A DNA stretch of 64,000 nucleotides from Celeribacter neptunius (GTDB taxonomy: Bacteria > Pseudomonadota > Alphaproteobacteria > Rhodobacterales > Rhodobacteraceae): the NCBI RefSeq assembly GCF_900113955.1, contig NZ_FORH01000001.1, forward strand, positions 674,395 through 738,394, written 5' to 3'. The notes under the pieces were generated by a model. That model searched no databases and had not been told where the DNA came from. It worked only from the letters and a program-made list of their open reading frames with translations. Numbering within the stretch: the first letter of the stretch is position 1; each line of letters begins with the position of its first letter. Position numbers and translations under genes: made by a program. Of this stretch, positions 1 to 64,000 are shown in pieces.

Positions 1-72
1 CTGCGGCAGCGGCTTTTGCTGCTGTTGCGGCGGGGCCGGTTTCGGGTTTGGATGTGGGACTTGCGGTTTCAT
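1..72 (-). CDS. N-terminal fragment of a Pro/Gln-rich protein (runs off the window)
   Basis: Only the first 24 codons are present; the gene continues beyond the left edge. The start at 72 is supported by a strong ribosome binding site (AGGAGG, 6 bases from the ATG on the minus strand). The visible residues begin MKPQVPHPNPKPAPP and continue with a glutamine run and more prolines, which looks like a disordered leader or linker. No signal peptide or domain is visible, so no function can be assigned. Downstream of kdsA on the same strand, with 163 bases between. Confidence 0.6.
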   Translation of the reverse strand, partial: MKPQVPHPNPKPAPPQQQQKPLPQ

Positions 73-235
73 CGCATCCCTCCTGTCACTGATCAAATGG
101 AACGCATGGGCCAAGTCTCGCACAGCCAGCTTTCCATTTTGTCAACGAGGCCGCCGAAGGGCGGTATGGGAGGCGGAGAGAGACCGGGCCGGAGCGTCAA
201 GGCCGCGCCCCGATCTCTTGAGCGGGAGAGACCGC

Positions 236-1072
236 TTACCGCGGCTTCACCACGGTATCGAGCGCATGCAGGGTCGCCAGCAGCGGCGCCAGATCTTCGA
301 TCCTGAGCATGTTCGGCCCATCAGACGGCGCGTTGTCCGGGTCTTCATGGGTCTCGATGAACAGCCCGGCCACGCCGACCGCGACGGCGGCGCGGGCCAG
401 AACCGGCACCATGGTCCGGTCACCGCCCGTGGATGTGCCTTGCCCGCCCGGTTGTTGCACCGAATGGGTGGCGTCCATGATCACCGGATAGCCGGTCTCG
501 GCCATGCGCGGCAGGCCGCGGAAATCGCTCACCAGCGTGTTATAGCCGAAAGAGGTGCCCCGTTCGCAGAGCATGATCTTGTCATTGCCGGTGGAGGCGA
601 GTTTCGCCGCGACATTGTCCATGTCCCACGGGGCCAGAAACTGGCCTTTCTTGACGTTGATCGCGCGGCCGGTCTCGCCGGCGGCCAGCAAAAGATCGGT
701 CTGGCGGCAGAGAAAGGCCGGGATCTGCAACACATCCACCGCCTCGGCCGCCATGGCGCAATGGGCGGGTTCATGCACGTCGGTGATCACCGGGCAGCCG
801 AATTCCTCGCGGATCTTCGACAGGATGGTCAGGCCCTTCTCGGCACCAAGCCCGCGCTTGCCCGAGAGCGAACTGCGGTTGGCCTTGTCATAGGAGCCTT
901 TGAAGACGAATTGCGTGCCGGTCGCGGCACAGGCCTCGGCGATTTTCTCGGCCAGCATGCGGGCGTGCTCCAGGCTCTCCAATTGGCAGGGGCCGACGAT
1001 CAGGCCGAAAGGTTTGGCGTTGGAGAAAGTCACCGGGGACTTGGCATCAATCGTGACGGTCTTGGCGGTCAT
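236..1072 (-). CDS. kdsA: 3-deoxy-8-phosphooctulonate (KDO-8-P) synthase
   Basis: Condenses phosphoenolpyruvate with arabinose 5-phosphate to KDO 8-phosphate, the first committed step of the KDO sugar of lipopolysaccharide; cytosolic. The 278-residue product has the usual family length and one DAHP-synthetase-type barrel, with recognisable blocks such as IVGPCQLES near residue 26, [12 protein letters not shown], and a C-terminal [11 protein letters not shown]. The frame stays open upstream, but the conserved protein begins at [13 protein letters not shown], so the start at 1072 is used. Transcribed away from the DUF1127 gene; its 5' region holds a large imperfect hairpin and short repeats. 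Confidence 0.95.
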
Positions 1073-1448
1073 CTCGAAATCCTTGTTCGCGAGCTGTTGC
1101 GGCGAGCTATCCCATGAAGCGGTGCCCCGAGGCAAGGGGCAGGGGGAGACTTGCGGGCGAGGGGGCGGAAGTTGGGGGGACGTTTGGGCCGCGCGCCACT
1201 GTGTGCCACCGTGAGTCATCGTGCGCCACCGTGCGTGACTGTGCGCCACCGCGTGGTGCCCTGATCGCATAGGAGGTCTGCCATCTATGCATGGTTGGCA
1301 GGACCTATGCGAAAAGCGCATGGCGGGCTTCGCGACTTGGCGCTCCTCATTTGGCGCTAACAGGCGCATATAGGGGGCAACAGGGATGATCAAAGCGCTG
1401 TGATTGAGCTTCCGATCATCCGCAAAGACCTTGGAAAGGAGCCACGTC
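1073..1448. other. 376-base intergenic region between kdsA and the DUF1127 gene
   Basis: Divergent promoter region with no convincing gene. It holds three imperfect copies of a 20-base unit (1201-1260), a long imperfect hairpin (1266-1311: 8-bp outer arms CGCATAGG/CCTATGCG and 5-bp inner arms TGCCA/TGGCA), and two direct copies of TTGGCGCT (1337-1344 and 1351-1358, 14 bases apart). The direct repeats could be -35-like or regulator sites for the DUF1127 transcript, but I could not find a matching -10 at good spacing. Confidence 0.55.
1201..1260. repeat. three imperfect 20-base tandem repeats
   Basis: The three units each begin GTGYGCCACC (1201, 1221, 1241) and diverge in their second halves. 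They lie in the kdsA 5' region, outside any coding frame I can support. Could be a small decaying minisatellite; function unknown. Confidence 0.5.
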
Positions 1449-1676
1449 ATGGCCACGTTCAACCAACATCTCGCCGCCCGCCCGTCGCTTTTCGATGGCC
1501 TCAATGCCCGGTTCAATGCGCTGCGCTCCGCTGTGCAGCATGGGCTGGCCCAGCGCGCCGAAGCCAACCGCGTTTTCGCCGAACTGGCGGTGATGACGGA
1601 TGCCGAACTCAGCGATATCGGCATTTCCCGCAACTCGATCCGCGACATCGCCCGCGAAGCCGGCCGTATGGTCTGA
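1449..1676 (+). CDS. DUF1127 small protein (CcaF1-like candidate)
   Basis: A 75-residue protein. Its C-terminal part carries the DUF1127 signature: an [17 protein letters not shown] block at about residues 41-57, followed by a basic helix. Small arginine-rich DUF1127 proteins in alphaproteobacteria have been linked to RNA binding and stress responses; in Rhodobacter sphaeroides one such gene precedes the CcsR small RNAs. The ATG at 1449 is chosen over an earlier in-frame ATG because AAGGAG (1436-1441) sits 7 bases before it. Two hairpins with anti-Shine-Dalgarno loops and a strong terminator follow the stop codon, so gene and RNA probably share one transcript. Family call is firm; the RNA-linked role is inference. 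Confidence 0.85.
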
Positions 1677-1691
1677 TCGACACGATATTCG

Positions 1692-1766
1692 GGATCTCGG
1701 GGGGCTCTCCTCCTCCCTGTTCTCCGCGATCCTTTCCGGTGTCCTTTCTCCTCCCTCGTGGACGCC
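1692..1766 (+). ncRNA. candidate cuckoo/CcsR-type small RNA (two anti-SD hairpins)
   Basis: Directly after the DUF1127 stop codon are two hairpins. The first (1692-1732) has arms GGATC-T-CGG and CCG-C-GATCC and a loop containing CCTCCTCCC (1709-1717). The second (1738-1766) has arms GGTGTCC and GGACGCC and a loop containing CTCCTCCC (1748-1755). A strong intrinsic terminator follows at 1771-1810. Two stem-loops exposing an anti-Shine-Dalgarno motif downstream of a DUF1127 gene is the layout described for CcsR/cuckoo RNAs of Rhodobacter. Expression and processing ends are unknown, so the boundaries given are those of the hairpins. Confidence 0.7.
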
Positions 1767-1770
1767 ATGT

Positions 1771-1810
1771 AAAACCTCCACACGGTCACCCGTTCCGTGT
1801 GGAGGTTTTT
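1771..1810 (+). terminator. strong intrinsic terminator after DUF1127/sRNA
   Basis: A 15-bp stem with arms AAAACCTCCACACGG (1771-1785) and its exact complement (1795-1809), a 9-base loop, and a T-rich tail on both strands. It ends the DUF1127/small-RNA transcript and isolates rlmE. Confidence 0.9.
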
Positions 1811-1904
1811 CTTGTCAGGACTTCCGGTGGCTGGGGCATTGGCGTTTCCCCCCTTTTCCCTAGGTCGTGCCTGCTGTTATAAGATGGGCCGAAAGGGATC
1901 CTCG

Positions 1905-2609
1905 ATGAGCACCAAGAAATCTTCCGGCCGCGGCCAGCGCGATCTGCGCGTGAAAGTGAAATCGGCGCGTGGCCGCAAGCTGAGTTCCACCCTCTGGCTG
2001 GAGCGCCAGCTCAACGATCCCTATGTGAAACGCGCGCGCGAAGAAGGCTATCGTGGCCGCGCCGCCTTCAAGATCCTCGAACTGGACGAGAAATTCCGCT
2101 TTCTCGTGCCCGGTGCGCGGGTGGTCGATCTCGGCTGTGCCCCGGGGGGGTGGTGCCAGGTGGCGGTGAAACGCGTCAATGCCTTGGGCGAGAAGAGCGG
2201 CAAGAAGATCGGCACCGTGCTGGGCGTCGATCTGCAGGAGGTCGAACCGATCGCCGGCGCCGAGACCCATCAGCTCGACTTCATGGAGGACGACGCGGAT
2301 CAGAAGGTCAAGGACTGGCTCGGTGGTGAGGCCGATGTGGTGATGTCCGACATGGCGGCGGCCTCCTCGGGTCACAAGCAGACCGATCATTTGCGCATCA
2401 TCGCGCTCTGCGAGGCGGCGGCCTATCTGGCCTTTGACGTGCTGACCCCGGGGGGCACATTCGTCGCCAAGGTTCTGGCCGGTGGCGCCGAGGGCGATCT
2501 GCAGAAGCTGCTGAAGCAGAAATTCGAGAAGGTAGTGAATGTGAAGCCGCCGGCCTCGCGCTCCGACAGTTCCGAGAAATTCGTTGTCGCCACAGGGTTC
2601 AGGGGCTGA
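1905..2609 (+). CDS. rlmE: 23S rRNA (uridine-2552-2'-O)-methyltransferase
   Basis: RlmE/FtsJ family; methylates the 2'-OH of U2552 in 23S rRNA during 50S maturation, using S-adenosylmethionine. The 234-residue product shows the SAM site [16 protein letters not shown], an [10 protein letters not shown] strand, and the catalytic DVVMSDMA block. The N-terminal 30 residues are basic, as expected for an rRNA binder. The ATG at 1905 is preceded by AAGGGA at 8 bases; an in-frame ATG at 1884 is possible but lacks a site. It follows the terminator at 1771-1810 and is 4 bases from the next gene. Confidence 0.93.
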
Positions 2610-2613
2610 GCCC

Positions 2614-3687
2614 ATGGACCGCTGGCTGCATATTTGCGCCGGCGACGTTGATCTGTCTTTCGATCCCGAGATCGGCAATATCCGCCGCTTTGCCGTGGCG
2701 GGGCGGGAGATTCTTCATACCGCGCATTGGGTGGGCACGCCTCTGGCCGCGACGGCGGCGAGCGCGATCGACCGGCATCTGGCGGGGGATTTTCTCGCCG
2801 CGCCCTTCGGAACCTCCGATCTGCTCGATGACCCGCCGCATGGCTGGAGCGCCAATTCGCTCTGGGCGCCGGTGGTGCGGGCAGGCAACGGCGCCTGCGC
2901 CACTCTGAAACTCGAGCTGATCCGCGCTGTCATGGGGGCGCGGCTGAGCAAGGAACTGTCGATCTGTGCCGGGCAACCGGTGCTCTATCAGCGCCACAGG
3001 ATCGAGGGCGGGCAGGGTGGTCTGACCTATGCTCACCATCCGATGATCCGGGTCTCGCCGGGCGATCACATCGCCTATTCTCCCAAACGCGTCGCGGTCA
3101 CCGCGCCGGCGCCGCTGGAGCCGGCGCATCGTCTGGCCTATCCGGCGCGCAGCGCGGATCTGAGCGCCTTTCCGGCGGCGGATGGCGGCACGATCGATCT
3201 GACGCGCTATTCCGACAGGGCGGGCCATGAGGATTTCGTGACCCTGGTCGAGGCGGCGGCGCGCGGCATCGGCTGGACTGCCGTGTCCCGCGTCAGGGAG
3301 CACGACATCGTGATCTTCCTCAAAGATATCGCGATGATGCCCGTCACCATGTTATGGATCTCCAACGGCGGGCGGGATTATGCGCCCTGGAACGGAGAGC
3401 ATCTTGGCGTGCTCGGCGTCGAGGATGGCTGTGCCGCGGGGGCAGAGGGGCATCGTGCGGCGCTCTCCGGTCGGTCACGCATCGGTTGCGAGGGTGTGGT
3501 CACATCGCAACAGCTGTTGGAAGAGGCGGGGTTCACCCTGCGCCACGCCATCGCGGTGCTGCCGCAGCCGGCGGGCTGGACCGGCACGGCCAATGTGGAG
3601 ATCTCCCGCGATCAGTGCCGGGTCACGGGCCGTGGTGGCGAGACCTGTCAGGTTGCGTTCAACGGCGCCTTTTTCACGGCGGGCTGA
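2614..3687 (+). CDS. galactose-mutarotase-like (aldose 1-epimerase superfamily) protein
   Basis: A 357-residue protein without signal peptide. The layout resembles the aldose 1-epimerase/carbohydrate-binding beta-sandwich: an early RFAVAGREILHTAHW segment, a YQRHRIEGGQGGLTYAHHPMI block with histidines in the middle, and a late LWISNGGRDYAPWNGEHLGVLGVEDGC block. True aldose epimerases use conserved His and Glu residues; the catalytic set cannot be assigned confidently here, so this may be a sugar-binding or uncharacterised member. Starts 4 bases after rlmE, probably cotranscribed; no clear metabolic partner nearby. Confidence 0.6.
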   Translation: MDRWLHICAGDVDLSFDPEIGNIRRFAVAGREILHTAHWVGTPLAATAASAIDRHLAGDFLAAPFGTSDLLDDPPHGWSANSLWAPVVRAGNGACATLKLELIRAVMGARLSKELSICAGQPVLYQRHRIEGGQGGLTYAHHPMIRVSPGDHIAYSPKRVAVTAPAPLEPAHRLAYPARSADLSAFPAADGGTIDLTRYSDRAGHEDFVTLVEAAARGIGWTAVSRVREHDIVIFLKDIAMMPVTMLWISNGGRDYAPWNGEHLGVLGVEDGCAAGAEGHRAALSGRSRIGCEGVVTSQQLLEEAGFTLRHAIAVLPQPAGWTGTANVEISRDQCRVTGRGGETCQVAFNGAFFTAG

Positions 3688-3720
3688 ACCCGCTCCCCGT
3701 CCTTGAGCCTAGGGTCCAGG

Positions 3721-3742
3721 AAGATCATGCAGAAGATCATGC
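3721..3742. repeat. 10-base direct repeat upstream of the Rrf2 regulator
   Basis: AAGATCATGC occurs at 3721-3730 and again at 3733-3742, separated by two bases. It lies between the mutarotase-like gene and the Rrf2 regulator. Could be chance or part of a control region. Confidence 0.3.
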
Positions 3743-3808
3743 AAATGTGATGGGACGAGAGCGGCCTGCGCCGCGCAGCGCCCGGTCAATCCCTGTGTTT
3801 GCATGCGC

Positions 3809-3821
3809 ATCTGATATAGAT
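3809..3821. promoter_or_regulatory. possible Rrf2/NsrR operator (ATCT-N5-AGAT dyad)
   Basis: A short perfect dyad, ATCT-GATAT-AGAT, lies about 105 bases before the NsrR-like regulator in an AT-rich patch. Autoregulation is usual for Rrf2 proteins, and the half-site CGCATCT is reminiscent of NsrR half-sites, but the match is partial. Confidence 0.3.
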
Positions 3822-3927
3822 TCATTAGTCTGCAATACATGTTTCTGATACAGATCAACGTCCCGGGGTGACCATGTTCTATAAACTGGTCGAAATACCC
3901 TTTCCTCGATATGGAGTTCGAGCCCAT

Positions 3928-4416
3928 ATGCGCCTGACGATCCGAACCAATCTTGCCATGCGTGTGCTTATGGCCTGCGCCATCAACAGCGACCATATGG
4001 TGCGGCGCGCAGGTATCGCCAAGGCGACCAATGCCTCGGAGAACCATCTGGCGCAGGTGGTGCATTTGCTGGCGAACGAGGGCTATATCACCACCACGCG
4101 CGGGCGGGCCGGGGGGATCACGCTGGCGCGCAAACCCGAGGGGATCACCATTGGCGAGGTGTTCCGGCATTTCGAGGCGGGCGTGCCCTTTGCCGAATGT
4201 TTCGCCGCCACCGACAACACCTGTCCGCTTTCGGCCGTGTGCCGGTTGCGCATCGCGCTCAATGCGGCGCTCGATGCGTTTTATGGCGTGCTCGACGAGA
4301 TGACATTGCAGGATCTGATCGAGGACAACGCCGGGCTCGATGCGCTTCTGACCCTGCCGAGCCCGGATCTTTTGGTGCCGCGCGGTGGTTGTGACCCGCA
4401 GGTGCAGCTCAGCTGA
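3928..4416 (+). CDS. Rrf2-family transcriptional regulator, NsrR-like
   Basis: A 162-residue winged-helix regulator. The N terminus MRLTIRTNLAMRVLMACA and the helix-turn-helix ending NHLAQVVHLLANEGYI with the wing TTRGRAGGITLA are typical of Rrf2 proteins. Three cysteines, Cys91, Cys99 and Cys105 (C-x7-C-x5-C), match the iron-sulfur ligand region; NsrR proteins with this arrangement sense nitric oxide through an Fe-S cluster. The ATG at 3928 has GGAG 11 bases upstream; an earlier in-frame start at 3868 would add a non-conserved leader. Its 3' end overlaps the convergent MFS gene by 8 bases. IscR and RirA are alternatives, so NsrR is the best guess. Confidence 0.8.
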   Translation: MRLTIRTNLAMRVLMACAINSDHMVRRAGIAKATNASENHLAQVVHLLANEGYITTTRGRAGGITLARKPEGITIGEVFRHFEAGVPFAECFAATDNTCPLSAVCRLRIALNAALDAFYGVLDEMTLQDLIEDNAGLDALLTLPSPDLLVPRGGCDPQVQLS

Positions 4417-5668
4417 GATCTTTCTGTCGGCCGCTGCGCAGATGCGGCTGCTCGGGTTCCTTGAGCCCGAGCACCAGAAGCGCTGCCAGCGCGAGACAGA
4501 TCGGGATGACCAGAAGCGCCTTGGCGTGATCGCCGTCGGTGAGATCGAGCAGCCAGCCAACGAGTGGCTGAAACACCAGCGCCGCGCCGATACCGATCAT
4601 ATTGACGAAAGCGGTGACCGTGCCGACCGTGCTCTGGTCCTGGCCTTCCTTGGCCATGGCAAAGCTGAGCATCTGGGCGCCACAGAACAGCCCGCCGAGG
4701 AACAGGAGCGCGGACACGATCCAGAGTTGTTCCGTGTGGCCGAGGATGACCACGCCCCAGGCGAGCGTGGCGCAGAGTGCCCCGGTGAAGACGATCCATT
4801 TGCGGTGGCCCAGCGCATCGGACAGCGCGCCCCAGAGCACGGAGCCCGCGGCCATGCCCCAGAACACCATGGCGACGGCGGTTTCGGCGGAGACGGCGGT
4901 GAGCCCGTGATCTGCGGTCAGCTCCTCATTGCCCCAAAGCCCGCCGTAGACATTGATCGGCATGTATATCAGCGCGCCGATCAGCGACAGGAGCCAGACC
5001 TGCGGGCTTTTCACCACCTGTTTGAGCGGTCCGAGCGGATGGCTGTGGGTCTCGGTGTCGCCGGCCGAGGGGGCGTCGTGATAGAAGAACAGCGCCAGCA
5101 CAAAGAGCGCCGCGCCGAACCCCGCAATGCCGATGAATGTCTGGCGCCAGCCGACGCTCTCCGAGAGCGCGGTGAGCCAGACGACGCCCACGGCGGTGCC
5201 GAGCATGCCCACCGCATTCACCAGACCGGACAGCAGCGCGAAGCGGTTGGGTGCGAACCAGTGATTGACCACATAGAGCGCGCCGACAAAGGCGAATGAG
5301 GCGCCAAGACCGGTGAGCAGCCGGCCGATCCCCGCCAGCGTGCCGGAGGGGGCAAGGCCGACGAGCGCCATGCCGGAGGCGCAGAACGCGATAGCCGGGA
5401 GGATGAAGCGCCGCGCACCCCAGCGGTCCAGCAAAAGCCCGACCACGATCTGCATCGGCGCATAGACCCAGAAGAACAGCGAGGAGAATGCCCCGAGCCC
5501 GGCGCGCGAGAGGCCGAGATCCCCGGCGATGGCCTCGGTTGCGGTCGAGGGCGCGACGCGGGCCAGAAATTCGAACAGAAAGAACAGCGTGGCCAGCGCC
5601 AGGGCAAGGCCGGCATGACCGCGGGCGGAGGGTGTTTCCATCCGTTTCTGAAGAGGCTTTGCGGACAT
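4409..5668 (-). CDS. major facilitator superfamily transporter
   Basis: A 419-residue inner-membrane transporter with about 12 hydrophobic segments in two halves. The motif between helices 2 and 3 (LLLDRWGARR) is the MFS motif A, partly repeated in the second half (ALSDALGHRKW). Substrate cannot be read from the sequence. The start at 5668 is chosen because TTGGAG lies 6 bases upstream; an earlier in-frame start gives a charged non-conserved leader. The amt terminator lies just upstream, so the gene needs its own promoter between 5669 and 5750. Convergent with the NsrR-like gene. Confidence 0.85.
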   Translation of the reverse strand: MSAKPLQKRMETPSARGHAGLALALATLFFLFEFLARVAPSTATEAIAGDLGLSRAGLGAFSSLFFWVYAPMQIVVGLLLDRWGARRFILPAIAFCASGMALVGLAPSGTLAGIGRLLTGLGASFAFVGALYVVNHWFAPNRFALLSGLVNAVGMLGTAVGVVWLTALSESVGWRQTFIGIAGFGAALFVLALFFYHDAPSAGDTETHSHPLGPLKQVVKSPQVWLLSLIGALIYMPINVYGGLWGNEELTADHGLTAVSAETAVAMVFWGMAAGSVLWGALSDALGHRKWIVFTGALCATLAWGVVILGHTEQLWIVSALLFLGGLFCGAQMLSFAMAKEGQDQSTVGTVTAFVNMIGIGAALVFQPLVGWLLDLTDGDHAKALLVIPICLALAALLVLGLKEPEQPHLRSGRQKDLS

Positions 5669-5750
5669 CTGTGGCTCCAAGGCGGTTCTTGCCTGTTCTC
5701 GGTGATCTTTCCGGGCGGCGCAAGGCAAGGCCGCTCACAACTGGGCTCAC

Positions 5751-5780
5751 AAAAAAACGACCCTCCGCGAAGAGGGTCGT
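5751..5780 (-). terminator. intrinsic terminator of amt
   Basis: Read on the minus strand: stem ACGACCCTC / GAGGGTCGT (9 bp), 6-base loop, then a run of seven T (complement of 5751-5757). Ends the amt transcript before the MFS gene. Confidence 0.9.
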
Positions 5781-5819
5781 CGAGATTGCGCGATGTCGTG
5801 CGGATCAGAGCCACGCGGA

Positions 5820-6998
5820 TCAGGAATTGTGATCGTAGGCGCTTTCGCCATGGGCGGCCAAATCGAGCCCCTGATGTTCCATTTCCGGATCGATGCGGAA
5901 GCCGACGAGCGCCTTGGTGACAAGGATCAGCACCACGGTGACCACGGTGGTGAACGCGCCGACGATGGCCAGAGCGCCCAGTTGCGCGGCCCAGCTGCCC
6001 GCCCCGAAGGCGGCGATCATGATGGTGCCGAAAATCCCGCCGACGCCATGCACGGCGAAAACGTCGAGCGTGTCGTCGATCCTGAGTTTGTTGCGGATCA
6101 GCCCGACCATTTCCTGACAGAGGATACCGGCCACGGCACCGATGATCAGCGCCTCGACCGGGCCGACAAAGCCCGAGGCCGGGGTGATCGAGGCGAGACC
6201 GGCGATGGTGCCGGTGACGATGCCGACGAGCGAGGCTTTGCCATATTTGATCCGTTCCCAGATCGCCCAGGTCATCGAGGCGGCGGCGGCCGAGATATGG
6301 GTGACGGTGATCGCCATGGCAGCGCCGCCGTCCGCAGCCAGTTGCGAGCCGCCGTTGAAGCCGAACCAGCCGACCCAGAGCATCGAGGCGCCGATCATCA
6401 CATAGCCCGGGTTGTGCGGCGGCTTGTTGTCGACACGGCGGCGACCGAGCATCACGGCGATGATCAGCGCGGCGAGGCCTGCGGTCTCATGCACGACGAT
6501 TCCGCCGGCGAAATCTTTCGTGCCGACCTCGCCGAAAATCCCGCCATCGGCGAGGAAGCCGCCACCCCAGATCCAATGCGTCACCGGCGCGTAACAGGCG
6601 AGCATCCACAGCCCCGAGAAGACCATGACAAAGCCAAAGGAGATGCGTTCGACATAGGCGCCGACGATGAGCGCCGGGGTGATGATGGCGAATGTCATCT
6701 GGAAGGCAAAGAACAGCACCTCGGGCAGGGTGCCCGAGACGGTGTTCGCGTCCACCCCCGAGAGGAACATCTTGCCCAAGCCGCCCCAATAGGCATTGCC
6801 GTCACCAAAGGCGATGGAATAGCCGAGCCCGAGCCAGAGAATGCTCATCAGACAGGCGATGGCATAGACATGCATGAACACCGAGAGCACGTTGCGCGCG
6901 CGCACCAGCCCGCCGTAGAACAGCGCCAATCCCGGCAATGACATGAATAGAACAAGCGCCGTGGCCACGATGATCCAGGCTGTATCTGCTCCGACCAT
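5820..6998 (-). CDS. amt: ammonium transporter (Amt/AmtB family)
   Basis: Inner-membrane channel for ammonium/ammonia. The 392-residue product starts directly with the first transmembrane helix (no separate signal peptide) and has about 11 segments. Family landmarks include ALFYGGLVRARNVLS, the ACYAPVTHWIWGGGFL block, the DFAGGIVVHETAGLAALI block with a pore histidine, and DDTLDVFAVHGVGGIFG with the second pore-region histidine. The start at 6998 follows AGGAGGGGAAA. No glnK/glnB lies beside it, unlike many amtB loci. The 345-base upstream region is AT-rich and holds a perfect dyad (7041-7064). Nitrogen control by the NtrBC system encoded nearby is likely but no proven site was seen. Confidence 0.95.
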   Translation of the reverse strand: MVGADTAWIIVATALVLFMSLPGLALFYGGLVRARNVLSVFMHVYAIACLMSILWLGLGYSIAFGDGNAYWGGLGKMFLSGVDANTVSGTLPEVLFFAFQMTFAIITPALIVGAYVERISFGFVMVFSGLWMLACYAPVTHWIWGGGFLADGGIFGEVGTKDFAGGIVVHETAGLAALIIAVMLGRRRVDNKPPHNPGYVMIGASMLWVGWFGFNGGSQLAADGGAAMAITVTHISAAAASMTWAIWERIKYGKASLVGIVTGTIAGLASITPASGFVGPVEALIIGAVAGILCQEMVGLIRNKLRIDDTLDVFAVHGVGGIFGTIMIAAFGAGSWAAQLGALAIVGAFTTVVTVVLILVTKALVGFRIDPEMEHQGLDLAAHGESAYDHNS

Positions 6999-7343
6999 TT
7001 TCCCCTCCTAGGTCCAGTCCGCGGGTCTTCCACGGTCAAGTTTTACGCGTTTCGATGCGTAAAACGGCAAGAGGGGTGTGAGAAAAAGAGCAAAGTTGTG
7101 AAAAAGTCGATCAATAAAGATGCAAATCTATAAATGCCTAAAATTGGCGCCGTAAAATCCGACAAAGGCTAAAAAATAATCCAAAATGAATCCTGAGCGG
7201 TTTCGGCAGGCAAATGCGCAGTTGCAGATCCTATGCAGACCTGAGGCCGGTCGGGCGTGCCAGTGTCTTCTGGCCGGCCGGAGTCGCCTGTGGATCGTCT
7301 GGGGATCTGCTGGAGATCTGGCGCGCTGTCGGGAGCGCGGGGA
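6999..7343. other. 345-base region upstream of amt
   Basis: No gene seen. From about 7070 to 7190 the sequence is markedly AT-rich against a GC-rich background, as expected for a strongly regulated promoter of amt (minus strand). I looked for a -24/-12 sigma-54 promoter and found no pair with correct spacing, which fits the GAFTGA-less NtrC encoded in this window. Confidence 0.5.
7041..7064. promoter_or_regulatory. perfect dyad in the amt leader
   Basis: TTTTACGC (7041-7048) and GCGTAAAA (7057-7064) are exact inverted copies with an 8-base spacer, centred about 55 bases before the amt start codon. This could be a regulator operator or a short RNA hairpin in the 5' untranslated region. It does not match the classical NtrC site. 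Confidence 0.45.
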
Positions 7344-7871
7344 TCAGGCTCCGGCGATCCCCGCGCGCAGCATCTCGAGCGCGGCTTTGATCGTGGCGCT
7401 GCGCACATTGGGCCGGCCCAGCGCTCCGAAATCGATGGTCTGCACCTCGGTCCTGATCTGCGGCTGGATCAGCCCGGGCTCAAGTGAGAAGGCAAGGCCG
7501 AAACAGACCCGGCCTTCGGGCTTGTGTTCGGAGCCTCCGGGGCCTGCGATGCCAGTGACCGAAACGGCGATCCGGGCGCCGGAGTAACGCAGCGCACCTT
7601 CGGCCATTTCGCGCGCCACCTGTTCCGAGACCGCACCATATTCGGCGAGGCTCACCGGCGAGACCCCGAGCATCTCGCGTTTGGCGGCGTTGGAATAGGT
7701 GACGAAGCCACGATCCACCATATCCGACGAACCGGGGATCTCGGTCAGGGACCCGATGATCATGCCGCCGGTGCAGCTTTCCGCGGTGGCGATCGTCATG
7801 CCCTTGGCGCGGGCCTGCGCGAGCACCTCTTCGGCGAGATCCGCGGGGATCCGGGTCGTGGCCTCTGCCAT
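7344..7871 (-). CDS. pncC: nicotinamide-nucleotide amidohydrolase (CinA C-terminal domain protein)
   Basis: Deamidates nicotinamide mononucleotide to nicotinate mononucleotide in pyridine-nucleotide recycling. The 175-residue protein consists only of the CinA C-terminal domain, with signature blocks [13 protein letters not shown] (residues 26-38), [16 protein letters not shown], and [17 protein letters not shown]. It is the stand-alone PncC form, without the N-terminal MoeA-like domain of full CinA. Its start overlaps the pgpA stop by one base (TGATG), so the two are translationally coupled. Confidence 0.93.
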
Positions 7872-8368
7872 CAGCGGATCACCCCGTGATAGATCCCGGC
7901 AAAGGCGAGAACGACGAATGCGGCAAAGATGCCGGCGATGACGTCATCGAGCATCACGCCAAGCGCATCGCCGCGCCGGTCGGCCCAGCCCACCGGGCCG
8001 GGTTTCCAGATGTCGAAGAGACGGAAGGCGATAAAGGCGGTCGGCCAGGCCGGCCAGAGCGCCAGCACCGGCGCGCCGGCCATGGCGGAGCCGATCGAGA
8101 CCGGCAAAAGCGCGATCCACTGGCCGACGAGCTCGTCGATGACGATTTCCGACGGGTCGTGATTGTCGCGGCCACGGGTCATTTCCTGGGTCGCCCAGAG
8201 CCCGGCGATAAAGGCCAGGACGGTGCCGATCAGCACGCCGGGCACCCCCAGCGTCTCGTGCAGCGCCCAGAACATCGGCACGGCGGCGGCCGAGCCCCAG
8301 GTGCCGGGGCCGGGGCGCATGTAGCCGATCCTGGCCATAGTCGCGATCAGCTCTGCGAGTTGTTTCAT
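7871..8368 (-). CDS. pgpA: phosphatidylglycerophosphatase A
   Basis: Dephosphorylates phosphatidylglycerol phosphate in phospholipid synthesis; inner membrane. About 165 residues with several hydrophobic segments. Family landmarks are [12 protein letters not shown] near the N terminus, a central [17 protein letters not shown] block with acidic metal-binding residues, and [18 protein letters not shown]. Two ATGs lie six bases apart; 8368 is preferred because AGAGGA is 6 bases before it, while the one at 8374 directly abuts that site. Middle gene of the minus-strand set ispDF-pgpA-pncC. Confidence 0.92.
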
Positions 8369-8447
8369 CGTCATTCCTCTCGTTGTCCCGCCTGGGCCTT
8401 TGACGTCAGGTCGCTTAAGTCCGGCCTTTTGGATCAGGCCTCTTGGA

Positions 8448-9650
8448 TCAGGCCTGCTTGATCAATGCTGCGGTGGCCAGGGATGCAATGCCCTCTTCGC
8501 GGCCGGTGAAGCCAAGCCGTTCCGATGTTGTCGCCTTGACCGAGACCTTGTCGACATCGACATTCATGATCGCGGCCAGCGCGGCCCGCATCTCTTGGCT
8601 GTGCGGACCCACCTTGGGGCGTTCGCAGACCAATGTCACATCGCAATTCATCAGCTCATAGCCCATTTCGCGGGCCAGCCCGATGGCGTGGCGCAGGAAA
8701 ATATGGCTTTCGGCGCCTTTCCACCTGGCCTCCGAGGGCGGAAAATGCTGGCCGATATCGCCGCGGGCCAGCGCGCCATAAATGGCGTCGGTCAGCGCAT
8801 GCATGCCGACATCGGCATCCGAATGGCCCTGCAGGCTGCGGGTATGCGGAACCTTGATGCCGCAGAGCCAGACATGATCGCCCTCGCCAAACCGGTGCAC
8901 GTCATAGCCATTGCCAAGCCGGATCTCCATCTGCGTGTTCTCCTGTGTCTTCTTGTCCTGCTGCGCGCGCTCCCGGAGCAGCGCTTCCGCCCGGGCGAAA
9001 TCCGCCGGGTGGGTGATTTTGAAATTCTCTTCGGAGCCTTCGGTGATCAGCACCTCGATCCCGGCGGCGCGGGCCACGGCGACATCGTCGGCGGCCTCGC
9101 CATGGGTCTCTGCCTCATAGGCGCGATGGGCCGCGAGAATCGCCGCAAAATGGAACCCCTGTGGCGTCTGTGCTCGGAACAATCCGCTGCGGTCACGGGT
9201 GCCGGCGACGATATGATCACCGGTTTTGCCGTTGTTTTGGGCGGTTCCGAGCCAGAGCGCGTCGGTGATCATCAGCGCCGGCGCCGCCGCGCGATGGCTC
9301 CGGAGTGCTTCGAGGACGCCTGTGATCACTTCGGCGGGCACCAGAGCCCGCGCCGCGTCATGGATCAGAACGGTCTCGATGTCCTGGGCTTCCAGCGCTT
9401 CGAGCCCGGCGCGGACCGAGGCGGCCCGCGTCGCGCCGCCCGCAACAAGTTTCACGTTTTCAACCTGTTGTGCCTGTGCCCTGTCGTCAGGGTGGTGCAC
9501 CACGACGATCTCGTCGACCAGGGGGCGGAAGATCGCCACGGCATGGTCGATCACCCGGGTGTTCCCCAGGCTCTGCCATTGCTTCGGCAGCGCCCCGCCT
9601 GCGCGGGTGCCGCGTCCGGCGGCAACAATTACAGCGGCATGTTTTGTCAT
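8448..9650 (-). CDS. ispDF: bifunctional IspD/IspF isoprenoid enzyme
   Basis: Carries out two steps of the methylerythritol phosphate pathway: MEP cytidylyltransferase (IspD) and 2-C-methyl-D-erythritol 2,4-cyclodiphosphate synthase (IspF). 400 residues. The N-terminal IspD half begins [15 protein letters not shown] with LPKQW and has [10 protein letters not shown]; the C-terminal IspF half begins [11 protein letters not shown], with the metal ligands Asp and His of DVH and the [17 protein letters not shown] block. Fusion of the two is common in alphaproteobacteria. The start at 9650 (MTKHAAVIV) is the conserved one; an earlier in-frame start adds 12 unconserved residues. Confidence 0.96.
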
Positions 9651-9819
9651 TGAACCCGGGATAATCTCTGGCGCCGGCGCTTGCAATGGCGCGATTTTTG
9701 ACCTGATGGATGATTAAAATTTGTGCGCGATGTGTTTTTCGCTGCTTTTTTCGCCCCAAGCCTTTGCGTCTTCCTCATGGGACCGGTAACTCTGAGCCAA
9801 ATGCTCAAGGATTAATCGC

Positions 9820-10836
9820 TTGCCCGTTCGATTGGCGCAATTCACACTGGATCCCCCTGTGTTTCTGGCCCCTATGGCCGGAATCACCGATCTGCCGTTC
9901 CGGGAGATCGTCAGCTCTTTCGGGGCGGGGCTCGTGGTGTCCGAAATGGTCGCCTCGCATGACATGCTCAATGCCCGCCCGGGCGCGCGGGAAAAGGCCG
10001 AACTGGGCTTTGGCGTCGAGAATACCGCGGTGCAGCTCGCCGGGCGTGAGGCGGAGCCGATGGCGCTGGCGGCGAAAATGGCCGAGGACAGTGGCGCGCG
10101 GATCATCGACATCAACATGGGCTGCCCGGCGAAAAAGGTCGTTTCCGGCTACTCGGGCTCGGCCTTGATGCGCGATCTCGATCATGCGCTGACGCTGATC
10201 GACGCGGTGGTCGGCGCGGTCGATGTGCCGGTAACGCTGAAAACCCGTCTCGGGTGGGACGATGCGCAGCTGAACGCGGCGGAGCTCGCCAGACGCGCCG
10301 AGGACGCGGGGGTAGAGATGATCACCATCCATGGCCGGACTCGCTGTCAGTTCTACAAGGGCGCCGCCGATTGGGCGGCGATCCGCGCCGTGAAGGACGC
10401 CGTGTCCGTGCCGGTGATCGCCAATGGCGATATCACCTCCCCCGAGGCGGCCCACGCAGCGCTGGCGCAATCCGGAGCCGACGGGGTGATGATCGGGCGG
10501 GGCGCCCAGGGCCGGCCCTGGCTCTTGGCGCAAGTTGCCGCAAACCTTATCGACGCTCCGGCGCCGAAAGCGCCGGAAGGCGCGGCGCTGAGCGATCTCG
10601 TCTGCCGCCATTACGAGGCGGGGCTCGGTTTTTACGGGCGCGATCTCGGCGGCCGGGTGATGCGCAAACATCTCGGCTGGTACATGGATGTGGCGGGCAC
10701 GCCGCTGGTGCTGCGCCAGCGGGTCCTGACCGAGAAATCCGCCGAGGCGGTTTTGAGGCTTCTGCCCGATGCGATGACGGAAAAGAGCGACAGCGTGCCA
10801 GAACCGGCCATGACAGAAAAGGACAATGCCGCATGA
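9820..10836 (+). CDS. dusB: tRNA-dihydrouridine synthase (NifR3)
   Basis: Flavin enzyme that reduces uridines in the tRNA D-loop; called nifR3 in Rhodobacter because it heads the ntrBC operon. 338 residues: [14 protein letters not shown] at the N terminus, the [20 protein letters not shown] block with the catalytic cysteine, [11 protein letters not shown], and a helical C-terminal domain. The start codon is TTG at 9820 with AAGGA 9 bases upstream. Its stop overlaps the ntrB start by four bases (ATGA), indicating coupling. The last 20 residues contain two similar MTEKSDS/MTEKDNA segments of no evident role. Confidence 0.95.
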
Positions 10837-11939
10837 GTGACCATCGTTTCGACATGCTCTGGCCGTCTCTGCCGGTGCCCGCGGTGATGATCGACGACAA
10901 TGACCGGATCGTCGAGATCAACTCGGCTTCCGAGCTGTTCTTGAACGCCTCTGCCAAGACCCTGCGTGGCGTGCCGGTGTTCGACAAGCTGGCGATCGAC
11001 GCACCTCTGGAAGAGGCCTTTGGTCGGGTGCGGCGCGACACCTCGCCTCTGTTCATCAACAATGTCGATGTCTCGGGCGGCAATGCCGCGCCGGTGCAGT
11101 GCAATATCCAGATCGCGCCCCTGCAGGGGATGGAGAACTGGCTCTTGCTTCTGATGGAGCCGCGTCAGATCGCCGACCGTCTGGGGCGCTCGCATAATGT
11201 CAAATCCTCGGCGCGGTCTGCCATCGGCATGGCGGAAATGCTCGCCCATGAGATCAAGAACCCGCTGGCGGGGATCACCGGTGCGGCACAGCTTTTGTCG
11301 ATGAGCTTGAGCCCCGAGGATCTCGAACTGACCGATCTCATCGTCGCCGAGAGCCGCCGCATCGTCGCGCTTCTGGAACAGGTCGAGCAATTCGGCAACC
11401 TGCGGCCGCCGGCGAAGCGCGCAATCAACATTCACGACCTGTTGGACCGGGCGCGCAAATCCGCCGAGCTGTCCTATGGCGCGAATATGAAATTCATCGA
11501 GGATTTCGACCCGTCGCTGCCCGCGACCTTTGTCGATGGCGACCAGATTCTTCAGGTGTTTTTGAACCTGATCAAGAACGCCTCCGAGGCGGCGGGCAAG
11601 GAGGGCGGGGTGATCCGGCTGCGCACCTTCTACGACCTGTCGCTGCGGCTCCGGCGCAAGGACGGCTCCGGTGCGGCCCTGCCGCTGCAGGTCGAAATCA
11701 TCGACGATGGTCCCGGCCTGCCGCCGGAGATCGCCTCCGACATTTTCGAGCCCTTTGTGTCGGGCCGCGAGAATGGCACCGGGCTCGGCTTGGCGCTGGT
11801 GTCCAAGATCATCTCGGACCACGAGGGCTGGATTTCCGTCGACTCGGTGCCCGGCAAGACCGTGTTCCGCATTTCTCTGCCGGTGGCGCCCCGGGAGCCA
11901 AAGGAAGGCGCGCCGAAAGAGGGCGACGCAAAAAAATGA
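10833..11939 (+). CDS. ntrB: nitrogen regulation sensor histidine kinase NtrB
   Basis: Cytosolic kinase/phosphatase partner of NtrC. 368 residues: a PAS domain (about 10-110), a dimerisation domain with the phosphoacceptor His139 in [13 protein letters not shown], and a HATPase domain with [11 protein letters not shown] (N box), IDDGPGLP (G1) and GTGLGLALV (G2). It normally answers to PII proteins, which are not encoded here. Starts inside the dusB stop (ATGA). The next gene, ntrC, follows after 116 bases, so the two are in one operon, possibly with partial internal control. Confidence 0.96.
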
Positions 11940-12055
11940 CCGGGTTCGGGATGATGCGTCACAAAAATGAAGAATTCCCCGTGAAAACAGGGGGCAGCGT
12001 GAAGGGCGGGGCCATGGGGCCCGTCCGGAAGCGCCACTGACAAGGAGAGAATACT

Positions 12056-13435
12056 ATGGATGGCACGATCCTCGTCGCCGATGACGACCGCACGATCCGC
12101 ACGGTTTTGACCCAGGCGCTCACCCGCGCCGGCTGCAAGGTGCACGCGACCTCCTCGCTGGTGACCCTGATGCGCTGGGTCGAAGAGGGCAAAGGCGATC
12201 TGGTCATTTCCGACGTGATGATGCCGGACGGCAACGGGCTCGAGAGCCTGCCGCGGATCGCCGAGCTGCGGCCCGGCCTGCCGGTGATCGTGATTTCGGC
12301 GCAAAACACCATCATGACGGCGATTCAGGCTGCCGAGGCCGAGGCTTTCGATTATTTGCCGAAACCTTTCGATCTGCCGGATCTGATGAAACGCGCCTCA
12401 AAGGCGCTCGAGGTCAAACGCCGCGCCAACCCGGCGCCTTCGAATGCCAAGGCGCCGTCGGAGAGCCCGATGCAGGAAGATCTGCCGCTGGTCGGCCGCA
12501 CGCCTGCGATGCAGACGCTTTATCGTCTTGTCGCGCGGGTGATGAACACCGATCTGCCGGTCCTGATCACCGGCGAGAGCGGCACCGGCAAATCGCTGAT
12601 CGCGCGCGCCATTCACGATTTCTCGGATCGTCGCACGCTGCCCTTCGTGGTGGTCTCGGCCTCCGATCTGGCAACGATGGAAGGCCCGGCGGCGGTGATC
12701 TCCAAGGCCAAGAACGGCTCGATCCTGTTTGACGAGGTGGGTGACCTGGACGAAGAGGCGCAGGCCCGGATCGTCCGCATGCTTGACAGTTTCACTGACA
12801 ATGCGCCGCGGATCATGGCCACCTCGCAGGCCAATCTGGCGGCAAAGATGGAAAGCGGCGCCTTCCGTCAGGATCTGTTCTACCGCCTTGGCGGGGTGAC
12901 CATCTCGGTGCCCTCCCTGCGCGAACGCGTCGACGATATCCCGCTCCTGGCGGAGTTCTTCCTCTCGAAGGCCGAGCGCGACGGGCTGTCGGCGCGCAAA
13001 TTCACCAATGAGGCGATGGATTTGGTGCGCGCCTACAGCTGGCCCGGCAACGTGCGCCAGCTCGAGAACACCATCCGGCGTCTGATCGTGACCTCGCCCG
13101 AAGAGGAAATCACCCGCAACGAGGTGGAAACCGTGCTCGGGAATCAGCCCGCCATGGAGCCTTTGCAAGGCGGCGGCGAGGGTGAGAAGCTCTCCTCCTC
13201 GGTGGCCAAGCATCTGCGCCGCTATTTCGACCTGCACGGTGGTGTCCTGCCGCCGCCGGGGCTGTATCAGCGGATTCTCAAGGAAGTTGAGCAGCCTCTG
13301 ATCGAAATTGCACTGGACGCGGTCGGCGGAAATCAGGCCAAATGTGCCGATTTGCTCGGGATCAACCGCAATACCTTGCGTAAAAAGATCAATGACCTCG
13401 ATATTCAGGTGACACGGCGCCGTAAGTTGATGTAA
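12056..13435 (+). CDS. ntrC: nitrogen response regulator NtrC, GAFTGA-less type
   Basis: Activator of nitrogen-starvation genes. 459 residues: receiver domain with phosphorylation site Asp53 and Lys103, AAA+ domain with Walker A GESGTGKS (173-180) and Walker B ILFDEVGD (223-230), and a C-terminal Fis-type helix-turn-helix ([20 protein letters not shown]). Where other NtrC proteins have the loop GAFTGA that contacts sigma-54, this protein runs from [17 protein letters not shown] straight to the Walker B region. Rhodobacter capsulatus NtrC has the same deletion and activates sigma-70 RNA polymerase, so sigma-54-independent action is inferred here. Start supported by AAGGAG 9 bases upstream. Confidence 0.95.
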
Positions 13436-13570
13436 AAAGGCCACATCCGTGGTGATTTGGGCGCAGTGGCTGGGAAAACACGTCCCTGCGTCATCTAAGT
13501 CACGGAGTCCGTGTGTCGCGCTTCGCATTTTCGCCAGCGTGTTTTCGCCTGAGCGCGCTGCGGATTAGGA

Positions 13571-15871
13571 GTGAGCAGGACGAGGGCGCGTAGGGTGGCA
13601 AAAAGGCCCGTTGCGAAACAAATCGGTCGGCAAAGCTGGAACAGGCTGATGCGCCTGCGCCGCCAGCGCCGGTTGCAGAATGCCGCCACGCTTGCGGTGT
13701 TCGTCATGGGGCCGGTTCTGGCCGTCCTGACCTTTCTGGTGCTCGGTCCGCTGGACCATGGTCCCGCCTCGAATGTGCTGCGCGGGGTTCTCCTGTCGGA
13801 TGTGATCTATGTGCTGGTGGTCGCCGGGCTGGTGGCCCAGCGGATCGCCCGGGTGATCTCGGCGCGCCGGGCGCATTCCGAAGGCTCGATGCTGCACCTG
13901 CGGCTGTCGGGCGCCTTCGTGCTTCTGGCGCTGATCCCGACCGTCATGGTGGCGGTTTTTGCCGTGGTGACGGTGAATTTCGGCCTCGAGGGCTGGTTCT
14001 CGGATCGGGTGCGCAATGTGGTTGGTTCCTCTCTCGAGGCGGCGACGGCCTATGAGACCGAGCATCGCGACGGTCTGGCCGAGGACACGCGGGCGCTTGC
14101 GAATTTCCTCATCGACAGCCGCCGCCAGGTGACGATCCTGCCCGACGGTGCGCTCCGGCAGGTGCTCAACCAGGGGCAGGGGCTCATTCAGCGCGGCTTG
14201 CGCGAGGCCTATGTGATCAACCGGGCGGGCGAGATCAAGGCGCGCGGTGAGGGCTCTTATCTCTTCGATTATGAACACCCCTCCGAGGCGCAGCTGGCGC
14301 GGGCCGAATCCGGTGAGCTGGTGCTGATCGACGATTGGGATCGCAATGAAAGCCGGGCGTTGCAGCGGCTGGCCGGGTTCTCGGATCGCTACCTCTACGT
14401 CACCCGCGATGTGGACGGCAAGATCCTCAACCTGCTGGACGAGACCCAGGACAGCATTCTTCTTTACAATCAGCTCGAGAGCGAACGCGGGCGGCTGCTT
14501 TTCGAATTCGGCCTGTTGTACATCGGTTTCGCGATCATTCTCATTCTGGCGGCAACCTGGCTCGGCCTGTGGTTCGCCGAACGTCTGGCGCGGCCGATCG
14601 GCCGGCTCGCCGGGGCGGCGCAGAAGGTCGGCGAGGGCGATCTTTCGGTGCGCGTGCCGGAGGAGGAAGGCCAGGACGAGATCGCCACGCTGGGCCGCGT
14701 GTTCAACCAGATGACCGGTCAGGTGAAGCTCCAGCGCGATGAATTGCTCGATCAGAACGCCCAGATCGATCAGCGCCGCCGCCTGTTTGATTCCGTGCTC
14801 TCCTCGGTGACCGCCGGTGTGGTCGGGCTCGATGCCGAAGGCAAGGTGACCCTGTCGAACCGCTCGGCGCAGGCCTTGCTCACGCTCGGCTCCCGCGATG
14901 TCACCGGCGAGGCTCTGGCCGTGGTGGTGCCGGAATTCGGGCCGCTGTTCGATCAGCTGCTGCGCCAGGGGCGCGAGGTGGTGCAGGAAGAGCTGCGGCT
15001 GATTCGCTCCGGCGCGCAAGAGAGCTTGCTCGTGCGCATCGCCACCCGGCGCGACGTCAACGGCGTGCTTGAGGGCTATGTGGTGGTCTTTGACGATGTC
15101 ACCGATCTGGTCAGCGCCCAGCGTCTGGCCGCCTGGGGCGACGTGGCGCGGCGCATCGCCCATGAGATCAAGAACCCGCTGACGCCGATCCAGCTCTCCG
15201 CCGAGCGTATCCTGCGCAAATTCGGGCGCGGGCTCGACGAGGAGGCGCGGGCCGATCTCGAGCAATATACCTCGGTGATCGTGCGCCAGACCGGGGATCT
15301 GCGCCGCATCGTCGACGAATTCTCGAAATTCGCCCGCATGCCCAGCCCGGAACGGCGTGAGCATGATCTGGTGGAGCTGGTCAAGGGCGCGGTGCTGTTG
15401 CAGCAGAACGCCTTGCCGGATGTCGAGATCACCTCTGAGATCGCGCTCACCAGCGCCTGGGCCGAGGTCGATGCGACAATGATCGGTCAGGCCTTTACGA
15501 ATTTGATTAAGAATGCCGGGGAAGCAATTGAAACCTATTCTGAAAATGAATTTCCGAAAGGCTATGAGCCGCGCATTCGCGTCACCGTCGGACGCGAGGG
15601 CAATGAGGCGGTGATTGCGATCACCGACAATGGCATCGGCCTGCCGGAAGACCGTTCGCGGCTGTTCGAACCCTATGTGACGACGCGCGAAAAAGGCACC
15701 GGTCTGGGCCTGCCGATCGTCAAGAAAATCATCGAGGAACATGGCGGGACGCTGACGCTGTCGGATGGCGTGGCGATTGACCCTTCGGGCCGTATCGGCG
15801 CCTGCGCCACCATCCGCCTGGCCTTGATGGAAGAAGTTAATCTAGATGAAAAACAAAAGCTTGCAGTTTAA
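13571..15871 (+). CDS. ntrY: sensor histidine kinase NtrY
   Basis: Membrane-bound kinase of the NtrYX pair, linked in alphaproteobacteria to nitrogen, redox and envelope control. About 766 residues: basic N terminus, transmembrane segments near 37-60, 74-93, 113-138 and 313-335, an extracytoplasmic region, a HAMP domain (340-395), a PAS domain, the phosphoacceptor His531 in [14 protein letters not shown], and a HATPase domain with FTNLIKNAGEAI and GTGLGLPIV. The start is uncertain: GTG at 13571 has AGGA touching it, while GTG at 13595 has GAGG 8 bases away and would remove 8 residues. 21 bases separate it from ntrX. Confidence 0.94.
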   Translation: MSRTRARRVAKRPVAKQIGRQSWNRLMRLRRQRRLQNAATLAVFVMGPVLAVLTFLVLGPLDHGPASNVLRGVLLSDVIYVLVVAGLVAQRIARVISARRAHSEGSMLHLRLSGAFVLLALIPTVMVAVFAVVTVNFGLEGWFSDRVRNVVGSSLEAATAYETEHRDGLAEDTRALANFLIDSRRQVTILPDGALRQVLNQGQGLIQRGLREAYVINRAGEIKARGEGSYLFDYEHPSEAQLARAESGELVLIDDWDRNESRALQRLAGFSDRYLYVTRDVDGKILNLLDETQDSILLYNQLESERGRLLFEFGLLYIGFAIILILAATWLGLWFAERLARPIGRLAGAAQKVGEGDLSVRVPEEEGQDEIATLGRVFNQMTGQVKLQRDELLDQNAQIDQRRRLFDSVLSSVTAGVVGLDAEGKVTLSNRSAQALLTLGSRDVTGEALAVVVPEFGPLFDQLLRQGREVVQEELRLIRSGAQESLLVRIATRRDVNGVLEGYVVVFDDVTDLVSAQRLAAWGDVARRIAHEIKNPLTPIQLSAERILRKFGRGLDEEARADLEQYTSVIVRQTGDLRRIVDEFSKFARMPSPERREHDLVELVKGAVLLQQNALPDVEITSEIALTSAWAEVDATMIGQAFTNLIKNAGEAIETYSENEFPKGYEPRIRVTVGREGNEAVIAITDNGIGLPEDRSRLFEPYVTTREKGTGLGLPIVKKIIEEHGGTLTLSDGVAIDPSGRIGACATIRLALMEEVNLDEKQKLAV

Positions 15872-15892
15872 AGATGAAGTTTGGAGTAAGAC

Positions 15893-17296
15893 ATGTCTGA
15901 TATTCTGATCGTCGATGATGAGCGCGATATTCGCGAGTTGATCGGAGATATCTTGCAGGATGAAGGGTTCGAGACCCGGCTGGCGTCGAATTCCGACGAA
16001 TGCCTGAAAGAGATCGCGGCGGATGTGCCGGCGCTGATGATCCTCGACATCTGGCTCAAGGACAGCGACATGGACGGGATCGACATTCTCAAACATGTCA
16101 AACGCGAACACCCGGAGGTTCCGATCATCATCATCTCGGGCCATGGCAATATCGAGATCGCCGTGGCGGCGATCAAACAGGGCGCGTATGATTTCATCGA
16201 GAAACCGTTCAATATCGATCAGCTGATGGTGGTGATCGGCCGGGCGATGGAAACCTCGCGGCTGCGCCGTGAGAATGCCTCGCTGAAACGCACCGGCACC
16301 GAAGAGATCGAAATGATCGGTGTCTCGGCGGCCTTCAAACAGCTCAAGAGCAATCTCGAGAAGGTCACCAAGTCGAATGGCCGGGTGATGCTCACGGGTC
16401 CAGCCGGCGTCGGCAAGGAGGTCGCCGCGCGTTTCATCCATGCCGAATCCGAACGCCGGGACGCGCCTTTCGTCACGGTGTCGTCGGCCACGATCGCGCC
16501 GGAGCGCATGGAAGAGGTGCTGTTTGGCCGCGAGAGCCCGGAGCGCGGCGTCGAGAAAGGCCTGTTGGAAGAGGCCAATGGCGGGGTGATCTATTTCGAC
16601 GAAGTGGCGGATATGCCTTTGGGCACCCAGTCGAAGATCCTGCGCGTGCTGGTCGATCAGCGCTTTACCCGGGTCGGCGGTGCCACGACCGTCTCGGTCG
16701 ATCTGCGGGTGGTCTCCTCGACCTCGCGCGATCTGTTGGAGGAGATTGCCGCGGGCCAGTTCCGCGAGGAGCTCTATCACCGGCTGAACGTGGTGCCGAT
16801 CGAGGTGCCCGCGCTCGAGAAGCGCCGCGAGGATATTCCGGAACTGGCCAGCTATTTCATCGAGAAGCTGCATGTCAGCCAGGGTCTGCCGCGTCGGGAA
16901 TTGTCGCCGGATGCCTCGGCGATGCTGCAAACGATGATCTGGCCGGGCAATGTGCGTCAGCTCAAGAACGTGATCGAACGGGTGTTGATCCTGGGCGATA
17001 CCTCGGGCGAGATCGAGGCCAGCGAGCTGCCGTCCGAGGGCGCCACGGGCGAGGACGAGGCCCGCGCGATGCTGTCGCCGGCGATTGCCACGCTGCCCCT
17101 GCGGGAGGCGCGCGAGATGTTCGAGCGCGAATATCTGCTGACCCAGATCAACCGTTTCGGCGGCAATATCTCGCGCACCGCGACCTTTGTCGGCATGGAG
17201 CGCTCGGCCTTGCATCGCAAGCTCAAATCGCTGGGGGTTGTCACCGGCAACAAGCAGGGCGGCCGTGTCGCCTATGTTGTGGAAGAGACGGAGTGA
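15893..17296 (+). CDS. ntrX: response regulator NtrX
   Basis: Partner of NtrY. 467 residues: receiver with Asp52 (LMILDIWL) and Lys104 (EKPF), an AAA+ domain with Walker A GPAGVGKE (169-176) and Walker B VIYFDEVAD, and a C-terminal Fis-type helix-turn-helix (GGNISRTATFVGMERSALHRK). The GAFTGA loop is absent: the stretch after EEVLFG reads RESPERGVEKGLLEEAN. Loss of this loop is known among alphaproteobacterial NtrX proteins, so sigma-54 activation is unlikely. ATG start with GGAG upstream. Confidence 0.95.
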   Translation: MSDILIVDDERDIRELIGDILQDEGFETRLASNSDECLKEIAADVPALMILDIWLKDSDMDGIDILKHVKREHPEVPIIIISGHGNIEIAVAAIKQGAYDFIEKPFNIDQLMVVIGRAMETSRLRRENASLKRTGTEEIEMIGVSAAFKQLKSNLEKVTKSNGRVMLTGPAGVGKEVAARFIHAESERRDAPFVTVSSATIAPERMEEVLFGRESPERGVEKGLLEEANGGVIYFDEVADMPLGTQSKILRVLVDQRFTRVGGATTVSVDLRVVSSTSRDLLEEIAAGQFREELYHRLNVVPIEVPALEKRREDIPELASYFIEKLHVSQGLPRRELSPDASAMLQTMIWPGNVRQLKNVIERVLILGDTSGEIEASELPSEGATGEDEARAMLSPAIATLPLREAREMFEREYLLTQINRFGGNISRTATFVGMERSALHRKLKSLGVVTGNKQGGRVAYVVEETE

Positions 17297-17423
17297 GCCC
17301 TGTCCGCGCGCGGGCTCTTCGGACGCGACGGCAGGCGGGCCGGGCAGGGCGCCTCTTTGCACCTTGCGTTGACGCATTCTGCGTTAAGTGCGAAGGCTGG
17401 GGCGAAGCAACGAAGGTGATGGA

Positions 17424-18800
17424 ATGAAAGTTGTCATTTGCGGTGCCGGTCAGGTCGGCTGGCAGATCGCCAAGCAGCTCTCGGGCGAGAAAAACGACGT
17501 GACCGTCGTCGATAACAATCCGGCGCTGGTGCGCCGCGCCACGGATACGCTGGATGTTCAGGGGGTCGAGGGCTTTGCCTCCTATCCCGATGTGCTCGAG
17601 AAGGCCGGGGCGCGGGATGCCGATATGGTGATTGCCGCCACCTATTCCGACGAGGTGAACATGATCACCTGTCAGGTGGCGCATTCGGTTTTCGCCGTGC
17701 CGCGCAAGATCGCGCGCCTGCGCTCGCAAAGCTATCTCACCGCGATCTATTCCGATCTCTATCGTCGCGATCACCTGCCGATCGACGTGGTGATTTCGCC
17801 GGAGAAAGAGGTGGCCGAGGCGGCGCTCAGGCGTCTGGCGGCACCTGCGGCCTTCGACACCCAGGGGTTTCTGGCCGGCAGGGCACAGCTCATGGGTATC
17901 CTGCTCGAGGAAGAGTGCCCGGTCTTGAACACGTCGCTGCGCGAGCTGTCGGATCTGTTTTCGACATTGCGTGCCATCGTTGTCGGTGTGCGCCGCGACG
18001 GGCGGCTCTTTGCCCCCGATCCGGGCGATCAGCTGTTCGCCCGCGACGAGATCTATGTCTTCTGCCATTCCGATGACATCACCCGGACCCTGGAGATTTT
18101 CGGCAAGACCCAGGCCAAGCAGGATCGCGTGGTGATCCTGGGCGGCGGCAATGTCGGATTGGGCGTGGCGCAGGCGCTCGAGGCTCGGACCGAGCGGGTG
18201 CGGGCCAAGATCATCGAAAAGAACCGCAGCGTGGCCGAAAGGGCGGCGGATAGTCTCGAACGCACCATCGTCTTGAATGGTGACGGGCTCGATCCGGAAC
18301 TGATGGCCGAGGCCGGCATGGCGCGGGCCGATGCCGTGCTCTGTGTCACCGATGACGACAAGGTCAATATGCTCTCGGCCGTGCGGGCGAAACAGACCGG
18401 GGCGAAAATGGCGATCGTCCTGGTCAACGACCCGACGCTGGTGCCGATTTTGAACGCGCTCGATATCGACGCCTATATCAACCCGCGCGCCACCACCGTC
18501 TCGTCGATCCTGCGCCATATCCGCCACGGGCGGGTGCGCAATGTCTATTCGGTGGGCGATGGCGAGGCCGAGGTGATCGAGGCCCAGGTGCTCTCTACCT
18601 CGCCGATCTCCGGCAAGCGCATCCGTGACATCGATTTCCCCGAGGGCGTGCTCATCGGCGCGATCATGAAGGCCAATGCCTATGTCAAACCGACCTCCGA
18701 GACGCGGATCGACGAGGGCGACGTGATCACGATTTTCTCGCTCGCCGATGATGTGCCCGAGGTGGAACGTCTGTTGCAAGTCTCGATCGACTATTTCTGA
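17424..18800 (+). CDS. trkA: Trk potassium uptake NAD-binding regulator TrkA
   Basis: Peripheral cytoplasmic subunit that gates the TrkH channel. 458 residues arranged as two tandem RCK units, each with a Rossmann dinucleotide-binding start (VVICGAGQVGWQIA at residue 3 and VVILGGGNVGLGVA near 236) followed by a TrkA-C domain. The start at 17424 (MKVVICGAG) is the conserved one. It ends with a one-base overlap with trkH (TGATG), so the two subunits are coupled. Placement after ntrX is a familiar alphaproteobacterial order. Confidence 0.96.
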   Translation: MKVVICGAGQVGWQIAKQLSGEKNDVTVVDNNPALVRRATDTLDVQGVEGFASYPDVLEKAGARDADMVIAATYSDEVNMITCQVAHSVFAVPRKIARLRSQSYLTAIYSDLYRRDHLPIDVVISPEKEVAEAALRRLAAPAAFDTQGFLAGRAQLMGILLEEECPVLNTSLRELSDLFSTLRAIVVGVRRDGRLFAPDPGDQLFARDEIYVFCHSDDITRTLEIFGKTQAKQDRVVILGGGNVGLGVAQALEARTERVRAKIIEKNRSVAERAADSLERTIVLNGDGLDPELMAEAGMARADAVLCVTDDDKVNMLSAVRAKQTGAKMAIVLVNDPTLVPILNALDIDAYINPRATTVSSILRHIRHGRVRNVYSVGDGEAEVIEAQVLSTSPISGKRIRDIDFPEGVLIGAIMKANAYVKPTSETRIDEGDVITIFSLADDVPEVERLLQVSIDYF

Positions 18801-20350
18801 TGACCCGCTTCTCGCGCATGCCCTTTTTCGTCCAGCTGATGCTGGTCTCCGGCGCGGCCATGCTGCTGCCGGCGTTCTATGCGATCGTGCTGCGCGAATG
18901 GGACGATGCGCGGGCGTTCTTCTACGCCGCGACGCTGTTTTCCGCCATGGCGCTGTTCATCGCCATCGCCCGGTTCAACCCGGATGGGACCGATGCGCTG
19001 GAGAATGCGCGCAGACATCGCGACCGCGAGGGGCGCAATCAGCTTCTGACCCTGCTGGCGAGCTATACGGCGCTGCCGCTCATCCTGGCGGTGCCGTTTT
19101 CCGAAGCGACCCGGGACACGACATTCTTCAACGCCTATTTCGAAATGGTCTCGGCGCTGACCACCACCGGGGCGACGCTGTTCGATGATCCGGGGCGGCT
19201 GTCACGGCCGGTGCATCTCTGGACCGCGCTGGTGGGCTGGCTCGGCGGGCTGTTCGCCTGGGTCACCGCGGTGGCGGTGCTGGCGCCGATGAATCTGGGC
19301 GGGTTCGAGGTCATCTCCTCGCGCCGGATCGGCCAGAGCGAGACCCGCGCCTCGCAGATCGACCGGGTGGCCTTGGCTTCCGAGCGCATCGCCCGCTTCA
19401 CCGCGCGGCTGTTCCCGGTCTATCTCGGGCTGACGCTGGCCCTGTGGTTTGCGCTCGCCATGGTCGGGTCCTCGCCCTATGTCGCCTTTTGCCATGCCAT
19501 GTCGGTGATGGCGACCTCGGGGATTTCGCCGGTTGGCGGGATGACAGAGGCCGGCACCGGTTTCATGGGCGAGCTTCTGGTCTTCGCCTTCCTGTTTCTG
19601 GCGCTGTCGCGCAAGACGTTCACCGCCGATCAGGGCCATCGCGCGGCGCCGCCGCTGTGGCAGGATTCCGAGATGAAGATCGGCCTGGCGCTGATCGTCG
19701 TGGTGCCGATGTTCCTGTTCCTGCGCCATTGGGTGGCGGTGCTGGAAGTGTCCGGCGACTGGACCTTTGCCCGCGCCATCTCCTCGCTCTGGGGCGGCAC
19801 GTTCATGGTGCTGTCCTTTCTCTCCACCGCCGGGTTCGAGAGCATGGGCTGGGAGGAGGCGCGGCTCTGGTCCGGGCTTCAGGCGCCGGGCGTGCTGCTC
19901 ATGGGGCTGGCGATTTTCGGCGGGGGCGTGGCGACCACGGCGGGGGGGGTGAAGCTCATTCGCCTCTATGCGCTGGTGCGCCATGGCGAACGTGAGATCG
20001 AAAAGCTCATTTCGCCCAATTCGGTCGGTGGCGCCGGCGCCAACGCCCGGCGGATCCGCCGCGAGGGGGCCTATGTCGCCTGGGTCTATTTCATGGTCTT
20101 CGCCTTTACCATCGCCGCGGTGATGATGCTTTTGTCGCTGTTCGGGCTGCATTTCGAACAGGCGGCCGTCTTTACCATCTCGGCGCTGACCACCACCGGG
20201 CCGCTGGTGAATGTGGTGGGCTCGGTGCCGATGAGCTATGCCGAGCTCGGCGTGGCGGAAAAGGCGATCCTTGCGGCCACCATGGTGCTGGGGCGGCTCG
20301 AGATGTTGGCGATCATTGCGCTTCTGAACCCGGAATTCTGGCGGCGTTAG
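18800..20350 (+). CDS. trkH: Trk potassium transporter TrkH
   Basis: Inner-membrane potassium channel/transporter subunit. 516 residues with four pore-loop repeats, each recognisable by its selectivity-filter region: SALTTTGATLF, SVMATSGISPVGG, SFLSTAGFESMGW and SALTTTGPLV. About ten hydrophobic segments. The start is the ATG overlapping the trkA stop. Works with TrkA from the preceding gene. Confidence 0.95.
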   Translation: MTRFSRMPFFVQLMLVSGAAMLLPAFYAIVLREWDDARAFFYAATLFSAMALFIAIARFNPDGTDALENARRHRDREGRNQLLTLLASYTALPLILAVPFSEATRDTTFFNAYFEMVSALTTTGATLFDDPGRLSRPVHLWTALVGWLGGLFAWVTAVAVLAPMNLGGFEVISSRRIGQSETRASQIDRVALASERIARFTARLFPVYLGLTLALWFALAMVGSSPYVAFCHAMSVMATSGISPVGGMTEAGTGFMGELLVFAFLFLALSRKTFTADQGHRAAPPLWQDSEMKIGLALIVVVPMFLFLRHWVAVLEVSGDWTFARAISSLWGGTFMVLSFLSTAGFESMGWEEARLWSGLQAPGVLLMGLAIFGGGVATTAGGVKLIRLYALVRHGEREIEKLISPNSVGGAGANARRIRREGAYVAWVYFMVFAFTIAAVMMLLSLFGLHFEQAAVFTISALTTTGPLVNVVGSVPMSYAELGVAEKAILAATMVLGRLEMLAIIALLNPEFWRR

Positions 20351-20515
20351 CGCCCACAGATGGCGGATGTGACACAAATTTGCGCTGGCTTTCCATCAAG
20401 ATCCGGAAATTTCCACCGTGATCTTGACAATCCCGACAATCTGCGGCGAGGTGATGCCAAGTGCTGTCGCCCGAGGGACAGTTCGCATCAAAAGCGCAAT
20501 AAAAAGGCAAAGATC

Positions 20516-20752
20516 ATGGCCGCCGACAAACAGAACCTTCAGGACGCTTTCCTCAACCACGTTCGCAAGACCAAAGTTCCCGTGACGATCTTTCTGATCA
20601 ACGGGGTGAAACTGCAGGGTGTGATCACCTGGTTTGACAATTTCTGTGTGCTCTTGCGCCGGGACGGTCAATCGCAGCTCGTGTACAAACACGCCATCTC
20701 GACGATCATGCCGGCCCAGCCGATCAATCTTTACGATGGTGAGGAAGCCTGA
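20516..20752 (+). CDS. hfq: RNA chaperone Hfq
   Basis: Hexameric Sm-like protein that pairs small RNAs with messages. 78 residues, the alphaproteobacterial length, with the Sm1 region [30 protein letters not shown] and the Sm2 region [10 protein letters not shown]. The start at 20516 (MAADKQNLQ) follows AAAAGG; the frame is open upstream but not conserved. Followed by a terminator-like hairpin and then hflX, the classical hfq-hflX order. It is the natural partner of the candidate small RNA at 1692-1766. Confidence 0.97.
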
Positions 20753-20801
20753 GCGGATCACACCGCCTCTTGCATCCCGCTTGAAAAGATTTAAGTGACG
20801 C

Positions 20802-20830
20802 GCACCTGTCGAGGTCTCGACGGGTGCTTT
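20802..20830 (+). terminator. terminator-like hairpin after hfq
   Basis: Arms GCACCTGTCGA and TCGACGGGTGC (11 bp including one T-G wobble), loop GGTC, then only three T. Probably a partial terminator between hfq and hflX. Confidence 0.65.
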
Positions 20831-20903
20831 GTCGCGTTGCGCTTTCGCTGATGAGATCGTCGCGGAGCGGGTGCGGCAGCGAAGTGTCTGAAAGGAGCGC
20901 CAT

Positions 20904-22202
20904 TTGGGCGACTATTACGATCACGAAGTGCAGCCGACCCGGGCCTGGGTGCTGCATCCCGACATCACCTCCGACCGCAACCGCCGCGAGCCGCAGAGCG
21001 GTCTCGAAGAGGCGGTGGCACTGGCCGCGGCCCTGCCCAATCTCGAGGTCATGGGCTCGGAGATTGTGCGCCTGCCGAAGATTCAACCCGGGCATCTCTT
21101 TGGCACCGGCAAGATTCAGGAACTCAAGGAGCGGATCAAGGCCGCCGAGGTCGAGCTGGTGCTGATCGACGGGCCGGTCAGCCCGGTGCAGCAGCGCAAT
21201 CTGGAAAAAGAGTGGAAGGTCAAGCTGCTCGACCGCACGGGGCTCATTCTCGAGATCTTCTCGGATCGGGCACGCACCCGCGAAGGCGTGTTGCAGGTCG
21301 AAATGGCGGCGCTCAGCTATCAGCGCACGCGATTGGTGCGGGCCTGGACCCACCTGGAGCGGCAGCGCGGCGGGCTTGGCTTTGTCGGCGGTCCCGGCGA
21401 AACCCAAATCGAGGCCGACCGTCGTGCCATCGACGAACAGCTGGTGCGGCTGCGCCGGCAACTCGACAAGGTGGTGAAGACCCGCGAGCTGCACCGCGCC
21501 TCGCGCGCCAAGGTGCCGTTCCCGATCGTCGCGCTTGTGGGCTATACCAACGCCGGCAAATCGACCTTTTTCAACACGGTCACCGGCGCCGATGTCTTTG
21601 CCAAGGACATGCTGTTTGCCACGCTCGATCCGACCATGCGGCAGTTGAAGATCAGCGATGCCCATGGTGGCGACCGTGAGATCATCTTGTCCGACACGGT
21701 GGGTTTCATCTCGAGCCTGCCGACCCAGCTGGTGGCGGCCTTCCGCGCCACGCTCGAAGAGGTGCTGGACGCCGATCTGATCCTGCATGTGCGCGATATC
21801 GCTGCCGAGGAGACCGAGGAACAGAAGGCCGATGTGCTGAAGATCCTCAACGATCTGGGGATCAAGGACGACGCACCGATGTTCGAGGTCTGGAACAAGA
21901 TCGATCTGCTGGACCCGGAGGCGCGCGAGGCGCGGCTCGAACGCGCCGCCGCCGAGCCCGACAAATTCGCCATTTCGGCGGTGACGGGCGAGGGGATTCC
22001 CGAGCTGCTCTCCGCAATTTCCGCGCATTTCGAGGAAGACAAGATTGAACGCGAGCTGATCCTGCCCTATGCCGAGGGCAGAAAACGCGCCTGGCTCTTT
22101 GAGGAGGGCGTGGTGCAGGGCGAGGAGATGACCGAAGAAGGCTATGCCCTCAAGCTTCTCTGGACGCCGCGGCAGGAAAAGCAATTTCGGGAGATGACAT
22201 GA
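20904..22202 (+). CDS. hflX: ribosome-associated GTPase HflX
   Basis: GTPase that binds the 50S subunit and helps rescue or split stalled ribosomes. 432 residues: an N-terminal HflX domain with the glycine-rich GTGKIQELKE and ERQRGGLGFVGGPGETQIE blocks, then a G domain with G1 GYTNAGKST, G3 DTVGF and G4 NKID. The start is TTG at 20904, strongly supported by AAGGAG 6 bases upstream. Its stop overlaps the next small gene by four bases. Confidence 0.95.
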   Translation: MGDYYDHEVQPTRAWVLHPDITSDRNRREPQSGLEEAVALAAALPNLEVMGSEIVRLPKIQPGHLFGTGKIQELKERIKAAEVELVLIDGPVSPVQQRNLEKEWKVKLLDRTGLILEIFSDRARTREGVLQVEMAALSYQRTRLVRAWTHLERQRGGLGFVGGPGETQIEADRRAIDEQLVRLRRQLDKVVKTRELHRASRAKVPFPIVALVGYTNAGKSTFFNTVTGADVFAKDMLFATLDPTMRQLKISDAHGGDREIILSDTVGFISSLPTQLVAAFRATLEEVLDADLILHVRDIAAEETEEQKADVLKILNDLGIKDDAPMFEVWNKIDLLDPEAREARLERAAAEPDKFAISAVTGEGIPELLSAISAHFEEDKIERELILPYAEGRKRAWLFEEGVVQGEEMTEEGYALKLLWTPRQEKQFREMT

Positions 22203-22561
22203 GCGACAAAGTGGCAGAGACGGCAGGGACGGACGCAAAGGCGGACAAGACCGACAAGGCCGAGAAGCATCTCTACATGATGCAATTCGAAGGCACCGCC
22301 GGGGCCAAGACCGGGCTGCGCATGGGCGCGCGTCACATGATCATGGTGTTCATCGTCGCCTCCGAGCCGAAATTCGCCGTCGCCAAGGGCCACAAGGGGC
22401 TCGAAGTTACCGGCTGGTCCGGGCTCGAGATGAAGAAGATCGGCGATATCACCGGCAAGAAGCGCTTTGAAGACAAGGCCATGGACGCCTCCGCCCGCAA
22501 GGCGATGGAGAAAGGTGCCTCTTTCCTGATCTTCAAGAACGAGATCAAGGGACAGGCGTGA
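22199..22561 (+). CDS. hypothetical protein cotranscribed with hflX
   Basis: A 120-residue protein I do not recognise. The first 25 residues are Ala/Lys/Asp-rich and probably disordered; the rest is a compact alpha/beta-looking domain (HLYMMQFEGTAG ... MIMVFIVASEPKF ... FEDKAMDASARKAMEKGA). No signal peptide, membrane segment or cysteine motif. It starts in an ATGA overlap with hflX, so expression is coupled to that ribosome factor; a translation- or stress-related role is only a guess from position. Confidence 0.75.
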   Translation: MSDKVAETAGTDAKADKTDKAEKHLYMMQFEGTAGAKTGLRMGARHMIMVFIVASEPKFAVAKGHKGLEVTGWSGLEMKKIGDITGKKRFEDKAMDASARKAMEKGASFLIFKNEIKGQA

Positions 22562-22576
22562 GCAAGGTCTGGACCC

Positions 22577-23128
22577 TCAGCGCTGCGTGAGGTCCCGCGC
22601 CGGGTTGCCGGCAACGCGGGCGCCGGGGGCCACGTCCTTGGTCACCACAGATCCCGCACCGACGATGGCGCCGTCGCCGATGGTGACGCCGGGCAGGAGG
22701 ATGGCACCGCCGCCGATCCAGACATCTTTGCCAATGGTGACGGGCAGGGCGCGTTCGATCAATTGGCCGCGTTTGACCGGGTCGCGATGGTGATCCGGGC
22801 AATAGATCTGCACCTGCGGGCCGAGCATCGCATTCCTGCCAATCTCCACCTGTGCCGCGTCGAGCACGACGCAGCCGACATTCATGAAGGCGCCTTCGGC
22901 CATCTTGAGATTGCCGTAGAGCAGGTGAAACTGGCCTTCGATCCGGGCCGTCTCATGCACTTCGGGCAGAAGCGCGCGCAGATCCGGGTGGATGTCGCCG
23001 CGCTCCGAGGGCAGGGCCATATTGTGCCGGTGCACCGCATCGAAGACGCGCATGCGGATCGCGTCGATTTCCGGGTCGAGGCTGCAATACCAGTCTCCGG
23101 CGCGCATCTTGTCGAGTTCGGATGTCAT
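22577..23128 (-). CDS. sugar O-acetyltransferase (Maa/LacA/NodL family)
   Basis: Acetyl-CoA-dependent O-acetyltransferase of the left-handed beta-helix class. 183 residues: an N-terminal Maa-type segment beginning [15 protein letters not shown], then hexapeptide repeats (for example [22 protein letters not shown]) and the conserved [10 protein letters not shown] turn near the end. The catalytic His is probably in the CPDHHRD segment. Substrate is unknown; maltose, galactoside or lipo-oligosaccharide acetylation are family activities. 10 bases from the penicillin-acylase-like gene on the same strand; converges on the hflX operon. Confidence 0.88.
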
Positions 23129-23138
23129 CGTGGGGATC

Positions 23139-25598
23139 TCATTTCTCCGGCACCAGATGGGTCATGCCGACGCCGGCGGCGCGGGCCAGTTCCGGGTCGA
23201 GGCTCATCGGCACATATTCGCCGCGGCGCCAGAGCTCGCCGAGATCGTCATAATGGCGCGACAGCGGGTGGCCGGACTGGCCGGTGGCGGTGATGAACAC
23301 GGAACTGTCCGGGTCGGCGAAATCATAGACACCGCGATAGGCCGCGCCATGGACATTGGCGAGGGGCTCCGGTCCGTCGCCTGCCGTCACGCCGCGCATC
23401 AGCGTGTTGTCACCGCCCGAGGTCGATTGCCGGATGTTCACCACCCATTTCAGGAAGGGCACCTTGCCCAGCACCGGGTGATCGTGATGGGCGATATGGG
23501 CGTCGCCCCAGCGCAGGCTTTCGAGATTGCTCGAATAATTTTCGCTGATCCACAGCAGCGCATCGTCGAGCGCGAGACGGGCGATATCGGTGCAGGTTTC
23601 CTTCGGGGCCGACTGGATCACGTCGCACCAGACCGAGGCGCCGCCGATGTCGCGATAGACCCGTTCGATGAACAGCGGCTCGACATGGGTGTATTCATCC
23701 GCCAGCGGGCCGACCTCGTCGCGAATGAGCCGGTCCTGCAGGGCGCGCATCCAGGCGTAATAGATCAAGGGCTCCGGCAGGTGTTCGTTCATCTCGCCGT
23801 TCCATTCGGCCAGGAGTTTCAGCGCGCGTTGGCGCTGGCGCTCCACCGTGCCCTCGGGGGCGGCCTCGCCGGTGAACCAGAGATCTGCACCGACCAAGGG
23901 CAGGAGCGTCCGGGCCGAGGTCGAGACCACGTCATTCTGCACCTCGATGAAGCTCTCGCGTGTGTGCACCTCGCGCGCCTGCATCAGCCGCTGCCAGCGC
24001 TGGACGCGTTGGGTATCGCCCCAATGATAGGACAGGTGATCGGGGAAGGGCGCGTCCACCGTCTTGTTGTTGGTATTGCCGATGATGCCGTCCGGGCCGG
24101 AGGTGAAACTCGGCAGCGCGTCGAAATCGCGCCAGCCCTGCCAGCGGTTGGCTTCGATCCAGCCGGGCGAGGGGATGCGGCCCTGCGACTGATGCCTTGG
24201 ATCGCGTGCCGGGGCGCGGCCGATCACTTTCATCTGCACCCGGTCCGGATCGGCCATGGTGAGATTGAGCGCGGGCGCGGCGAAATCGCGCGCCGCCTGC
24301 AGCGCCGCCGACATATTGCCGGCATGATTGAGTGCCACCAGCGCCGTCATCGAGCGATCATCGGGCACCAGCGCCGTCCAGTTGACCGAGACTAGATGGC
24401 CCGGCGGGGTGATCGTGTCGACGTCAAAGGCAGTTTTCGGCAGCACCGGGCCATTGTCCGTCCAGTTGAGCGTCAGGGTCACCGGGGCGGCATCCTTGAT
24501 CTGCACGATCGAGGGGCGCGAGCGCATCGGTTTGAACCCGTCAGGCGTCAGCACCTCTTTCGGATTGTCCGGGTTCTGTTTCTCGATATGCAGGTCCGCG
24601 TCGTCGAGATAGGCCGCGGTGATGCCCCAGCCGAAGCGTTCGCGCCGGCCCGAGACGACGCCCGGGATGCCCGGCACGGTGGCGCCGATCACGCCGCCGG
24701 ACGTGAGCTCGAGCCGGGCCAGATACCAGGCGCCGGGGGCGGAGAAGTCGAGATGCGGGTCATTGGCCAGAAGCGTCGCGCCGGTGGCCGAACGTCCCGG
24801 CGCCGCGGCCCAGGCGTTCGAGGCGCCCGCCATGCCGTTGTCGGGCATCGGCGAGAGGGCGTATTGCACGCCGGAGGGCTGTTTGCTGGGCAGGGCCTCG
24901 GGAAACAGCGTCGCAAATCTCGGCAGGAGCGCGGTGCCGGTGCCCGGGGCATCGGGCATCAGATCCTTGAGCCGGTCCTGTGGCAGCAAGAGCGAAGTAC
25001 GGGCGCGCAGCACCTCGTTGGGGATCTGGTCGGAGAGCTGGACGGCGACGAGTTTCAGGATGGCGATGGAATCGGCGGGCTGCCAATAGGCGATCTCGGT
25101 CGGGAACAGGAAGAATTCCGGTGCGCCGCGGCCGAGAGCGCCCTTGTTCACCTCCGCGATCCAGGCATTCACCCCGCGGGCATAGGCGTCGAGCGCGGCC
25201 TTGGCCTCCGGGCTTTGCACGGCGACCGAGGCCTTCGCCGCCTCGTAGAGGCCGAGACGCCGCATCAGCTCGTCTGTCGTGAGCGTCCGTTCCCCGAACA
25301 TCTCCGAGAGCTTGCCCTGGGCGGTGCGACGCAACAGGATCATCTGGAACAGCCGGTCCTGGGCATGGGCAAAACCGAGCCCGTAATAGACGTCCTCGTC
25401 ATTCTCGCCGAAAATATGTGGCACATTGGCATTGTCGCGGGCGATCTCCAGCGGTGCGGAGAGCCCGGAGACCTCATAATCGGCATTGTAATCCGGCAGC
25501 GAGCGGGCCGCGAGCCAGTAGGTCAGCCAGACGCCCAGCACCGTCAGCAGGACAAGGGCGGAAACCAGTTTGAGGAGCAGCGAAAAAATGCGTGCCAT
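23139..25598 (-). CDS. penicillin acylase family protein (Ntn-hydrolase)
   Basis: Secreted or membrane-anchored amidase that matures by self-cleavage; members act on penicillins, acyl-homoserine lactones or other N-acyl compounds. 819 residues: an N-terminal hydrophobic segment (about 6-29), an alpha-chain region with [32 protein letters not shown], the cleavage/nucleophile site GASNAW with Ser260 as predicted N-terminal nucleophile, then the beta chain with [16 protein letters not shown] and [12 protein letters not shown]. The frame is open far upstream, opposite the next gene; the start at 25598 gives a normal signal anchor. Quorum quenching is possible but not shown. Confidence 0.88.
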
Positions 25599-25706
25599 AG
25601 AGTATTTGGACCTATCGGATGTGCGCGAATAGCGGTTGACGCGGCGCTGCGAACAGCTACCGTTCTGGCCTCGCGTTAAACCATATAGATCGGAGAGGGA
25701 AAAGCC

Positions 25707-26579
25707 ATGGCGACAGTCGCATTTTTGGGGTTGGGGGTCATGGGATATCCGATGGCCGGGCATCTGGAAAAACAGGGCCACAAGGTCACGGTCTATAATC
25801 GCACCACGGCCAAGGCCGAAGCCTGGGCGGAGGAACACGAGGGCGGCTTTGCGCCAAGCCCGCGTGAGGCGGCAGAGGGCTGCGACTTCGTGTTTTCCTG
25901 TGTCGGCAACGATGACGACCTGCGCTCCGTCTGTCTCGGGCCGGAGGGCGCCTTCGCCGGGATGAAAGAGGGCGCGGTGTTTGTCGATCACACAACTGTG
26001 TCCGCGAAAGTCTCGCGTGAACTGGCCGAAGCGGCGGCGGAGGCTGGCATCGGCTATGTCGACGCACCGGTGTCGGGCGGTCAGGCCGGTGCCGAGAATG
26101 GCGTCTTGTCGGTGATGTGCGGCGGCGCCGAGGCGCATTACGCGGCCGTCGAGCCGGTGATGGCGGCCTATGGCAAGACCGTGAAACGTCTGGGCGAGGT
26201 CGGCATGGGCCAGACCGCCAAGATGTGCAACCAGATCTGCATCGCCGGTCTGGTGCAGGGGCTTTCTGAGGCGCTGCTTCTGGCCGAGAAATCCGGGCTC
26301 GATGGCGAGGCACTCGTCGATGTGATCTCTGGCGGCGCGGCCGGCAGCTGGCAGATGGTCAACCGCCACAAGACCATGCTGGCGGGCCAGTACGAACACG
26401 GGTTCGCGGTCGACTGGATGCGCAAGGATCTGGCGATCTGTCTCGAGGCCGGCAACGAGGTCGGCGCCAGCCTGCCGGTCACCGCGCTGGTCGATCAGTT
26501 CTACAAGGATGTGCAGACCATGGGCGGCGGGCGCTGGGACACCTCGAGCCTTCTGGCACGGCTCAAAGCCTTTTCCTGA
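25707..26579 (+). CDS. NAD(P)-dependent beta-hydroxyacid dehydrogenase
   Basis: 3-hydroxyisobutyrate dehydrogenase/tartronate semialdehyde reductase superfamily. 290 residues: Rossmann start VAFLGLGVMGYPMAGHL, the substrate-binding DAPVSGGQAGAENGVLSVMCGG block, and GQTAKMCNQICIAG, where the lysine is the usual catalytic residue. The late MRKDLAICLEAG block is also typical. Exact substrate is not determinable; glyoxylate/succinic semialdehyde reductases share this pattern. Divergent from the penicillin-acylase-like gene and closed by a strong terminator. Confidence 0.9.
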   Translation: MATVAFLGLGVMGYPMAGHLEKQGHKVTVYNRTTAKAEAWAEEHEGGFAPSPREAAEGCDFVFSCVGNDDDLRSVCLGPEGAFAGMKEGAVFVDHTTVSAKVSRELAEAAAEAGIGYVDAPVSGGQAGAENGVLSVMCGGAEAHYAAVEPVMAAYGKTVKRLGEVGMGQTAKMCNQICIAGLVQGLSEALLLAEKSGLDGEALVDVISGGAAGSWQMVNRHKTMLAGQYEHGFAVDWMRKDLAICLEAGNEVGASLPVTALVDQFYKDVQTMGGGRWDTSSLLARLKAFS

Positions 26580-26624
26580 TTTGTCGCGCTTTGCGCTAAT
26601 TCACTGACCTGAAATGATATTCCG

Positions 26625-26658
26625 GCCCCGTTGCGACCTCCTGTCGCGACGGGGCTTT
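26625..26658 (+). terminator. intrinsic terminator after the dehydrogenase gene
   Basis: Stem GCCCCGTTGCGAC (26625-26637) against GTCGCGACGGGGC (26643-26655), 13 bp with one T-G wobble, loop CTCCT, then TTT. Separates the dehydrogenase from the arsR-like group. Confidence 0.85.
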
Positions 26659-26664
26659 GTCGTC

Positions 26665-26713
26665 TTGTTCCAGATCATGGCGGGGCCTATGTTTATATGC
26701 GCTTATGCGCATA
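26665..26713 (+). promoter_or_regulatory. predicted promoter and ArsR-type operator
   Basis: A -35-like TTGTTC (26665-26670) and a -10-like TATGTT (26688-26693) are 17 bases apart. Covering the expected transcription start is a perfect dyad, ATGCGC-TTAT-GCGCAT (26697-26712), extended by one T-A pair. Placement just before the ArsR-family gene fits autorepression. Confidence 0.6.
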
Positions 26714-26728
26714 AAGGAGTTTGCCCCG

Positions 26729-27037
26729 ATGATTCTGCCGATCCTCTCCGCCCTGGCCGAACCGACCCGCCTCGAAGCCATGCGGCTTCTGGGCGACGGG
26801 CAGGAACATTGCACCTGTGAGCTGATGCAAAAGATCGGCGCGACGCAGAGCCGGATGTCGCGGCATATGCAGGTGTTGAAACAGGCCGGGCTGGTCAGCG
26901 ATCGTCGCGACGCGCAATGGGTGCGCTACACGCGCAATCGGGAGCTGCCTGAGGCGTTGAACGCGGTGGTCGACGCGGTGCTCGGCGCCGCGCAAACGGC
27001 CAGCTTGAGCGAAGACCAGGAAAGGCATGTGGCATGA
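26729..27037 (+). CDS. ArsR-family metalloregulator
   Basis: A 102-residue winged-helix repressor. The N-terminal helix ILPILSALAEPTRLEAMRLL and the recognition helix TQSRMSRHMQVLKQAGLVSDRRDAQWVRY are typical. A Cys-Thr-Cys pair (EHCTCEL, residues 30-36) sits at the start of the DNA-binding helices, where classical ArsR proteins carry the CVC arsenite site. The ATG at 26729 has AAGGAG 10 bases upstream; an in-frame ATG at 26705 lies inside the predicted operator. It overlaps the permease gene by four bases, so it likely represses that gene and responds to a thiophilic metalloid. Confidence 0.88.
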   Translation: MILPILSALAEPTRLEAMRLLGDGQEHCTCELMQKIGATQSRMSRHMQVLKQAGLVSDRRDAQWVRYTRNRELPEALNAVVDAVLGAAQTASLSEDQERHVA

Positions 27038-28107
27038 GCGATATTCTTCATCATGAGCATCATAATGAGCGTCCCTCTCATCGTCCTGACTGGCTCTGGC
27101 ATCTGGGCGTGGCCGGTTTTGTCGCCGTCTGGTGGGTCGTCTATCATCAGCTGATCCCATTCTCCGAATGGATCACGTCTCTCGTCCCGGTGGAACGGCA
27201 CAGCCACACCGGCGAGGCGATTGCGTTTTTCTTCTATGACGTGCCGAAGGTGATGATGCTCCTGACCCTCATCGTCTTTGCCATGGGGGTGGTGCGCAGC
27301 TTCTTCTCGCCGGAGAAAACCCGGGCGCTTCTGTCCGGCAAGCGCGAGGGCGTCGGCAATGTGCTCTCCGCCGGGCTCGGCGTGTTGACGCCGTTCTGTT
27401 CCTGTTCTGCCGTGCCGCTCTTTATCGGTTTTGTCTCCGCCGGCGTGCCGCTTGGCGTGACATTCTCTTTCCTGATCGCGGCGCCGATGGTCAATGAGGT
27501 GGCGCTGGTGCTGCTCTTCGGTCTGGTCGGCTGGCAGGTGGCGCTGACCTATCTCGCCTTTGGCCTCGGCATCGCCATTGTCGCAGGCTTCATCATCGGC
27601 AAATTGAAACTCGAGGGCTGGTTGCAGGACTGGGTGCGCGAGATCCATTCCGGGGCAGGCGGCGCCGAGCTGATCGAGGGCGAACGGCTGACCATGGTCG
27701 ACCGTTACAAACTCGGCATCGAGGCGGTGAAAGAGATTTTCGGCAAGGTCTGGATCTGGATCATCCTCGGCATCGCCATGGGCGCGCTGATCCACGGCTA
27801 TGTGCCCGAGGACCTGATGGTGCGGATCATGGGGGCAGAGGCCTGGTGGTCGGTGCCTGCCGCGGTGGTGATGGGCATTCCCATGTACACCAATGCCGCC
27901 GGCGTCATCCCGATTGTCGAGGCTTTGCTCGGCAAGGGTGCGGCGCTGGGTACGGTTCTGGCCTTCATGATGAGCGTCATCGCGCTCAGCTTGCCGGAAA
28001 TGATCATCCTCAAACAGGTGCTGACCCTGCGTCTCATCGCCGTGTTCATCGGCGTCGTCGGCAGCGGCATCCTCGCCGTCGGCTTCCTGTTCAACCTGAT
28101 ATTCTGA
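27034..28107 (+). CDS. ArsP-like permease (DUF318/COG0701 family)
   Basis: Inner-membrane permease of 357 residues with about 8-10 hydrophobic segments. The conserved TPFCSCSAVPLFIGF motif (near 125-139) and the second-half PMYTNAAGVIPIVEALL are hallmarks of the family that includes the organoarsenical efflux protein ArsP. The N terminus is rich in histidine (HHEHHNERPSHR), a possible metal-binding tail. Coupled to the ArsR-like gene (ATGA) and followed after 14 bases by a thiol protein. Efflux of an arsenical or related compound is inferred. Confidence 0.85.
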   Translation: MSDILHHEHHNERPSHRPDWLWHLGVAGFVAVWWVVYHQLIPFSEWITSLVPVERHSHTGEAIAFFFYDVPKVMMLLTLIVFAMGVVRSFFSPEKTRALLSGKREGVGNVLSAGLGVLTPFCSCSAVPLFIGFVSAGVPLGVTFSFLIAAPMVNEVALVLLFGLVGWQVALTYLAFGLGIAIVAGFIIGKLKLEGWLQDWVREIHSGAGGAELIEGERLTMVDRYKLGIEAVKEIFGKVWIWIILGIAMGALIHGYVPEDLMVRIMGAEAWWSVPAAVVMGIPMYTNAAGVIPIVEALLGKGAALGTVLAFMMSVIALSLPEMIILKQVLTLRLIAVFIGVVGSGILAVGFLFNLIF

Positions 28108-28121
28108 GAATGGAGAACATC

Positions 28122-28358
28122 ATGAAATCCGTGAAAGTCTATGGTCCCGGCTGCAAACGCTGTGAAACCACCGCCGAGATGGTGCGCGAAGCGGCGGCCA
28201 AATTGGGCCTCGAGGTCGAGGTGGAGAAAGTCACCGATCCGAAGAGCATCGCCATGGCGGGCGTCATGTCGACCCCGGGGATTTCCATCGATGGCAAGCT
28301 CGTTCATGCCGGCGGTCTGCCGGAAGCGGGCAAGCTCGAGGGCTGGCTCGCCTCCTGA
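28122..28358 (+). CDS. small thioredoxin-like redox protein
   Basis: A 78-residue thioredoxin-fold mini-protein of the redox-active disulfide protein type. The active site is GPGCKRCETT (Cys10 and Cys13), followed by the cis-proline region MSTPGISIDGKLVHAGG. The ATG at 28122 has GGAGA upstream. This partner repeatedly accompanies DUF318 permeases, and it may keep the substrate or permease cysteines reduced. Confidence 0.88.
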   Translation: MKSVKVYGPGCKRCETTAEMVREAAAKLGLEVEVEKVTDPKSIAMAGVMSTPGISIDGKLVHAGGLPEAGKLEGWLAS

Positions 28359-28407
28359 TCGGGGTCCGAGCGTGCGAAATATCAAGAGATCAAAGGGAGG
28401 ACTGATC

Positions 28408-29331
28408 TTGAAACCAACTTTGATGGTGGCGCTGGCCGTCGCCTTGCCCGTCGCCTTGCCGGGTCTGGCCGCAGCCGATGTGCTGACGGTGGAGCCGGTG
28501 GCCGAGGATGTCTATGCCCTTGTTGGCCCGCTGACCCAGCGCGATCCGGTGAACCTCGGCAACAACGCCACATTCGGTGTGGTGGTCACGTCCGAGGGCG
28601 TGGTGCTGGTGGATGCCGGCGGCTCCTGGCTCGGCGCGCAGATGATTGACGATGTGATCGATACGATCACCGATCAGCCGGTCACCTATGTGATCGACAC
28701 CGGCGGGCAGGATCACCGCTGGATCGGCAACAGCTATTGGCAGGCCCAGGGCGCGACGGTGATCGCCTCCCAGGCTGCGGTGGAGGATCAACAGGCGCGT
28801 GCCTCGATGGAAATGACCATGCTGTCACAGCTGGTGGGCGAGGGGCTCAAGGGCACCGATCCGGCCTTTGCCGATGTGACCTTCGAGTCTGATTACACGC
28901 TCGATCTTGGCGGCATTACATTGCAGATCATGCATCGCGGACAGGCGCATACCCCGGGCGACAGCTTTGTCTGGCTCAAAGATCGCGATGTCATGTTCAC
29001 CGGCGATATCGTCTTTACCGACCGGATGCTGGGCGTCCTGCCCGATTCCAATGTCAAAAGCTGGCTCGGAGCGTTTGAGGCCATGGCGGAATTTGACCCC
29101 GCCCAGATCGTGCCGGGCCACGGTCCGGTGGCGGATCTGTCAAAGGCCAGGGCGGAAAGCTATGACTACCTGCTGAACCTGCGCACCGAGATCGGCGCGC
29201 TGATCGATGCGGGCGGAGACATCATGGCGGCGCCGACGATCGATCAATCCCGATGGGCCGATCTGCCGCAATTCGACGCGCTCGCCGGTCGCAATGCGCA
29301 AGCGACCTTTGAGCAGATGGAATGGGAATAG
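28408..29331 (+). CDS. exported metallo-beta-lactamase-fold protein with altered metal motif
   Basis: A 307-residue protein with a signal peptide (to about AAA-DV, residue 24). The start is TTG at 28408, backed by AGGGAGGA 6 bases upstream. The fold is recognisable by VLVDAGG, a HRGQAHTPGD block with a conserved His, FTGDIVFTDR and VPGHGPV. However, the first motif, normally THxHxDH, reads DTGGQDH: Asp-His is kept but the first two histidines are gone. Zinc binding at site 1 is therefore doubtful. It resembles SoxH-type exported hydrolases. A 51-base partial copy of its 3' region lies at 30370-30420. Confidence 0.8.
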   Translation: MKPTLMVALAVALPVALPGLAAADVLTVEPVAEDVYALVGPLTQRDPVNLGNNATFGVVVTSEGVVLVDAGGSWLGAQMIDDVIDTITDQPVTYVIDTGGQDHRWIGNSYWQAQGATVIASQAAVEDQQARASMEMTMLSQLVGEGLKGTDPAFADVTFESDYTLDLGGITLQIMHRGQAHTPGDSFVWLKDRDVMFTGDIVFTDRMLGVLPDSNVKSWLGAFEAMAEFDPAQIVPGHGPVADLSKARAESYDYLLNLRTEIGALIDAGGDIMAAPTIDQSRWADLPQFDALAGRNAQATFEQMEWE

Positions 29332-29345
29332 AGGAGGGTGGCGGC

Positions 29346-29765
29346 TTAAGCCGCCGCCAACACGGTCACCGCCATGGCAATCATCGCGACGATTTGGCTG
29401 AAGTAAAAGAGGAACCGGATCAGGATCACGCGATCGGTTTGTTCCAGCAGGATATGGATCAGGCTCTGAGCCACCCGTGCCAGCAATACGACAATCGCCA
29501 GACTGTCCAGCAAGGCGCTTTGCAACCCCATATGGTCGATCGCAAAGACGATTGCGCCGAACACCGGCAGGTTTTCGATGCAATTCATATGGGCCCGCAT
29601 GGCACGGGGGTAGATGCCGGAGCCGGCTTCGGGATCGGCGGTCCAGTGGCTGAGCCGGGTGCGACCGGTCAGGATGCGGCTCCAACGGTAGACGCCGACC
29701 GCTCCGAACAGAATGAGGAGTGTCCAAAGGGCAAAGCCCAGCAGGGCGAAAATCGGGGTGCTCAT
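29346..29765 (-). CDS. MAPEG-family membrane protein
   Basis: A 139-residue protein with four predicted transmembrane helices. The loop after the first helix contains RAHMNCIENLPVFGAIV, close to the MAPEG signature (RA...N..EN.P.F) of microsomal glutathione transferases and eicosanoid-synthesis relatives. Bacterial members are mostly uncharacterised; glutathione-dependent detoxification is possible. Start at 29765 has AAGGA upstream. Its stop codon lies in a 16-bp palindrome (29340-29355) just after the convergent MBL-fold gene. Divergent from the small regulator at 29901. Confidence 0.82.
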   Translation of the reverse strand: MSTPIFALLGFALWTLLILFGAVGVYRWSRILTGRTRLSHWTADPEAGSGIYPRAMRAHMNCIENLPVFGAIVFAIDHMGLQSALLDSLAIVVLLARVAQSLIHILLEQTDRVILIRFLFYFSQIVAMIAMAVTVLAAA

Positions 29766-29900
29766 CTTGATCCTTTTCCTTGAGGCTTCGGGGCTCGCCG
29801 CGCTGGCGTCTTGGACTTGCGCGACCAAGCGCGTATTGATCCTGAAAGGCGAATACAGACAAGGAGACACCTTTCCATTCCGGAAAGACGACGGGACGCG

Positions 29901-30326
29901 ATGAGCACGGACGGGCGGAAAACGATCTATGACAGCGATGCGGCGGGCGCCGTGTGTCGGGATGTGTGCCCGGACCTGCGCCAGGAGGTGCAGGAACAGA
30001 TCATCGAATGTCTGAACCGGTTCTACAGGCTGGAAAAGGACATGTGGGGCAAGCCGGTCGAGGCCTTGATCGTGCGCACCGTGGTTCAGGGGCGACTTCA
30101 GAACAGACTCTACGATCTGAGTGCGCTGTCCGAGGTGTTGGGGCTGCCGATTGGAACGCTGCATCGAAAGGTGGCCGACCTGGTCGAGGCCGGTTACCTG
30201 CGCCGCGAAAAGCGGGGCAAATCCGTCTGTCTTGCGCCGACAGATGACACCTGTGGCACCTTGGACCAGTCCTTCGAGGACATGATCGGTGCATTGCGAA
30301 GGCTGTATGAGAAAGGCAGGGTGTGA
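29901..30326 (+). CDS. small winged-helix regulator (MarR-like)
   Basis: A 141-residue probable DNA-binding protein. Residues about 70-115 read LSALSEVLGLPIGTLHRKVADLVEAGYLRREKRGKSVCLAP when followed in order, a standard helix-turn-helix with wing. Cysteines occur in VCRDVCPDL near the N terminus and once in the wing. The start at 29901 is uncertain; the site upstream is weak. It faces the MAPEG gene across 135 bases, so it may regulate that gene. The family within MarR/IclR-like winged helices cannot be fixed. Confidence 0.65.
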   Translation: MSTDGRKTIYDSDAAGAVCRDVCPDLRQEVQEQIIECLNRFYRLEKDMWGKPVEALIVRTVVQGRLQNRLYDLSALSEVLGLPIGTLHRKVADLVEAGYLRREKRGKSVCLAPTDDTCGTLDQSFEDMIGALRRLYEKGRV

Positions 30327-30369
30327 CGGGCAGGGGGGGCCTGCAAGGGCGCTCTCGCGTGATCCGGGC

Positions 30370-30420
30370 GACATCATGGCGGCGCCTGAGATCGGTCAAT
30401 CCCGATGGGCCTGTCTGCTG
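30370..30420 (+). pseudogene. remnant duplicate of the MBL-fold gene 3' region
   Basis: These 51 bases match 29218-29268, inside the MBL-fold gene, at 44 positions by my hand alignment. In the same frame they would encode GDIMAAPEIGQSRWACL against GDIMAAPTIDQSRWADL in the intact gene. There is no surrounding gene, so this is a fragment of a decayed duplicate or a small translocated piece. Confidence 0.65.
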
Positions 30421-30791
30421 CCATCCTTTCCTGTCAAACTGACTGGAGTGATCCGGCGGGGCGCTTTGCCGTTCTCCCGCCTTGCTTCCCCCTGTCGCTG
30501 ACGCGGGGGGCACCTGTCGCGCGCTCCGGGGTGGAAAAGGCCGGGTGGGGAAGAATCGATAATTGCCATGCCGGCACAATTCTCGGCTGCGCGGGCGATT
30601 TTTCCGGGGACGAGCAGGCCTGAAAATACATTCATAAACACCTATATGAGAGGCGATCTGTTCGAAACACTGGCAATTTCAAGAAATTTCGCACAATATT
30701 TGCACATTCAGAGGTTTTTGAGAGGGGCGAAGCCGAGAATGCCCTGTCACGTTTGACGGCGAGAGTTTTGCCCGCGTAGCTTTAGATCAAC
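30421..30791. other. non-coding region upstream of the amide operon leader
   Basis: No gene seen. The part from about 30610 to 30720 is AT-rich and probably contains the operon promoter; within it is a perfect dyad, AATTTC-AA-GAAATT (30675-30688), that could be an operator. I could not place a convincing -35/-10 or -24/-12 pair. Confidence 0.4.
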
Positions 30792-30882
30792 GCCGAGCAA
30801 ATGTGCTCATACGGCAAATTTCAATCCGACACATACCGGCAAGTGAGCCCCCAAAGCATTTTCATGCTTGTGGGGCTTTTTT
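30792..30882 (+). promoter_or_regulatory. candidate ANTAR-controlled leader RNA (antiterminator/terminator)
   Basis: Hairpin P1 (30792-30815) has a GAGC/GCTC stem closing the six-base loop AAATGT, with an outer GCC/GGC pair set. A second small hairpin (30838-30849) has a GGC/GCC stem closing the six-base loop AAGTGA; its 3' arm is part of the 5' arm of the terminator that follows, so the two are mutually exclusive. In addition GCTCA (30805-30809) can pair with TGAGC (30844-30848). Tandem hexaloop hairpins ahead of a terminator are the known target layout of ANTAR antiterminators such as AmiR, whose homologue is the second gene of this operon. The loops have A at position 1 but G at position 5, not at 4 as I recall for the consensus. 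Confidence 0.6.
30846..30882 (+). terminator. intrinsic terminator in the amiC leader
   Basis: Two 6-bp stems (AGCCCC/GGGGCT and AAGCAT/ATGCTT) separated by a 2x2 internal loop, a TTTC loop, then six T (30877-30882). It ends only 16 bases before the amiC start codon, so it must act as an attenuator of the operon rather than the end of an upstream gene. Confidence 0.85.
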
Positions 30883-30898
30883 GCGTTGGGGAATGGCA

Positions 30899-32059
30899 AT
30901 GAACAAGATCGAGCTCCCAATTGGCCTGCTTTTCTCGGACACCGGCTCTTATGGCACGGTGGCGCATACGCTCCTCAACGGGGCGCGGCTCGCCTGTGCC
31001 GAAGTCAATGCCGATCCCGCCTCCGGTGTCACGTTCGAGCCGTTTCACATCGATCCGCAGGGCGATCTGCAAAATTACGCGCCGGCGGTGCAGCAGATGC
31101 TCGATCGTGGCATTCGCCATATCTGCGGCTGCTACACCTCGTCGAGCCGCAAAGAGGTCATCCCGCTGATCGAGAAACATGATGCCCTGCTGTGGTATCC
31201 GACCCATTACGAGGGGTTCGAAAGCGCCACGAATGTCGTCTACACGGGGGCGGCGCCCAATCACCATATCTCGCCGCTGATCGATTTCCTGTGCGCGCGT
31301 TTCGGCCATAGCGCCTATTGCATCGGCTCCAATTATATCTGGGGCTGGGAAAGCAATCGGGTGATGCGCGACGGTTTGCAGAAACGCGGCGGGGAAGTGC
31401 TCGCCGAGCGCTATCTGCCGGTCGGGGAGACCGCGCTCGACGACATCATTTCCGAGATCCTCGAGCTCAAGCCCGACTTCGTCTTCAATGCGCTGATCGG
31501 AGACTCCTCCTATGCCTTCTTCCGGGCCTTTCGAACGGCCTGTATCGACCGCGGTATCGACCAGGTAACGCGCTTTCCGATCGCGAGCTGTAACCTGTCG
31601 GAGCCGGAGCTGCAGGCGATCGGGCCGGTGGGCGCCGACGGGCAAATCAGCTCGAGCGTCTATTTCGCCTCGCTTCCGGGCGCGCGCAATGCCCGCTTCG
31701 TGGCGGCCTATCGGGAGCGTTTTCCCGACGGCCCGGCGGTCTCGGCCGAGGCCGAAGCCGCCTATATTTCCGTGCATATGCTGGCCAAGGCGGTGGCGCA
31801 GGCCGGCACGGCCGAGGTCGCTGCGGTGCAGGACGCCGTGGCCGGTCAGGTCTTTGACGCGCCGCAAGGCCGGGTGACGATCGACCCGGAGACCTTTCAT
31901 GCCGAACTGACCCCGCGGATCGGGCTCTCACGCTCGGATTTCGAGTTCGAGATTCTGGTCGAAGCCGCCCGCCCGGTGACCCCGGACCCCTATCTGGTGG
32001 CCTCGGCCACCAAGCTTGAAACCGTGCAGCGGCACCCGCGCATGAGGATCGTGTCATGA
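30899..32059 (+). CDS. amiC: AmiC-like amide-sensing regulator
   Basis: Periplasmic-binding-protein fold without signal peptide, hence cytoplasmic; 386 residues, matching AmiC of Pseudomonas (385). It begins IELPIGLLFSDTGSYG and has CGCYTSSSRKEVIPLIEKHDALLWYPTHYEGFE, typical of the AmiC/UrtA group. AmiC binds short amides and in their absence holds AmiR inactive. Two ATGs lie six bases apart; 30899 is preferred because GGGGA is 6 bases upstream. It is the first gene after the leader terminator and overlaps amiR by four bases (ATGA), consistent with the equimolar complex. Confidence 0.85.
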   Translation: MNKIELPIGLLFSDTGSYGTVAHTLLNGARLACAEVNADPASGVTFEPFHIDPQGDLQNYAPAVQQMLDRGIRHICGCYTSSSRKEVIPLIEKHDALLWYPTHYEGFESATNVVYTGAAPNHHISPLIDFLCARFGHSAYCIGSNYIWGWESNRVMRDGLQKRGGEVLAERYLPVGETALDDIISEILELKPDFVFNALIGDSSYAFFRAFRTACIDRGIDQVTRFPIASCNLSEPELQAIGPVGADGQISSSVYFASLPGARNARFVAAYRERFPDGPAVSAEAEAAYISVHMLAKAVAQAGTAEVAAVQDAVAGQVFDAPQGRVTIDPETFHAELTPRIGLSRSDFEFEILVEAARPVTPDPYLVASATKLETVQRHPRMRIVS

Positions 32060-32715
32060 GAACACCGCGCGTCACGCAAAACTTTCGCGACCGGACTGCC
32101 GTCATCCTGACGCCCGGCGGGCGTTCGCTCGACGCGCTCGAGACGACGTTGCGGCGGCTTGGCCTGACACCGGAACCGCGCCCGCTCACGGTTCCGCAAC
32201 AGGGTCTGGAGCTGCCGGAAAATCTCCTGCCGGAACAGCATATCGTGCTGATCGATGGCGATCTGAGCCTACCGCCGGTCTGGCCGGAGAGCTATGGGCT
32301 CGCGGATGCGATGGCGCCCTGTCCGACCATCGGGCTGGTGGGGATCGAAGCCCCCAGCCGGCTCAAGGCCCTGTTTCAGCTTGGGGCGCTGTCGCTCCTG
32401 CCGAAACCGATTCACAGCGGCTCGGTCTATTCCGCGCTTTTCCTGGCGGTGAATGAGTTCAGCCGGATGAACGGCCTGCAGGGCAAGCTGGACGATTTGA
32501 CGGAGCGGCGACGCAAGAGAATTCACGTCATCAGGGCGGTGGCGGCACTCATGCGCCAGCAAGGGCTCACTGAAGATGCAGCGTATGATGTCTTGCGAAA
32601 AGACAGCATGCGGGCACGTGTCAGCATCGAGGATCATTGTGAGATCCTGATGCGGGCAAGACCGGAGGGCGACGCTGGTCGCCAGTTATCCCACAAGAGG
32701 TGTCAAACGCGCTAG
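32056..32715 (+). CDS. amiR: AmiR-like ANTAR transcription antiterminator
   Basis: 219 residues. The N-terminal part looks like a degenerate receiver (IVLIDGDL at 63-70, LLPKPI at 114-119), then a coiled-coil linker (about 135-155), then an ANTAR domain (RIHVIRAVAALMRQQG, LTEDAAYDVLRKDSMRAR, 155-188). AmiR binds leader RNA and prevents termination when released by AmiC. The C terminus runs about 20 residues past the ANTAR helices. Coupled to amiC; the transporter operon continues 42 bases downstream. The candidate RNA target is the leader at 30792-30882. Confidence 0.88.
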   Translation: MRTPRVTQNFRDRTAVILTPGGRSLDALETTLRRLGLTPEPRPLTVPQQGLELPENLLPEQHIVLIDGDLSLPPVWPESYGLADAMAPCPTIGLVGIEAPSRLKALFQLGALSLLPKPIHSGSVYSALFLAVNEFSRMNGLQGKLDDLTERRRKRIHVIRAVAALMRQQGLTEDAAYDVLRKDSMRARVSIEDHCEILMRARPEGDAGRQLSHKRCQTR

Positions 32716-32757
32716 GCGTTACGAAACACCCGTAAAAAACGCAACAAGGAGTTGAAA

Positions 32758-33996
32758 ATGCAAAAAAATCTTACAGGCGCCATTTCGGCGCTCGCTACCC
32801 TATTGTCTTTTGCAGGGCCTCTGGCCGCGCAGGATGTCGAGCCGATCAAGCTTGGCGTTCTCGAAGACCAGTCCGGCGACTTTGCCCTGGCGACGATCGG
32901 CAAGGTGCATGGCATCGAGCTGGCGACCAAGGAAATCAATGACGCCGGCGGCATCGCCGGACGCCCGATCGAGCTGGTGACCTATGACACGCAGTCCGAC
33001 AACACGCGCTATCAGGAGTTCATGCGCCGGGTGCTGCAGCGCGACAAGGTCGACGTGGTCTTCGCCGGCTTTTCGTCCGCCTCGCGCGAAGCCTATCGCC
33101 CGATCGTCAATCAGTTCGACGGGCTGGCCTTCTACAACAACCAGTATGAAGGCGGGGTTTGCGACGCCAATATGATCGTCACCGGCGCGGTTCCGGAACA
33201 GCAGTTCTCGACCCTGCTGCCCTATATGATGGAGACCTACGGCAAGAAGGTCTACACCATCGCGGCGGATTACAACTTCGGTCAGATCTCGGCCGAATGG
33301 GTCCGCAACATCGTCGCCGAGAATGGCGGCGAGATGGTCGGCGAGGAGTTCATCCCGCTTGGTGTCTCGCAATTCTCGCAGACGATCCAGAACATTCAGG
33401 CCGCCAAACCTGATTTTGTTGTGACCCTGCTCGTCGGCACCGCGCAATCTTCGTATTACGAACAGGCGGGGGCCGCCAATGTCGACCTGCCGATGGCCTC
33501 CTCGGTCAATGTCGGTCAGGGCTATGAGCACAAGCGCTTCACCCCGCCGAGCCTGAAAGACATGTACGCGACGGTGAACTATGTCGAAGAGATCGACACG
33601 CCGGAAAGCAAGGCCTTCGTCGAGAAGTTCCACGCGATGTTCCCCGACGAGCCCTATATCAACCAGGAGGCGGAAAACTCCTATGCGGCGGTCTACCTGT
33701 TCAAGGAGATGGTTGAGAAGGCCGGTGGTTCGACCGAGCTTGCCGACCTGCGTGCCACCCTGGCCGATGGCAATCTCTGCTATGACGCCCCGGAAGGCGA
33801 AATGTGCATCGATCCGAAAAGCCAGCACACTTCGCACACCATCTATCTGGCGCATGTCAAAGAAGATCACGCGATCGAGTTCCCGACGAAATGGGACGCG
33901 ATTCAGCCCTATTGGCTCGGCGATGTCGGCTGTGATCTGACCCAGAACGATCCGAGCGCGCAATATACGCCGTCGAACCTGCCCTCGGCAGACTAA
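32758..33996 (+). CDS. ABC transporter substrate-binding protein, amide/urea type
   Basis: Periplasmic binding protein of the branched-chain amino acid/urea/amide class. 412 residues with a signal peptide ending near PLAAQ (residue 25). It begins IKLGVLEDQSGDFA and contains FYNNQYEGGVCDANMIVTG, close to the UrtA/FmdD-type proteins. The start at 32758 has AAGGAG 6 bases upstream. It is the exported counterpart of the cytoplasmic AmiC-like sensor two genes upstream; both probably recognise the same small amide. First of five transporter genes. Confidence 0.88.
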   Translation: MQKNLTGAISALATLLSFAGPLAAQDVEPIKLGVLEDQSGDFALATIGKVHGIELATKEINDAGGIAGRPIELVTYDTQSDNTRYQEFMRRVLQRDKVDVVFAGFSSASREAYRPIVNQFDGLAFYNNQYEGGVCDANMIVTGAVPEQQFSTLLPYMMETYGKKVYTIAADYNFGQISAEWVRNIVAENGGEMVGEEFIPLGVSQFSQTIQNIQAAKPDFVVTLLVGTAQSSYYEQAGAANVDLPMASSVNVGQGYEHKRFTPPSLKDMYATVNYVEEIDTPESKAFVEKFHAMFPDEPYINQEAENSYAAVYLFKEMVEKAGGSTELADLRATLADGNLCYDAPEGEMCIDPKSQHTSHTIYLAHVKEDHAIEFPTKWDAIQPYWLGDVGCDLTQNDPSAQYTPSNLPSAD

Positions 33997-34079
33997 GACC
34001 ACCGGGCTGCGGAGCCTCACACTCCGCAGCCCTCAGCGCCGCCGGTTCTTCAGCAGACTTCGCAAGAAAGGGATGCTCC

Positions 34080-34952
34080 ATGGAGTTCCTCTACTCACTT
34101 TTCTCGTTTCTCTATCAGTTCGGGGATGCTTTCGCCTTCCTCGTGTTGAGCGCCTGCGGGCTCGCCGTGATTTTCGGCATGATGGGGGTGATCAATCTCG
34201 CCCATGGCGAATTCATTCTCTGTGGCGCCTATGTCTCGACCAGCGTGACGCATATGGGGGTGCCCCTGCCTCTGGCCATTCTCGCCGGATCGGTCGCCGC
34301 CGGGATCGCGGGGATGATCGTCGAAGTGGCGGTGATCCGGCCGCTTTACAAACGACCGCTCGATACGATCGTCGCGACCTGGGGCATTTCGATGATCGTC
34401 ACCCAGGGCACTTTGATCGTGCTCGGGACAACCATGGCCGGCAGCGGCACGCCCTTTGGCAGTTTCTCGATCGGCAATTATTCCTATTCCGTCTATCGCG
34501 TGGTCCTGATGATCATGGCGCTGGTGACACTGGCCGCGCTGTGGCTGATGTTCACCAAGACCCGTTTCGGCATCCTTGCCCGTGCCACCATCCAGGTGCC
34601 GCATGTGGCCGAGGCGCTCGGGGTCAATACCAACCTGGTCTACAGCATGACCTTCGGCCTCGGCGCTGCATTGGCCGGGCTGGCCGGCGGTCTTTATGCG
34701 CCGACCATGACCCTGGTGCCGACGATGGGATCGTCCTTCATGGTCGAGGCTTTCGTCACCGTCGTCGTGGGCGGGGCGGATATCTTTCTCGGCACGGCAC
34801 CGGCGGCGGTCGTCCTCGGCTTCATCAAGGCGACGCTGACCTCGTGGCAAGGCCAGCTGGCCGGTCAGATCGGCATGCTGATCGCCGTCATCATCGTGAT
34901 CCGTATCCTCCCGCGCGGCATCAGCGGCAAGATCCTGAAAGAGAGAGCCTGA
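34080..34952 (+). CDS. ABC transporter permease (LivH/UrtB type)
   Basis: 290-residue inner-membrane permease with about eight hydrophobic segments. Landmarks are MMGVINLAHGEFILCGAYV near the N terminus and the late VVGGADIFLGTAPAAVVLGF, both typical of LivH/UrtB. An 83-base gap separates it from the binding-protein gene; the second permease begins 2 bases after it. Pairs with the next permease to form the channel. Confidence 0.92.
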   Translation: MEFLYSLFSFLYQFGDAFAFLVLSACGLAVIFGMMGVINLAHGEFILCGAYVSTSVTHMGVPLPLAILAGSVAAGIAGMIVEVAVIRPLYKRPLDTIVATWGISMIVTQGTLIVLGTTMAGSGTPFGSFSIGNYSYSVYRVVLMIMALVTLAALWLMFTKTRFGILARATIQVPHVAEALGVNTNLVYSMTFGLGAALAGLAGGLYAPTMTLVPTMGSSFMVEAFVTVVVGGADIFLGTAPAAVVLGFIKATLTSWQGQLAGQIGMLIAVIIVIRILPRGISGKILKERA

Positions 34953-34953
34953 C

Positions 34954-36024
34954 ATGTCTCACCCCTCCCGTTTCACCGCTTTCCTGAAGCTTGTCGAAGG
35001 GCCGCAAACCCTGGGCAAGGGCCCGAAATTCTGGTCGGTTTTCGCGCTGGTCCTGCTGGCGGCCTGTATCTATCCGCAGTTTGCCGACAGCTATGACGTG
35101 GGCAATAACGTCTACTTTTTCAACTGGCTGTTCATGGCCATGGGGCTCAGCCTGATCTGGGGCTATGGCGGCGCGCTCAGCTTCGGTCAGACCGCCTTCT
35201 TCGGGGTGGCCGGCTATGCTTACGGCGTGCTCACGATCAACCTCGGGGATGCCTATGGGCTGACGCTTGTGTCGCTCCTGCTCGCCGTCGGGATCAGCGC
35301 GCTCTTTGCCGCGATCCTCGGCTACTTCCTGTTTTATGGCCGGATCAGCGGTGTGTTCCTGGGCATCGTGACGCTTTCCGTCACGCTGGTGCTCGAACGG
35401 TTCATGGCGCAGACGGCTGGGCCGCAATGGGCGATCGGCAAGGCCCGGCTGAACGGGTTCAACGGCATGGGGGCGATGCCGTCGCTGACCATTCCCTGGC
35501 CCGGCGGCGCAATCGTGCTCTATCCCGATGTCACGCTTTATTACGTGACGCTCGCCCTGCTGGTGAGCGTCTATCTCGGGCTTCGGATTCTGGTGAATTC
35601 GCGGTTCGGCAATGTCATCGTCGCGATCCGGGAAAACCCGCTGCGCGCAGAGATGCTCGGTTATGACATCCGCAAATATCAATTGATCACCTTTGTCATC
35701 GGTTCGGCGCTCGCCGGTCTCTCGGGCGTGCTCTACACCTCCTGGGGCAATTATATCACGCCCGCCTCGATGGGGATGACCGCCGCGTCCCTGCCGATCG
35801 TCTGGGTCGCGGTCGGAGGCCGGTCGGATCTGACGACGACGCTCATCGGTGCGCTGGCGGTGCTCATCGTGTTCCAGACGCTGACGATCTACGGCAGCCA
35901 ATATGCGCTGGTGGTGATGGGGGCGCTTCTGGTGATCACCGTGCTGATCGCCCCCCGCGGCATCGTGATCGCCCTGTCCGATCTCCTGCCGGCGCGCAAA
36001 TCCAAGATGAAAGGGGAGGTGTGA
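34954..36024 (+). CDS. ABC transporter permease (LivM/UrtC type)
   Basis: 356-residue permease with about ten hydrophobic segments. The block LIWGYGGALSFGQTAFFGVAGYAYG and the coupling-region RENPLRAEMLGYDIRKYQLITFVIGSALAGLSG are standard for LivM/UrtC. Its stop shares a base with the following ATPase start (TGATG). Confidence 0.92.
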   Translation: MSHPSRFTAFLKLVEGPQTLGKGPKFWSVFALVLLAACIYPQFADSYDVGNNVYFFNWLFMAMGLSLIWGYGGALSFGQTAFFGVAGYAYGVLTINLGDAYGLTLVSLLLAVGISALFAAILGYFLFYGRISGVFLGIVTLSVTLVLERFMAQTAGPQWAIGKARLNGFNGMGAMPSLTIPWPGGAIVLYPDVTLYYVTLALLVSVYLGLRILVNSRFGNVIVAIRENPLRAEMLGYDIRKYQLITFVIGSALAGLSGVLYTSWGNYITPASMGMTAASLPIVWVAVGGRSDLTTTLIGALAVLIVFQTLTIYGSQYALVVMGALLVITVLIAPRGIVIALSDLLPARKSKMKGEV

Positions 36025-36740
36025 TGGCTATTCTCGAAACCCGCCAGCTCAACAAGCATTTCGGCGGTCTCCATGTGACAGGCAATGTCGATTTCGCGCT
36101 CGAACCGGGGGAGATGCATTGTCTGATCGGTCCGAACGGCGCCGGCAAGAGCACCTTTTTCCGGCTGATCCTCGGCGAACATATGCCCGACAGCGGTCAT
36201 ATTCTCTACGATGGCAGCGACATCACGCGCAACAAACCGTTCGAACGCATCCGCCGCGGCATCAGCGTGAAGTTTCAGGTGCCGGGGATTTTCAAGGAAT
36301 TGAGCGTCCGGCAAAACCTCGAGATCGCGCTGCAGCACCATGTCGCGCCGCTGATGCTGCACGAGGAAATCGATCGCCTGCTCGAATTCCTGAAGCTTTC
36401 CGCGGATCACATGCAGCTGGCGGGCAATCTCAGCCACGGGCAGAAGCAATGGCTGGAGATCGGCATGGCGGTGGCGCTGAAGCCGAAGCTTCTGCTGCTC
36501 GACGAGCCGACCGCCGGCATGACACCCGACGAGACCTTTGCCACCGGCGAAATGCTTCAGGAGCTGAACCGCGAGGGCATGACGCTGCTCGCCGTCGAGC
36601 ATGACATGGCCTTTGTCCGGCAGATCGCACACCAGGTGACGGTGCTGCATTTCGGCAAGGTTTTCGCCCAGGGCACGATCGATGAAATCGTTGCCGATGA
36701 GCGTGTGACCGCAATCTATCTGGGAGAGGCCGATGCGTAA
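36024..36740 (+). CDS. ABC transporter ATPase (LivG/UrtD type)
   Basis: 238-residue nucleotide-binding subunit: Walker A GPNGAGKST, Q-loop region KFQVPGIFKELSVRQN, signature LSHGQKQWLEIG, Walker B LLLLDEPTAGM and H-loop VEHDM. LSHGQ in place of LSGGQ is seen in UrtD relatives and supports a urea/amide type rather than an amino-acid type. The ATG at 36024 follows GGGGAGG; a GTG three bases earlier is less likely. Overlaps the next ATPase by 8 bases. Confidence 0.92.
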   Translation: MAILETRQLNKHFGGLHVTGNVDFALEPGEMHCLIGPNGAGKSTFFRLILGEHMPDSGHILYDGSDITRNKPFERIRRGISVKFQVPGIFKELSVRQNLEIALQHHVAPLMLHEEIDRLLEFLKLSADHMQLAGNLSHGQKQWLEIGMAVALKPKLLLLDEPTAGMTPDETFATGEMLQELNREGMTLLAVEHDMAFVRQIAHQVTVLHFGKVFAQGTIDEIVADERVTAIYLGEADA

Positions 36741-37446
36741 GGATGTTATTCTCGATGTCATCAACCTGAATTCCGGCTATGGCGGGAAACCGGTGTTGCA
36801 AGGCGCCGATTTCCAGGTCCGCGAAGGCGAGATCGTCGCCGTGATCGGCCGCAACGGGGTTGGCAAGTCGACCCTGATGAAGACGCTGATCGGCCTGTTG
36901 CCGACCGACAAGGGCTCTGTCAATCTGCGTGGCGCCTCGGTCGATCTTTTGTCGGCGCATAAACGCGCGCGCAAGGGGATCGGCTATGTGCCGCAGGGAC
37001 GCGACGTGTTCCCGCGGATGAGCGTGCTCGAGAACCTCTTGGTCGGAGAGGCGATTTCCGGTCGCTCCATCGCCGGCAAGGTCGAGGAAATCTACAAGTA
37101 TTTCCCGATCCTGAAGGAACGCGCGGATCAGCGTGCCGGCACCATGTCCGGCGGGCAGCAACAGCAGCTCGCGATCGGGCGGGTGCTGATGGGAGAGCCG
37201 TCGCTCATCCTGCTCGACGAACCCTCCGAAGGCATCCAGCCCAATATCGTGCAGGACATCGCGCGCATCATGGTCGAGCTGAACCGGGAGACCGGCGTCA
37301 CCGTCGTTTTCGTTGAACAGAACATCGACATGATCCGGGCGATGGCACAGCGCTGCTACGTCATGGACAAGGGCCGCATCGTCGCCGAGCTGGATCAGGA
37401 CATGCTGCAGGACCGCAATACCATTCGCCAATACCTCTCGGTTTGA
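36733..37446 (+). CDS. ABC transporter ATPase (LivF/UrtE type)
   Basis: 237-residue nucleotide-binding subunit: Walker A GRNGVGKST, signature MSGGQQQQLAIG, Walker B LILLDEPSEGIQPNIV and H-loop VEQNID. The EGIQPNIVQDI stretch after Walker B is characteristic of UrtE-type proteins. Completes the importer; the formamidase gene follows after 42 bases. Confidence 0.92.
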   Translation: MRKDVILDVINLNSGYGGKPVLQGADFQVREGEIVAVIGRNGVGKSTLMKTLIGLLPTDKGSVNLRGASVDLLSAHKRARKGIGYVPQGRDVFPRMSVLENLLVGEAISGRSIAGKVEEIYKYFPILKERADQRAGTMSGGQQQQLAIGRVLMGEPSLILLDEPSEGIQPNIVQDIARIMVELNRETGVTVVFVEQNIDMIRAMAQRCYVMDKGRIVAELDQDMLQDRNTIRQYLSV

Positions 37447-37488
37447 AACCGTTGGCACAGTCAAGACCATCACAGAAAGGACCCCGTT

Positions 37489-38487
37489 ATGAGCTGGTTT
37501 GAAGAGTCGATCATGGCCCGCAAAGGCGTCGCGCAAGGCAAGACGCTCGAGACGCGCACCATCACCGAGGCCGAGCAGGGTGATTACCCGTATATCTACA
37601 CCGCCGGGATCGATCCCGTGCTGCGCGTCGATCCGGGCACCGTGGTCAGCGCCGAGACGCATGACGCTTTCGAAGGCGCGATTCAGAAGGAAACCGATGT
37701 CCCGACGGAGATCCTGAACTTTCCCTTCCTCAATCCGCAGAACGGGCCGATCTATGTCAACGGTGCCGAAAAGGGCGACACCATCGCCGTCTATATCGAA
37801 AGCATCGTACCGCGCGGGCCGCAGCCGCGGGGCACCACCGTCATCATGCCGGAATTCGGCGGTCTCGTGCCGACATTCGAAACCGCTCTGCTGACCCAGC
37901 CGCTGCCCGAAGTGGTGCGCAAGCTGGACATCACCGTGGAAGAGGGCACCAAATGGAACGATCAGATCAGCCTGCCGTATGAGCCCTTTATCGGCACCAT
38001 CGGCACGGCGCCGGAAGCGGAGGCGATTTCCTCGCTGGTACCCGACTATTACGGCGGCAACATGGACCTGCCCGATGTCGCGCCGGGCGCGGTGGTCTAC
38101 CTGCCGGTGCAGACCGAGGGCGGCTATCTGTTCCTCGGGGATTGTCACGCGGCGCAGGGCGACGGCGAATTGTGCGGTGTCGCGATCGAGCACCCGACCG
38201 TCACCACGGTGCGCATCGATCTGATCAAGAACTGGAGCATCCGCACGCCGCGTCTCGAGAACAAGGATTTCTACATGACCGTGGGCTCGGCGCGCCCGAT
38301 GGAGGATGCCGCCCGCGGTGCCTATCGCGAGCTGATCCGCTGGATGGCGGCGGATTTCGGTTTTGACGAGATCGATGCCTATATGCTGCTGACGCAATGC
38401 GGACGCGTGCGTCTCGGCAATATGGTGGACCCGAAATATACGGTCGGGGCCTCTGTGCTCAAATCGATCATCGGCATCGCAGACTAA
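37489..38487 (+). CDS. fmdA: formamidase/acetamidase (FmdA_AmdA family)
   Basis: Hydrolyses formamide or acetamide to the acid and ammonia; cytosolic. 332 residues with the family blocks YTAGIDPVLRVDPGTVVSAETHDAFEG near the N terminus, GTIGTAPEAE in the middle, the GGNMDLPDVAPGAVVYLPVQTEGGYLFLGDCHAAQGDGELCG block with histidine and acidic residues (when read across its segments), and a C-terminal TQCGRVRLGNMVDPKYTV. AAAGGA lies upstream of the ATG at 37489. Product of the amide operon, turning imported amide into usable nitrogen. Confidence 0.92.
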   Translation: MSWFEESIMARKGVAQGKTLETRTITEAEQGDYPYIYTAGIDPVLRVDPGTVVSAETHDAFEGAIQKETDVPTEILNFPFLNPQNGPIYVNGAEKGDTIAVYIESIVPRGPQPRGTTVIMPEFGGLVPTFETALLTQPLPEVVRKLDITVEEGTKWNDQISLPYEPFIGTIGTAPEAEAISSLVPDYYGGNMDLPDVAPGAVVYLPVQTEGGYLFLGDCHAAQGDGELCGVAIEHPTVTTVRIDLIKNWSIRTPRLENKDFYMTVGSARPMEDAARGAYRELIRWMAADFGFDEIDAYMLLTQCGRVRLGNMVDPKYTVGASVLKSIIGIAD

Positions 38488-38498
38488 GCGACCCGAGA

Positions 38499-38521
38499 TG
38501 GGGCGGTGCCGTTCCGCCCCA
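38499..38521 (+). other. GC-rich hairpin between formamidase and amidase
   Basis: TGGGGCGG and CCGCCCCA form a perfect 8-bp stem around a 7-base loop. No T-run follows, so it is not a standard terminator; it could stabilise the upstream message or lower amidase expression. Confidence 0.6.
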
Positions 38522-38607
38522 ATCCTCCTCACCCCGCATTTCGAACCCGCCCGGCCTCACCCCGGGTCATGGCAGCGTGACGCTTGCCAATCGCACAGGA
38601 GCACCCA

Positions 38608-40164
38608 ATGACCACGGACTCTTCCACTTCGCACCCTTCGGAGAAATCCCTGCCGGATCTCGGGACACTGAGTGTCGCGGCCGTGCAGGACGGCCTGCAA
38701 TCGGGCCGGTTCACCGCCGAGGCGCTGACCAAGGCCTGTCTCGCCCAGATCGCGGCGCTGAACGGCCATTACAACGCGATCATCTTTGAAAACGAAGCGG
38801 CGCTCGAGACCGCGCGCGAGATTGATCGTCGTCTGGCCGCCGGAGAAAAGCTCGGTCCGCTGGCCGGCGTTCCTGTGGTGGTGAAAGACCCGATGGACAT
38901 GCAGGGCATCCCGACGACCGCCGGCTGGCGCATGCTCTATTCCAAGGCCGGAGGGGTCGATCTCATTCCCGAACGGGACAGTCCCGTCGTGGCGCGGATG
39001 CGGGCGGCGGATGCGGTCATCCTTGGCAAGACCAATGTGCCGATCCTGAGCTGGACCGGAACCCATGCCAATGACAGCTGGGCTGGGCCGACCATCAATC
39101 CGGCGATCGAGGACCGGGCGCCGGGCGGCTCGAGCGCCGGCACGGCGGCGGCGGTTGCGACGCATATGTGCGTTCTGGGACTGGCGGAGGAAACCGGGGG
39201 CTCGATTCAGAACCCGGCCTCGGCGCAGGGGCTCGTGGGGATCAAGCCGACCATCGGTCTGGTGCCGAATGCCGGGGTGGTCCCGCTGTCCGGCAACCGG
39301 GACGTTGTCGGGCCGATTGCCCGCACGGTGCGCGATGCCGCCCTCGGTCTCGATGTTCTGGCCGGGTTCACCACCGAGGACCCCAAGACACTCGCCGCGG
39401 TCGACAAGATCCCCGAAGACGGCTATGCCGCAGGTCTCTCGAAGGACGGGCTGAAAGGCAAACGCCTTGGTCTCTACGGCCCCGGCTGGCGCAAGGATGC
39501 GCTCTCCGAAGAGGCGGCCCGGCTCTATGAGCGCGCCAAGGCAGAGCTGAAAGAGCTCGGTGCGGACCTGGTCGAGGACCCCTTTGCCGGCACCGATTTT
39601 GCCACGCTGCGCCAGATCACGCCGGGCACGCCGTTCTTCGACGGGCGCGGCCTTGAATCCATCCCTTACGACATGACGCTCTATTTGCGCCGGCTCGGTG
39701 AAAATGCTGCGCTCAAGACATGGGAGGAATTCGTAGAGGCCACGAAAGCCGAAGATCCTTTCGCCAAGGGCGCGATCCTGGGGTTTCTCAAGGAGCTGCC
39801 CGATTTCCTTGCAGCGGTGAAATCTCCGGCGACGCCGCCGGCCATGCCGGAGTTCACGGCGCTCAAACGCCGCTATCTCCAGCTGATCGATCAGGTCTTT
39901 GCCGAGCACGATTTGGATGCGCTGGTCTATCCGCAGATGCTGCAGGAACTGCCCGGGCTCCATTCGGGCGACGCCATCCTTGAGACGACCGTCGGAGAGC
40001 TGAACATCGCCGGTCTCCCCGGGATCACCGTGCCGGCGGGCTATTACGCCTCGGGGGCGCCGTTCGAGCTGATTTTCCTCGGGAAACAATGGGGGGAACC
40101 GGATCTCATCCAAAGCGCCTACGCCTATGAACAGGGGACAGCCCACCGCAAACCGGCCATTTGA
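38608..40164 (+). CDS. amidase (amidase-signature family)
   Basis: 518-residue Ser-cisSer-Lys hydrolase. The triad is visible: Lys in VVVKDPMDM (about residue 91), the cis-Ser in EETGGSIQNPAS, and the nucleophile region APGGSSAGTAAAVA. The C-terminal AGLPGITVPAGYYASGAPF block is standard. Start at 38608 has AGGAG 6 bases upstream; an earlier in-frame TTG is rejected. Probably hydrolyses a second class of amides imported by the same operon. Last gene of the amide operon; about 57 bases later the SOS promoter of imuA begins. Confidence 0.93.
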   Translation: MTTDSSTSHPSEKSLPDLGTLSVAAVQDGLQSGRFTAEALTKACLAQIAALNGHYNAIIFENEAALETAREIDRRLAAGEKLGPLAGVPVVVKDPMDMQGIPTTAGWRMLYSKAGGVDLIPERDSPVVARMRAADAVILGKTNVPILSWTGTHANDSWAGPTINPAIEDRAPGGSSAGTAAAVATHMCVLGLAEETGGSIQNPASAQGLVGIKPTIGLVPNAGVVPLSGNRDVVGPIARTVRDAALGLDVLAGFTTEDPKTLAAVDKIPEDGYAAGLSKDGLKGKRLGLYGPGWRKDALSEEAARLYERAKAELKELGADLVEDPFAGTDFATLRQITPGTPFFDGRGLESIPYDMTLYLRRLGENAALKTWEEFVEATKAEDPFAKGAILGFLKELPDFLAAVKSPATPPAMPEFTALKRRYLQLIDQVFAEHDLDALVYPQMLQELPGLHSGDAILETTVGELNIAGLPGITVPAGYYASGAPFELIFLGKQWGEPDLIQSAYAYEQGTAHRKPAI

Positions 40165-40220
40165 GCAAGACGGGGCAGGGGAGCGGGACAATCCTTCTTT
40201 GGTCTTTTATGGGTCTTTCA

Positions 40221-40257
40221 TTGGCATATGGTGCGTGTTCATCTTATGTTCTCCCTA
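40221..40257 (+). promoter_or_regulatory. LexA-controlled promoter of imuA-imuB-dnaE2
   Basis: The alphaproteobacterial SOS box GTTC-N7-GTTC is present exactly: GTTC at 40237-40240 and 40248-40251. It overlaps a -10-like TTATGT (40244-40249), which is 17 bases from a -35-like TTGGCA (40221-40226). The expected start of transcription is at about 40256-40257, the ATG of imuA itself. Confidence 0.85.
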
Positions 40258-40886
40258 TGCGAGTCGATTTTGACAAGGTCTTTCCCCTGCGCCGGGCCCG
40301 GGTCCATGAGGTCTTCGGGCCCGGTGCCATGAGTTTTGCCGCCATCAGCTTTGCCACCATGGCCGGGCATGGGGCCGGGCAGGGCGCGGGGCTGTGGATC
40401 CGCGAAAGCTGGCTGTCCGACGGGCTCACGCCGCAGGGCCTCCTGCCTTTCTTCGATCCGGCGCAGCTGCTCCTGGCCCGGCCCAAGGATCAGATCGACG
40501 CGCTCTCCGTGGCCGAAGAGGCGCTTCGGGACGGGGTCCTGCCCTTTGTGGTGATCGAGATCACCCGGGCGCTGAACCTGCGCGAAGGACGACGGTTGCA
40601 ATTGGCCGCCAAGGCAGGCGGCGCCACCGGCCTGTGTCTCATTCCCGAGGGCATGGGGTCGAATGCCGCCGAGACCCGCTGGCAGGCCGCGCCTCTGTTC
40701 GATCCAGAGGGCAATCCCGCGCGGCAAGACTCGACTTTGATGCGCTGGGAAATTAAAAAGAACAAATCAGGAACACTTGGAGCCTGGAATGTTCGATGGG
40801 ATCCGAAAGCGCGCCGTGTGCATGTGGTTTCCCCGGTTGCCGAGCGACCGGGTGCTGCGGGTGCGCCCGCTGGCCCGGCCGGATGA
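40257..40886 (+). CDS. imuA: SOS mutagenesis protein ImuA
   Basis: RecA-like accessory protein of the ImuA-ImuB-DnaE2 translesion system. 209 residues; the conserved FPLRRARVHEVFGPGAMSFAAISFATMAG stretch lies near the N terminus and LLLARPKDQIDALSVAEEALRDG in the middle. No Walker A motif is seen, as usual for ImuA. The ATG at 40257 is preferred because the LexA box and predicted -10 lie directly before it; upstream in-frame starts would lie within or before the promoter. No ribosome binding site is present, consistent with a leaderless message. Its 3' end overlaps imuB by 98 bases in another frame. Confidence 0.85.
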   Translation: MRVDFDKVFPLRRARVHEVFGPGAMSFAAISFATMAGHGAGQGAGLWIRESWLSDGLTPQGLLPFFDPAQLLLARPKDQIDALSVAEEALRDGVLPFVVIEITRALNLREGRRLQLAAKAGGATGLCLIPEGMGSNAAETRWQAAPLFDPEGNPARQDSTLMRWEIKKNKSGTLGAWNVRWDPKARRVHVVSPVAERPGAAGAPAGPAG

Positions 40887-42318
40887 GAGCCCATTCGCGC
40901 TGACGCTCCGGGCCAAGAACACAGAGCGGATCTATTGTCTCAACGCGGCGGCCGAGCGGCAGGGGCTCCGCCGCGGCATGAGCTTTGCCGATGCCCGGGC
41001 GTTCTGTCCCGATCTGCTGAGTCAGCCGGCGCGGCCGGATCTCGACGCGCGGTTTCTCGCGACCCTGCGCCGTTGGGCAACGCGCTATTGCCCCTGGGTG
41101 GGGTATGAGGGCGAGGACGGGCTGGTGCTCGATGTCACCGGCTCCACCCATCTCTGGGGCGGTGAGGCGGAGATGCTCGCAGATATGCAGGCGCGCGCGC
41201 GCCGCGCCGGGCTGACGCTGCGACTGGGGCTGGGCGAGACCCGCGGTGCGGCCTGGGCTTTCGCGCATTTCGGCGATGGGCAAGCCGGGCTCACGGCGTT
41301 GCCGGTCGCCGCGCTGCGGCTTGAGGATCGCATGGTCACCGCCTTGGAACGGCTGGGGCTTCGCACCATCGGCGATCTCAGTGCCGCGGCCCGGGCACCG
41401 CTGGCGCGTCGTTTCGGGCCGGAGCTGTTGCTGCGGCTGGATCAGGCCATGGGCGATATCCCGGAACCGACCATGCCGGAAAGCGAGCCGCCGCGGTTTG
41501 CCGTGCGGATGAGCCTGCCGGAGCCGATCGGGCTCGCGGAGGACGTCATGGGCATCACCGCCCGGCTTCTGGCGCCGCTCTGTGACAAGCTCAAGGCACA
41601 GGAGATGGGCGCGCGTCGTCTCACCCTGACTCTGCGCCGGGTCGATCAGGGCAGTCCCGAGGTCGAGCTGCGCCTGGCCGCGCCGATGCGTGACCCGCAT
41701 CGTATCCTGCCGCTGTTCACCCGTGGCGTCGGCGAGGTCGACGCGGGGTTCGGCATCGATCAGATCCGGCTGGAAGCGACTCAGGTCGAGCCCCTGCCGG
41801 TGCAGCAGATCGGCAGTCGCCATATTGGCGCGGCGGCGCAGGCGCCGGATCGATTGAACGATCTGATCACCCGCATCGGCACCCGCATCGGGCTGGAGCA
41901 GATCCAGCGCTTTCTGCCCGCCGACAGCCATATCCCGGAACGTGCCTTCACGATGGCCGCCGCCGCGTTTAGCACGCCCGACAGCGCATGGGCCTTGCCC
42001 GGTCCGCGGCCGCTGCGGCAGTTTCCGCCGGAACCGATCGCCAGTCACGGTGCTGGTCACGGTGCTGGTCACGGTGCGGGTCACGGTGCTGGGCAGGGCG
42101 CTGAACCGCCCGCGCGGTTTCGCTGGCGACGGATGACGCTTTCCACCGGGCGCGCCGTGGGGCCGGAACGCATCGCGCCGGAATGGTGGCTGCCGGATGA
42201 AAACTGGCGCTCAGGTCTGCGCGATTACTGGCGGATCGAGACGCGCGAGGGGCGCCGGCTCTGGCTCTATTACACACCACAAAATCCCGGCTGGTTCGTG
42301 CAGGGGGAATTCGCGTGA
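40789..42318 (+). CDS. imuB: ImuB, Y-family polymerase-like protein
   Basis: Non-catalytic Y-family relative that bridges ImuA and DnaE2 and contacts the beta clamp. 509 residues: VCMWFPRLPSDRVLR at the N terminus (no catalytic acidic DxD as in DinB), GLRRGMSFADARAFCPDL, GLVLDVTGSTHLWGG, a helix-hairpin-helix region (LGLRTIGDLSAAARAPL), and the conserved PADSHIPERAF near 395. A (HGAG)n stretch encoded by 12-base repeats lies near 420-440. Start at 40789 has GGAG upstream; 40822 is an alternative. Overlaps dnaE2 by four bases (GTGA). Confidence 0.9.
   Translation: MFDGIRKRAVCMWFPRLPSDRVLRVRPLARPDESPFALTLRAKNTERIYCLNAAAERQGLRRGMSFADARAFCPDLLSQPARPDLDARFLATLRRWATRYCPWVGYEGEDGLVLDVTGSTHLWGGEAEMLADMQARARRAGLTLRLGLGETRGAAWAFAHFGDGQAGLTALPVAALRLEDRMVTALERLGLRTIGDLSAAARAPLARRFGPELLLRLDQAMGDIPEPTMPESEPPRFAVRMSLPEPIGLAEDVMGITARLLAPLCDKLKAQEMGARRLTLTLRRVDQGSPEVELRLAAPMRDPHRILPLFTRGVGEVDAGFGIDQIRLEATQVEPLPVQQIGSRHIGAAAQAPDRLNDLITRIGTRIGLEQIQRFLPADSHIPERAFTMAAAAFSTPDSAWALPGPRPLRQFPPEPIASHGAGHGAGHGAGHGAGQGAEPPARFRWRRMTLSTGRAVGPERIAPEWWLPDENWRSGLRDYWRIETREGRRLWLYYTPQNPGWFVQGEFA
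42046..42105 (+). repeat. 12-base tandem repeat inside imuB
   Basis: Four near-identical units of CACGGTGCTGGT (42046-42093) plus a degenerate fifth (to 42105) encode repeated His-Gly-Ala-Gly. Being in multiples of three bases, copy-number change would keep the frame. A similar HGAGQGAG segment occurs in ImuA near 40366. Confidence 0.9.
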
Positions 42319-45300
42319 GTGAGAAACGTCCAGGACATGATCCGGGGGATCATGGCAGTTTCGAACAGGCGGAGCCCCAGCGCCCATATTGGCCGTCTGG
42401 CCAATATGCCGAATTGTGCACCACCTCGAATTTCACCTTTCTCACCGGGGCTTCGCATCCCGAAGAGCTGATGCTGCGCGCCGCCGAGCTGGGGCTTGAG
42501 GCCGTGGCTATCACTGACCGCAACACGCTCGCCGGGGTGGTTCGTGCATATTCTGCGCTCAAGACCCTGCGCGAGGAGGCCTCCGAGAGCCTTCGGGTGC
42601 GGTCCTCGCATCGGGTCGATCCGAGTTCCCGGCAGGATTTTGGCGCGTCCCTCGATCTGCCGCGACCGGAGCCGTCCAGATTGCCGAAGCTCCCAAGGCT
42701 GATCGTCGGCAGTCGTCTCGTGCTGCGCGATTGCCCGGTGGAATTTCTAGCCCTGCCGACGGATCGGGCCGCCTATCACCGGCTGGCGCGGCTGTTGACC
42801 ACGGGCAAGCGGCGGGCGGAAAAGGCCGAATGCCATCTCGATCTGAGCGACGTGGAGGCGGGTTGTCAGGGCATGATCCTCATTGCCCTGCCGCCGCCGG
42901 ATCTGCCTCAGGCGCTCGCCCCGCTCGGGCGGCTGCAACGGCGCTATCCGGGGCAGGTCTTCCTTGGCGCCGCACCACGATATGACGGCTCCGATCAGGC
43001 CTGGTTCGATGCCTGCGCCGCACTGGCGCTCAGGTGCTCCACCCCGATGGTGGCTCTGGGCGATGTGCTCATGCATCACGGGCGGCGGCGCAGATTGGCG
43101 GATGTGCTGACCTGTATGCGCGAGGGGCTCACCATCGACCGGATCGGCACGCGGGCGCTGGCCAATGCCGAGCGGCGGCTGAAAGGCGCCGCCGACATGG
43201 CGCGGCTCTACCGGCGGCACCCGGCGGCGCTCAAACGCACATTGGAGATCGCGGCGCGCTGTGGCTTTGATCTCTCTGAACTGAGCTATGAATACCCGGA
43301 TGAGATGGCCGAAGGCGAGGAACCTCAGGCGCGGCTTGAACGGCTGGCGCGCGAAGGTGTCAAACGCCGCTACCCTGAGGGCGCCTCCGAGCGGGTGCAT
43401 GGCCTGATGGAAAAGGAGCTCTCCTTGATCGGTGAGCTGCGTTACGCGCCCTATTTCCTCACCGTGCATGATATCGTGCAGGAGGCACGCGCGCGCGGCA
43501 TTCTCTGTCAGGGGCGTGGCTCGGCGGCCAATTCGATCCTCTGTTACCTGCTGGGTATCACCGATGTCTCGCCCGACATGATCGGCATGGTGTTCGAGCG
43601 CTTCATTTCACGTCATCGCGGCGAGCCGCCCGATATCGATGTGGATTTCGAACACGAGCGGCGCGAGGAGGTGATCCAGTGGATCTATGAGAAATATGGC
43701 CGTCACCGCGCTGGTCTTTGTGCCACGGTGATTCATTTCCGCACCCGCGCCGCGATCCGCGAGGTCGGCAAGGTCATGGGCCTGTCCCAGGACCTTACCG
43801 CACGGCTCTCGGGCGATATCTGGGGCATGTCCAACGCCGGCGCGGATCTGGAGCGGGTCAAGGCCCTGGGGCTTGACCCGACGGACCGGCGGCTGGCCCA
43901 GACCATCGAACTCATCGGTGAGATCATCGGCTTTCCACGGCACCTGAGCCAACATGTCGGCGGCTTCATCATCACCCGCGGGCGCCTGGATGAGCTCTGC
44001 CCGATCGAGAACGCCGCGATGGAGGATCGCACGGTGATCGAATGGGACAAGGACGATATCGACGCTCTGGGTATCCTGAAGGTCGATGTGCTGTCCTTGG
44101 GCATGCTCACATGTCTGCGCAAGAGCTTCGACCTGTTGCAGCAACATGAGAAGATCCGGCACCGGCTCGACACGGTGCCGCAGGAAGATGGTACGACCTA
44201 TGAGATGCTGCAACGCGCCGATGCGGTGGGGGTGTTCCAGGTCGAAAGCCGGGCGCAGATGAATTTTCTGCCGCGGATGAAGCCCAAAACCTTCTACGAT
44301 CTGGTGATCGAGGTCGCCATTGTGCGCCCCGGCCCGATCCAGGGCGGTATGGTCCAGCCCTATATCCGGCGAAGGCAAAAACTCGAAGCGCCGGAGCCCT
44401 TCGGTCCCGCGCTCGAAGAGGTCACCCGCAAGACCCTCGGCGTGCCCTTGTTTCAGGAACAGGCGATGCAGATCGCCGTGGTCGGCGCGGGCTATACGGC
44501 GGAAGAGGCCGACAAGCTCCGGCGCTCTCTGGCCTCGTTCCGGCGCATGGGCACGATCGGCGCCCATCGTGAGCGGTTCCTGCAGGGCATGCGCCAGAAT
44601 GGCTATAGCGACGCCGTGGCCGAGGCCTGTTTTTCGCAGATCGAAGGCTTCGCCGATTACGGGTTTCCGGAAAGCCATGCGGCGGCCTTTGCCATGCTGA
44701 CCTATGTCTCGTCCTGGCTGAAATGCCACCACCCGGCGGTCTTTGCCTGTGCTTTGCTGAACTCCCAGCCGATGGGGTTTTACGCGCCCGCCCAGATCGT
44801 CCGCGATGTCCGCGACCATGGCGTCGAGGTGCGGCCGGTCTGTGTCAACAACTCGGGCTGGGACAATCTTCTGGAACGCCGGGCCGACGGGGCGCTGGCG
44901 CTCAGGCTCGGGTTTCGCCAGATCAAGGGCTTTCGCGAAGAGGATGCCGGTTGGATCACGGCGGCGCGCGGCAATGGCTATCAGGACCCGGAGAGCGTCT
45001 GGCTCAGGGCAGGGGTGGCGCCTGCGGTGCTCGAACGTCTGGCCGAGGCGGACGCCTTCATCGGCATGGGGCTGACGCGGCGCGATGCGCTCTGGCAGGT
45101 GCGCGCCATTCGTGCGCCGAAACCCTTGCCTCTGTTCTCCGACCCGCTCGATGGCGAAGGCATTCGTGAGCCGCAGGTCAGCCTGCCTGCGATGCATCTG
45201 GGCGAGGAGGTGGTGGAGGATTACGTCGCTCTGCGCCTCACCTTGCGGGCCCATCCGATGGAGCTTCTGCGCCCGGGCATTCCCGGCCTGACGCCGCATG

Positions 45301-45728
45301 ACCGTTTGCCCACAGCACCGCTCAGGCGCACTGCCGTCTGCGGCCTCGTCATCACCCGGCAACGTCCGGGCACGGCCTCCGGCGTGATCTTCCTGACGCT
45401 CGAAGACGAGACCGGTGTCTCGAATGTGGTGGTCTGGCCCAAGGTCTACAAACGCTTCCGCCGGACCGTCATGGGCGGGCGGTTGCTGCGCGTCACCGGG
45501 CGGTTGGAGCGCGAGGGCATGGTTGTGCATCTGATCGCCGATCACATCGAGGACCTGTCCGACAAGCTCTCGGAATTGGGCCATCCCCTGGACGATGCGG
45601 TGGGCATCACCCAGCCACAGGCCGACGATGCGCCGCGTCGCACGCGATCGGCCGCGCGCCCCAAACCCACCGCGCGCCACCCCCGCGAACAGGCCAAACG
45701 CCTGTTCCCGAGCCGGGATTTCCATTGA
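42315..45728 (+). CDS. dnaE2: error-prone DNA polymerase DnaE2
   Basis: C-family polymerase for SOS-induced translesion synthesis. 1137 residues: an N-terminal PHP domain (SNFTFLTGASHPEELMLRAAELG, ITDRNTLAGVVR), the palm with GRGSAANSILCYLLGITDV and the catalytic PPDIDVDFEHERREE aspartates, fingers and tandem HhH, and a C-terminal OB fold (VCGLVITRQRPGTASGVIFLTLEDETG). The start is GTG at 42315, overlapping the imuB stop. The last 40 residues are basic and low-complexity. Third gene of the LexA-controlled cassette. Confidence 0.95.
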   Translation: MSEKRPGHDPGDHGSFEQAEPQRPYWPSGQYAELCTTSNFTFLTGASHPEELMLRAAELGLEAVAITDRNTLAGVVRAYSALKTLREEASESLRVRSSHRVDPSSRQDFGASLDLPRPEPSRLPKLPRLIVGSRLVLRDCPVEFLALPTDRAAYHRLARLLTTGKRRAEKAECHLDLSDVEAGCQGMILIALPPPDLPQALAPLGRLQRRYPGQVFLGAAPRYDGSDQAWFDACAALALRCSTPMVALGDVLMHHGRRRRLADVLTCMREGLTIDRIGTRALANAERRLKGAADMARLYRRHPAALKRTLEIAARCGFDLSELSYEYPDEMAEGEEPQARLERLAREGVKRRYPEGASERVHGLMEKELSLIGELRYAPYFLTVHDIVQEARARGILCQGRGSAANSILCYLLGITDVSPDMIGMVFERFISRHRGEPPDIDVDFEHERREEVIQWIYEKYGRHRAGLCATVIHFRTRAAIREVGKVMGLSQDLTARLSGDIWGMSNAGADLERVKALGLDPTDRRLAQTIELIGEIIGFPRHLSQHVGGFIITRGRLDELCPIENAAMEDRTVIEWDKDDIDALGILKVDVLSLGMLTCLRKSFDLLQQHEKIRHRLDTVPQEDGTTYEMLQRADAVGVFQVESRAQMNFLPRMKPKTFYDLVIEVAIVRPGPIQGGMVQPYIRRRQKLEAPEPFGPALEEVTRKTLGVPLFQEQAMQIAVVGAGYTAEEADKLRRSLASFRRMGTIGAHRERFLQGMRQNGYSDAVAEACFSQIEGFADYGFPESHAAAFAMLTYVSSWLKCHHPAVFACALLNSQPMGFYAPAQIVRDVRDHGVEVRPVCVNNSGWDNLLERRADGALALRLGFRQIKGFREEDAGWITAARGNGYQDPESVWLRAGVAPAVLERLAEADAFIGMGLTRRDALWQVRAIRAPKPLPLFSDPLDGEGIREPQVSLPAMHLGEEVVEDYVALRLTLRAHPMELLRPGIPGLTPHDRLPTAPLRRTAVCGLVITRQRPGTASGVIFLTLEDETGVSNVVVWPKVYKRFRRTVMGGRLLRVTGRLEREGMVVHLIADHIEDLSDKLSELGHPLDDAVGITQPQADDAPRRTRSAARPKPTARHPREQAKRLFPSRDFH

Positions 45729-45814
45729 CGAAAAAGGCTTCGAACACGACCTTATGGCGTCGTCAATGCAGACATTCGGACAGGGACGTCGTCGGTGTTT
45801 TGAGGCAAAATGGT

Positions 45815-45850
45815 AATAAAAAAGCCCTCAAGTCAGAGACTTAAGGGCTT
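45815..45850 (-). terminator. intrinsic terminator of tRNA-Asn
   Basis: On the minus strand, the stem AAGCCCT-T-AAGT / ACTT-G-AGGGCTT, with a 5-base loop, is followed by a T-rich run. It is placed 5 bases past the 3' CCA end of tRNA-Asn and may also stop dnaE2 transcription coming the other way. Confidence 0.85.
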
Positions 45851-45854
45851 GTTA

Positions 45855-45929
45855 TGGCTCCGGCGGTAGGGATCGAACCTACGACCAATTGATTAACAGT
45901 CAACTGCTCTACCGCTGAGCTACGCCGGA
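45855..45929 (-). tRNA. tRNA-Asn (GUU)
   Basis: Cloverleaf on the minus strand: acceptor TCCGGCG pairing with CGCCGGA, D-arm GCTCAGCGGTAGAGC, anticodon loop CTGTTAA giving anticodon GTT, T-arm with GTTCGATCC, discriminator G and an encoded CCA. 75 bases including CCA. Confidence 0.95.
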
Positions 45930-46011
45930 ACATGACGGGGTGTATAGCTATGTGATTTCGGGCGTGCAAGAGGGTTTTGTCACAAAAAACGGATTTTTGT
46001 GATTTTTCCTG

Positions 46012-46914
46012 TCAGGCCATGGAAAACTCTGCCTTTTCAGAGAGTTCCGGGGTTGCCCGGACGCGATTTCTTTGCGTCAGGTCGATCAGATGGGCCAATG
46101 TGTTGCGGGCGGCTGCGGGCAGGTGGCTCTGTGGCAAATCGCTGTAGATACTGCGGGTGAGATCCATCAGCCCCATGGGCGCCTGCGCCAGAGCGGCTAG
46201 GATCTGGGCCTCGCGACCGGCACGATGGGTGAGCAGAAAGGCAATCCGCTCTTTAGGGCTGTCGACCGGGGCGCCGTGGCCCGGGTAAAGCCGGTCGGCG
46301 CCGATCTCCTGCACCAGAGCGCAGCTGTCGCGAAAGGCGGCGGCATCGCCATCGGGAGGCGAGATCAGCGACGAGGACCAGCCCATGATCAGATCGCCGG
46401 AAAACACGGCGTCACCGTCGGCCCCCTGCCAGTGAAAACACAGATGATTGCCCATGTGACCGGGCGTGTGCAGCGCGGTGATCCGGCCGGCGCCGGTGTC
46501 GATCTCTGTCGTATGGGGCAGGGTGACATCGGGGCGGAAGTGCTCATCGACCCCTTCGCCTCCGCCAAGCGTGTCCGAGAGCCGCTCCATATGGGCGGCG
46601 CGCCCGGCCTTGGCATCGCCAAAGGCATGGGTTTCGGCGCCGGTCTCGCGCGCGAGCGCTGCGGCACCGGCACTGTGATCGACATGGGCATGGGTGACCA
46701 GGATATGCGAGATCGAGACGCCCGGGGGCAGGGCGGCCAGAATGGCGGCACGGTGATCCGGCAGATCCGGACCGGGGTCGATCAACACGCGCTCGGAGCC
46801 TTCGCCCAGGAGATAGGAGTTGGTGCCCCAATAGGTCATCGGCGACGGGTTGGGCGCGAGGATGCGCCGGAGCCCGGGTGCGAGCTCACTGTGGGTCTCT
46901 GGGCGGTTCTGCAC
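46012..46914 (-). CDS. metallo-beta-lactamase-fold hydrolase
   Basis: 300-residue cytosolic protein with an intact zinc motif, THAHVDH at about residues 74-80, plus LHTPGHMGNHLCFH, FSGDLIMGW and LYPGHGAPV. The C-terminal 70 residues form a helical winged-like domain (REAQILAALAQAPMGLMDLTRSIY), as in LACTB2-type proteins. Members include endoribonucleases and thioesterases; the activity here is not determinable. Divergent from the sensor kinase gene; tRNA-Asn follows it in the same direction but further upstream on the map. Confidence 0.88.
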   Translation of the reverse strand: MQNRPETHSELAPGLRRILAPNPSPMTYWGTNSYLLGEGSERVLIDPGPDLPDHRAAILAALPPGVSISHILVTHAHVDHSAGAAALARETGAETHAFGDAKAGRAAHMERLSDTLGGGEGVDEHFRPDVTLPHTTEIDTGAGRITALHTPGHMGNHLCFHWQGADGDAVFSGDLIMGWSSSLISPPDGDAAAFRDSCALVQEIGADRLYPGHGAPVDSPKERIAFLLTHRAGREAQILAALAQAPMGLMDLTRSIYSDLPQSHLPAAARNTLAHLIDLTQRNRVRATPELSEKAEFSMA

Positions 46915-46961
46915 GCGGATTTCCCTTTCCTTCGGCCTCTTCCGGGGGCTACCAATAGCGC

Positions 46962-48293
46962 ATGTTTTTCGATTGGCTCAAAAAATATATGCCGCGCGGG
47001 ATCTACGGGCGCGGCGCCCTGATCCTGCTGGTGCCCGTGGTGGTGATCCAGCTTGTCGTGATGATCACCTTTTCGCAACGCTATTTCGAGGACATCACCC
47101 GCCAGCTCAGCAGCGGTGTGGTGGCGGAGATCGGGCTCTATGTCGTCGCGGTCGGGGAAATCCCGCCGGAGGATCTGCCGGGGGCTCTGGAGATTCTGGA
47201 CGATCAGCTTGGTTTTGTCTCGACGCTCGGGGCGGGCGCGCAGGTGCAAGACCGGCGGCCCTGGTACGACATTTCCGCCCGGGTGATCGGCGATGAGCTG
47301 CACAAGGCGGTGCCCGGGGTCGAGGGGATCGATGTCGGCAGCGATCCGCGGCGGGTCGTCACCTCGATCCTGACCGGGAATGGTCGGCTGGTGATCGATT
47401 TTCCACGTCGGCGCGCCTCGGCCTCGAACCCGCATCAGCTCATGGTCTGGACCGCTTTCACCGGGTTGGTGATGACGCTCATCGCCTTTGTCTTTCTGCG
47501 CAACCAGCTGCGCCCGATCCGGCAACTGGCGCGGGCAGCCGAAGCTTTCGGACGTGGTGAGAGCCGGCCTTATCGTCCGGCGGGGGCGATCGAAGTGCGT
47601 TCCGCAGGCGCGGCCTTTCTCAATATGCGGGCGCGGCTCGAACGCCAAATCGAACAGCGCACGCTGATGCTCTCGGGCGTGTCGCATGACCTGCGCACAC
47701 CGCTGACCCGGATCCGGCTCGGTCTGTCGATGCTGGATGTCCCCAAGGCGGACGCGGATGAGCTCAAGGCCATGCAGCGCGATCTCGACGAGATGGAACG
47801 GCTGATCGATGCTTTCCTCGATTTTGCCCGCGCAGATGCGACGGAGGAGCCGAGCAGGGTCACGTTGCAAGCCCTGATCGACGGTGCGGTGGACCGGTCC
47901 GAACGGGCCGGGCGTCCGGTGGCGATCGGCGAGATGCCCGATCAGCCGGTGACGCTGATGGGGCGGCCGGATGCGCTGGCCCGCGCCCTCGACAATCTCC
48001 TGTCTAATGCCCGGCGCTACGGGACGCAGACCCGGGTGAGTCTGCGCCTGTTCGAACGCGCAGCGGTGATTTCGGTCGAGGATGACGGGCCGGGGATCGG
48101 GCCCGAGGATCGCGAGCGGGCTTTGCAGCCCTTTGTCCGGCTCGATGCGGCCCGCAATCAGAACCGCGGTTCGGGTGTCGGGCTCGGGCTGGCGATCGCC
48201 CGCGATGTGGCGCGCCGCCACGGTGGGACGCTGCGGCTCGAGGCCAGCACGGAGCTCGGTGGGCTCAAGGCCGATCTGGTTCTGGCGCGCTGA
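46962..48293 (+). CDS. orphan EnvZ-like sensor histidine kinase
   Basis: 443 residues: transmembrane helices at about 19-37 and 160-179 flanking a roughly 120-residue periplasmic domain, a HAMP segment, the phosphoacceptor His242 in SGVSHDLRTPLTRIRL (EnvZ type), and a HATPase domain with DNLLSNARRYG, VEDDGPGIG and GSGVGLGLAIARDV. No response-regulator gene lies next to it within this window, so its partner is elsewhere. Start ATG at 46962. Confidence 0.9.
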   Translation: MFFDWLKKYMPRGIYGRGALILLVPVVVIQLVVMITFSQRYFEDITRQLSSGVVAEIGLYVVAVGEIPPEDLPGALEILDDQLGFVSTLGAGAQVQDRRPWYDISARVIGDELHKAVPGVEGIDVGSDPRRVVTSILTGNGRLVIDFPRRRASASNPHQLMVWTAFTGLVMTLIAFVFLRNQLRPIRQLARAAEAFGRGESRPYRPAGAIEVRSAGAAFLNMRARLERQIEQRTLMLSGVSHDLRTPLTRIRLGLSMLDVPKADADELKAMQRDLDEMERLIDAFLDFARADATEEPSRVTLQALIDGAVDRSERAGRPVAIGEMPDQPVTLMGRPDALARALDNLLSNARRYGTQTRVSLRLFERAAVISVEDDGPGIGPEDRERALQPFVRLDAARNQNRGSGVGLGLAIARDVARRHGGTLRLEASTELGGLKADLVLAR

Positions 48294-48438
48294 GGCAGGA
48301 CCCGGCCTGTTGAGCGGGCCGCCGAAGGGGGCATTGTTGAGCGGAGGGCCATCGAGGGGCACGGGGGAGACCCCGCGCCGCTCTGTTTTTCCGCCATTTG
48401 TTGCGGGCGCCTTGCCGTCGGTGCGGGCTTTTGCAGGT

Positions 48439-49893
48439 TCAGGAGGCCAGAGGCGCGCGATAATGCGATCGTGACGCCTGTTCGCGCGGCAGCGGTTCGA
48501 GTTTGAAAGCGGCGACCAGGGAGGCCAGCATCTTGGCATTGGTGTTGAGATCGACGGCGGCGGCGGTGGCCTCCTCGGCCATGGCGGCGTTCTGCTGGTT
48601 GGATTGATCGATCTCGTGCAGCGTGTCGGAAATCTGGGTCACCCCCATGGCCTGTTCCTGTGCCGCATGGGCGATCTCGGACAATTGGCTGTCGATCTGG
48701 TCGACCTTTTCGCGCGAGGTCAGAAGCGCCTTGCTGGTCTTGTTGACCAGCGCCTCTCCATTGCTCACCCGCACCTCGCCCTGTTCGATCAGATCGCGAA
48801 TGCTCTTGGCCGTGGTGCCCGCGCGCTGCGCCAGGCTGCGCACCTCCGAGGCCACGACGGCAAAGCCGCGTCCGGCGTCGCCGGCGCGCGCCGCTTCCAC
48901 CGCGGCATTGAGGGCCAGAAGGTTGGTCTGCATGGCGATGTCGTCGATCAGGGAGACCGATTGGGCGATCGATTTGAACCCTTCGGAAATTTCGCGCATC
49001 GCGACCTCGGTCTCGTTCATGATCTGGCCGGATTCATGCATCAGGGCCGTGGTTTCCGAGGCGGCGCCGGTGGCCTCGCGGGCGTTCTGGGCGCTGATGT
49101 CCATGGTGGAGCGGATCTCGGTCAGCGCCGAGGCGGTGGTCTCGAGCGATCCGGCCTGGGTCTCGGTGCGGGTCGAGAGATCGGCGGCCGCGCCGGAAAT
49201 CGCCATGGTGCCGGCCTGCAGCTCCGAGGCGGCGGCGGACAGGCTCTCCATCGCCCCGCGCATGGCATCGGTGGCGCGGTTGAAATCATCCCGCGTCTGG
49301 GCGGATTTCTCCGGCATGTCCGGCCCGATCCGGTAGCTCAGATCACCGCGCGCCAGCGCCTCGAGCGCCACGCTCAGCATATCCATGGCCTTCTTATCCT
49401 CGGCCATCGCAGCCTCGCGCTGACGGTCGAATTCGGCGCGCTCGGCGGCGGCCTCCTGTTCCATCTGGGCAAAGAAATGATGCATCGAGACGGCGACGTC
49501 GTTGAAAATCGCGGTCATCAGAACCTGTGCCATCTCGGCGCGATGTTCGATCGGCTCATCCTGCGCGGCGCGATAGAGCGAATTGAGCAGGCCGGCGGCA
49601 TAATAGCTGTAGCCCAGAAGGTAATCGGGATAGCTGGTCTTGGCCGCAATGTCGGCGGAGATCCGGCCCTGAATCCGGAAATACTCGGCCGAGTAATCGC
49701 CATGACAAATCTGCCGCAGCTTGGTGGTCTCGCGCGCCATCATCTCATCGGGGAAAGGGCCCATGTGCGGGTCAACGACGCGATAGGCCTCCGTCAACGT
49801 GTCTTTCAAACTCGGTTCAACGAAATCAAACACCTCGCGGCCGAGGGTTTTCTGGTCCGAAGACCAGGGTTGAATCTGTTGTTCGATGTGCAT
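48439..49893 (-). CDS. soluble methyl-accepting chemotaxis protein
   Basis: 484 residues with no transmembrane segment. Residues 1-150 form a helical sensor domain whose [27 protein letters not shown] segment recalls the protoglobin domain of HemAT-type aerotaxis receptors, but I see no certain proximal histidine. A HAMP-like stretch (about 170-215) is followed by the signalling domain with [33 protein letters not shown]. No chemotaxis genes are nearby. It probably senses an intracellular cue; oxygen sensing is a hypothesis. Confidence 0.88.
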
Positions 49894-50045
49894 GTGAGGC
49901 CTGTCCTTGTGCCGAAGGGTTTTGCGTGCCGAAGAGTGTCGCGTTTCAGGGCAATTTAGGAACGGTCCGTCACCGGGAGGTTAAGGAATATCGTTTTCGC
50001 AAAAAATGCCGCCGGGATCGCGCCCGCGCCGACCGCGTTCGGGTT

Positions 50046-50666
50046 TCAGCGGATATGCCTTTGCCGCATATGCCAGGCGGATTGTTCCGGCAGCCGGTCA
50101 TAGCCCGCATTCACCGGACAGGCCCGTCTCGAGAGACAGCCGCCGGAGCTGCAACCGTCGCCCTGACCGCCATCGAGATAGGCGTAGCAGGCTTTGACGT
50201 CATAGCCGTCTTCGGAAAACGCCCCGATCGGGCAGGCGGCAAGGCAGGGGGCTGCGCAACCGAGGCAGGGCGAGCTGACCTCGGGCAGGAGCGCATGATC
50301 TCCGGGGACGGCAATGGCGCCACGGTAAGAGGCCATGAGCCCCATGCGCGCGTGCACCATGAAGAAGATCGGCGAGCTGAAGGCTTGGCCTGAGCCGAGG
50401 ATCAGGGGCACAAAGGAGGTGCGCGGTTCGCCGAACGGGTAGAGCGCGCGGCCGCCATGGGCCTTGGCCAGCGGATCGATGACGCGGGCCGACCAACGGT
50501 CGAGCGGATGACGTTCCCCGTCAGCAAACTCGGCACTGGCTGTCACATGCGCCCAGAACCCCGGCTCGTCCGGCGAGATCAGATAGATGGTTTCGCCATT
50601 CTCACGGAGCGTGGCGGAGACAAACAGGTGTTCGTTGCGAAGCGCGGTGTTCAAACTCTCGATCAT
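50046..50666 (-). CDS. ferredoxin-like 4Fe-4S protein
   Basis: 206 residues. The C-terminal third carries clustered cysteines: CLGCAAPCLAACPIGAF, then CYAYL and CSSGGCLSRRACP. This is enough for one or two iron-sulfur clusters and is similar to the cluster region of epoxyqueuosine-reductase-like proteins. The N-terminal part has no recognised cofactor site. ATG at 50666 is used because the GTG at 50714 has no ribosome site; both are possible. Function unknown; a redox role is likely. Confidence 0.75.
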   Translation of the reverse strand: MIESLNTALRNEHLFVSATLRENGETIYLISPDEPGFWAHVTASAEFADGERHPLDRWSARVIDPLAKAHGGRALYPFGEPRTSFVPLILGSGQAFSSPIFFMVHARMGLMASYRGAIAVPGDHALLPEVSSPCLGCAAPCLAACPIGAFSEDGYDVKACYAYLDGGQGDGCSSGGCLSRRACPVNAGYDRLPEQSAWHMRQRHIR

Positions 50667-50752
50667 GGGCGCGTCGGCGTCACTCTCTGATGGGGCCCCG
50701 GGGACGTTCGTCACGGGCGCAGCCGGGGATTTGGTGTTTCAAACCAGAGATT

Positions 50753-50829
50753 TGGTAGGCCCGGCAGGACTTGAACCCGCAACCAAAGCGTTATGAGCGC
50801 TCTGCTCTAACCAATTGAGCTACAGGCCC
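50753..50829 (-). tRNA. tRNA with CAU anticodon (elongator Met or Ile2)
   Basis: Minus-strand cloverleaf of 77 bases with encoded CCA: acceptor GGGCCTG, D-arm GCTCAATTGGTTAGAGC, anticodon loop CTCATAA (anticodon CAT), T-arm GCGGG TTCAAGT CCTGC, discriminator A. Position 1-72 is a G-U pair. C4-G69 and C5-G68 are present, which in E. coli mark tRNA-Ile2 for lysidine modification; elongator tRNA-Met is the other option. It is not the initiator type, given the anticodon stem. Confidence 0.9.
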
Positions 50830-51010
50830 CCGATGGCGCTTTGATTATGCTGCGAGGCGGGCTGGGTCAAGAGCCGGGTCAAGCGCCTTGTCGGTTGGCG
50901 CTCGGTCCCGGGCCGGGGCAGAGGTGGATCAGACCGCCCGCGAGGTCTTTTCAACTCGGCACAAAGCCTGTAGACGGGCGGCAACGTCAGTTTTGCGGGG
51001 AGCTTTGGCC

Positions 51011-52057
51011 ATGACGCAGGGAAAGAACGGTCTCACCTATGCCGATGCCGGTGTGGATATCGATGCGGGCAATGAATTGGTCGAACGGATCAAACCGGCC
51101 GCGAAAAAGACCGCGCGCCCGGGTGTGATGGCCGGTCTCGGCGGCTTTGGCGCGCTGTTCGACCTGAAGGCCGCGGGCTATGAAGACCCGATCCTGGTGG
51201 CTGCCACCGATGGCGTCGGCACCAAGCTGCGCATCGCCATCGACACCGATCACGTCGAGACCGTCGGCATCGATCTCGTCGCCATGTGCGTCAACGATCT
51301 GGTGTGTCAGGGCGCAGAGCCGCTGTTCTTTCTAGACTATTTCGCCACCGGCAAGCTCAAGCTCGACAATGCGAGCGCCGTGGTCGAAGGCATCGCCAAG
51401 GGCTGTGAGCTCTCGGGCTGTGCGCTGATCGGGGGGGAGACCGCCGAGATGCCGGGCATGTACGAAGATGGCGATTTCGACCTGGCGGGTTTTGCCGTCG
51501 GCGCGATGGAGCGCGGCGCCGATCTGCCCACGGGCGTGCGCGAGGGCGACGTGCTTTTGGGCCTCGGCTCCAACGGAGTGCACTCGAACGGCTATTCGCT
51601 GGTGCGCAAGATCGTCGAGATGTCGAGCTATCGCTGGTCCGACATTGCGCCGTTCTCCGATGAGACTCTGGGGCAGGAATTGCTGAAACCGACCCGGCTT
51701 TACGTCAAACCGGTGCTCAAGGCCATTCGCGCCGGCGGTGTGCACGCGCTGGCGCATATCACCGGTGGCGGTCTGACCGAGAACCTGCCGCGGGTGCTGC
51801 CGGCCGGCATGGGGGCCGATATCGATCTCACCTCTTGGGAGATGCCGCCGGTGTTCAAATGGCTGGTGGACACGGCCGGGCTGAGCCAGCACGAGCTGTT
51901 GAAGACCTTCAATGCCGGCATCGGCATGGTGGTGGTCTGTGACAAGGATCACGCCGAGACGCTCAAGAGCCTGCTCGAAGGCGAGGGCGAGAGCGTCTAC
52001 CGTCTCGGCTCTGTCACCACCGGTGGCGGTGTCACCTATGAGGGCGTGCTCAAGTGA
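51011..52057 (+). CDS. purM: phosphoribosylformylglycinamidine cyclo-ligase (AIR synthetase)
   Basis: Fifth step of purine synthesis: ATP-dependent closure of FGAM to AIR. 348 residues with the PurM landmarks [70 protein letters not shown] and [17 protein letters not shown]. The ATG at 51011 has GGGGAG 8 bases upstream. It overlaps purN by four bases (GTGA). Confidence 0.97.
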
Positions 52058-52662
52058 GTGAGCAGAAGAAGGTCGCGATCCTGATTTCCGGCGGCGGCTC
52101 CAACATGGTGTCGCTGGTCAAATCCATGACCGGGGATCAGGCGGGCGACCATCCGGGCCGGCCCTGTCTCGTGCTGTCGAACAAGCCGGACGCGGGCGGG
52201 CTCCTGAAGGCGGCCGAGCTGGGCGTGCCGACCGAGGTGATCGATCACCGCAACTTCAAGGGCGATCGCGAAGCCTTTGAAGAGGCGCTGATTTCCGCGA
52301 TCGACCCCTATCAGCCCGATGTCATCGCCATGGCCGGGTTCATGCGCATCCTGACGCCGAAATTCATCACGCATTACGCCGGCAAGATGCTCAACATCCA
52401 CCCCTCGCTGCTGCCGAAATACAAGGGGCTGCACACCCATCAGCGCGCCATCGAGGCGGGGGATGCCGAGGCCGGCTGTTCCGTCCACGAAGTCACCGCC
52501 GAGCTCGATGGCGGGCCCATTCTGGGACAGGCCCGGGTGCCGGTCTTGCCAAATGACACGCCCGACGATCTCGCCGCGCGGGTGCTGGTGAAAGAGCATC
52601 TGCTGTATCCGGAGGTGCTCAAGCGCTTCTGTCAGGGGGAGCGCGGGTCTTTCGAAATCTGA
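52054..52662 (+). CDS. purN: phosphoribosylglycinamide formyltransferase
   Basis: Third step of purine synthesis, transferring formyl from 10-formyltetrahydrofolate to GAR. 202 residues: [16 protein letters not shown] (phosphate site), the catalytic region [18 protein letters not shown] with Asn-His-Asp set (NIHPS, and the later [13 protein letters not shown] with Asp). The start is GTG at 52054 inside the purM stop, giving coupled purMN translation. Confidence 0.96.
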
Positions 52663-52681
52663 GCGCAGCTAAGGGGCCGGA

Positions 52682-52939
52682 TCAGTCCGAATGGCGGATC
52701 GGACCGGCGCTGTTGCCATGCCAGTCCAGCTCCTGCCAGTCCAGCTCCTGCCAGTCCAGCCCCTGCGAGGCCGGGGCGCTCGGCGTGACCGGCAGAATAT
52801 GCCGGGCGAACAGGGCAAGAAACAGCATCAGTATCAGGGCGAGCCAGAGCGGCCAGAGGGTTTTGAGCCCGTCGCTCGGCTGAGGCGCGCCTGTGGTCGA
52901 GTGCCCGGTATAGGGGCGTGGATCGGCAAGTTCGGTCAT
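52682..52939 (-). CDS. small single-pass membrane protein with LDWQE repeats
   Basis: 85 residues, not recognised. One transmembrane helix at about 27-48 (LKTLWPLWLALILMLFLALF), then a C-terminal tail with three copies of a LDWQE/LDWHG pentapeptide encoded by 15-base tandem repeats. The start at 52939 is well supported by AGGAGGGT upstream. It ends 20 bases from purN, facing it. Function unknown; the tail may be a protein-binding motif. Confidence 0.7.
   Translation of the reverse strand: MTELADPRPYTGHSTTGAPQPSDGLKTLWPLWLALILMLFLALFARHILPVTPSAPASQGLDWQELDWQELDWHGNSAGPIRHSD
52721..52765. repeat. 15-base tandem repeat (3 copies)
   Basis: CCAGTCCAGCTCCTG at 52721-52735 and 52736-52750, and with one change at 52751-52765. 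In frame with the small membrane protein, where each unit encodes five residues. Confidence 0.92.
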
Positions 52940-53040
52940 GGGACCCTCCTGTGAGATGGTCGGTGATGGGCATTGCGCGCGGGCGCAGAGACTGTCTTGA
53001 GATGCGGCAAAGATGGGGGCGGTGAAGGCATAAGTAAAAT

Positions 53041-53077
53041 GAATATATATTCTTGATTTCATCAATATTTGTGAAAT
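53041..53077. promoter_or_regulatory. AT-rich dyads upstream of rnd
   Basis: A perfect 12-base palindrome GAATATATATTC (53041-53052) is followed by inverted ATTTCA (53056-53061) and TGAAAT (53072-53077). This lies between the divergent small membrane protein and rnd in the only AT-rich patch of the area, so it probably contains a promoter and operator. Confidence 0.4.
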
Positions 53078-53175
53078 TATGGGTGACACGACCGTGCATC
53101 TTTCCTTTTGCCCGGAAAAACCGTAAGACATCAGGATCGTCGGGATGAGCCCGCACACTGCAGAAAAAGAATTAT

Positions 53176-54333
53176 ATGATCACCATCAAAACCACCGAGG
53201 GCCTTCAGGCCTTCTGCGAGCGCGCCAAGGCGCATGACTACGTCACGGTCGACACCGAATTCCTTCGCGAACGGACCTATTATTCCAAGCTCTGCCTCGT
53301 GCAGCTCGCCGTGCCCGGCGACGCCGAGGAAGATGCGGTTCTGCTGGACCCGCTGGCCAAGGGGATCGATCTGGCGCCGCTCTACGAGCTGTTCCGCGAT
53401 CAGAGCGTGGTCAAGGTCTTCCACGCCGCGCGTCAGGATCTGGAGATCTTCTATATTCAGGGCGGGGTGATCCCCGAGCCGCTGTTCGACACCCAGATCG
53501 CCGCCATGGTCTGTGGCTTCGGCGAACAGGTGGGCTATGAGACGCTGGTGCGCAAGATCGCCAAGGAAGGCCTCGACAAGACTTCGCGCTTTACCGACTG
53601 GTCGCATCGTCCGCTGTCGCCGGCGCAGGAGAAATACGCCCTGGCCGATGTCACCCATCTGCGGGTGATCTACGAATATCTCCGCGATGAGATCAAACGC
53701 GAAGGGCGCGAGAAATGGGTCGCCGAGGAGCTTGAGATCCTCCTGACCCCTGCGACCTATGTGGTGGAACCGGACGAGGCCTGGATGCGGGTAAAGACCC
53801 GCACCAGCTCCGGCAAATTCCTCGCCTCGGTCAAGGAGCTTGCGGCGTTTCGGGAATTCTACGCTCAGAGCCGCGATATCCCGCGCAACCGGGTGTTCAA
53901 AGATGATGCGCTTCTGGAGCTGGCCTCGACCAAGCCGAAAACCCCGCAGGATCTGTCACGTTCGCGGCTGTTGCTGCGGGAGGCGCGCAAGGGCGAGATC
54001 GCCGACGGCATCCTGCAGGCGATCGAAAAATCCGCCGCTTACACGCCGGAGCAGATGCCGAAACTCGACATGTCGCGCGACAAGCTGCAGGTGAACCCGG
54101 CGCTGGCGGATATGCTGCGGGTGCTTTTGAAGGCCAAATCCGACGAGTTCAACGTCGCCGCCAAGATGATCGCTTCGGCGGCCGAGCTCGACATGATCGC
54201 CGCCGGCAAGCGCGATCTCGCCATGTTCAAGGGCTGGCGGGCCGAGGTCTTTGGCGACGATGCACTGCGCCTGTGCAAGGGTGAGATCGGTCTGGCGGTC
54301 AAGGGGCAGCGCGTGGGGGTGATCCCGCTCTGA
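53176..54333 (+). CDS. rnd: ribonuclease D
   Basis: 3'-5' exoribonuclease in tRNA and stable RNA maturation. 385 residues: a DEDD exonuclease domain with VTVDTEFLRERTYY, VFHAARQDLEIFY and KYALADVTHLRVIYEYL, then an HRDC domain (KELAAFREFYAQSRDIPRNRVFKDDALLELA) and a second HRDC-like region. ATG at 53176; the transcript ends at a perfect terminator 46 bases past the stop. Confidence 0.95.
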   Translation: MITIKTTEGLQAFCERAKAHDYVTVDTEFLRERTYYSKLCLVQLAVPGDAEEDAVLLDPLAKGIDLAPLYELFRDQSVVKVFHAARQDLEIFYIQGGVIPEPLFDTQIAAMVCGFGEQVGYETLVRKIAKEGLDKTSRFTDWSHRPLSPAQEKYALADVTHLRVIYEYLRDEIKREGREKWVAEELEILLTPATYVVEPDEAWMRVKTRTSSGKFLASVKELAAFREFYAQSRDIPRNRVFKDDALLELASTKPKTPQDLSRSRLLLREARKGEIADGILQAIEKSAAYTPEQMPKLDMSRDKLQVNPALADMLRVLLKAKSDEFNVAAKMIASAAELDMIAAGKRDLAMFKGWRAEVFGDDALRLCKGEIGLAVKGQRVGVIPL

Positions 54334-54378
54334 TCCGGATCGCATGCCCGAGATCGCATGCCTGAGTACGCCGGTTTC

Positions 54379-54408
54379 ACGCCCCTGATCTGCATCAGGG
54401 GCGTTTTT
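54379..54408 (+). terminator. intrinsic terminator of rnd
   Basis: Perfect 11-bp stem ACGCCCCTGAT / ATCAGGGGCGT, loop CTGC, then five T. Confidence 0.95.
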
Positions 54409-54416
54409 CATTCGGC

Positions 54417-54947
54417 TCACCGCAGTTGCATGGCGAAATGCGCGCCGGTGATGTCGCGCGGCTCAAAGCCACAGGCGAGATAGGTCTCTTGCGCCCGCGT
54501 GTTATGCGTCTGCGTCGAAACGGTCAGGCGGTGGCAATCGAGCGCCACAGCCTCTTGTCGGGCGGCGTCGATCAGGGCGCGCCCGACACCACGTCCGCGC
54601 ATGTCCTGACGGATGAACAGGTGATGCAGATCCATGTTCTTGCGCCCGTGCTGCAACTGTACGCCGCCGACCAGCCCGGCATAGCCCAGAAGCCCTTCGC
54701 TCTCGCCGCTGCTGTCTTCGGCGACCAGAAGGCGCAACCAGGGCAGGCCGGCCCCCATCAAATCGATCAGCGCCGCCATGGTCAGTTCCGGCTCGTCGCC
54801 GTGATGATGTGCCAGGGCATGGATCATCTGTAAAAGCGCATCCTTGTCGCCCCAGCGGGCCGGGCGGATGCGCGGCGAAATGGCCGGGCTGACGGTGCGG
54901 CGGTCGACGGTGTCGCGGTCTTTGGTAATCTCTGTCTGTAGGGTCAT
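54417..54947 (-). CDS. GNAT-family N-acetyltransferase
   Basis: 176 residues. The acetyl-CoA binding motif is LFIRQDMRGRGVGRALIDAA (about 110-130), preceded by LLGYAGLVGGVQLQHGRKNMDLHHL and followed by AQETYLACGFEPR. The start at 54947 has AGGACAG upstream. It is a paralogue of the gene at 55168-55674, in tandem on the same strand, with a terminator between them. Substrate unknown. Confidence 0.88.
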   Translation of the reverse strand: MTLQTEITKDRDTVDRRTVSPAISPRIRPARWGDKDALLQMIHALAHHHGDEPELTMAALIDLMGAGLPWLRLLVAEDSSGESEGLLGYAGLVGGVQLQHGRKNMDLHHLFIRQDMRGRGVGRALIDAARQEAVALDCHRLTVSTQTHNTRAQETYLACGFEPRDITGAHFAMQLR

Positions 54948-55000
54948 TTTCTGTCCTGTTCTCTGGCGCGTTCTCGGGCCACAGGACGGTTTGAAACATG

Positions 55001-55022
55001 AAAAAGCCGCCCTGCGGCGGCT
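55001..55022 (-). terminator. intrinsic terminator between the two GNAT genes
   Basis: On the minus strand: stem AGCCGCC / GGCGGCT with a 4-base loop followed by TTTT. Ends transcription of the 55168-55674 gene. Confidence 0.85.
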
Positions 55023-55167
55023 GTTCAAATTTCCATATCTGTCCGGCCGCGCTCTATGTGAACTCGGTCCAATAAAAGACAGTCGTGGAAGCTGCATGTG
55101 TCATGTGGCGAAACTGCGCCATCGGGCAGGGCGTGTCAAGGGGGTCGCCGCGCGGCGGGCGAGTCTC

Positions 55168-55674
55168 TCAGGAGGCCTCGGCGAGATCCATGACATAGCG
55201 TGGTGCGCGCGGGGCGTGACGCTCAAAGCCAAAGGCGCGATAGGCCGCCTTGGCACTTTCGCTCTTATGGGCGATGCCGACGGTGAGCTGGCCGCAGCCG
55301 AGCTGTTCTGCCGTGGCCCGGGCGGCACGCATCAGGCGGCGACCGATCCCGTGCTTGCGATAGGCGGGATCGACATAGATATGATGCAGCTCCATCGAAC
55401 GATCTTCGGCCCGAAGCTGCAGCCCGCCGACCAGCGCGGTATAGCCGATCAGATGCCCGCCGCATTCGGCAACCAGCACATGGGCCCAGGGGTTGGGCGC
55501 GGCGATGATGTCGATCAGCGTGGCGGTGTCGAGCTGCAGGCGATCCCGGATCTGCGGTACCAGCGCGTCGATCAGCGGCAGCAGGGCCGAAATGTCGCCA
55601 AGGCTGGCCGGGCGGATCGTGAGATCCGTCGGGCAGGGGGCGTGGCGCGGGGGATGAGAGGCGTTGGAGGGCAT
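55168..55674 (-). CDS. GNAT-family N-acetyltransferase (paralogue of the neighbour)
   Basis: 168 residues. Acetyl-CoA motif VDPAYRKHGIGRRLMRAARA, with LIGYTALVGGLQLRAEDRSMELHHIY before it and AKAAYRAFGFERH after it. These align block by block with the enzyme at 54417-54947, so the pair arose by tandem duplication and has since diverged strongly. The first 15 residues are proline-rich and unconserved. Substrate unknown. Confidence 0.88.
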   Translation of the reverse strand: MPSNASHPPRHAPCPTDLTIRPASLGDISALLPLIDALVPQIRDRLQLDTATLIDIIAAPNPWAHVLVAECGGHLIGYTALVGGLQLRAEDRSMELHHIYVDPAYRKHGIGRRLMRAARATAEQLGCGQLTVGIAHKSESAKAAYRAFGFERHAPRAPRYVMDLAEAS

Positions 55675-56013
55675 CGGTTCACAATTCGGATGGGGCTCGG
55701 AAAGCGTCTGTACAGAGCACCCAAAAAGTTAAAGCCGCCTTACATTGAGGGCATATTTTCATGACAGTCGGCCGCCGGATGCCTCAGGGGCGCAGGAGGC
55801 CGTGGTTTCGGCCCATATGTGGTGTTTCCCCTGCTCTGTCAATCGAATGGAATTGAATATCTGGTAAATTTTTCCAGAAGGGGAAATCCCGCCCGAGAAC
55901 CCTCGAGGAAACGGGCATGCGGGACGTGAAGTCTGAGGCTGAAAGCCTGCCTGAATGATCTCTTTGGGAGAGACCGCCATTCGGTTACACTGTTTGAAAG
56001 TCCGGGGGATGCC
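55675..56013. other. 339-base divergent intergenic region
   Basis: No gene seen. It holds a small dyad, TCTGG-N9-CCAGA (55860-55878), in an AT-rich patch that may belong to the promoter of the PNPOx-like gene. Confidence 0.4.
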
Positions 56014-56643
56014 ATGATCGACGTCGAGGAAGTCATTCAATCTTCAGAGCGCTTGCGAGAGCTGCTTCCGACCGAGGGGTTCGTGAATACCTTTCTCAAG
56101 GTGAGCGACCGGTTGAACGATGTGGCGCGGAAGTTCATTGCGGAGTGCCCCTTCGTGGTCATCGCGACAAAAGCGTCCCAGGGGCTCATCGATGTGTCGC
56201 CCAAGGGAGATCCGCGAGGCTTTGTCGAAGTCTATGACGACAAGACGCTGATCATCCCGGACCGGCTCGGAAATCACCGGGTCGACGGGTTCATGAACCT
56301 GCTCGAAGATCCGGAGATTGCGCTGCTTTTCATCGTCCCCGGGCATGGCGATACCCTGCGCGTCGCGGGCAAGGCCCGCATCGTGCGGGATCGTGCGATC
56401 AGCAAAAGGCTTGCGGTGAACGGGAAAGAGCCTTTGCTGGCCCTGATTGTCGATGTCGAAGAGGCCTTCATGCATTGTTCGAAATCGATGATCCGATCGC
56501 GCCTCTGGCAGCCGGATCATTGGCCGGAGCGCCGCTCGGCGCCAACCCTGGCCGACTGGGTGATTGCCACCGTCGACCGGGAGCAGACCCTCGACGAGGT
56601 CCAGGAAGACCATAGCGCGGATGAGGCCGGGCGGCTCTATTAG
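56014..56643 (+). CDS. pyridoxamine-phosphate-oxidase-like flavin protein
   Basis: 209 residues with a split-barrel FMN-binding fold. Landmarks are CPFVVIATKASQGLIDVSPKGDPRGFVEVYDDKTLIIPDR (read across its segments), FMNLLEDPEIALLFIVPG and GKARIVRD. This pattern fits the PNPOx-like family often annotated as MSMEG_1061-type, not true PdxH. Flavin- or F420-dependent reduction or heme-related roles occur in relatives; nothing nearby decides. Two hairpins follow before the convergent iron-binding protein gene. Confidence 0.85.
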   Translation: MIDVEEVIQSSERLRELLPTEGFVNTFLKVSDRLNDVARKFIAECPFVVIATKASQGLIDVSPKGDPRGFVEVYDDKTLIIPDRLGNHRVDGFMNLLEDPEIALLFIVPGHGDTLRVAGKARIVRDRAISKRLAVNGKEPLLALIVDVEEAFMHCSKSMIRSRLWQPDHWPERRSAPTLADWVIATVDREQTLDEVQEDHSADEAGRLY

Positions 56644-56730
56644 GGGCTAGGGGCCGATCGTCATGAGACGTGAGGCGCCGGTGGAACCGGGAAGTTTCGG
56701 GACCGGGAAATCTCGGGGCGGGAAATTTGG

Positions 56731-56787
56731 CGCCCCCGCCGATCTGCGGGGGCGTTCGCAACAGGAACGCTCCGGGGGAGCGTTTCC
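56731..56787. terminator. two hairpins between convergent genes
   Basis: Hairpin 1: CGCCCCCGC / GCGGGGGCG (9 bp, 56731-56754). Hairpin 2: AACGCTCC / GGAGCGTT (8 bp, 56766-56784). Both lie between convergent genes, with short T or A runs, and probably stop transcription from both sides. Confidence 0.7.
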
Positions 56788-56796
56788 ATCCGCTGC

Positions 56797-57798
56797 TTAG
56801 CCATCATAATCCACTTCTTCGGTGAGGCGCAGGGCCTCGGCGCGGTTGGCGGCGAGATCGCTGAGCGGCAGGTTGTCCGCCTTCAGATCGCCCCAGCTTT
56901 TCACTAGGTCCGAGGCTTCGGTGCCCGGCGCCAGCGGATATTCGGAATTGGCCTCGGCGTAGATTTCCTGCGCCGCCTGCGACGACAGGAATTCGATGAA
57001 ACGAATGGCGTCTTCCTTGTTCTTGGCGGATTTGGTCAGAGCCACGCCGGAGATGTTGACATGGGTGCCGCCGCCCTCGACGTCGAACACCGGGAAATCG
57101 AGGCGCACGGAATTCGCCCATTCGCGCTGTTCGTCATCGGCGAGCATTTCGCCCATGTAATAGGTATTGCCGAGCGAGATATCGCATTCCCCGGCCCAGA
57201 TCGCTTTCACCTGTGCCCGGTCGTTGCCCTGCGGGCGCCGCGCCAAGTTGGCCTTGAGCCCTTCGAGCCAGGCCTTGGTCTCTTCCGGGCCATGGTGTGC
57301 CAGATAGGCCGAGGTCAGGCCGATCATATAGGTATGCATGCCGGAGCGGGTACAGATCCGGCCTTTCCATTTCGGGTCGGCGAGATCTTCGTAAGTGGTG
57401 ACCTCGCCCGGGGCGACCCGGTCCTTGGAGGCATAGACGATGCGCGCACGGCTGGTCATGCCCCACCACAGCCCGTCGGGGTCGTGGAATTCGGCCGGGA
57501 TATTGGCCTGGAGCGTGTCGGTCATCAGCGGCTGGGTCACCTCGGCGTCGACCGCCTCTTTCAGCCGGGCAATATCAACGGTGAGGATCACATCGGCCGG
57601 CGAACGATCGCCCTCGGCCTTGAGCCGCTCGGTCAGGCCCTCGACGAGATAGGCGGTGTTGACCTGAATGCCGGTTTCCTTGGTAAAGGCCTCGGTCAGG
57701 GGCGCGATCAGCTCCGGCTGGCGGTAGGAATAGATATTCACATCGGCCAGCGCCGGCGTGGCGGCGAGGATCAGGGGCAGGGCATGGGTGAGACGCAT
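56797..57798 (-). CDS. iron(III) ABC transporter substrate-binding protein (FutA/FbpA type)
   Basis: Periplasmic ferric-iron binder. 333 residues with a signal peptide ending near ALA-DV (residue 19). Landmarks are NIYSYRQPELIAPL, LTVDIARLKEAVDA, GLWWGMTSRARIVYAS and SLGNTYYMGEML, where the paired tyrosines (213, 214) are the expected iron ligands. ATG at 57798 with GGAG upstream. No permease or ATPase genes are adjacent, so it works with a transporter encoded elsewhere. Two TGA-N9-TCA iron boxes lie just upstream. Confidence 0.9.
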   Translation of the reverse strand: MRLTHALPLILAATPALADVNIYSYRQPELIAPLTEAFTKETGIQVNTAYLVEGLTERLKAEGDRSPADVILTVDIARLKEAVDAEVTQPLMTDTLQANIPAEFHDPDGLWWGMTSRARIVYASKDRVAPGEVTTYEDLADPKWKGRICTRSGMHTYMIGLTSAYLAHHGPEETKAWLEGLKANLARRPQGNDRAQVKAIWAGECDISLGNTYYMGEMLADDEQREWANSVRLDFPVFDVEGGGTHVNISGVALTKSAKNKEDAIRFIEFLSSQAAQEIYAEANSEYPLAPGTEASDLVKSWGDLKADNLPLSDLAANRAEALRLTEEVDYDG

Positions 57799-57829
57799 GT
57801 CGATCTCCAAGTCTGTTGACTGTGTCTGC

Positions 57830-57882
57830 TGACTATTTTTGTCAGATTTCTAGAGCGCCCTTAAATCTGACAAAAATAATCA
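57830..57882 (-). promoter_or_regulatory. paired iron-responsive boxes (TGA-N9-TCA) in a long inverted repeat
   Basis: Two sites fit TGA-N9-TCA, the RirA / Iron-Rhodo box pattern: TGACTATTTTTGTCA (57830-57844) and TGACAAAAATAATCA (57868-57882). They lie within a perfect 16-bp inverted repeat (57834-57849 against 57863-57878, 13-base spacer). Positioned 32-84 bases before the iron-binding protein start, they are expected to repress it when iron is plentiful. Confidence 0.75.
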
Positions 57883-57940
57883 GGTCAATAGGCCTGCGCT
57901 GCTGCCGGCTGAAATTTTCCGTGAGCCGGGTCGCGGCGGC

Positions 57941-58762
57941 TCAAAGCTCGCCTTGTTTGTCGCGGGCCTTGGCAGCGTCCCAGAGCGCGTCCATCTCGGC
58001 CAGATCGCTGTCGGACGGGGCTTTCCCTTGTGCCTTGAGCGCATCTTCCACCGCGTTGAAACGACGGGTGAATTTGCTATTGCAGGCGCGCAGGGCCTCT
58101 TCCGCGTCGACGCCGAGATGACGCCCGAGATTGACGACGACAAACAGCAGGTCGCCGAATTCCTCGAACACCTCCTCTTGTGTGAGCGTCTCGCGCGCCT
58201 CGACCAGCTCGTGGCTCTCCTCGTTGATCTTGTCCAGCACATGCGAGGCATCCGGCCAGTCGAATCCCACGCGCGCGGCACGTTTCTGCAGCTTCTGCGC
58301 CCGCATGAGTGCCGGCAGGCCCATGGCGACACCGTCGAGCACCCGATGCTCGCCGCGCCGGGCGCGTTCCTTGGCCTTTTCGACCTCCCAGTCTTTGGTT
58401 TGCTGTTCGGGAGACTTCTGATTGCTTTCATCGCCAAAGACATGCGGGTGTCGCGAAATCATTTTCGAGGCAATGGTTTGCGCGACGTCGTGAAAGTCGA
58501 ACAAGCCCTTGTCCGAAGCGATCTGCGCCTGAAACACGGATTGGAACAGCAAATCCCCGAGCTCGCTTTTGAGATCTTCCATATCGCCGCGGGCGATGGC
58601 GTCGTCGACCTCATAGGCCTCTTCGATCGTATAGGGCGAGATCGTCGCGAAATCCTGTTCGATGTCCCAGGGGCAGCCGCCCTCCGGGTCGCGCAGCCGG
58701 CGCATGATCTCGAGAAGCTGGTCAATGCCTTGGGGCACATCGTGGATCGGATCGTGGCTCAT
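57941..58762 (-). CDS. mazG: nucleoside triphosphate pyrophosphohydrolase MazG
   Basis: Hydrolyses NTPs to NMP and pyrophosphate, cleaning the nucleotide pool. 273 residues with two MazG repeats: LRDPEGGCPWDIEQDFATI ... EEAYEVDDAI ... LKSELGDLLFQSVF, and KINEESHELVEARE ... EEFGDLLFVVVNLGRHLG. The EExxE and ExxD metal motifs are present in both. Its start overlaps the stop of the preceding gene by four bases (ATGA). Confidence 0.95.
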   Translation of the reverse strand: MSHDPIHDVPQGIDQLLEIMRRLRDPEGGCPWDIEQDFATISPYTIEEAYEVDDAIARGDMEDLKSELGDLLFQSVFQAQIASDKGLFDFHDVAQTIASKMISRHPHVFGDESNQKSPEQQTKDWEVEKAKERARRGEHRVLDGVAMGLPALMRAQKLQKRAARVGFDWPDASHVLDKINEESHELVEARETLTQEEVFEEFGDLLFVVVNLGRHLGVDAEEALRACNSKFTRRFNAVEDALKAQGKAPSDSDLAEMDALWDAAKARDKQGEL

Positions 58763-59574
58763 TTGGCGGCCCCTTTGTCGAGCAGCCCATCGACCAGATC
58801 GGAGCCGGCGGGGGTGCAGGTGGAAAACAGACCCTTGCCAAGGATGTCCCCGGCATTGGCGATCAGGCGCTCTTGGACCGAGCGTGCCAGGAGTGAGCCA
58901 AGCGAGATCCGCGCCACGCCCAGTGCGGCGAAATCGCTGCGGGTGAGCGTTTGCAGCGGCCCGACCGGCAGGGCGTTGACGGGCTTTTTCGTGGCCTGCA
59001 CGACGCGTTTCAGATCTTCGACGCTGCCCGGACAGGGCACGTAGAGACAATCCGCCCCGGCTTTGTCAAAGGCGCGGATGCGGTTGAGCGCCTCGTCGAG
59101 ATCATAATCCCCGTTCATCACCCCGTCGGCCCGCGCCACCAGCACGAAATCCCCGGGCAGGGCGCGGGCGGCACTGGCGGCGGCTTTCACACACTCGACC
59201 GCGAGATCGAAGTCACGTGCGCCCATGTCGGGAAAGGCCGTGTCCTCGATGGAAATGCCTGAAAGCCCGGCCTCAAAGGCCAGTTTGACGGTTTGAGCCA
59301 CTTCATCGGGGTCGTTGGAAAAGCCGTTCTCGAAATCGCCGGAGACCGGCAGGGAAACGGCGGCGACGAGGTCCTGGGCGTGGCTCAACGCCTCGTCACG
59401 GCTGAGCGTGCCGCCATCGGGGCGCCCGAGGGTAAAGGCCTGCGCCGCCGAGGAGGTGGCAATCGCCTGGGCACCCAGTCCCGCCAGCACGCGGGCGGAA
59501 CCTGCATCCCATGCGTTGGCCAGAACAAATGGATCGCCGGGTTTGTGGAGGTCGCGGAAAGAAGTCTTGGTCAT
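58759..59574 (-). CDS. isocitrate lyase / PEP mutase family protein
   Basis: 271-residue TIM-barrel of the ICL/PEP-mutase superfamily. Landmarks are FVLANAWDAGSARVLAGLGAQAIATSSAAQAFTLG (across segments), LPVSGDFENGF, GISIEDTAFPD, VARADGVM and DCLYVPCPGS. Known relatives include oxaloacetate decarboxylase, 2-methylisocitrate lyase and carboxyvinyl-phosphonate mutase; the strict KKCGH motif of lyases is not seen, so the activity is open. Start at 59574; coupled to mazG. Confidence 0.85.
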   Translation of the reverse strand: MTKTSFRDLHKPGDPFVLANAWDAGSARVLAGLGAQAIATSSAAQAFTLGRPDGGTLSRDEALSHAQDLVAAVSLPVSGDFENGFSNDPDEVAQTVKLAFEAGLSGISIEDTAFPDMGARDFDLAVECVKAAASAARALPGDFVLVARADGVMNGDYDLDEALNRIRAFDKAGADCLYVPCPGSVEDLKRVVQATKKPVNALPVGPLQTLTRSDFAALGVARISLGSLLARSVQERLIANAGDILGKGLFSTCTPAGSDLVDGLLDKGAAK

Positions 59575-59765
59575 GGGCTCAAACTGACCGGCGATTGGGG
59601 GCTTTGCAAGGGTGAAAACCCGGCCTATAAGGGGGCCATGACCACCTGTGCCGCCATCATTACCTGCTGCTGCATTATCCGCTGACATCGTCGCGCGGGT
59701 CTGGTCTCTTTTCACCTGAAATGGAAGCTGCTAAGCCCGCCGGGGAACGCCCGAAGGGACTAGCT

Positions 59766-61253
59766 ATGACCACAATCAAGCTCACCAATTCGAAGACCCG
59801 CCGCAAGGAGGTCTTTACCCCCATCGATCCCGAGAATGTGCGGATGTATGTCTGTGGTCCGACGGTCTACGACCGGGCCCATATCGGCAATGCCCGGCCG
59901 GTGATCGTCTTCGACGTGCTCTATCGGCTGTTGCGCCATGTCTATGGCGCGGATCACGTCACCTATGTGCGCAACTTCACGGATGTGGATGACAAGATCA
60001 ACGCCAAGGCCAAGGAGACCGGGCGGTCGATCAAGGACATCACCGATGAGACCACCGGGTGGTATCTCGACGATATGCGCGCCGTGGGGGCGATGGACCC
60101 AAGCGAGATGCCGCGGGCGACCGCCTATATTCCGGCGATGATCAAGATGATCGAGGGGCTGATCGCCAATGGCCACGCCTATGAGGCCGAGGGGCATGTC
60201 TTGTTCGCGGTCGAGAGCTACAAGGAGTATGGCGCTCTCTCCGGGCGGTCCATCGACGACATGATCGCCGGCGCCCGGGTGGAAGTCGCGCCGTATAAGC
60301 GCAATCCGATGGATTTCGTGTTGTGGAAGCCGTCCTCCGACGATTTGCCGGGGTGGGACAGCCCCTGGGGCCGTGGGCGTCCGGGCTGGCATATCGAATG
60401 CTCCGCCATGTCCTATGAGCTTCTGGGCGAAACCTTCGACATCCACGGCGGCGGCAACGATTTGATGTTCCCGCATCATGAAAACGAGATCGCCCAGAGC
60501 TGCTGCGCCCATGAGGGCGCAGGGTTTGCCAATGTCTGGCTGCACAATGAGATGTTGCAGGTCGAGGGCAAGAAAATGTCCAAGTCTCTGGGCAATTTCT
60601 TCACCGTGCGCGATTTGCTCGACGGTCACGATGGCATGCCGCCGGTGCCGGGGGAAGTGATCCGATTTGTGTTCCTCTCGACGCATTACCGCAAGCCGAT
60701 GGACTGGACGGCGGAGAAGGCGGAGCAGGCGAAGAAGACGCTGGTAAAAATTGCTGCGTTCCTTGGGAGAGATCCTCTTACAAAACCGATGGTGTTGACG
60801 TGCGGGGATGTTCCGGCGCCGGACGAATTTGTGGACGCTCTGAGCAATGATTTAAATACCTCTTTAGCGCTTACTTTGGTTGTAAAGTACCTCAAGGAAG
60901 AACGAGAAAGGGACCTCGTTGGCGCATTGAGACTGTTGGGCTTCGATACGGATGAAATCGTAAGAAAGTTCCGTTCCTTCCATGCATATGCGTCGGATGA
61001 CGAGGAGCGGCAAAGTTCCGGATCAAGAAGTTTCGGGGACACGCTTGTCACAGAAAATGGCAAGATTCGCGAGCTGACAGTTCGTCTCCAAGCCCTGCGC
61101 CAATCGGCCATGGAAACCAAAGACTTCTCCGCCGTTGACGCGATGAAAGCCGCGCTCTTGGACGCAGGTGTCGAGGTGCGCATGTCGAAAACCGGGGTCG
61201 AGTTGGAGCCGGGTCCGAATTTTGATGCGGCTAAGTTGGAGGGGCTATTGTGA
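59766..61253 (+). CDS. cysS: cysteinyl-tRNA synthetase
   Basis: Charges tRNA-Cys. 495 residues, about 30 longer than many bacterial CysRS. Class I motifs HIGN (39-42) and KMSKS are intact, with the zinc-site elements CGPTVYD, HIECSAM and FPHHENE. From about 60730 to 61080 the gene changes character: GC falls to about 48% by hand count (60841-61080), with codons such as TTA, GTA, AGA and AAT unlike its flanks; this covers most of the helical DALR region and an extra [17 protein letters not shown] insertion. The extreme 3' end returns to the usual composition. Likely a recombinant segment; the enzyme appears intact. Confidence 0.95.
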
Positions 61254-61272
61254 GCGTTCGTTTTCGCAAACC

Positions 61273-61337
61273 CGCCCCGGGCCTGACCCGGGGCCTCGCC
61301 GGCCCGAACAAGGAGGCCCCGGATCAGGTCCGGGGCG
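61273..61337. repeat. REP-like inverted repeat between cysS and cimA
   Basis: Two 25-base arms (61273-61297 and 61313-61337) are inverted copies with two mismatches and a 15-base spacer; each arm is itself partly palindromic around CCCCGG...CCGGGG. This type of GC-rich palindrome is widespread between genes in alphaproteobacteria. It can form a large hairpin just before the cimA ribosome binding site. Confidence 0.85.
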
Positions 61338-61350
61338 CGGAGGGATCAAA

Positions 61351-62976
61351 ATGACCGAGCGCCTCTACCTCTACGACACCACGCTCCGCGACGGCCAGCA
61401 AACCCAGGGGGTGCAATTCTCCACTGAGGAAAAGCACCAGATCGCCGAAGCGCTCGATCATCTGGGCGTCGATTACATCGAGGGCGGCTGGCCCGGGGCG
61501 AACCCGACCGACAGCGCGTTTTTCGCCGAGGCGCCAAAGACCAAAGCGCGTTTTACCGCTTTCGGCATGACCAAACGGTCGGGGCGCTCGGCGGAGAATG
61601 ACGAGGTGCTGGCGGGCGTGTTGAATGCAGGCACAGACTCCGTCTGTCTCGTTGGCAAGACCCATGATTTTCACGTCACCACGGCGCTTGGCATCACGCT
61701 CGAGGAGAATCTCGAGAATATCGCCAAATCCGTGGCGCATCTGGGGGCGCAGGGCCGCGAAGCGCTGTTCGATGCCGAGCATTTCTTTGACGGCTACAAG
61801 GCCAATCCCGATTACGCGATTGCCTGTTGCAAGGCGGCCTATGAGGCGGGCGCGCGCTGGATCGTGCTGTGCGACACCAATGGCGGCGCGCTGCCGGGCG
61901 AGGTCTATCAGATCACGCTGAAGGTGATCGAAGCGGGGATTCCCGGCGAAAACATCGGCATTCACACCCATGACGACACCGGCAATGCCGTGGCCAACAG
62001 TCTGGCGGCGGTAAACGCCGGGGCGCGGCAGGTGCAGGGCACGTTGAACGGGCTCGGTGAACGCTGCGGCAATGCCAATCTCACCACGCTCATCCCGACT
62101 TTCCTGCTGAAAGAACCCTACAAATCGACGCTCGACACCGGGGTCACCGACGCGGCTTTGGCCGATATGGTCAAGGTGTCGCGCATGTTGGACGACATCC
62201 TCAACCGGGTGCCGCTGCGCTCCGCGCCCTATGTCGGGGCTTCGGCTTTCGCGCATAAGGCAGGGCTGCATGCCTCGGCGATTTTGAAAGATCCCTCGAC
62301 CTACGAACATGTGCCGCCCGAGACGGTGGGCAATGCCCGGATCGTGCCGATGTCCAATCAGGCCGGGCAATCGAACCTGCGCAAACGTCTGGCCGATATG
62401 GGCTTGGAAGTCTCCGAAAAACAGGATCTCGGTCGTATCCTCGACCGGATCAAGCAACGCGAGACCGAAGGCTATAGCTACGACACGGCGCAGGCCTCGT
62501 TCGAACTGGAAGCGCGCCGCGAGCTGGGGCTGATGCCGCAGTTTTTCGAGGTCGAACGCTATCGCGCCACGGTGGAACGCCGCCGCGACGCCAAGGGCAA
62601 GGTGATCCATCTCTCCGAGGTCACCATCGTGGTGAATATCGGTGGCGAACGGCATCTCTCGGTGTCCGAGGGCATCATGGCCGACGGCAATGACGGCGGG
62701 CCGGTGAACGCGCTCTCGAAAGCGCTGGTCAAGGATCTCGGCCCCTATCAGGACCTGATCGGCGACATGGAACTCGTTGATTTTAAAGTCCGGATCACCA
62801 ATGGCGGCACCGAGGCGCATACCCGCGTCATCATCGATCACGAGGACAGTCAGGGCCGTCGCTGGTCCACCGTTGGCGTGTCGTCGAACATTATAGACGC
62901 GTCTTTCGAGGCGCTGCTGGATGCGGTGCTGTGGAAGCTGATGCGCGACGGCGCGCAGGCGCTGGGAGCGGAGTGA
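61351..62976 (+). CDS. cimA: (R)-citramalate synthase
   Basis: Condenses pyruvate and acetyl-CoA to citramalate, an entry to isoleucine synthesis; alpha-isopropylmalate synthase relative. 541 residues: [18 protein letters not shown] at the N terminus, [18 protein letters not shown] with the metal-binding Hx[28 protein letters not shown], and a C-terminal LeuA-type regulatory domain ([17 protein letters not shown]). The ATG at 61351 has GGAGGGA upstream; an upstream open frame passes through the palindromic repeat and is rejected. Confidence 0.92.
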
Positions 62977-62985
62977 GACAGGCCC

Positions 62986-63534
62986 ATGTCGGATCGCAAT
63001 TTCTTCCGTGCGCCCTCGGTGGACGCAACGCACGCCGAGGATGTGCTTCGACTGGTCGATGTGCATCTGGGGCCCGTCGACATACATCTGCCGGACACGG
63101 GGGTGCTCTATTGCGACATTGACGGTACGCTGGCGGATATCGCGCACCGGCGTACCTATCTCGAGCGCACGCCGAAGGATTGGAAGAGTTTCAAGTCGAA
63201 GCTGCATCTCGATCATCCCGTGCCGGAGGTGATCTCTGCCGTGCAATCCCTGCGCCGAGCTGGTTGGCAGATCGTCCTGATGACCGGGCGCGATGCCGCG
63301 AGCCGCAAGGTGACGCGGGCGTGGCTCAAGTCGCATGAAGTGCCCTATGATGCGATGTTCATGCGGCCCGATGGCGACTACCGCCGCGACGATCTGGTGA
63401 AAGCAGATCTGCTGGCGCAGGCGCGGGCAGAGGGCTATGAACCGGATCTGATTTTCGACGACCGTGATCAGGTGGTCGCCATGTGGCGCGCGCAGGGGCT
63501 GTTCTGCATTCAGGTCGCCGAAGGAGATTTTTGA
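62986..63534 (+). CDS. polynucleotide 3'-phosphatase-like HAD protein
   Basis: 182 residues with a HAD phosphatase core: CDIDGTLADIAHRR (nucleophile and acid Asp), VLMTGRDAASRKVTRAWLKSH, and DDRDQVVAMWRAQGLFCIQVAEGDF at the C terminus. The last block closely resembles the 3'-phosphatase domain of T4 polynucleotide kinase. There is no kinase P-loop, so only phosphatase activity is expected. 9 bases after cimA and 3 bases before the next gene. A role in nucleic-acid end repair is inferred. Confidence 0.8.
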   Translation: MSDRNFFRAPSVDATHAEDVLRLVDVHLGPVDIHLPDTGVLYCDIDGTLADIAHRRTYLERTPKDWKSFKSKLHLDHPVPEVISAVQSLRRAGWQIVLMTGRDAASRKVTRAWLKSHEVPYDAMFMRPDGDYRRDDLVKADLLAQARAEGYEPDLIFDDRDQVVAMWRAQGLFCIQVAEGDF

Positions 63535-63537
63535 GCC

Positions 63538-64000
63538 GTGTCGACAGACAAGATGAGCATTCAAGCCTGTGCCGAGCTGGTTCAAAAGGGCGATGAGGCG
63601 CGGTTTCGCGCCACCATGGCGGCGCCGTTGAAAGCCCGCGAGGTGCTGTTCCCGATCCATGCCTTTTGTCTCGAGGTGGCGAAAGCGCCCTGGGTGACGC
63701 AAGAGAGCATGATCGCCGAAATGCGGCTGCAATTCTGGCGCGATGTGCTGCAGGAGAAACTGGATGGCAAGGCGCCGCGCGCGCATGAGGTGGCGGCGCC
63801 TCTGGCCGCGGTGCTCGATGCGGCATCGGCCGAGGCGCTGGATCAGGCGGTCACCGCCCGGCAATGGGACATCTACCGCGACCCGCACGAGGACGAAGCG
63901 GCGCTGCATCGCTATCTCCACGCGTCCTATGCCATCCCGATGCATGTGGCGGCACGTCTTCTGGGGGCGCCCGAGAGCGCGACCAAGGCGCTGAATCGTC
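63538..64000 (+). CDS. squalene/phytoene synthase family protein (N-terminal part)
   Basis: Runs off the right edge; 154 codons are present. Starts at GTG 63538 with AAGGAG 11 bases upstream; an ATG at 63553 is an alternative. Landmarks are PIHAFCLEVAKAPWVTQESMIAEMRLQFWRD, typical of the family that includes phytoene synthases and the respiratory assembly factor NDUFAF6. The first aspartate-rich motif of true synthases (DxxxD) reads EVAKA here, so this is more likely the non-catalytic assembly-factor type. Confidence 0.75.
   Translation, partial: MSTDKMSIQACAELVQKGDEARFRATMAAPLKAREVLFPIHAFCLEVAKAPWVTQESMIAEMRLQFWRDVLQEKLDGKAPRAHEVAAPLAAVLDAASAEALDQAVTARQWDIYRDPHEDEAALHRYLHASYAIPMHVAARLLGAPESATKALNR

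Follow-up and report, generated by a model that had tools for sequence, protein, structure and literature searches.

This locus raises two questions: whether an amide operon of Celeribacter neptunius is controlled by an AmiC/AmiR-type antitermination switch in its own leader, as an earlier note on this DNA had proposed, and how its AmiR would recognize that leader. The window, that is, the whole stretch of DNA analysed here, comprises 64,000 nt (GCF_900113955.1, NZ_FORH01000001.1, positions 674,395-738,394, forward strand). Open reading frames and profile matches agreed with the gene set, gene order and single direction given in that note, with a leader followed by amiC, amiR and the genes for a UrtABCDE-like importer and two amidases, one of the FmdA/AmdA family and one signature amidase, all on the plus strand:

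30753-30782, +: promoter, TTGACG (30753-30758), 18-nt spacer and TAGCTT (30777-30782), from sequence and conserved position
30792-30815, +: hairpin P1, lower helix GCC/GGC (30792-30794 with 30813-30815), upper helix GAGC/GCTC (30795-30798 with 30805-30808), hexaloop AAATGT (30799-30804)
30838-30849, +: antiterminator hairpin P2, GGC-AAGTGA-GCC, loop 30841-30846, its 3' strand also forming the 5' base of the terminator
30847-30882, +: intrinsic terminator overlapping P2, stem 30847-30876, T6 30877-30882
30893-32059, +: amiC, amide sensor (alternative ATG 30899; PF13433, 403.3 bits; 1pea AmiC, E 2.6e-63)
32056-32715, +: amiR, pseudo-receiver, coiled coil and ANTAR antiterminator (PF03861, 43.8 bits, above cut-off)
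32758-33996, +: urtA-like binding protein (TIGR03669, 604 bits, above the cut-off of 494.8)
34004-34032, +: 11-bp hairpin between the urtA-like and urtB-like genes (-24.3 kcal/mol)
34080-36024, +: urtB-like and urtC-like permeases (PF02653; TIGR03622 and TIGR03727, each below cut-off)
36021-37446, +: urtD-like and urtE-like ATPases (PF00005; TIGR03411, 256.5 of 304.1 bits, and TIGR03410, 279 of 285.8 bits, each below cut-off)
37489-38487, +: FmdA/AmdA-family amidase (PF03069, 116.8 bits)
38608-40164, +: amidase-signature hydrolase (PF01425, 265 bits)

The two regulators resembled their Pseudomonas counterparts in fold. AmiC matched 1pea over residues 10-370, no signal peptide was seen by eye at its N-terminus, and the protein is predicted to be cytoplasmic. 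The amiR gene starts at 32056, before amiC ends at 32059, as in the ATGA overlap described earlier; its product scored 23.7 bits with the AmiR_N profile (below the cut-off of 27), while the best structural match of its AlphaFold model was 1qo0 chain E (Z 14.6, 187 residues aligned, rmsd 3.9), followed by EutV 6wsh (13.4). Among the UrtABCDE urea-importer equivalogs, only the binding protein passed, and the permeases and ATPases fell below their cut-offs. The N-terminus of the UrtA-like protein looked signal-peptide-like by eye, and some positions of the UrtA urea-pocket motif differ in it. That this exported protein and AmiC sense one ligand outside and inside the cell, as the earlier note inferred, is at most a possibility. 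Their pocket motifs differ on alignment: where UrtA has Gln144, AmiC has His and the exported protein Gln, and the motif containing Asn246 reads FNALIG and VTLLVG, respectively. The hairpin at 34004-34032 may protect an mRNA 3' end or allow differential expression. The name formamidase, used in the earlier note, holds at the level of the PF03069 family only, since the FmdA equivalog NF045496 scored 62.9 against a cut-off of 500. Of 85 loci, 11 end in a close relative of the signature hydrolase (70-85% identity), and each of these 11 has the shifted P1 loop described below; L100 contained a distant match (30%).

Upstream of amiC, positions 30753-30882 contain a promoter and a dual-hexaloop element of the ANTAR type, overlapped by an intrinsic terminator. 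A sigma-70 scan missed the promoter at 30753-30782, which we called because its position is conserved across leaders: 82 of 84 carried TTGAC 44-53 nt upstream of the P1 loop, 76 of them at exactly 46 or 47 nt, against a background of 47 in 1680 random 50-nt segments. The lower and upper helices of P1 both covary in related leaders, although the lower helix has three pairs only in the window; on the alignments, this second, covarying helix is a new feature. P2 alone is weak (-3.9 kcal/mol, with 27 of 200 shuffles as good), and as its stem is invariant in the training alignment, covariation gives no evidence for it. The region 30838-30884 had a folding energy of -24.6 kcal/mol (z -4.1), which none of 200 shuffles matched, double changes occurred at 7 of 8 terminator pairs among related leaders, and a terminator-like hairpin starting from the P2 3' strand and followed by at least 4 T in 8 nt was found in 70 of 83 leaders, the remaining 13 lacking a T-rich tail by this test. 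A simple terminator scan did not list 30847-30882, and Rfam at gathering scores returned two tRNAs from the whole window and nothing at the leader. The strong terminator reported earlier to lie 16 bases ahead of amiC was thus recovered, its T6 ending at 30882 before the ATG at 30899, as were the small hexaloop hairpins.

The covariance-model search suggested in the earlier note was positive. The model R1 was trained on 31 leaders, none from Rhodobacterales and with the window leader held out, and it matched this leader in the window at 41.5 bits (E 1.2e-8), above chance. Across the whole genome, where 150 of 1793 first-look candidates were scored, the leader was the sole significant match (E 8e-7); a search of the same candidates for a wider regulon gave a next match at E 6.94. 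Another 54 loci lay outside R1 training, of which 43 were searched, and the leader was matched in 43/43 at E <= 1 and in 40/43 at E <= 0.01. The comparison of relatives proposed earlier was likewise positive, with covariation in the P1 helices and the terminator. R1 is unspecific below about 35 bits: when 10 candidates were scored in each of 390 genomes of the order, matches at E <= 0.01 came from 11 genomes, in 8 of which no AmiC/AmiR was found within about 1.5 kb, several of these matches being visibly plain terminators. In L108, a second match on the opposite strand (32.9 bits) looked degenerate, and no importer gene was matched in that locus. Loci L041-L043 entered one R1 search of additional loci only. 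We also considered whether loop letters separate two AmiR systems in this genome and set the idea aside, as the second amiC-amiR pair (L044) had a weak R1 match only (17.4 bits, E 0.035) and showed no clear P1 by eye.

The genes travel together with this element. We found amiR immediately 3' of amiC in 86 of 86 loci and the complete core amiC-amiR-urtABCDE-fmdA in 80 of 85, which places the five-gene Urt-like importer, as the earlier note had claimed, in one conserved operon with the regulators. Together, the R1 match, the linkage to amiC-amiR and the conserved core support by homology the antitermination switch proposed for this leader, and the locus is very probably a self-controlled operon for amide uptake and hydrolysis. 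From P. aeruginosa AmiC/AmiR and from EutV we infer how ligand would release AmiR, how the RNA would be bound and how read-through would feed back. Transcription would begin at the base of P1. As long as ligand is absent, AmiR would be held by AmiC and the RNA would fold the terminator at 30847-30882, ending most transcripts ahead of amiC. A small amide, of formamide or acetamide size, would enter the cell and bind AmiC, freeing AmiR, whose dimer would hold P1 and P2; P2 would then capture the bases that begin the terminator stem, letting RNA polymerase continue through amiC, amiR, the importer and the amidases, and read-through would produce positive feedback.

How AmiR would read this leader is less certain. 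In published work on EutV, G at loop position 4 (G4) is reported to be obligatory for antitermination, and in the open-licence literature searched the grip of an ANTAR protein on RNA is described for one complex, that of EutV, with G4 as its sole base-specific contact. Both window loops have A at position 1 (A1; P1 AAATGT, P2 AAGTGA) and T at position 4, departing from the G4 of the strict ANTAR consensus. Of 14 Rhodobacterales loci, 13, the one in the window among them, share the P1 loop A-A-N-U-G-N, and G4 occurs in 0/13 of the P1 and 0/13 of the P2 loops of these 13; the exception, Paracoccus aminophilus (L034), retains G4 (AATGGC). By alignment with EutV residues named in the available text of PMC8934654, the window AmiR has the equivalents of R142, E160, Y164, R168 and M172, while K143 is replaced by Ile and K149 by Val; across the clade the K143 equivalent is Ile or Ala. 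Judged by homology, the leader is related to G4 leaders and ANTAR-target-like, yet outside the strict consensus. Neither the loop-letter shift nor the second P1 helix appears in the earlier note.

These observations point to a possible change of ANTAR-RNA recognition in the Rhodobacterales clade, where AmiR probably reads a U4-G5 loop and not G4, a claim we hold less firmly than the switch itself. In its full form, to which we would give only slightly under an even chance, the letter code was rewritten in one Rhodobacterales lineage: AmiR with Ile or Ala at the K143 equivalent would read A1-A2-U4-G5 on a two-helix P1, while P2 would go unread at position 4, its antiterminator strand being placed through P1 binding. 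The neighbouring Phyllobacterium group, with the residue changed, P2 G4 lost and P1 G4 kept, may be an intermediate. A rival that we consider a real possibility, though short of even, is that the clade AmiR reads only A1 and loop shape, G4 having been lost under relaxed constraint with no new code. This would fit the clade P2 loops, which conserve position 1 alone (12/12 aligned), the 7 P1 loops of Bradyrhizobium and Rhodopseudomonas relatives that also lack G4, and the EutV structure, in which A1, by the available text of PMC8934654, makes no specific contact and may serve the fold. Against it, P1 loop positions 1, 2, 4 and 5 (A, A, U, G) are invariant in the 12 aligned clade leaders, whereas mean pairwise identity is 0.52 at position 3, 0.29 at position 6 and 0.50 in the linker. 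The collection offers 86 regulators, each beside its own leader, with P1 read for 84 of them; as contact letter and protein residue shifted jointly in one clade, a change of specificity can be tested by loop and domain swaps.

Two further readings concern the switch itself. Control might be mainly translational, with P2 competing against a fold that covers the ribosome-binding site, a mechanism proposed for certain ANTAR targets (PMC3369931, PMC8164766); seven Rhizobiaceae-type leaders (L036, L077, L081, L085, L086, L092, L100) lack a U tract and in most of them the P2 3' strand can pair beside the start codon, and L055, L058, L102, L115, L116 and L122 also fail the T-tail test. We consider this improbable for the window leader, whose terminator with its T6 ends upstream of the ribosome-binding site, the T-rich tail being kept in most leaders. 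It is more improbable still that AmiR has no part here and the leader merely attenuates in the usual way or terminates transcription arriving from upstream. The terminator with its T6 is strong, and R1 does catch plain terminators at low scores. Against this reading, neither two covarying P1 helices nor a fixed distance to the promoter is a mark of terminators, the promoter lies between the upstream genes and the terminator, and the element accompanies amiC-amiR in many genera.

Among known systems, P. aeruginosa amiECBRS has the same periplasmic-binding-fold sensor (1pea) and AmiR fold (1qo0) and, as described in PMC3369936, a dual-hairpin leader with an overlapping terminator and regulators inside the operon. 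It differs in that amiC-amiR come first here, with a UrtABCDE-type importer and FmdA/signature amidases instead of amiE, and probably in its loop letters. Taken one gene at a time, the order is changed, as stated earlier, but by the same account P. aeruginosa already places its regulators behind the switch that they control, so positive feedback is no novel layout. EutV targets (PMC3369931, PMC8934654) share, in the available text, two hexaloop hairpins, A1 and a P2 overlapping the terminator, whereas the window leader lacks G4 in either loop, carries the second lower helix in P1 and faces an AmiR with Ile and Val at the K143 and K149 equivalents. A second AmiR group (L150-L153, L164) shares amiC-amiR, an Urt-like importer, an R1 match and small hairpins, some with loops departing from A1/G4; its match, present in 4 of 8 loci at 22-30 bits, a range in which R1 alone is unspecific, and in L164, falls after amiR and before the gene that follows, leaving amiC-amiR ahead of the switch, unlike in the window. 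The chromosomal fmdA-fmdB-urtABCDE-amiE cluster of P. veronii joins genes for formamidase and amidase to those of an Urt-type importer, and its authors likewise suspect formamide uptake; amiC and amiR are absent from the locus as given in the available text (PMC13209695). Among the matches listed, no description of an alphaproteobacterial operon of this kind or of the shifted loop was found, which is weak evidence of absence since the search was limited to open-licence papers. Amide operons with an importer inside the AmiC/AmiR circuit are distributed over many alphaproteobacterial genera, and on sequence comparison the C. neptunius operon very probably carries a known type of AmiC/AmiR switch, in which the second P1 helix and the shifted loop letters are new.

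The leader of about 105 nt ahead of amiC carried a promoter, two hexaloop hairpins (P1 and P2) and a terminator with a T6 tract, all read from the sequence.

30753-30782, + strand, promoter TTGACG-18-TAGCTT
30792-30815, + strand, hairpin P1
30838-30849, + strand, hairpin P2
30847-30882, + strand, terminator with T6, 16 bases upstream of the amiC ATG at 30899

Small hexaloop hairpins and a strong terminator 16 bases before amiC were present as an earlier note had described. The whole leader folded at -39.0 kcal/mol (z -2.87; 3/200 shuffles as good). Tested separately, the terminator region gave z -4.1 (0/200 as good) and P1 z -2.33 (3/200), and P2 was not unusual (-3.9 kcal/mol; 27/200).

The earlier note had proposed a covariance-model search and a comparison of leaders in related genomes, and both upheld the element. 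We trained a model (R1) on 31 other amiC leaders, none from Rhodobacterales, with candidate hairpins listed by script and P1 and P2 chosen by eye. R1 matched the window leader at E 1.2e-8, and in the 4.4-Mb genome no match other than this leader was significant (leader E 8e-7, next best 6.94; of 1793 candidates, 150 were scored). Among untrained loci (43 of 54 searched), the leader was matched in 43/43 at E <= 1 and in 40/43 at E <= 0.01, most weakly in L112, L071 and L063. Within the training alignment, double changes occurred in three of four pairs of the P1 lower helix and one of four of the upper helix, while the P2 stem was invariant and hence uninformative on covariation, and pairing was found in 97.0% of cells versus 91.7% after shuffling (0/500). 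The terminator had double changes in 7/8 pairs. For the P1 lower helix across 82 distinct flanks, own partners scored 12.9 versus 10.4 for swapped ones (sd 0.25, maximum 11.2 of 1000), kinship being ignored; this helix had only three pairs in the window and was missing from L034 (Paracoccus aminophilus). A hairpin starting at the P2 3' strand, with T at four or more of the next eight positions, was found in 70/83 leaders, and TTGAC lay 46-47 nt upstream of the P1 loop in 76/84. The specificity of R1 is limited: across 390 genomes of the order (10 candidates scored each), matches at E <= 0.01 occurred in 11. An amiC or amiR gene lay no more than about 1.5 kb away in only three of these (own genome, G636 and G870, the latter with locus L164), and several of the remaining matches were visibly plain terminators.

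Downstream, the gene order was as the earlier note had it, with about 10 kb on one strand encoding amiC (PF13433), amiR (ANTAR domain) joined to it by an ATGA overlap, a binding protein, two permeases, two ATPases, an FmdA/AmdA-family amidase and a signature amidase. An 11-bp hairpin without a T-run (34004-34032; -24.3 kcal/mol) lay after the binding-protein gene, ahead of the first permease. An imuA-imuB-dnaE2-type cassette followed the amidase on the same strand (40161-45728), its ImuA match being weak (23.4 bits against a cut-off of 150).

40777-42318, same strand as amidase, IMS family PF00817
42315-45728, same strand as amidase, DNA_pol3_alpha

The start region of this cassette held a GTTC-N7-GTTC box (40237-40251), which we take to be the alphaproteobacterial LexA-type box; the pattern occurred four times in the window versus 1.44 expected. 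Since the terminator scan listed no + strand terminator within 40164-40400, amide-operon transcription possibly runs on into the mutagenesis cassette.

An AmiC-alignment scan gave 314 confirmed candidates, the best 80 of which, in named genomes, were kept, so that they cover the closest members of a bigger family; together with five plasmid loci and the window they made a set of 86, a sixth plasmid locus being identical to L077 and uncounted. Within this set, amiR lay directly 3' of amiC in 86/86 loci, with a 4-nt overlap in 77. Excluding the window, the core amiC-amiR-urtABCDE-fmdA was complete in 80/85 loci; L046, L056 and L059 reached contig ends, on the short contig of L108 only amiC-amiR-fmdA was present, and the gene set of L100 was different. 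The last-gene amidase was close to the window's in 11/85 loci, all with the shifted P1 loop (A-A-N-U-G-N). AmiR above 50% identity was found only in the own genome and G226 among 248 sampled genomes of the family. All 20 genomes of the genus had some binding protein matching AmiC, and the window's AmiC itself was in its own genome only (next best 40% identical). The operon is thus patchily distributed there.

Excerpts of PMC3369931 and PMC8934654 describe loop positions A1 and G4 as conserved in both hairpins and G4 as the sole base-specific contact of EutV, and in actinobacteria more than half retain both A1 and G4 (PMC8164766, in part). In our P1 loops, A1 was present in 83/84 and G4 in 64/84. 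The 20 loops without G4 comprised seven Bradyrhizobium or Rhodopseudomonas loci and 13 with T4-G5 (window, L046-L051, L061, L063, L066, L069, L071 and L074), which formed one tree group (one change, SH-aLRT 94) nested in a group of 18 (support 99). T4-G5 was found in 13/14 Rhodobacterales loci; the 14th, L034, on a long, unsure branch, had AATGGC, which counts against an order-wide rule. In the 12-row clade alignment (L050, very like L049, omitted), P1 positions 1, 2, 4 and 5 were invariant, with identities of 0.52 at position 3, 0.29 at position 6 and 0.50 in the linker, a pattern that speaks for selection on U4-G5; the P2 loop was invariant at position 1 only.

The AmiR residue aligned with EutV K143 was Ile (8) or Ala (5) in the T4-G5 loci, Ala in Phyllobacterium L052-L054 and L056, which still had G4 in P1, Pro in L034 and Arg in the other 68 (L055 and L058 by eye). 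P2 had G4 in 0/17 Ile/Ala loci versus 61/66 others, and G at position 5 in 4/13 T4-G5 loci (window, L047, L061 and L063). Because the T4-G5 loci form one clade, this association has a single origin and is not repeated evidence, and because EutV K143 touches the RNA backbone, not G4 (PMC8934654, in part), we offer a link between residue and loop letter as a hypothesis. Bradyrhizobium P2 loops began with G (GAGGGC, GAAAGC, GAAGGC).

Rhizobiaceae-type leaders (L036, L077, L081, L085, L086, L092 and L100) kept P1 and P2 and had no U tract, and in most of them the P2 3' strand could pair with bases beside the start codon, suggesting a shift from terminator to translational control. An extra CCAAC...GTTGG hairpin was seen by eye between P1 and P2 in Bradyrhizobium, Ancylobacter and Kaistia (e.g. 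L087, L107 and L104). L108 had a second, degenerate-looking ANTAR-type element opposite its amiC leader (5934-5836, minus; 32.9 bits). The own genome held a second amiC-amiR pair with an ATGA overlap (L044; contig C9, 7116-8881, minus) ahead of an Opp/Dpp-type importer. The leader of this pair was matched weakly by R1 and contained a GGC-ATTCGC-GCC hairpin and a stretch resembling a terminator.

The predicted AmiR model (pLDDT 89.6) best matched chain 1qo0_E from the AmiC-AmiR complex (Z 14.6 and rmsd 3.9 over 187 residues), followed by EutV 6wsh (13.4). The nearest solved chains were 8tg1 and 1pea for AmiC, and 8tg1 and urea-binding proteins for the exported binding protein. Urea-binding residues are reported for Prochlorococcus UrtA in excerpts of PMC10392092; mapped by motif, these were only partly kept in the binding protein, and AmiC departed from it in two of the motifs, so that an amide other than urea would be a plausible ligand.

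On grounds of homology, we consider it highly probable, as the best account, that the operon's leader is controlled by AmiC/AmiR antitermination; amiC and amiR would then be made from transcripts passing their own switch, giving positive feedback. Among the open-licence papers listed in literature searches, none described the importer-containing layout, the two-helix P1 or the shifted loop letters, and the conserved layout, two-helix P1 and shifted letters are additions to a known kind. The position of sensor and antiterminator behind their own switch, put forward earlier as a changed order, was seen here but is not new, being common to the window operon and amiECBRS as described in part of PMC3369936. 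A second AmiR group seems to carry the element 3' of amiR (4/8 fetched loci and L164), whereas in the window operon it lies before amiC.
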